Shown here one piece after another: positions 1-22,832 of a stretch of DNA of 22,832 bases (the first letter of the stretch is position 1; each line of letters starts with the position of its first letter). The stretch covers positions 1 through 22,832 of IMG/VR virus record IMGVR_UViG_3300043446_000211; one strand, given 5' to 3'. The notes below the pieces were generated by a model. It searched no databases. It saw nothing but the letters and a program-made list of their open reading frames with translations, and was not told the DNA's origin. A program made the translations under genes and the position numbers. This stretch comes from a virus.

Positions 1-3000
1 GTTAGTATTAACTTCAGTTACAGTAATTGTACAATCGTTCTCTGGTGTTGCGCCACCTAACAAATCACCTGTTACGGTGATTGTGTCACCGACTGCATAG
101 TAAGCACCTATAGTACTAAATGTAGCGGCGTATACACCAATTAATTTTTCATTGTAAACAGTGAACTTAGGTCCGATACCATGAGCACTATTCTGATAGA
201 ACTCAGGTTCAACGAATGGTTCTCCGTAACTGATACTAGTACCGGTACTTGAGTCGTTACCTAGTGAGTTGAACGGACTTGGCCAGAACACACCAGAGTT
301 CCAATCTTCAATCTTAGAGTTGTAGCTAGTTCTATCCATACGAATCGTAGTTTGGAACTCACGAATGTTAGTGTTGATAGTAACGCCAACTGCTCTAGGA
401 ACCAATTGAATAGAATAGTTCAATGATAGATTCTGTGCATTTGATTTAAAGATTACCTTATGGTCGCCGCTCAATGCACTGCTATATGTAGTGTGCAACG
501 ATACAACTGGCTTATTTGTCGCAGATAATAATCTAGCGGCAAACTGGTTAAAGCCTAGTACTTTCACATAGTAATAACCACCCATGATAGCGTCTGTTGT
601 GTTACTAGAAACTATTTTAATCAAGTCTCCTGTAGTCAACCCAGTGATATCTACTGTCAACAAACTTGACTGGAAGTTAAGGTCTAACTCTGTGGCTGCA
701 TATTCAAATGCAGGTTCAAATAAGATTTCAGGAGAAACTACATATCCTTCACCCGGGTCAACGACTGTAATATCAATAACCTTGTCACCAGACATAACTG
801 CCTTAAGAATAGCGTTCTTTGTTGGGGCTGGGTACTTAGTAGTATCTACATATGCCGTAACAATCGGAGGGTCAATGTAGCCACGACCACTGTCTAACAC
901 AATAACACTCGGCAAATCTTGATAGATGATAGTGTTAGGGAAGTGACTTGCAATTGTAGTGTTGTTTACACCTCTACTGATGCCAGTCAACATATTCTTT
1001 TCACGGTCAATATGATTGTATGCAATCAATTCATCGTCAATTGTAATTAAACCAGTAACTGGCAATCCACGAGCATTATCGACAAAGATTTTTTGACTTA
1101 CATTAGTAATGTACTTTGTCAAGACAGCAACCGGTTGATTCTTCATAGGTTCTAGAGTTAGACCATAATTCTTAAACCATGATTGATATGTATCTGTCTG
1201 CCAAATAGGATCAGACAATGCATTTTCATAATAATCAACTGGACTACCGTATGTCAACTGGGGAGAAGTATATCTACGAACTGTAGTGTTGTATGTTGAA
1301 GGAATGTCAAAGTCAGTGATGTAACCATCATAACTATCCATACCATCATATGTGAAATAGAATTCTTTCAATACAACATGATATGGTTTTACTTCATTCA
1401 AGTAACCTTCTAGTAACTTTTCATTATCACTCTTATACTTTTCGTACGGCTTCAAACTTCTGATGTTATAACTTACATCAGCCAAGCTAGTCTTGTTCAA
1501 CCATGGCAGATAGTTGTTTGATTCTACATTCTCACTTTGAATGTATTCAAACATCAATACTAAAGCCTTGTTACGATACTCATTTAATTGACCGACATAA
1601 ATTTGTTCGTTCAATGCACGAATAATATATCTGGTTTCTATTGACGGATATGCGTCATAGGATACAGTGTCAAAGAACACATCACCGAAACCAATTGTAT
1701 TATCTTGGTAGTCCCATAGTGTGCTTGAGAATTCGATAGTACCATCTTCTAAGCCAATGCGTGACCATGCACCACTAGTGTACTTGTATACTTCACGCTT
1801 GCCTTGACTGTTCTGACTTACACCGACAATCATACCTTCTTTGACATTAGGTACTTTAGCTAGGTCATAGTAATATTCTACTTCAAATGCAGTTCTTACA
1901 TTATTGTCATACCCAGTTGCCCACCAGTAAACATTTCTCCAATAGTTTCTAGTGTCATAGTCATCACCATATGTGTTCAAGAATGTAACTGAACTGAATT
2001 CACTGATAGGGTATTCTTTCAATACGCGGTTAGCGTATGTTAGATAGTTCTCTAATGCCTTGAACCTGTTGATGAACAAGCCTTGATTAGGTCTTGTACC
2101 GATACCAATTTGTAGTTTCTTAGGTAAGTCTGGGTTAGGGATAACAGTTCCCAACTCGTCTACACCCGCAAAGCTAGATAACAACTTGTTATACAATGCA
2201 GCTGGTTGTTTGTAATTGATACCATCAGGAACTCCATCCAAGAAATCATCTGGGTAGTTAGTACGAATCAACTTAAACTCTGCATGATTAGGAATGTCAA
2301 TATCATTTGTACTGAAGCCTAAGTGCATGTTTGTGTGTGTACTGTAGATATAATCTCTAGCATTGTACAATCCATATACATTAGGCGCTAATGCGGCAAA
2401 GTAACTGATACCTGAGTTCTGCGGGTTAGCAATATATTGTGCAATAACTGCATCAGTCAATGTCTTGCCCTGTAAGCTGAACAATGTCTCAGTATTGCGT
2501 ACCCAATAGTAATACTTGTTAACCAAATTACCACCGGCGTCAGTTTCAAATCCTGTACTGTATCGTGTGAAGTCATACACATCACCTTTACCGGTGTAGA
2601 ACGCAGGTAGTACATCAGATTCAATCCAGCTATAGACTGTTACCGTACTTCCAGGGAACACAGTACCCCAGTACTTAGCGTTGTATGCTAAATCATTCTG
2701 ATGATAGTTGATGAACTTAGTTGTAGATACATCGAACCAAATCTTACCAATTTCGTTCTTGCCCCATACCATGCTACCCATTGCATTAGCGTTGTTATAG
2801 TCTGCAGGATCTACTGATGTAATATAATCAATGTTCTCTCTGATTGGGCCTAACAATTTGCCTTGCAACGGATCCAAGTAGTCTAATGACGCTAATGTAA
2901 CATCAGTGATGTTATCATATAACTGAACTTTTTGAATCTTAGTGATATCGGTTACAGTAGTTGACTTTCTGTATACGCTCCAGTTTTGAGTTCCCGCAGT

Positions 3001-6000
3001 GTTTTCATATATAGTCACACGACCATGTGTTGACCCTACTTTATACAAAGGAGTACCAATCATTACTTTACCCTTGTAGAAATCTAATGCTTGACCATAG
3101 TATGGTTGTTTGCCATAGACTTCTGACAAGTCAGGTAATGTCTGACTGTATACATAGTTACTTGCTGTCAGCAAGGTCTCCCCATTCGATGGTAAGTAGT
3201 CAAACATGTAGACTGCTCCTGCATCGTGGTAGATGTCTTCAAACTGAGTAAAGTTATTATCAAAAACAGTATCGTTATGGTTGTTCTCATCATCTGTAAA
3301 ATCAAAAGTAGTTCCTAAATAACGGTTAGCTGCCGGAGCACTAACTACGAACGAGTTTTGCTCATTGAACTTTACTTTGTAACCGAATTGAGTTCTATTG
3401 GACTCATGTGGATCGTATATCACTTGAACTTTAATGTATTCTGCGATGCCTAGTTCTGCTAGAACATTACCATTGAACACAGTGATGTTTAGTTTGTTAT
3501 TAGGTTGACCTAAATTAAAATCACGCAAACGAATTACCAAGCGGTTATCTTCTGTTGCATACGCAAACACATTGTTGATAACTGCCAAGTTAATTCTATT
3601 AGCAACATAGAATGCGTCACCCACAATGCCACCGGATACGCTTGGGTCAGGTAATGTAACTGAGTAACCATTAATGAAAATAGTAGCGGCTTCTAATACA
3701 TGACATTGTAGAATACCTGTGATTCTACCATAGTGTTTACCTTCGCTCAAGTATCTGAACACAGCACCTTCACCGTGTGTTGTATCTAGATTGAACGGGC
3801 TACCAACTAGCAACTCGCTACCGCTAGTATTACAATCCAATGACCAACCAAACTTAGCATTAGCATCAATATCTTCAACACGGTCGTAGCTTGCAATTTC
3901 TTGAGTAAGAACCATATTGCCACTGCTTACTTTAATGATATCGCCGGACTGTAGCATAGGTCCTATTAATAAGAACATGCTGTCAACATAATTGTCATTG
4001 TTTGAATCGTTAGGAATCAATAAGAAGTATGTAGGGTCTAACATCACATCGTTAATAAACACACGAACTTTGTTAGCGTCAGCAAAACCTGCAGCAGGAT
4101 TTTGTTGTGTTGGGGTTGGTACCCAGCCAGCGGCCCAAGGCATTTCAAACAATGCAAATTGGTCTGGTAAACTATCTCCTACTACTTCCCAGTTTTCCAC
4201 TAAACGGTCGAACATGAATGTGTAACCTGTGTTAGGAAGTTGTTGACTGAAATCTGATTGAGGTGAACCAACAAACAACTTAGTGCCGTCGTAGTTAGTT
4301 GCGATGCTATGACTGAACAAGTCAGTTCCGTTTGCTAAACCTTCACTTGAGATGCCACCTAAGATTGAGTAGCTTATTACTCGTACATACATAGGAGTCA
4401 TTGATCCTACACTGTAAGGGATATTTTCGTAAACATATACAGTGGTAGTGTCATTTTGACTATTGTACTGGGCAGTAACTATCGTATACAAATCGTCATT
4501 ACCGAAGTTAGTAAATGATACTTTTCTTCCAGCCGGCGATTGGCCAATGTTTCCATATACTGTGAATGATGATGAATTAGGTCTGATAGCTTCTGCTAAA
4601 CGAACACCAACATCATACCATTCGGTATGAGGGTTCAAGTGCAATGAAACTACAACGTTCAAGTCAACAATACTTGCATATAGCATAGTACCGTCACCGG
4701 ACAATGCTAATGAATCACCCACACGCAATCCTGCAAACGGAATAATTTGTTCTTCTACTAATGCATGAATCTTATCATTGCTAATCATTTTGTAGATATA
4801 CAATACACTCAAATCACCGAACGGATCAGGTTGAGAGATGACCATAATATCATCGTTCTTTACCATCGCAGTACCAAATCCCTGTTGTTGAGTTATAGTT
4901 TGGATGTTAGCAAAAGGATGTGTAGATGAAGCTGTTTCTAGGTATCTGTATACTTTACCGTGGTCTGGGTCTGCTACAAAATAGCCTAGCTTTTCACTGT
5001 ATGCTACTGTTGCACCAAACTCTGTTGTGTTAGGTGCTGTTTCGAATTCTCTGTATTCGTAATTGTTTGTTTTACGCAATACATTCCATTCGCCATTAAG
5101 GTCTTTGTCAACCCATACTTTATTCTTAACATACTCTGCATTAGTTAAAGGTAAGTTGACGATATCTTTGGTGCGTTCTACACGCTGATTCACTAACGAG
5201 AATGCAATGTTGCCACCTGAGCCTGTTACTTTTGTAGTTGCAGAATCTAGCGTTAGTACAACGATTACAACATTCGTACTTGCGATGGCTGCAACAGTAT
5301 AGTAACCGTTGATTAAAGTGTTATAGTTGATGATACCAAATGGATCACCTTCTGATAGACCATGCGGTGTGTCAAATGTAAATGTAGCAGTGTTGTTTAG
5401 GTTATTGATTACTGAAACCAATCTAGCTGTCAATGTGACAGGTGTGTATACTTTCCATTCACCGACTTTATCGGCTACCCAAATATAATCGTTCTTATAC
5501 AAGTCTACAATACTTGCATTGTCTAAGTTATCAATATAGTAACCAGTATAGCGAACATCATCTAAACTTACATAACCAGCACTTGGTAACTTGCTTTCGC
5601 TAGTTGATAAAATGCTAGGTAAAATGTTAGTGTTGTTTACTGCATAGTTGTAATTCTTCAATTCATACAACTGTACTTCTTGTTGTGCAACATCAACTGA
5701 ACTGCCATGAACAATACTTACGATAGAAGGATTACCTGTCAATTCACTTTCGTTTAATGTGAACTCTACAAAGTTTCTATTCAATAGACCACCGTACTCG
5801 CTAGTCTTGATAGCCCAGTTTTCATGGAATGTATATGTTAATGGTGTTTGTTGTAGGTTTGCACCTAACAATGTATTGAAAGAATCAATTGTACCTTTAC
5901 TAGTAATGATACTCTTGTACAAGTTAACCTGTGTGTTGTCATCTAAGTTAGCTTCACTTAGATATGCTCGTGGTCTGTAGCCAATCAAGCTAAAACTTAA

Positions 6001-9000
6001 CAAGTCAGCATCGTTCTTCAAGTTAGCAACATTGGTGTTGTAATACAATGTAGATTCATAAGCCTTTGTACTAGGGTTAGGCAACAAGCCCTTTTGAATT
6101 TGTTCGTATGAGGTCTTATTCCATTCTTCTTTGTTAAACTTAACATCAGGTGCAATAGTTACTTTGTTAGCAATCCAATATTCGTTCTTGTACTTGACGA
6201 TTGTACCTTTAGCATACTTCTTATTCTCAACCCATTCTTCAATGTTGTCTTGGTTGATAATAAAGCCAGCAGCATTCATTGTGCCGTTCCACTCAGCCGT
6301 CTTAGAACCCTTAACATAGATACGCTGTTGGCGTAGACCAGTAACTAAGTTGAACATTACATCGTTGAAAACTGTTACATTATCAAAGATTACCAAGTGC
6401 TCAATTGTGTTGATATTACAACGCATGAAACTGATAGAGTCACCTTGATTCAATGCCTTAGCACTGAACTCAGTTCCAATTCTAGTGATTGACAAATCTT
6501 TGATAGAGATTGGTAACAAGTTTTGATTCAAGATAAAGTTATCTTGGTAAACTGTCAATGGTTGTACAATGCCATACTCGTTATTGATAGTAATCTGATT
6601 AGCAGATGGGTTAACGTTAACTGTACTACCTTCTGCCCAGCCACTAGTACTCCAATATAATACTTCAGCAACCATTTGAGTCCAATTCATTTCCAATGCA
6701 TTTTCTACATTGTTGAATGTCATGCCCTTTGATTCTAAGTATGATCCATAGCTAGTAAGGAAAGTACCTACATCTTCTATTCTTCTGAATTCTGTTCCGT
6801 AAGGAATTATCTCAGGATTCTTACTGTAGTTCTTGGGAATCGTAACTGTTCTATTATTAACAGTAATGTTTTCGTAGATACCATTTGTGATAGGTTTGTT
6901 GATTACAAAATATGCTCTATCTTGGCTGTTACCGTATACCTTGTAACCCGATGAAGTTTTCTGAATGATTACAGAACTGTATATAACGCTGTCGTGCGGT
7001 TGATTCTCGTACAACAATATTGAATAGCTTTCATCAGGAATCAACAAGCTATTGTTCTTGCTGTTAGGTGAACCTTTTTCAGCAAAGAACTTTAACATTT
7101 CTTTGTCACTGAAACCAGCAACACGGTAACTCAATCGTACATCGATGTTCTGGAAGTAGTCAGTAATTTGTTGTGTGCCGTTAATGCCATACTGATTTAG
7201 ATAATCAATAATCCAATTCATATAACTATGCGCGGCAGTAGTAGCATCACCACCATACAATGCTAAGTCAGCAGGGGTACCTCTTAGTCTGTCGTAAACT
7301 AAGTATTGCTTGAATTCGTCATTGTATTGGTAAACATCCAAGTCTAAACCCAATGCAAAGAACTGTGCGGGCTTAGTCAATGCGAATATACGCATTAAAT
7401 CAAACGGCCATGTAGAGCTTCTCAAGTAACTGTATTCGGCCGGTCCTACATCACCTACTGCCCATTCGTGTTTGAATGTATTCTTGTCGTATGAATTGAC
7501 TACAGAAGTGAATGGTGATACCAATCTTCCTCTAGTGTCAACTGGTATAACATTCAATAAGTCTGGACGAATACGCTTAGTGTTTATAGTGCTGTCACCG
7601 TTATTCCAAATATAACCTTTGCTAATATCTGTCCACAATAACAAGTTGTCGCTTGTATAAGGTGCTTCACCGTAGCGGGCATCCCACCAATCAGGTTTGT
7701 TAGTGATACCCAACATTTCCCATGGACGAGTGTCAGGGTTAGTTGTGTCATACATCCACTGATAGATGCCGCGCCAGTTGCCTTGCTTCAACTTTGTGTT
7801 GTCTAACTTGTTTAGTGATTCACTATAGTTCCAAGTGAACTCGTTTGTAGAATCATAGAACTGCTCTACATAGTTAATTCTGTTCATACCCACCCAGTTT
7901 AAGAACTGTGTTGAATAGATTTCAGTCAATTCTTTGTGTGAATAGTCTGTTGTTCTAAATTGTCCTGGGAATATGTCATCATATTCTAATGGAATTTTAG
8001 CAACAACTTTCAAGTTATTGTAGATACGAGTTTCAAACTCTAATAGAATCCTATCTCTGAAATCTACTAAGTAACCATCTTCATACTCTCCGTACAACTT
8101 TGTGTACGAGCCATCGTGACCTCTAATGAAGTATGTAGGTGTTACGAATGTTGTGTCTAATACTACCTCAGGAATAGATGCAGGATACAATCCCATTTTA
8201 GTAGGAGTGTTAGGTACATAACTACCATAAGTCTGTGAATACTCTTTGACTGTGATAGTGTCGTTAGGAAGCAAGTATGTATTAACATACAAATGCTTTT
8301 CTGTTGCACTTATTGTATAGTCTTTGTTTCTCACCAACTGCATAGTGCGTTTAGTACCGTTAACTGTTCTAGTTAAGTATACTAACACGCCATCATAGTT
8401 TGCTACTGTAAAATCATATACTTTAGACAATGGATAGTTTGACGCATTGATACCACTCTTTAGTGTGTATGATTTTTGAGTTAGAGTACCCTTACTAGGT
8501 ACCATATCACTCCAGAAGAAAGAACTAGAGTCAGTTTTGATAGTTGTAATCTGATCCAGCACATCATCTAAGATGTCGGCATCAGTTTGTAACGGGCTGT
8601 AGTCTGCTCTGTTTACCGTATCCATCATCAATGCTTTGTACTTGACATACTCGGCCGCATTATACTTCAATGCTGTGAACAAATTGTTGTTAGAGTTCTT
8701 TAAGAACAATGCACCTGCAGTTAATGGAGAACTAGTTTGTACAATACGAGTACCATATGGTACAACATTACCCAAATCTCTATAGTTGTTTGGACCGAAT
8801 GCCGCACCTGATATTGATGCTAGGTTATTACAAATACTCTTATAGTGACCTCTCAAGTCGCCCAAGTTAACATTAGCGACTGGCTCATTTAATGGGTTAT
8901 GGTCAAAGTTTGATGGGATTTGATAGTAGGCAGTTCTCGAAACACTATCACTATAAATTAGAATTTCGACCGGTGTGCCTGTCGCGGGACTTGTAGTTAA

Positions 9001-11856
9001 TGTAACTATAGTCTCATCATCAATTACTTCGTATGTGTACGCAGATGTGCGTTGGTTATCAACATAAACAGTTATTACAGGCCATGTAGTATCTGCTTGT
9101 AACTTAGCTGGTACATCGCATACTAATTTACCGCCCTTAAAAATCAAGTTGAATACTTGATACTGAAATGATTTTTCTACTGCTGTTTGCCAACCGATAG
9201 CACGAGTATATTCTGTAGTAGAAGTGTAAGACTGAACAAATCCAACATTTGTAGATAGTGTATATGATTGACTATTATATACAAAGTTAAACTTGTCAGA
9301 ATTCAAACTAACATTGAAACTAATGTCGCCGATGTTAGTGATAGAACTATATTGAATTGGGAATCCTAAGACAGGATCATCTGCACCAGTGCCAGTCTTA
9401 TATTCAAACAAGGTAGAACCAGTGAAGTCAGTACCGGGGTAGTAAGTAGAGTCACCAAAACTCATACCGTTGTTATCAAATACATCAAACTTAGGTGGTT
9501 GATTTACATATTTTTTATATTGTGTTTCTTTCCAATCATTACCATCGAAATAGTAACTATGACCTTGATATTGTTCACCCTTAACAATTACAGTTTGCTC
9601 GTTGAACACGACGTCACCGTCGTATGCTTTACTCAACGAAATGATAGCAGGTTCGTTTGGTTTTAGTTTTACAAAACTAACAACAAAGATTTTGTTTCTT
9701 ACATTAGGATCAGTGTCGCCTGCAAAGATAATTCTTGCACCATCGAACAATGAACTCGTAGAACCATCGGGTATATATTCTGCTTTACCTGCTACTTGGT
9801 TGAATGCATCGGTTGTAGCGAAATTTATGTAATCTACCGGAGCCTTGCCAACCGCGCCTGCATTGAACAATTTCAAGTTAGGATAGAATTCAATGATAGG
9901 ACGCTTTGCTCTAGCTGACGCACTATTCAACGCGGCAATTACTAGAGGACTATTTGGGTTGCTAGCAAGTGTTTGATTCAATACTTCAACATGGAACCAT
10001 CTGTTACTGCGTGACCATGCATTCTTGCTAAGACTATTACGATTAATAGTAATATAGTCCGGTGTAAACGGAACTAACAATGCATTACCATATGCGTCAG
10101 TGTCGTATGCTACTTCATCGAATGGGGCAAAGAAACCTTGACCGAATGGTTCAGGGACTAGTTGTTCGCTTACTGGTAACAACGCAATACTTGTGCCGAC
10201 CCCTTCGACATAGTAATGGTCTTGTTTGTATTTTACAGGCGTAATGTTACCGTTGAACTTAACTTTTAATCCGTTAGTGAATTTGATGCCGTTAGGGCTT
10301 GTGTAAGTTTTCTTACCAATAATGTCATTAACATTAATGATGTTGCTGTTTGGATTATCTACTAACTTGATAATACCATATTGGTCAGGGTTAGTGCCAT
10401 CTTGATAATACAATGTATCTAAGTTAGCAGTAATAATAGGAATTAGCAATATTTCATTGTAGCTATTCTTAACAAAGTTGCGAGTTACATATTGAGTACC
10501 ATAACGGATAGTAATTTTTTGATTGTCAGGTAGTTTGTTGTACTCTGACAAGCTAATAACCGGATCGTTATCTTCACCCGTAATATAGGTAATCAAATAG
10601 TAGTTGCTGTTTGGTGTAGTATATGTACCTTCTTCCAAACCACCTTCATTGATAGTTACAGTAAATGTGTGGTCGTTGACTGCATCATCTAACTCTAGTA
10701 ATGGACCACCCGGTTCTTCACTGATAGTAAATGTTGTTTCATCAATAACTTCTTTGACATAGTATACTAGTTTTTCTGTTATGCCACCTATTGCAATACC
10801 TTCAAATATTATTGCATTGTTTGCTCTAAAGTTAACAGTAGAATCACAAGTAATAACACTGTCAGTAATAGACACGATGTTAGTTGTAGTAGGAATGATA
10901 GCGCCCGGTGCGTCAGTATCAAAGCCATACTCACTAAAGAAGTTGCCCATGAAGTACTTTGCTCTAGGAGCAGTGCCATAGAATATCAATGTCTTACCAT
11001 CTAAACTAGTAACATTGTCGATGTTCTTAATTTCGCTTAAACGCTTGCCATGTAGTTCATCAAATGACAGTGTAGTGACCAAGTCAACTTCCGTGTTACC
11101 TGGATAGTTATTATCGTCCTGTGCGTCAGCTAATGGCACATCAAATGTCATTGTACCAACATCAGTACCGTTATAACTTAAACCAAAAATTTCTCGTGTG
11201 CTGATATTTGAACGCAACTTACCGTAACCGCTTATACCAGGTTCTGTTTGAATATAGAACTTAGTGTTTTGATCCAACACGAAATCGTATGAACCACCAC
11301 GAACTAATGTTACTACTGGGTTAGGTGTGTCAAATCTGAATAGGTCGGCAGAGTATGTATATTCAATGTTGTTACTAGAGATAGTGAATGCACCTGACTT
11401 GAACAAGTTGTCTGTTTCGACGTTAACTGGTTCTGGACCTTGTGGCAACCAGTAGTACTGGCTATAGTTAATCATCTTGTCTAGGTCTGCAAAGCTATCC
11501 CATGAATAGAATTCGCCACTGAATAGTTTATTGTGGTTATCTGATATACCGCCTTCGTTTCTAATTGCATCAATTAGTTCTGGATAAGTGATAGCATCGT
11601 AAGGTACTAATGTATCTTTCTTTTTAAATACAACCGCAGGCTCTAGCTGATAATCTGTTCTAGCTTTATTTGGTTCTACGATATATGAATCAGACGCACT
11701 AACCCCGTAACCAAACTTGCTACCAATATAACCCTGAATCTTTGAATAGTTTGGGGGTTGTACTAGCTGGTCTAGCGTTGCCGATAGAAACTGTTGATTA
11801 GATGGTGTTTGAAAGATTTCAGGTAAGAAATCAATTGTTCTAACTCTTGATGCCAT
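1..11856 (-). CDS. Giant baseplate wedge/tail structural protein (3' end beyond window)
   Basis: One uninterrupted frame of 3952 codons runs from ATG at 11856-11854 to the left edge with no stop, so the protein exceeds 3952 residues (over 430 kDa). The ATG has an AGGT Shine-Dalgarno (11864-11867, 7-nt gap) and a late-promoter octamer just upstream. The N-terminus (F10-L-P-E-I-F, then F23-L-x-A-T-L-D-Q-L) resembles, from memory, giant structural proteins encoded after gp6 in marine T4-like phages; this is the slot of T4 gp7 (about 1030 aa), so wedge attachment is inferred. Later parts show a CBM5/12-like motif (1875-1912), a PHGL-type beta module (2163-2187), seven FG-GAP-like blades (2280-2952), a V-K-P-Y-H motif near 3490, a T-G-I-S-R-G-V-N-N module (3590-3633), two G-x-G-Y-x-x-x-P repeats (3657-3713), and a V-G-D-T-I-T-V-T-G module at the edge. 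No signal peptide or membrane segment was noticed. The coding call is near certain; the exact role is inferred. Confidence 0.93.
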   Translation of the reverse strand, partial: MASRVRTIDFLPEIFQTPSNQQFLSATLDQLVQPPNYSKIQGYIGSKFGYGVSASDSYIVEPNKARTDYQLEPAVVFKKKDTLVPYDAITYPELIDAIRNEGGISDNHNKLFSGEFYSWDSFADLDKMINYSQYYWLPQGPEPVNVETDNLFKSGAFTISSNNIEYTYSADLFRFDTPNPVVTLVRGGSYDFVLDQNTKFYIQTEPGISGYGKLRSNISTREIFGLSYNGTDVGTMTFDVPLADAQDDNNYPGNTEVDLVTTLSFDELHGKRLSEIKNIDNVTSLDGKTLIFYGTAPRAKYFMGNFFSEYGFDTDAPGAIIPTTTNIVSITDSVITCDSTVNFRANNAIIFEGIAIGGITEKLVYYVKEVIDETTFTISEEPGGPLLELDDAVNDHTFTVTINEGGLEEGTYTTPNSNYYLITYITGEDNDPVISLSEYNKLPDNQKITIRYGTQYVTRNFVKNSYNEILLIPIITANLDTLYYQDGTNPDQYGIIKLVDNPNSNIINVNDIIGKKTYTSPNGIKFTNGLKVKFNGNITPVKYKQDHYYVEGVGTSIALLPVSEQLVPEPFGQGFFAPFDEVAYDTDAYGNALLVPFTPDYITINRNSLSKNAWSRSNRWFHVEVLNQTLASNPNSPLVIAALNSASARAKRPIIEFYPNLKLFNAGAVGKAPVDYINFATTDAFNQVAGKAEYIPDGSTSSLFDGARIIFAGDTDPNVRNKIFVVSFVKLKPNEPAIISLSKAYDGDVVFNEQTVIVKGEQYQGHSYYFDGNDWKETQYKKYVNQPPKFDVFDNNGMSFGDSTYYPGTDFTGSTLFEYKTGTGADDPVLGFPIQYSSITNIGDISFNVSLNSDKFNFVYNSQSYTLSTNVGFVQSYTSTTEYTRAIGWQTAVEKSFQYQVFNLIFKGGKLVCDVPAKLQADTTWPVITVYVDNQRTSAYTYEVIDDETIVTLTTSPATGTPVEILIYSDSVSRTAYYQIPSNFDHNPLNEPVANVNLGDLRGHYKSICNNLASISGAAFGPNNYRDLGNVVPYGTRIVQTSSPLTAGALFLKNSNNNLFTALKYNAAEYVKYKALMMDTVNRADYSPLQTDADILDDVLDQITTIKTDSSSFFWSDMVPSKGTLTQKSYTLKSGINASNYPLSKVYDFTVANYDGVLVYLTRTVNGTKRTMQLVRNKDYTISATEKHLYVNTYLLPNDTITVKEYSQTYGSYVPNTPTKMGLYPASIPEVVLDTTFVTPTYFIRGHDGSYTKLYGEYEDGYLVDFRDRILLEFETRIYNNLKVVAKIPLEYDDIFPGQFRTTDYSHKELTEIYSTQFLNWVGMNRINYVEQFYDSTNEFTWNYSESLNKLDNTKLKQGNWRGIYQWMYDTTNPDTRPWEMLGITNKPDWWDARYGEAPYTSDNLLLWTDISKGYIWNNGDSTINTKRIRPDLLNVIPVDTRGRLVSPFTSVVNSYDKNTFKHEWAVGDVGPAEYSYLRSSTWPFDLMRIFALTKPAQFFALGLDLDVYQYNDEFKQYLVYDRLRGTPADLALYGGDATTAAHSYMNWIIDYLNQYGINGTQQITDYFQNIDVRLSYRVAGFSDKEMLKFFAEKGSPNSKNNSLLIPDESYSILLYENQPHDSVIYSSVIIQKTSSGYKVYGNSQDRAYFVINKPITNGIYENITVNNRTVTIPKNYSKNPEIIPYGTEFRRIEDVGTFLTSYGSYLESKGMTFNNVENALEMNWTQMVAEVLYWSTSGWAEGSTVNVNPSANQITINNEYGIVQPLTVYQDNFILNQNLLPISIKDLSITRIGTEFSAKALNQGDSISFMRCNINTIEHLVIFDNVTVFNDVMFNLVTGLRQQRIYVKGSKTAEWNGTMNAAGFIINQDNIEEWVENKKYAKGTIVKYKNEYWIANKVTIAPDVKFNKEEWNKTSYEQIQKGLLPNPSTKAYESTLYYNTNVANLKNDADLLSFSLIGYRPRAYLSEANLDDNTQVNLYKSIITSKGTIDSFNTLLGANLQQTPLTYTFHENWAIKTSEYGGLLNRNFVEFTLNESELTGNPSIVSIVHGSSVDVAQQEVQLYELKNYNYAVNNTNILPSILSTSESKLPSAGYVSLDDVRYTGYYIDNLDNASIVDLYKNDYIWVADKVGEWKVYTPVTLTARLVSVINNLNNTATFTFDTPHGLSEGDPFGIINYNTLINGYYTVAAIASTNVVIVVLTLDSATTKVTGSGGNIAFSLVNQRVERTKDIVNLPLTNAEYVKNKVWVDKDLNGEWNVLRKTNNYEYREFETAPNTTEFGATVAYSEKLGYFVADPDHGKVYRYLETASSTHPFANIQTITQQQGFGTAMVKNDDIMVISQPDPFGDLSVLYIYKMISNDKIHALVEEQIIPFAGLRVGDSLALSGDGTMLYASIVDLNVVVSLHLNPHTEWYDVGVRLAEAIRPNSSSFTVYGNIGQSPAGRKVSFTNFGNDDLYTIVTAQYNSQNDTTTVYVYENIPYSVGSMTPMYVRVISYSILGGISSEGLANGTDLFSHSIATNYDGTKLFVGSPQSDFSQQLPNTGYTFMFDRLVENWEVVGDSLPDQFALFEMPWAAGWVPTPTQQNPAAGFADANKVRVFINDVMLDPTYFLLIPNDSNNDNYVDSMFLLIGPMLQSGDIIKVSSGNMVLTQEIASYDRVEDIDANAKFGWSLDCNTSGSELLVGSPFNLDTTHGEGAVFRYLSEGKHYGRITGILQCHVLEAATIFINGYSVTLPDPSVSGGIVGDAFYVANRINLAVINNVFAYATEDNRLVIRLRDFNLGQPNNKLNITVFNGNVLAELGIAEYIKVQVIYDPHESNRTQFGYKVKFNEQNSFVVSAPAANRYLGTTFDFTDDENNHNDTVFDNNFTQFEDIYHDAGAVYMFDYLPSNGETLLTASNYVYSQTLPDLSEVYGKQPYYGQALDFYKGKVMIGTPLYKVGSTHGRVTIYENTAGTQNWSVYRKSTTVTDITKIQKVQLYDNITDVTLASLDYLDPLQGKLLGPIRENIDYITSVDPADYNNANAMGSMVWGKNEIGKIWFDVSTTKFINYHQNDLAYNAKYWGTVFPGSTVTVYSWIESDVLPAFYTGKGDVYDFTRYSTGFETDAGGNLVNKYYYWVRNTETLFSLQGKTLTDAVIAQYIANPQNSGISYFAALAPNVYGLYNARDYIYSTHTNMHLGFSTNDIDIPNHAEFKLIRTNYPDDFLDGVPDGINYKQPAALYNKLLSSFAGVDELGTVIPNPDLPKKLQIGIGTRPNQGLFINRFKALENYLTYANRVLKEYPISEFSSVTFLNTYGDDYDTRNYWRNVYWWATGYDNNVRTAFEVEYYYDLAKVPNVKEGMIVGVSQNSQGKREVYKYTSGAWSRIGLEDGTIEFSSTLWDYQDNTIGFGDVFFDTVSYDAYPSIETRYIIRALNEQIYVGQLNEYRNKALVLMFEYIQSENVESNNYLPWLNKTSLADVSYNIRSLKPYEKYKSDNEKLLEGYLNEVKPYHVVLKEFYFTYDGMDSYDGYITDFDIPSTYNTTVRRYTSPQLTYGSPVDYYENALSDPIWQTDTYQSWFKNYGLTLEPMKNQPVAVLTKYITNVSQKIFVDNARGLPVTGLITIDDELIAYNHIDREKNMLTGISRGVNNTTIASHFPNTIIYQDLPSVIVLDSGRGYIDPPIVTAYVDTTKYPAPTKNAILKAVMSGDKVIDITVVDPGEGYVVSPEILFEPAFEYAATELDLNFQSSLLTVDITGLTTGDLIKIVSSNTTDAIMGGYYYVKVLGFNQFAARLLSATNKPVVSLHTTYSSALSGDHKVIFKSNAQNLSLNYSIQLVPRAVGVTINTNIREFQTTIRMDRTSYNSKIEDWNSGVFWPSPFNSLGNDSSTGTSISYGEPFVEPEFYQNSAHGIGPKFTVYNEKLIGVYAATFSTIGAYYAVGDTITVTGDLLGGATPENDCTITVTEVNTN
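661..1140 (-). other. Small beta modules near the visible C-terminal end of the giant protein
   Basis: Residues 3573-3732 contain a module with I-T-I-D-D-E-L-I-A-Y followed by L-T-G-I-S-R-G-V-N-N-T-T (3604-3634). Two G-x-G-Y-x-x-x-P segments follow (G-R-G-Y-I-D-P-P at 3657 and G-E-G-Y-V-V-S-P at 3702). From memory, both kinds are common in phage tail and fibre proteins, where they occur as tandem beta-rich units. Their presence close to the window edge suggests that the fibre-like part of the protein continues beyond position 1. Confidence 0.45.
3001..5040 (-). other. FG-GAP-like seven-blade beta-propeller region of the giant protein
   Basis: Seven segments share the pattern F/Y/V-G (or F-S), about 10 residues, a hydrophobic strand ending in V-G-S-P, V-S-A-P, I-G-T-P or V-A-D-P or a weaker form, then usually G-x-V-x-x-Y/F. 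They lie at residues 2280-2306, 2327-2356, 2378-2408, 2514-2552, 2670-2702, 2824-2888 and 2920-2952. The clearest are F-G-W-S-L...L-L-V-G-S-P...G-A-V-F-R-Y and F-G-Y-K-V...F-V-V-S-A-P...G-A-V-Y-M-F. Blade 3 is the weakest. Insertions of roughly 100-120 residues separate blades 3/4, 4/5 and 5/6. FG-GAP propellers, as in integrin alpha chains, have seven blades and often bind proteins or sugars; the calcium loop here is degenerate (N-Y-D-G-T-K, S-G-D-G-T-M). The fold call is pattern recognition, not a profile search. Confidence 0.55.
5041..5520 (-). repeat. Paired W-V-x-D-K-x-G-E-W-x-V protein motifs
   Basis: Two similar segments occur in the giant protein: residues 2121-2137 (K-N-D-Y-I-W-V-A-D-K-V-G-E-W-K-V-Y) and 2244-2260 (K-N-K-V-W-V-D-K-D-L-N-G-E-W-N-V-L). 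They lie 123 residues apart and flank a beta module with a T-P-H-G-L motif (2163-2167) and N-G-Y-Y-T-V (2184-2189). The second leads directly into the first propeller blade. They are probably repeated edge strands or small modules preceding the propeller; the repeat is visible in protein but not obvious in DNA. Confidence 0.45.
6121..6240 (-). other. CBM5/12-like (chitin-binding type) motif in the giant protein
   Basis: Residues 1873-1912 read W1875-x5-Y-x-K-G-x-I-V-x-Y-x3-Y-W-x-A, then P at about 1903 and a closing W1912. This spacing of W, Y-x-x-G-x-x-V-x-Y, Y-x-A, P and W is the signature of the short carbohydrate-binding modules of family 5/12 found in chitinases and in many phage tail proteins. 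It suggests contact with a glycan, or simply a small structural module. The call rests on the motif alone. Confidence 0.5.
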
Positions 11857-11870
11857 GTGTTATACCTATT

Positions 11871-14800
11871 TTATTTATTAATTTGTAGTTCGGCGGGTGT
11901 CAATGATGCGATAACCATAATGTCTGTGGCTTGGGCAGCGTTAACGAAAATCTCATAAGGTGCTGAACGAATCTCATACAAGTCACCGAATGATAATGTT
12001 GGGTCGTTTGGTACTAATACTACTGAGTTTACTAAGTCACCAATCTTGCTGTGCAAGTATGCGCTTAGTTCTGTGAAGTAGAATGTGTCACCGAAGTTCC
12101 AGTTATCGATACTGAAATAAGTGTTCATCTCACTCAATACGGCTGTTCTAATTTCACTATCACTAGCAGTAGTTCCACTTGATTTGATAACCTTAATAGT
12201 TGAACGCAACTGTGGTTCTGCTTTAGAACCAAACAATGGCTTGAATTTCACGCTGTTTAAGATTACACTATCAGTCAACATCTTGTAGTTATTAATTTCA
12301 CTGTATATCAAATTTAATTCACTGATTGTAGGAGGACTAGGTTCTGTTAGCTTATTAGTCGTGTCCTTAATCCAGTTTTGATACTGTGTATAATAAGATT
12401 GTGTAACTACATACAAATCGATAATGTTAGTCGTAGCTGGGTCGATTCTAGTTGTGTTGTTACTATTGTGACGATACTGGAACGCAATACCTTGACGACC
12501 TGTTTTGGCAATGTAATTATTGATTTGAACTAAGTTAACTACATTGGCGCTAGTCAAGTCATTAACTGCTTGATAGAATGTATCTTCTCTATAAGCATAA
12601 TAAATTTGACCAACTGCATATTCGTAGCGAACTAGTGCAATGTCAGCACGGGTGGGTAAGCTGTAGTTAATGTCATTGCTTGATACCATTTGATATCTAG
12701 ACAATAAGTTAATATCAGTGATGCGCTCAAAGAACACAAAGTAATGTGTATTCTTTGTTCCAGTTTTGAACCCTGACAATTGATAGAAGAAGTCTGGATC
12801 TTTAACAACACCAGCGACGTTAGGGTCAGTGCTTGCTACTTCAACACTATAGTCATCAACATAACCATCACTTTCAACTAACTGACCAACGACACTTAAC
12901 TTAGTATCTTTTGGCATTGGATAGTTACTATCAGGGTATGAGTTGACTTTTAATATGTTAACAAAGTCTTGTAGTAACTTACCTGTAGTTGGATCATAGA
13001 TAACATGGTTCTTGGTGAATGTAAAACGCACATTAGCAACACTACCAAAGTAATAAGCAACAGATTTGTATGTTACTAAGTAACGGTTGCTTCCCAAACT
13101 TTCAAATTTTACGAAATATTTAGAATCATCAAATGTGCTTAATGCCCAACGAGTTTGGTTTGCAAGTAAGTTGTTGTTGTAAACTAAACTGAAACTTTGA
13201 TTCAATGTAACTTGTTTGATACATTCTTGAATAATGTCATTTGGTAACAAGTTAGTAAATGATGGCAGTACTGTTGTTAATACAACACCATTTGGAATAG
13301 GGTTATTCAATACGACAGGACCTAATCCGTTGTTCAAGTTACCTTGACCGTTATTGCTGCCGTCACCGTTGACGCTAGCAACGCTTGTCCAAATAAATGT
13401 ACTGTCGCTTGGTGTTGGTAAACCTTCAATCAACTTGTTGTTACTATCAAAGTAATATCCACTAGGTGCAATGAATTTCAACAATGCCCCTTCTGTGATA
13501 TACTTAACATTACCTGTACTGAATACACCGATTGGGACAGGACCTAAGTTGTTGTAGAAATAACCTGTAGATTCTAATGTATTAAATGATGACTGATGCC
13601 AAGCAATTACACCATCGCCGCTAGCTGCACCAATATCATATCGTTTGTAGTGCTGTGTATAGTATTGAAACGAACGATGATTGTTTAATTCATTGTTCAA
13701 TACTTCAGTCAAGAACGCTACAGTGTCGTTTGTTGTATTAGCAGTGAAGTTTGTGTAGCCATCACTCTCATCTAAGTAGATACCGCCGTCATCAGCAAAT
13801 GTATTTGTACTTGAGTATTTTGCGCTTGGATCTAGTAAGTCATAGTTACGGCTTACACCAACGCTAGAACGGTTAAGTGCTTTACTCTTAATGATTGAGC
13901 CGTATAATGTATATGGGAAGTTGTTATAATCTTCTCCGTTAACCATACGATTTTGTGAGTAGTAGCGTTGTGGAGCACGTTGCTTAATGTCTGCTAATGT
14001 TTCACGAGCTTGTGCGTTTGATACTGGCAATGTTAGTTCCATTGTCAATGTCAATGTTTCGACACGACCAGTACGGCTTACATAATCAATTGTTACAGTA
14101 ATACCTTGCATTTCGCTAGGATTGATAGTATATGTTAATGCATTACCTGAACGAACATATGCTGTAAAGTTACCGATTGGGATTTCACCAAACACGCCGT
14201 CGCCAAAAGTGTAACTTACCTGGTCGTTGAATCGTGAAACAATACTAAAAACTTTTTTGTTTATATTAGCTGCTTGTGAATCTTTGTTGTAGGCGTAAAT
14301 GCTTTCAACTTGTTGCCATTGGGTAGTTACACCTGTAGTTGAATCATAGTTATACAACCATGTATCTGTATTATTGATACCTTGAATGTCAATATCAACT
14401 ACTTGACTACTAATCTGTTCTTTCAAATTGAAGTTGTATGTTTGTAATGAACCTTGCTTGAAGTACATAAAGAAACCTGTATTTGGGCTTCCATATCCTA
14501 GACGGTCATTGCGATATAAAATATTGAATCTGTTGTTAGGGCCTGGTGGCAATTCATACAATGAATCTGCATCAACACTGGTTACGCTCACACATTCAAA
14601 ATCCATACTAGTACCGTCAACTGTAGTTGAGAACGGTGCAGTGGCAATAGAACCAGTTGGTGTGCTGATACTATATTCGTCAGTCTTAATATCTAAAATT
14701 GTCTTGCTGTTACCAGGACGACCCACACGCTGTGCGTCAATCAGTGTAGCGTTGACGATTGAGTTAAACTGTTCTTGCCAGTTAGGGTTAGCCGGGTCAG

Positions 14801-15233
14801 CCCACAATATTGTTAAGTTGCTTAGGTTCAACCCGTTAATGTCTTTAACTTGTTCTGTAGTTTGAATAGCTGTAATCTTTAAGTAGCCCTGACCTGTGAT
14901 GTTTCGTTTTGGATTATATCCAACTAGGTTAGCTAATTTGATAACACTGTCTCTGCGTTCAGCAGTGTCAATGAAGTTTTCTCGTGTGTTTAAATCATCA
15001 CGGAAACTTAATGCTTGACCCATGAAAGCCATAACATCAAGCAACGCAACATATTCGCTTGATTCTACATAATCGTTGAAGGTTTCAGGGTAGGTAATAC
15101 GCAAGTAATCCACGAAGGTTTTGCGTAATGTTTCATAATCATAACTTTGAAAATCAGCTTGTTTGTATGTTCTGTAGATTGTTTTCCAATCGTTTACACC
15201 AAATATAGATGATTGTCTTGAACTTGTGGCCAT
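11871..15233 (-). CDS. 6: Baseplate wedge protein gp6
   Basis: This 1120-residue protein carries the hallmark N-terminal gp6 block: F52-N-D-Y-V-E-S-S-x-Y-V-A-L-L-D-V-M-A-F-M-G-Q-A-L-S-F-R, then N-T-R-E-N-F-I-D-T-A-E-R-R (residues 82-94) and V-G-Y-N-P-K-R. In T4, gp6 dimerises and joins gp7 in the wedge core, linking neighbouring wedges into the inner baseplate ring. The C-terminus (N-W-N-F-G-D-T-F-Y-F-T-E-L-S-A-Y-L...) also looks gp6-like. T4 gp6 is about 660 residues; the additional roughly 460 residues appear to lie in the middle, rich in Asn, Tyr and Ser and probably beta-structured. The start is ATG with a modest AGAG Shine-Dalgarno (15243-15246). The TAA stop is embedded in the late promoter of the next gene. 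Confidence 0.95.
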   Translation of the reverse strand: MATSSRQSSIFGVNDWKTIYRTYKQADFQSYDYETLRKTFVDYLRITYPETFNDYVESSEYVALLDVMAFMGQALSFRDDLNTRENFIDTAERRDSVIKLANLVGYNPKRNITGQGYLKITAIQTTEQVKDINGLNLSNLTILWADPANPNWQEQFNSIVNATLIDAQRVGRPGNSKTILDIKTDEYSISTPTGSIATAPFSTTVDGTSMDFECVSVTSVDADSLYELPPGPNNRFNILYRNDRLGYGSPNTGFFMYFKQGSLQTYNFNLKEQISSQVVDIDIQGINNTDTWLYNYDSTTGVTTQWQQVESIYAYNKDSQAANINKKVFSIVSRFNDQVSYTFGDGVFGEIPIGNFTAYVRSGNALTYTINPSEMQGITVTIDYVSRTGRVETLTLTMELTLPVSNAQARETLADIKQRAPQRYYSQNRMVNGEDYNNFPYTLYGSIIKSKALNRSSVGVSRNYDLLDPSAKYSSTNTFADDGGIYLDESDGYTNFTANTTNDTVAFLTEVLNNELNNHRSFQYYTQHYKRYDIGAASGDGVIAWHQSSFNTLESTGYFYNNLGPVPIGVFSTGNVKYITEGALLKFIAPSGYYFDSNNKLIEGLPTPSDSTFIWTSVASVNGDGSNNGQGNLNNGLGPVVLNNPIPNGVVLTTVLPSFTNLLPNDIIQECIKQVTLNQSFSLVYNNNLLANQTRWALSTFDDSKYFVKFESLGSNRYLVTYKSVAYYFGSVANVRFTFTKNHVIYDPTTGKLLQDFVNILKVNSYPDSNYPMPKDTKLSVVGQLVESDGYVDDYSVEVASTDPNVAGVVKDPDFFYQLSGFKTGTKNTHYFVFFERITDINLLSRYQMVSSNDINYSLPTRADIALVRYEYAVGQIYYAYREDTFYQAVNDLTSANVVNLVQINNYIAKTGRQGIAFQYRHNSNNTTRIDPATTNIIDLYVVTQSYYTQYQNWIKDTTNKLTEPSPPTISELNLIYSEINNYKMLTDSVILNSVKFKPLFGSKAEPQLRSTIKVIKSSGTTASDSEIRTAVLSEMNTYFSIDNWNFGDTFYFTELSAYLHSKIGDLVNSVVLVPNDPTLSFGDLYEIRSAPYEIFVNAAQATDIMVIASLTPAELQINK
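11872..11879 (-). promoter_or_regulatory. T4-type late promoter octamer AATAAATA upstream of the giant gene
   Basis: Read on the minus strand the bases are AATAAATA, matching the NATAAATA form reported for T4-like cyanophage late promoters (TATAAATA in T4). It lies 15 bases upstream of the ATG at 11856 and overlaps the last codons and the TAA stop of gp6. A start roughly 6 bases downstream would leave the AGGT ribosome binding site in the leader. Promoter activity is inferred. Confidence 0.6.
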
Positions 15234-15234
15234 A

Positions 15235-15276
15235 GCGTGTTTCTCTTTTATGTATTTATCATACCTAAAAACACGC
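15235..15276 (-). repeat. 8-bp inverted repeat flanking the gp6 late promoter
   Basis: On the minus strand GCGTGTTT (15276-15269) is followed, after 26 bases, by its exact complement AAACACGC (15242-15235), which ends two bases before the gp6 ATG. The late-promoter octamer GATAAATA lies in the loop. RNA entering from upstream could form the stem, with its 3' arm between the AGAG site and the start codon. RNA begun at the late promoter would lack the 5' arm. This is visible sequence; regulation is inferred. Confidence 0.5.
15253..15260 (-). promoter_or_regulatory. T4-type late promoter octamer GATAAATA upstream of gp6
   Basis: The minus-strand octamer fits NATAAATA and sits 19 bases upstream of the gp6 ATG, inside the 47-base gap after gp25. 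A start about 6 bases downstream would give a short leader that still contains AGAG at 15243-15246. The similar placement of this motif before gp25 and before the giant gene supports the call. Confidence 0.6.
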
Positions 15277-15280
15277 GGTT

Positions 15281-15727
15281 TTAACTACTGAATGCGCGGC
15301 TTGTTGCTTGGTCGAAAGTTATACTTAAGTTGATTGGGTTATTGAAGGGTGCTACTGCTAGTTCAACTTCCATTAATACACCGTTATCTTGCGGGAATGC
15401 TTCAACTGTGTTCAATATAAGTCTAGGATCCATAGCAGCCATTCTTCTTATTTCTGTTTCCAACTGATATCTAACGTCAGTAGTGTTCGGTTCGAATACG
15501 AATGACCAAAGTGTAGTTCCATATTCAGGTTTGCCTACTCGCTGGCCTTGAGGTATATTCAATGAATTTAGGAAATCATTGATTACCAATTGCTCATCAG
15601 TGATTCTATACTTGCGTGAAGCCTGTGAGGGTTTTACTACGACTCCTTCACCGAAGTCTACCCCGGGTTTAAATAATTCCCTAACTTGGTCTATGTTTTG
15701 TGTAGTAAATCCAACGTATGTTGCCAT
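15281..15727 (-). CDS. 25: Baseplate wedge protein gp25
   Basis: A 148-residue protein of the gp25 family (T4 gp25 has about 132 residues). In T4, gp25 sits at the junction of wedge and sheath, has a sheath-like fold and starts sheath polymerisation; related proteins occur in type VI secretion. Supporting features are the segment D-F-L-N-S-L-N-I-P-Q-G-Q-R-V-G-K-P-E-Y-G (51-70) followed by T-T-L-W-S-F-V-F-E-P-N, where E79-P80 corresponds to the conserved Glu-Pro motif, and a C-terminal strand pair typical of the family. The start is ATG with an AGGA Shine-Dalgarno at 15734-15737 (6-nt gap), preceded by a late promoter motif. It lies 20 bases after the gp5 gene. Confidence 0.88.
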   Translation of the reverse strand: MATYVGFTTQNIDQVRELFKPGVDFGEGVVVKPSQASRKYRITDEQLVINDFLNSLNIPQGQRVGKPEYGTTLWSFVFEPNTTDVRYQLETEIRRMAAMDPRLILNTVEAFPQDNGVLMEVELAVAPFNNPINLSITFDQATSRAFSS

Positions 15728-15744
15728 GGTTATTCCTGTGTATA

Positions 15745-15752
15745 TATTTATG
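15745..15752 (-). promoter_or_regulatory. T4-type late promoter octamer CATAAATA upstream of gp25
   Basis: The minus-strand octamer CATAAATA lies 17 bases upstream of the gp25 ATG. It overlaps the final Ser codon (TCA) and TAA stop of the gp5-like gene, so the same bases end one gene and should start transcription of the next. It matches NATAAATA and its placement resembles the copies before gp6 and before the giant gene. Confidence 0.6.
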
Positions 15753-18700
15753 ACATAGTTTTATTCAGATCCTGCTTAAGAGTAGTTATTTTTTGACAAC
15801 ATTCTTTCCAAGCAGTATTTGCGGCAGCAGTGGCGTCACTGTCTGGACCTGACTTTTGTTTTTCATTGTAATAGGCTACTCGCAAAGTGTCTTGCAAATC
15901 TTCTTGCACAGTCAATTCTGCTTTTATTCTATCATACTCTTTTGCTTGTGCGGCTGTCGGTACTTTAAATACCCCTGCAGGCATACTACCGAATGATAGA
16001 GTTGGAATCTTTGGATTGCCCAATAGTGAAGCCGCCTGTTCTTTCATTTTACTAAAGTCAAAACTATCTGTAGCTACTTTAGGAAGTTTAACATCCACTG
16101 GACCTCCTGCTCCCATACTATTGATTTCGCTATTTAATTTTGCCGCTTCTCCTGGGCTTAGTCCTGTACTAGCAAGTGCTTGTAAACCTGTACCACTTCC
16201 TAGTTTAGCTTTTAGCCCACCCAATGCATCAGATATGCCTCCCACAGAACTGCTCAATGCACCGGTTACACCGTTTACTGCGGCTGTTAGTTCTTTACTT
16301 CCTGGTATGTTTTGTAATCCCGGAACGCTAGGTAATCCTGGTTTGTCAACTGATCCTGATGCGAGTTTTGTTGCACTATCAGTAACCTCACTTGCAATCG
16401 CTTTTACATCAGGGTTCAAACTAACTGCCGATGATACTGCTGCCGCACCTCCGGGTAGATTACTTAATCCACTAGGATCTGTAGTGAAAGTCTTTTGTAA
16501 TGCTGTTACCGCAGTGTTACCTAACTTAATAGCTGCCGTTGGATCTACTACTCCACCGGTTGCTGTTTTTACTGAGTCTCCTGCAGCCGTTAATGCTTGA
16601 CCGAATGTCATGCCAGATTTAATACCTAGACCACTCTTTGCCTTATCAACCATTGAAGATAAACTATAATCTGCCGATGGTGATGCAGGGGTAGCGCCTG
16701 CATCTGCGGCTGCAGCCTCTTCATCATTCTGTGCTTTGATAGCTGTCAAGTTCAAAGGTACACCTGGTTTACCTAATGATTTAAATGCCGAAGTTACTTT
16801 ATCAAATGCTCCCGCGGCTGCACCTTTCAAACCATCAGCAATATTTGGTATGCCTCCTAACACGCCTGTTCCTTTATCAGCCATGTTTGCAGCAAAGTTG
16901 CCACCTGATACCAAATCTTTCGCAGAGCCTGCTATAGCAGATAAACTCTCAGGCATCTTCAATCCAACACCTGCGGCATTTAAATTCAACCCACCTGCTA
17001 CTCCGGTACCTCCTGCGGCTGACTTTATGAAGTCCATAGTCTTAGTAATACCAACAGTTGCAGCACTCATAATCATACCAGCAGTTTGTGTTGGGCTTTC
17101 TTTTCCAGTTAGTACTCCAGTAGACTTTAGTGCGCCTTCCGCCTGACCCAATAATTTTGTGGCAGCGGCTGCTTGTGCAGGTACATTCTTAGCAAAATCT
17201 CCCACAGACTTAACACCATCTTTACCTGTGAATACATTAGTTGGCATTGCTTCTGTTAATGATTTACCCTCTGCAATTAGTTTGTTTGCGGCAGCATCTG
17301 CACCGGGTTTAATAACGCCTGCTTCTGCCATCTGTGTCGGGTTCATTGCCATTGCACCGACTGCGGCAACTTTGGTTCCCTGAGTTTCAACTACACCTGC
17401 TGTTTGTGCTACAGCATTCTTAGCAGGGCCTGTCGCGGCATTAACTGACATCTGTGATACTACTGCGCCCGTTGTTGCTTTATCCATAGACGGTGAAGCG
17501 GCTTGTCCTACAGGTGCTGTTGCTGACACTGCCGGCGATGTTGATGCTGGTGGAGTCGGTGATGCACTATTGTTAACTGCTTTGGCTGCAGGGCTTGGGC
17601 TAGGTGGTAACTGTGATTCGGCACTCATGTCTGTTTTAACATCAACACCTTGACCGGCTGCTGCCCACGGGCTGTGTGCAGGTGCTCTACTTACAATACT
17701 TTGTAGTTTAGCGGGTGCGGCTGCATAGCCTTTCTTGCTATCATACAATGTATCGGTGTGCGCTATTAGTGTTTGTTGTTTTACATCTTCTGGCGTCAAT
17801 GATGCTGAACCTGTGTTCAAATTAACTTTGCTACCGGTGTTATATACAATGCCGCTACTTGATACACTAGCATCGCCTTTACTTGCAAGGCTCATGGCTG
17901 CATCTACTTTTACAGTATGATTGCCCTTAGTTTGTTGTTTGAAAGTTGTGCCAGCAAACTGTGTAGTTTCCTTTGAACTTTCTATATGAATGTTCTCAGC
18001 CGCAATGTTCAAATCTTTCTTTGCGTTGATGTTGATATTGTTGTCAGCATGTAAGTTTAAGTCACCTTGTGTACGAATATTAACTGAGTTACTAGCGTAC
18101 ATATCGATTGTACCTTCACGACCCAATTCAATATAACTTTGACCATTAGCATGAATGATAAACAATGACTGAATGCTATCATTCATCATAATCATGTGAC
18201 CAGCAGATGTTCTAATTCTTACTAATTGATCCTTACCAGTTAAGTCACCGTCATCTAGGACAACACTATGCCCGCCCCTACGACCAACTACTTTGAAATT
18301 CTTGTCAGGTACGCTATCGTCTTTAACTGCATCAGCAATCGTAGTATCATCATATCCGCCCTCATAGATAGGACGACCCGGAGTACTGATACCAAATACA
18401 CGACTAGGTGTTTCTCTAACACTACTACTACCAATTGTACCTCTATTGGGGTCTCTGATAAGACCTTGTTTGTTTAATATAGCTGCTTGATAACTGTGAA
18501 TCGGTCTAGGCTGATTTGTCAACATAGAATTGTTATCTTGCTTTTTGTTTGCGTTGTTAATCTCACCTACAGGCAATCTTGTTGCGCCACCGTATCCATC
18601 AGTTTCACCTGAGTTATTAGCAATAACCTTGTCACTTGAAGCAATAGCCGGTACCATGTGAGTTAGTCCTGGTTGTGGCACACATCCAATATAGTAACCG

Positions 18701-19056
18701 AACTCAGTAGAACCATTTAAAAAGACACAAACAACTTGTGTACCTATGTCAGGTGGCGTAGCCCAGAACCCGTAACTATGTGGGTTACCAACATAGTCAC
18801 CCTCTGAATTTGAACTTGCAGTATTAGGGGTCTGACCAAAGAAAGGACTCAAGTAACTTACTGTTGTCCATGACCTTGAATCAGATTCGTTGCCACTTTC
18901 CTGTCGTTTTAGATATACTCTTATGCGACCTGAACGTGTCGGATCAACATTATCTTTAACTATCCCAAGAACAGCACTAGGTATGGTTGCCGCGCCGCCG
19001 CGGTCATCTTTATAGTTACTGGTCGTGCCTTTCGTTTTTTGGATATCGTCACTCAT
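15748..19056 (-). CDS. 5: gp5-like central spike protein with long Ala/Gly-rich extension
   Basis: An 1102-residue protein. Residues about 26-140 form a gp5-type OB domain (V-L-G-I-V-K-D-N-x-D-P-T-R-S-G-R-I-R-V-Y, then Y-G-F-W-A-T-P-P-D-I-G-T-Q-V-V-C-V-F). Residues about 258-420 look like the gp5 C-terminal/VgrG triple-stranded beta-helix, with alternating I/L-N-x strands (D-L-N-L-H-A-D-N-N-I-N-I-N-A-K). In T4, gp5 is the trimeric membrane-piercing spike and carries a lysozyme between these domains; I see no lysozyme here. After a Pro/Ser/Ala-rich linker (about 479-525) comes an extension rich in Ala, Gly, Ser and Val, with P-T-Q-M-A-E-A-G-V-I-K-P-G at 573 and G-L-S-P-G-E-A-A-K-L-N near 965. 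A helical segment ends the protein (about 1034-1102, with a Cys-Cys pair). Start ATG follows the upstream stop by 3 bases with no clear Shine-Dalgarno, so coupled translation is likely. Confidence 0.85.
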   Translation of the reverse strand: MSDDIQKTKGTTSNYKDDRGGAATIPSAVLGIVKDNVDPTRSGRIRVYLKRQESGNESDSRSWTTVSYLSPFFGQTPNTASSNSEGDYVGNPHSYGFWATPPDIGTQVVCVFLNGSTEFGYYIGCVPQPGLTHMVPAIASSDKVIANNSGETDGYGGATRLPVGEINNANKKQDNNSMLTNQPRPIHSYQAAILNKQGLIRDPNRGTIGSSSVRETPSRVFGISTPGRPIYEGGYDDTTIADAVKDDSVPDKNFKVVGRRGGHSVVLDDGDLTGKDQLVRIRTSAGHMIMMNDSIQSLFIIHANGQSYIELGREGTIDMYASNSVNIRTQGDLNLHADNNININAKKDLNIAAENIHIESSKETTQFAGTTFKQQTKGNHTVKVDAAMSLASKGDASVSSSGIVYNTGSKVNLNTGSASLTPEDVKQQTLIAHTDTLYDSKKGYAAAPAKLQSIVSRAPAHSPWAAAGQGVDVKTDMSAESQLPPSPSPAAKAVNNSASPTPPASTSPAVSATAPVGQAASPSMDKATTGAVVSQMSVNAATGPAKNAVAQTAGVVETQGTKVAAVGAMAMNPTQMAEAGVIKPGADAAANKLIAEGKSLTEAMPTNVFTGKDGVKSVGDFAKNVPAQAAAATKLLGQAEGALKSTGVLTGKESPTQTAGMIMSAATVGITKTMDFIKSAAGGTGVAGGLNLNAAGVGLKMPESLSAIAGSAKDLVSGGNFAANMADKGTGVLGGIPNIADGLKGAAAGAFDKVTSAFKSLGKPGVPLNLTAIKAQNDEEAAAADAGATPASPSADYSLSSMVDKAKSGLGIKSGMTFGQALTAAGDSVKTATGGVVDPTAAIKLGNTAVTALQKTFTTDPSGLSNLPGGAAAVSSAVSLNPDVKAIASEVTDSATKLASGSVDKPGLPSVPGLQNIPGSKELTAAVNGVTGALSSSVGGISDALGGLKAKLGSGTGLQALASTGLSPGEAAKLNSEINSMGAGGPVDVKLPKVATDSFDFSKMKEQAASLLGNPKIPTLSFGSMPAGVFKVPTAAQAKEYDRIKAELTVQEDLQDTLRVAYYNEKQKSGPDSDATAAANTAWKECCQKITTLKQDLNKTMS

Positions 19057-19059
19057 ATT

Positions 19060-21807
19060 TTATCTATTATTGTTAAACATAATACTCTTGCCCTTTGGCT
19101 GTGGCAACGGGCTTCTAACCACTACTTCTCTACCTGCGTTTGCATATGTGCCCACTGGTGGTGATGCAAAATTACTATCATCATCTGCTACTTTTGATAT
19201 TGGGTTGGGAGCTAGTTGTGCGGCGGTAGGTCCGCCTTGACCACCTCTACCGCCGCCTGCACTAGCGTTAGACAAGTCTACACCTGTTCTTTCTTGAGTA
19301 CTTGCAGTTTGATTACTTCTATCTGCGGCATCTTTGTCTGCCGCAGATTCTGTCTTTTGTCTTTCATCAGGTGTAGCTGAATTTTTATTAGTTTCATTTG
19401 CAAACTCAGGTAAAAATCCTTTAAGTGTCTGCTCAAATTTACCCTTACTAAAGGTACTAATAACATGTGTAAGCATATAAACTAGACCCTTGGGTTTTGT
19501 TTTCAACTGGTCAGAATACATTGCAAACAATATATCATTGTTTGGATCTAATGTACCTGTGTCATGGTTATAGTCTTCAACCTGTTGGAAGTTTATCTCA
19601 ATAAACACTTGTCCTGAGTTAGGATTAATTGTGTAATCTGTACCGTACCATCGATTAATACCCTCGCCTGCTGTTGTGCCTATCGATGGCATTAGATAAT
19701 CAGGGTCACCTAATATCTTCATCTTAAACTTGTTCAAATCCCCCGGGCTGTACAAAAATGATTTTACGCTGTTAACAATATCATTCGTACCACTCTTTGC
19801 ACTAGTAGCATCAACACCTGCTTGACCTGACTTTAACTTAGTCTTAGCAGATTGCATGTTTTTTGTTTCTACATCACTAGCCATTGGCCCTTCAATAGTG
19901 TACATCAAGTTATATTCTTGCTCGTAACTTAGAATTTCAGTGTTCTTGCCAGTATACCAATAGTTGTATCTCTTATGAGGACCATAATATTTCGTTGTAT
20001 CTGATGTATACAATGAACGGATATAAGGAATCTCATACTTAGTAATTTTATATGTTATCTCATGTGCGTAATCATTGCGTTTTGGATCCCAATCGTTACC
20101 TCGAATCGCACTGACATTAATATTATACCAAGACAATGTTTTTGGATTAGAGTTCACATCTGTTTCTTCTCCATTCTCTTGCGTTGGTTCGCTAATCTCT
20201 TTATCAACAGCTTTCATCATCTTCTTAACATATTCACTTTGTCCAATGATGTTGTCTATTGTTTGAAGTATTGATTGACCAGCCGGAACTTCAATAGTTC
20301 TTGTTTTCTTTTCAACAGTACCTTGTTGATTTTTATATGCTTCACGCTCGTTACTAGCACCAGAGGTTGATGCCATTGGAGTTTTTTCTTTAACATAGTA
20401 ATCTTTAGGTACTAATAACGCATCGGCGATTCCATCAGCTTCATCAAACTCAATCTTATAAGTGTTGGGGAAAATATAGTTAGGAGTTCGTTTTCTAGTT
20501 TCATCTATTTCCATTTGGTTTAGTATCTCTGCTAAACCAACTACTGATTTCTTACTACCATCTTGCGATTTACCCACTAGTACATCACGAATAGTTTCAC
20601 CGGATAGTGATATCTTGGCGGGCACTGTGCCACTATTAACGCCCTTGCCTACTTGCTCTGAATATTGAACCGCTGTTATGTTATAGACTGTCATTTTGTT
20701 TTCTAGTCTAAACTTAAAATCTTTTAATCTGATAGGGAAGCCGCGTTCAAACACAGATTGTGAATCTGATTTGGTTACTCCGGGTTGAACATAGTCGCTA
20801 GCATTTACTAAGTTACCATCTTTATCATATCCATAGAACTTGATAGTAATAAAGAAACCTTCGTTCAGTGATTTGATTTGCTCTAATGTTGTCCCAGTTA
20901 GTTCAGCATTTCGTTGCTGAGACTGAATCATAGCTTGTGTTATTTTATGTGGGAAACTGAACCCATAAGGTTCATAAACTTTAAATTTAAAGTTGATTGA
21001 ATTGGTTGCTGTCTCTGTTTCTTTAGCATTGATAAGAGTATCAATCTCTATATCATCCAAGTAAATATCCAAGTCAAACCCCGGAGCACGAGGACTATCT
21101 ATGCCAGTAGTTACACCACCACTTTGAGCAATCAACCAAAAGTCTTTAATGACAGCATAATTGCCACTCATGTACTCATTTAGTTGAGTAGTGTTCATCA
21201 TATACAAACCTACTTTGTATGTGTAACTACTGAACTGTGCCAACGGATTGTAGTCTCTTAGTCCAGGTGTTTGTGTTGATTCTGTTGCCTTACTGTTCCC
21301 TGCTTTTCCTGCAACAGTAGTAGATCCTGAACTATCTTCTTCCTTACCACTTTCATCATCAGCACCGTCTGGTTTCTTGGTGTTATCTGCATCTGATTCG
21401 CTTTTGTTCTCTGGACTTTTTTCTTCTTCTGCTTTTTTCTTTGCTTCTACTAAGGCAGATTCAATGCCTAATCTTACTTCTCTTAACTGGGCAATTACAT
21501 TGTCATTTATTGAATTTATAAGTTCATTGAATGTAGCAGAGGCTTCGGCTTTTATAGTAGGGTCAGTTATATTTGATAGAACTGTCTTTTTTTCTTGATT
21601 TACAATACCTAGTTCTGTAGTAGCGTCGGCTTTGAATTGAGCGTACTCAGCTTGTAGTGCGGACAAAGTATCAACCGCATCGGGTGAAGATAAATCTGAT
21701 GCAACATCATTATATCTTCCCTGTAAACTGACTAAAATATCTACATACCTGTCTTTTAAGGCACTTATTCTGTCATAGGTATCTTGTGCTTCAATTGGTA
21801 ATGCCAT
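19060..21807 (-). CDS. Large baseplate hub-type structural protein (hub position before gp5)
   Basis: A 915-residue protein not firmly assigned to a family. Residues 1-125 are strongly helical with coiled-coil character. Residues about 125-180 are a charged, disordered Glu/Lys/Ser/Asp linker. A folded region begins near 186 (Y-N-P-L-A-Q-F-S-S-Y-T-Y-K-V-G-L-Y). Later parts include V-P-A-G-Q-S-I-L-Q-T-I-D-N-I-I near 507 and W-Y-N-I-N-V-S-A-I near 558. Near 778 is V-I-S-T-F-S-K-G-K-F-E-Q-T-L-K-G, resembling strands of hub proteins of the gp27 type. The C-terminus (from about 805) is low complexity, with G-G-G-R-G-G-Q-G-G. Position directly before gp5 fits a hub or spike-holder role, but the family is a guess. 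ATG start, AGGA Shine-Dalgarno at 21815-21818, one base after the gp53 stop. Confidence 0.6.
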   Translation of the reverse strand: MALPIEAQDTYDRISALKDRYVDILVSLQGRYNDVASDLSSPDAVDTLSALQAEYAQFKADATTELGIVNQEKKTVLSNITDPTIKAEASATFNELINSINDNVIAQLREVRLGIESALVEAKKKAEEEKSPENKSESDADNTKKPDGADDESGKEEDSSGSTTVAGKAGNSKATESTQTPGLRDYNPLAQFSSYTYKVGLYMMNTTQLNEYMSGNYAVIKDFWLIAQSGGVTTGIDSPRAPGFDLDIYLDDIEIDTLINAKETETATNSINFKFKVYEPYGFSFPHKITQAMIQSQQRNAELTGTTLEQIKSLNEGFFITIKFYGYDKDGNLVNASDYVQPGVTKSDSQSVFERGFPIRLKDFKFRLENKMTVYNITAVQYSEQVGKGVNSGTVPAKISLSGETIRDVLVGKSQDGSKKSVVGLAEILNQMEIDETRKRTPNYIFPNTYKIEFDEADGIADALLVPKDYYVKEKTPMASTSGASNEREAYKNQQGTVEKKTRTIEVPAGQSILQTIDNIIGQSEYVKKMMKAVDKEISEPTQENGEETDVNSNPKTLSWYNINVSAIRGNDWDPKRNDYAHEITYKITKYEIPYIRSLYTSDTTKYYGPHKRYNYWYTGKNTEILSYEQEYNLMYTIEGPMASDVETKNMQSAKTKLKSGQAGVDATSAKSGTNDIVNSVKSFLYSPGDLNKFKMKILGDPDYLMPSIGTTAGEGINRWYGTDYTINPNSGQVFIEINFQQVEDYNHDTGTLDPNNDILFAMYSDQLKTKPKGLVYMLTHVISTFSKGKFEQTLKGFLPEFANETNKNSATPDERQKTESAADKDAADRSNQTASTQERTGVDLSNASAGGGRGGQGGPTAAQLAPNPISKVADDDSNFASPPVGTYANAGREVVVRSPLPQPKGKSIMFNNNR

Positions 21808-21808
21808 C

Positions 21809-22108
21809 TTATAATCCTAAGGCTTCTCTTAGATTAGGTAACTGTGGAATGTATATGCCGGTGCCGGTGACAAAATCAAACATAGGATCTTTTAATCTGT
21901 TTGGATTACGCTGTGCGAACACCCACCACAATTTAGCATCACCGTATAAGTCAAATGCGAGTAAGTCAGGACGCATGTTGTATGTTTGTGTTATTTCCCA
22001 ATAGATGTCTGTTGGATCGATGGGTACAGGTCTATTCACCATGACGTCTAAAAATTCACCGTTATAAACCTTTGTGCTATAATATGGGCTAGTTACATTA
22101 TATGCCAT
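21809..22108 (-). CDS. 53: Baseplate wedge protein gp53 (LysM-like)
   Basis: A 99-residue protein with the compact gp53 signature: I35-Y-W-E-I-T-Q-T-Y-N-M-R-P-D-L-L-A, then Y55-G-D-A-K-L-W-W-V-F-A-Q-R-N-P-N, and F77-D-F-V-T-G-T-G-I-Y-I-P. This is a LysM-type fold. In T4, gp53 joins neighbouring wedges during assembly of the hexameric baseplate. I place the start at ATG 22108-22106 rather than the in-frame TTG six bases upstream. GGAGG at 22118-22122 lies 9 bases before the ATG but only 3 before the TTG, and the ATG shares one base with the upstream stop (TAATG), the usual coupling arrangement. T4 gp53 is longer (about 196 residues), so this is a minimal version. Confidence 0.9.
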   Translation of the reverse strand: MAYNVTSPYYSTKVYNGEFLDVMVNRPVPIDPTDIYWEITQTYNMRPDLLAFDLYGDAKLWWVFAQRNPNRLKDPMFDFVTGTGIYIPQLPNLREALGL

Positions 22109-22832
22109 TACCAAATACCTCCACCGCTTCGTCTAGAACCACGAGATAGTGATCCTGTTGCATACTTTTCAAGACTAAAGTTGTCGCTAATGTCCTTGCG
22201 TGTGACGACTGGAACAAGCGATAACTGAATTTGAATCTTAGTTGGGACATAAGTTGAATCTGCATTTGACAAACTAGATGCGAATGTGGGTGCCGGACAT
22301 GTTCCGCCAGGTGCTATTTTAGTAAAGTTTGCCTTTAGTCTATCCAATGGGGTCGATGCTGCACTATTTACTTTGTTATTACCCAACTGTGCAATATTTG
22401 TGCCGCCCCATGTTTTAGTAGAACCTGCTCTGATATAGTCTACATCATTCGGTAAGTTGTATGTAAAGTTAGTTAGTAACAACGGATGACGGTCAAATTG
22501 ATATGCACCAAATCCAGTTAGATATAGTAACGGAGGAGGGGTACCTGCTCTAGGGCTATTATCTTTACCATAGAACATTTTTGTTGCTGACTTAAAGAAG
22601 TGAATCACTGCTAACATATAATTAGCTTCTGCTGTATCCTGTGCTGTAAAGTCTGCTGTGATAGTCACATCATCAACACTACTATTTTTGTAGAAATACA
22701 TTTTGTAGTTTGAATGTGTTAACTCACCCGGATCATAATTTGCTTTATATGATGTTTGAATTTGAGGAGTATACGGGAACAACACACCATTAGTGCCGTT
22801 TAGCGGGAATAATATATCTCCTGATTTGGCTG
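22108..22832 (-). CDS. Tail tube cap/baseplate initiator protein, gp48/gp54-like (5' end beyond window)
   Basis: The frame is open from the right edge to TAA at 22110-22108, giving about 240 visible residues. A GTG at 22785 is not the real start: the frame continues upstream as G-D-I-L-F-P-L-N-G-T-N-G before V-L-F-P-Y-T-P-Q, which reads as normal protein of this family. Supporting segments are Y-x-P-G-E-L-T-H-S-N-Y, A-D-F-T-A-Q-D-T-A-E-A-N-Y-M-L-A-V-I-H-F-F-K-S-A-T-K-M-F-Y-G (given as scattered key residues), A-G-T-P-P-P-L-L-Y-L-T-G and L-P-N-D-V-D-Y-I. The C-terminus is Gly/Arg/Ser-rich and ends G-G-G-I-W. In T4, gp48 and gp54 cap the hub and start tube polymerisation. I cannot tell gp48 from gp54; the neighbouring gp53 favours gp48 by analogy with cyanophages. 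Confidence 0.75.
   Translation of the reverse strand, partial: AKSGDILFPLNGTNGVLFPYTPQIQTSYKANYDPGELTHSNYKMYFYKNSSVDDVTITADFTAQDTAEANYMLAVIHFFKSATKMFYGKDNSPRAGTPPPLLYLTGFGAYQFDRHPLLLTNFTYNLPNDVDYIRAGSTKTWGGTNIAQLGNNKVNSAASTPLDRLKANFTKIAPGGTCPAPTFASSLSNADSTYVPTKIQIQLSLVPVVTRKDISDNFSLEKYATGSLSRGSRRSGGGIW
22118..22122 (-). promoter_or_regulatory. Strong Shine-Dalgarno (GGAGG) fixing the gp53 start
   Basis: GGAGG on the minus strand lies inside the end of the upstream gene and 9 bases before the ATG at 22108. It is the best ribosome binding site in the window and decides between the ATG and the alternative TTG at 22114. Confidence 0.7.

Follow-up and report, generated by a model that had tools for sequence, protein, structure and literature searches.

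We analysed a stretch of viral DNA of 22,832 nt (IMG/VR record IMGVR_UViG_3300043446_000211, positions 1-22,832), hereafter the window. Every large frame of this 22.8 kb record lies on the minus strand, and the following genes were assigned:

1..11856, minus strand: giant baseplate-module protein that hosts the propeller; at least 3952 aa, with the frame continuing past the window edge; matches PHROG 10938, 'virion structural protein', at E 4.6e-295
11871..15233, minus strand: gp6-like baseplate wedge protein; PHROG 10646 (E 8e-255), PHROG 219
15281..15727, minus strand: gp25-like baseplate wedge protein; Pfam PF04965 over cut-off
15748-19056, minus strand: gp5-like hub/lysozyme protein
19060-21807, minus strand: 915-aa protein of the hub region, without family match (no PHROG match at E 0.001)
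21809-22114, minus strand: gp53-like protein

The gene for the giant protein comes directly after the gp25 and gp6 genes, in a gp53/gp5/gp25/gp6 cluster, and its homologue in Pseudomonas phage PA5oct (EST35_0128) was detected in virions by ESI-MS/MS, according to the record note. Because the gp25 and gp6 genes adjoin it and a homologue has been detected in virions, we assign the giant protein to the wedge region of the baseplate as a virion protein, which bears out the baseplate or wedge association claimed in a preliminary description of the locus. Its full length in close relatives is about 5286 aa; homologues measure 3300-4600 aa in cultured jumbo phages, among them PA5oct, SCTP-2, Atu_ph07, 121Q and Phosso; those on viral contigs reach 6600 aa.

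T4 gp7 is likewise a large virion protein whose gene directly follows gene 6 in a gp53 ... gp25/gp6 cluster; it is monomeric, builds a platform for gp6 together with gp8, and binds gp9 and gp10 (PMC3004832). The giant protein, however, is at least four times longer and bears a propeller, and we found no similarity to gp7 in sequence or, with a backbone model of pTM 0.48, in fold. Comparison by hhalign gave no homology to T4 gp7 or gp8 (gp7 probability <1%), and no gp7-like fold appeared among the PDB matches listed for this low-pTM backbone model, the best of which covered only a small barrel and a patch resembling a carbohydrate-binding module. By analogy, the giant protein may lie at the periphery of the baseplate. 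The two covered segments are:

5185..5445, minus strand: small beta-barrel just before the propeller (tentative), residues 2138-2224; Foldseek probability 1.00 to 4hiz
6103..6252, minus strand: carbohydrate-binding-module-5/12-like fold in the backbone (tentative), residues about 1869-1918

In VIA alignments over 76-82 residues, the barrel reached Z 7.8 to a phage endosialidase barrel and Z 8.4 to the FCCH domain of an E1 enzyme. The second patch matched 8fqc_P1 (Z 6.5, rmsd 1.2, 45 residues) and chitin/chitooligosaccharide deacetylase chains (Z 5.1-5.4). Pfam CBM_5_12 gave E 0.06 in the window and 3.6e-5 in Phosso (below cut-off); the homologues of PA5oct, SCTP-2 and Phosso all had E <0.01, again short of the curated cut-off. 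Both structural matches are weak (Z about 8 and 6.5), and the two assignments are tentative.

A predicted seven-bladed propeller in the giant protein

The propeller-coding stretch falls on the minus strand within a single open frame of 3952 residues that leaves the window; a plus-strand reading of the 3001-5040 region was dropped because it has many stops and no open frame. Sequence anchors for blades 1-7 lie at residues 2279, 2326, 2378, 2513, 2668, 2823 and 2919:

2959..5022, minus strand: predicted seven-bladed FG-GAP/integrin-type beta-propeller, residues 2279-2966 (about 2255-2970); AlphaFold2 pTM 0.71
4882..5022, minus strand: blade 1, FGATVAYSEKLGYFVADPDHGKVYRY
4726..4881, minus strand: blade 2, FGTAMVKNDDIMVISQP..VLYIY
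4321..4725, minus strand: blade 3, degenerate, holds insert 1, VGDSLALSGDGTMLYAS
3856..4320, minus strand: blade 4, holds insert 2, FSHSIATNYDGTKLFVGSP
3391..3855, minus strand: blade 5, holds insert 3, FGWSLDCNTSGSELLVGSP
3103..3390, minus strand: blade 6, FGYKVKFNEQNSFVVSAP
2959..3102, minus strand: blade 7, YGQALDFYKGKVMIGTP..GRVTIYEN

The preliminary description had claimed seven FG-GAP-like segments in order. Their number and order agree with the anchors and the model, but some deviate from the canonical form: in blade 3 (VGDSLALSGDG..YAS) the F and the P of the motif are both missing, and blade 4 has FS in place of the FG found in relative L022. These two blades are also the exceptions to the published Cage pattern, aromatic-G-x-P-x-G (PMC3192720), which the other five of the seven match strictly. 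Shuffling the 716 residues of the propeller (n=5000) gave a mean of 1.3 strict matches and reached five in 0.4% of cases; the other 3236 residues of the giant protein hold six, the background density (1.3 per 716). A tighter pattern, FG..(V/I)GAP, which was picked after the sequence was seen, occurs six times in the propeller and nowhere else in the giant protein. Profile comparison between blades was clear for the pairs 4/5 (93%) and 5/7 (85%) and weak for the others. The claim of seven segments is right, but would be weak on motifs alone; the count of seven blades is decided by the structure model. An early motif count of eight was discarded, as one of the eight falls inside insert domain 1.

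We modelled the propeller with AlphaFold2 from 12 sequences, comprising that of the window and homologues from viral contigs (pTM 0.71, pLDDT 68 overall). Inserts 2 and 3 and the loop of blade 6 had low pLDDT, which leaves the true position of the loops uncertain; values of 80-94 were reached in much of the blade core. DSSP assigned seven blades of four strands each, arranged in a ring. The 50 best VIA-align matches listed were all integrin alpha headpieces, with Z 32.8-36.7 over 328-357 residues and rmsd 2.4-4.0 A (mostly 2.4-3.3 A), spanning model residues 64-762; for integrin alpha-L, Z was 36.7 and rmsd 2.5 with 335 residues aligned. Identity to the integrin matches was 16-19%. Foldseek gave a mixed ranking of propellers that includes integrins and, among its first matches, endosialidases; among viral structures an uncultured Caudovirales protein matched best, followed by giant-virus FG-GAP-type proteins. 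The closed integrin-type propeller that the preliminary description had proposed, as opposed to linear beta-sandwich repeats, is thus what the prediction returned, and we consider the seven-bladed integrin-type fold well supported by the model.

Family assignment came through relatives of the window propeller. Pfam FG-GAP_2 (PF14312) scored 13-14 bits on the window sequence, below the gathering cut-off of 23, and PF01839 FG-GAP had no match in the window record. FG-GAP_2 was found in 10 of 12 homologues at E<=1 (best 1.8e-5). More distant phages (L070, L081, L086 and L098) have propellers at the corresponding site, and these scored 38-57 bits (E 1.5e-9 to 2.9e-15), over the cut-off. The suggested kinship with FG-GAP profiles therefore holds in the homologues and far over the cut-off in the same-site relatives, with the window itself sub-threshold. 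The best scoring of these, L070 (E 2.9e-15), consists of seven plain repeats within some 400 residues and has none of the three inserts. A profile of the four same-site propellers matched the window propeller profile at E 2.5e-22 and, in the PDB, integrin alpha-4 at E 1.2e-5. The integrin link was seen only with this profile; with the window propeller as query, neither phmmer nor a profile search found anything significant among PDB sequences. No sialidase family was among the Pfam matches of the propeller or its homologues. The canonical calcium motif DxDxDG, which marks integrin propellers (PMC8023676, PMC3192720) and would be expected in the loop between strands 1 and 2 of blades 4/5-7, is absent from the window propeller, blades 4-7 included, apart from one pseudo-match (DCNTSG), and from the four same-site propellers. 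We conclude that the propeller combines a predicted integrin-type fold with a sequence relationship to the FG-GAP family, without the calcium feature.

The phage propeller thus resembles that of integrin alpha in its seven predicted four-stranded blades, in the FG-GAP/Cage motif of most blades, in structural similarity (Z 33-37) and in the distant link to integrin alpha-4 through the same-site relatives. It differs in its low identity, in lacking DxDxDG in blades 4-7, in being embedded in a baseplate protein and in carrying inserts in the strand 3-4 loops of blades 3-5, whereas integrin has an I domain. Bacterial FG-GAP_2/VCBS-supercluster propellers (PF14312; PMC3192720, PMC8023676) belong to the same repeat family, over whose cut-off the same-site relatives lie but the window sequence does not. 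Phages go unmentioned in these two papers, and a literature search on integrin-type or FG-GAP propellers in phage baseplates found nothing relevant in the library covered. Because the window sequence lies under the Pfam cut-off, its FG-GAP structural label is missed by current annotation.

The propellers of endosialidases, phi11, T7 and SU10 differ from that of the giant protein in blade number and position, and we know of no integrin-type FG-GAP ring among them that is inserted in a baseplate wedge-region protein. Endosialidase tailspikes (4hiz, 3ju4), the host-recognition device of S. aureus phage phi11 (PMC4901313), the T7 tail (PMC6702177) and the SU10 nozzle (PMC9509320) are alike in bearing a propeller in a tail part, but the propeller families and the proteins are other ones.

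Insertion site, inserts and the two faces

The propeller sits between two conserved domains of the backbone:

5680..8223, minus strand: conserved backbone upstream of the insertion site, used as tree marker; residues 1212-2059
2494..2943, minus strand: conserved backbone immediately after the insertion site; residues 2972-3121

The interval between them (2059 to 2972 in the window) varies from 216 to about 1550 residues in relatives with both borders found. In 121Q the flanks nearly abut (1779/1795) with nothing inserted; GxGYxxxP repeats fill the site in Atu_ph07, Phosso, L072, L075, L076 and L085, a LamG-like stretch was recognized there by eye in SCTP-2, and further relatives have other domains. 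This position in the chain (window 2494-5680; equivalents in L009-L013 and L070-L107) is an insertion hot spot. Short W[VI]xxxxxxxWxVx[RK] motifs border it on both sides in many of these phages (window 5071-5560 and 2950-2990); a stretch of T4 gp7 aligns with one of these motifs, not significantly.

In a tree of the upstream domain, built quickly and with some long branches, all 43 propeller bearers fell on one branch (SH-aLRT 99), with all cultured phages outside it. The downstream flank was found in sixty cultured phage records, and tblastn with the window, L063 and L070 propellers detected no propeller at this site in 50,697 phage records; the sole match was distant and in a different Phosso protein. 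GTDB genomes scanned with the propeller alignment contained no relative. Viral contigs of the propeller clade reach 525 kb, and we therefore regard their sources as jumbo phages.

The two faces of the predicted ring carry these features:

4366..4617, minus strand: insert domain 1, strand 3-4 loop of blade 3; residues 2414-2497 (DSSP)
3937..4185, minus strand: insert domain 2, strand 3-4 loop of blade 4; residues 2558-2640 (DSSP)
3436..3744, minus strand: insert domain 3, strand 3-4 loop of blade 5; residues 2705-2807 (DSSP)
3217..3312, minus strand: conserved acidic TxFD loop, strand 2-3 loop of blade 6, on the face opposite to the inserts; TTFDFTDDENNHNDTVFDNNFTQFEDIYHDAG

A four-strand antiparallel blade has loops 1-2 and 3-4 on one face and loops 2-3 and 4-1 on the other. 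Since each of the three inserts (in blades 3, 4 and 5) separates strand 3 from strand 4, all of them lie on one face of the propeller; these are the inserts that the preliminary description had placed at '3/4, 4/5, 5/6' and expected on a single face. Their number varies among relatives. In L054 a clean gap takes the place of insert 1. By HMM, all three inserts are absent from L070, L081, L086 and L098; a sister clade of 12 rows has only insert 3, inserts 1 and 3 occur in L041-L046, and the full set is present in most of the nearest relatives of the window. A diverged insert-3-like stretch was seen by eye in L063-L069, under the HMM threshold in four of five, and L022 and L030 carry additional nested inserts.

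The TxFD...TxFD signature was found by pattern in 34 of 43 propellers; four of the remaining nine carry it by eye in slightly altered form (L041, L063, L066 and L068), the rest being closely related to those four. The pattern occurs in none of 21 propeller-less proteins. The propeller diverges faster than the backbone (for example, 37-45% versus 52-67% identity), which is compatible with simple relaxation too.

Candidate roles of the propeller

Baseplate-region proteins of 3000-6600 residues occur in large phages. The one described here consists of a conserved backbone and a module slot, which in one lineage was filled by an integrin-type propeller that then gained domains on one face. A role in docking or adhesion is probable, which makes the propeller a concrete, testable candidate for such a module. 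The preliminary description had suggested receptor binding or an inter-subunit platform as its candidate function.

We give about an even chance to its being a peripheral interaction module of the baseplate, docked by one face and with the insert-bearing face outward. On this view, the giant protein of these jumbo myophages would be peripheral in the baseplate and carry the integrin-type seven-bladed ring as an inserted accessory module, which would form a rigid disc on the baseplate exterior. The strand 2-3/4-1 face, with the TxFD loop of blade 6, would most likely dock on a conserved virion partner, either the backbone of the same protein or a wedge protein next to it; the insert-bearing face would make variable contacts outward, with a host-surface glycan or protein or with a tail fibre. 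We infer this arrangement because the propeller is dispensable, changes more quickly than the backbone, has gathered inserts on one face and retains a constant loop on the opposite one. The module is missing in 121Q and replaced elsewhere on the same backbone, and is therefore unneeded for wedge assembly in general. The carbohydrate-binding-type folds near the propeller in the same chain, although weak matches, were counted for a binding role.

The main rival, which we rate as a real possibility short of an even chance, is that the propeller is purely a scaffold within the virion, joining wedge, pin or fibre-connector proteins without host contact. Propellers often serve protein docking, the TxFD loop is conserved across the 43 propellers, and the gene follows gp6 directly, as does T4 gene 7, with the gp7/gp8 platform as a precedent (PMC3004832). 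The loss or replacement of the module on the same backbone argues against such a scaffold, as do the accretion of inserts on one face and the faster divergence. An enzyme-like role, as a depolymerase or glycan-processing domain after the manner of endosialidase tailspikes with their catalytic propeller and barrel, is improbable: endosialidases are among the first Foldseek matches, an endosialidase-like barrel lies directly upstream and the conserved loop is acidic, but the best VIA-align fold class is integrin rather than sialidase, the sequence relates to the FG-GAP family and a sialidase Pfam match is absent.

Linear beta-sandwich repeats, or a chance pattern of motifs, would be compatible with the lack of detectable sequence similarity between several blade pairs and with the sub-threshold Pfam score of the window, but we consider this very improbable. 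It is already contradicted by the predicted ring, by VIA-align similarity to integrin alpha chains over the whole length and by the FG-GAP_2 scores at the same site, including that of the insert-free seven-repeat homologue L070. A docked disc whose outer face contacts the host surface or fibres is the simplest reading. In a fuller and somewhat unlikely version, an uncultured jumbo phage lineage acquired the integrin-type propeller once, as an integrin-like adhesion head docked by the acidic loop, and its other face was built up stepwise by host-contacting inserts.

Repeats of the same type also occur in Sinorhizobium phage Phosso gp108 (L109; PV764938.1, 57900-68978, minus strand), a protein distinct from the baseplate giant protein of that phage. 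It contains about 19 FG-x-GAP repeats over more than 3300 residues and apparently consists of several concatenated FG-GAP propellers.
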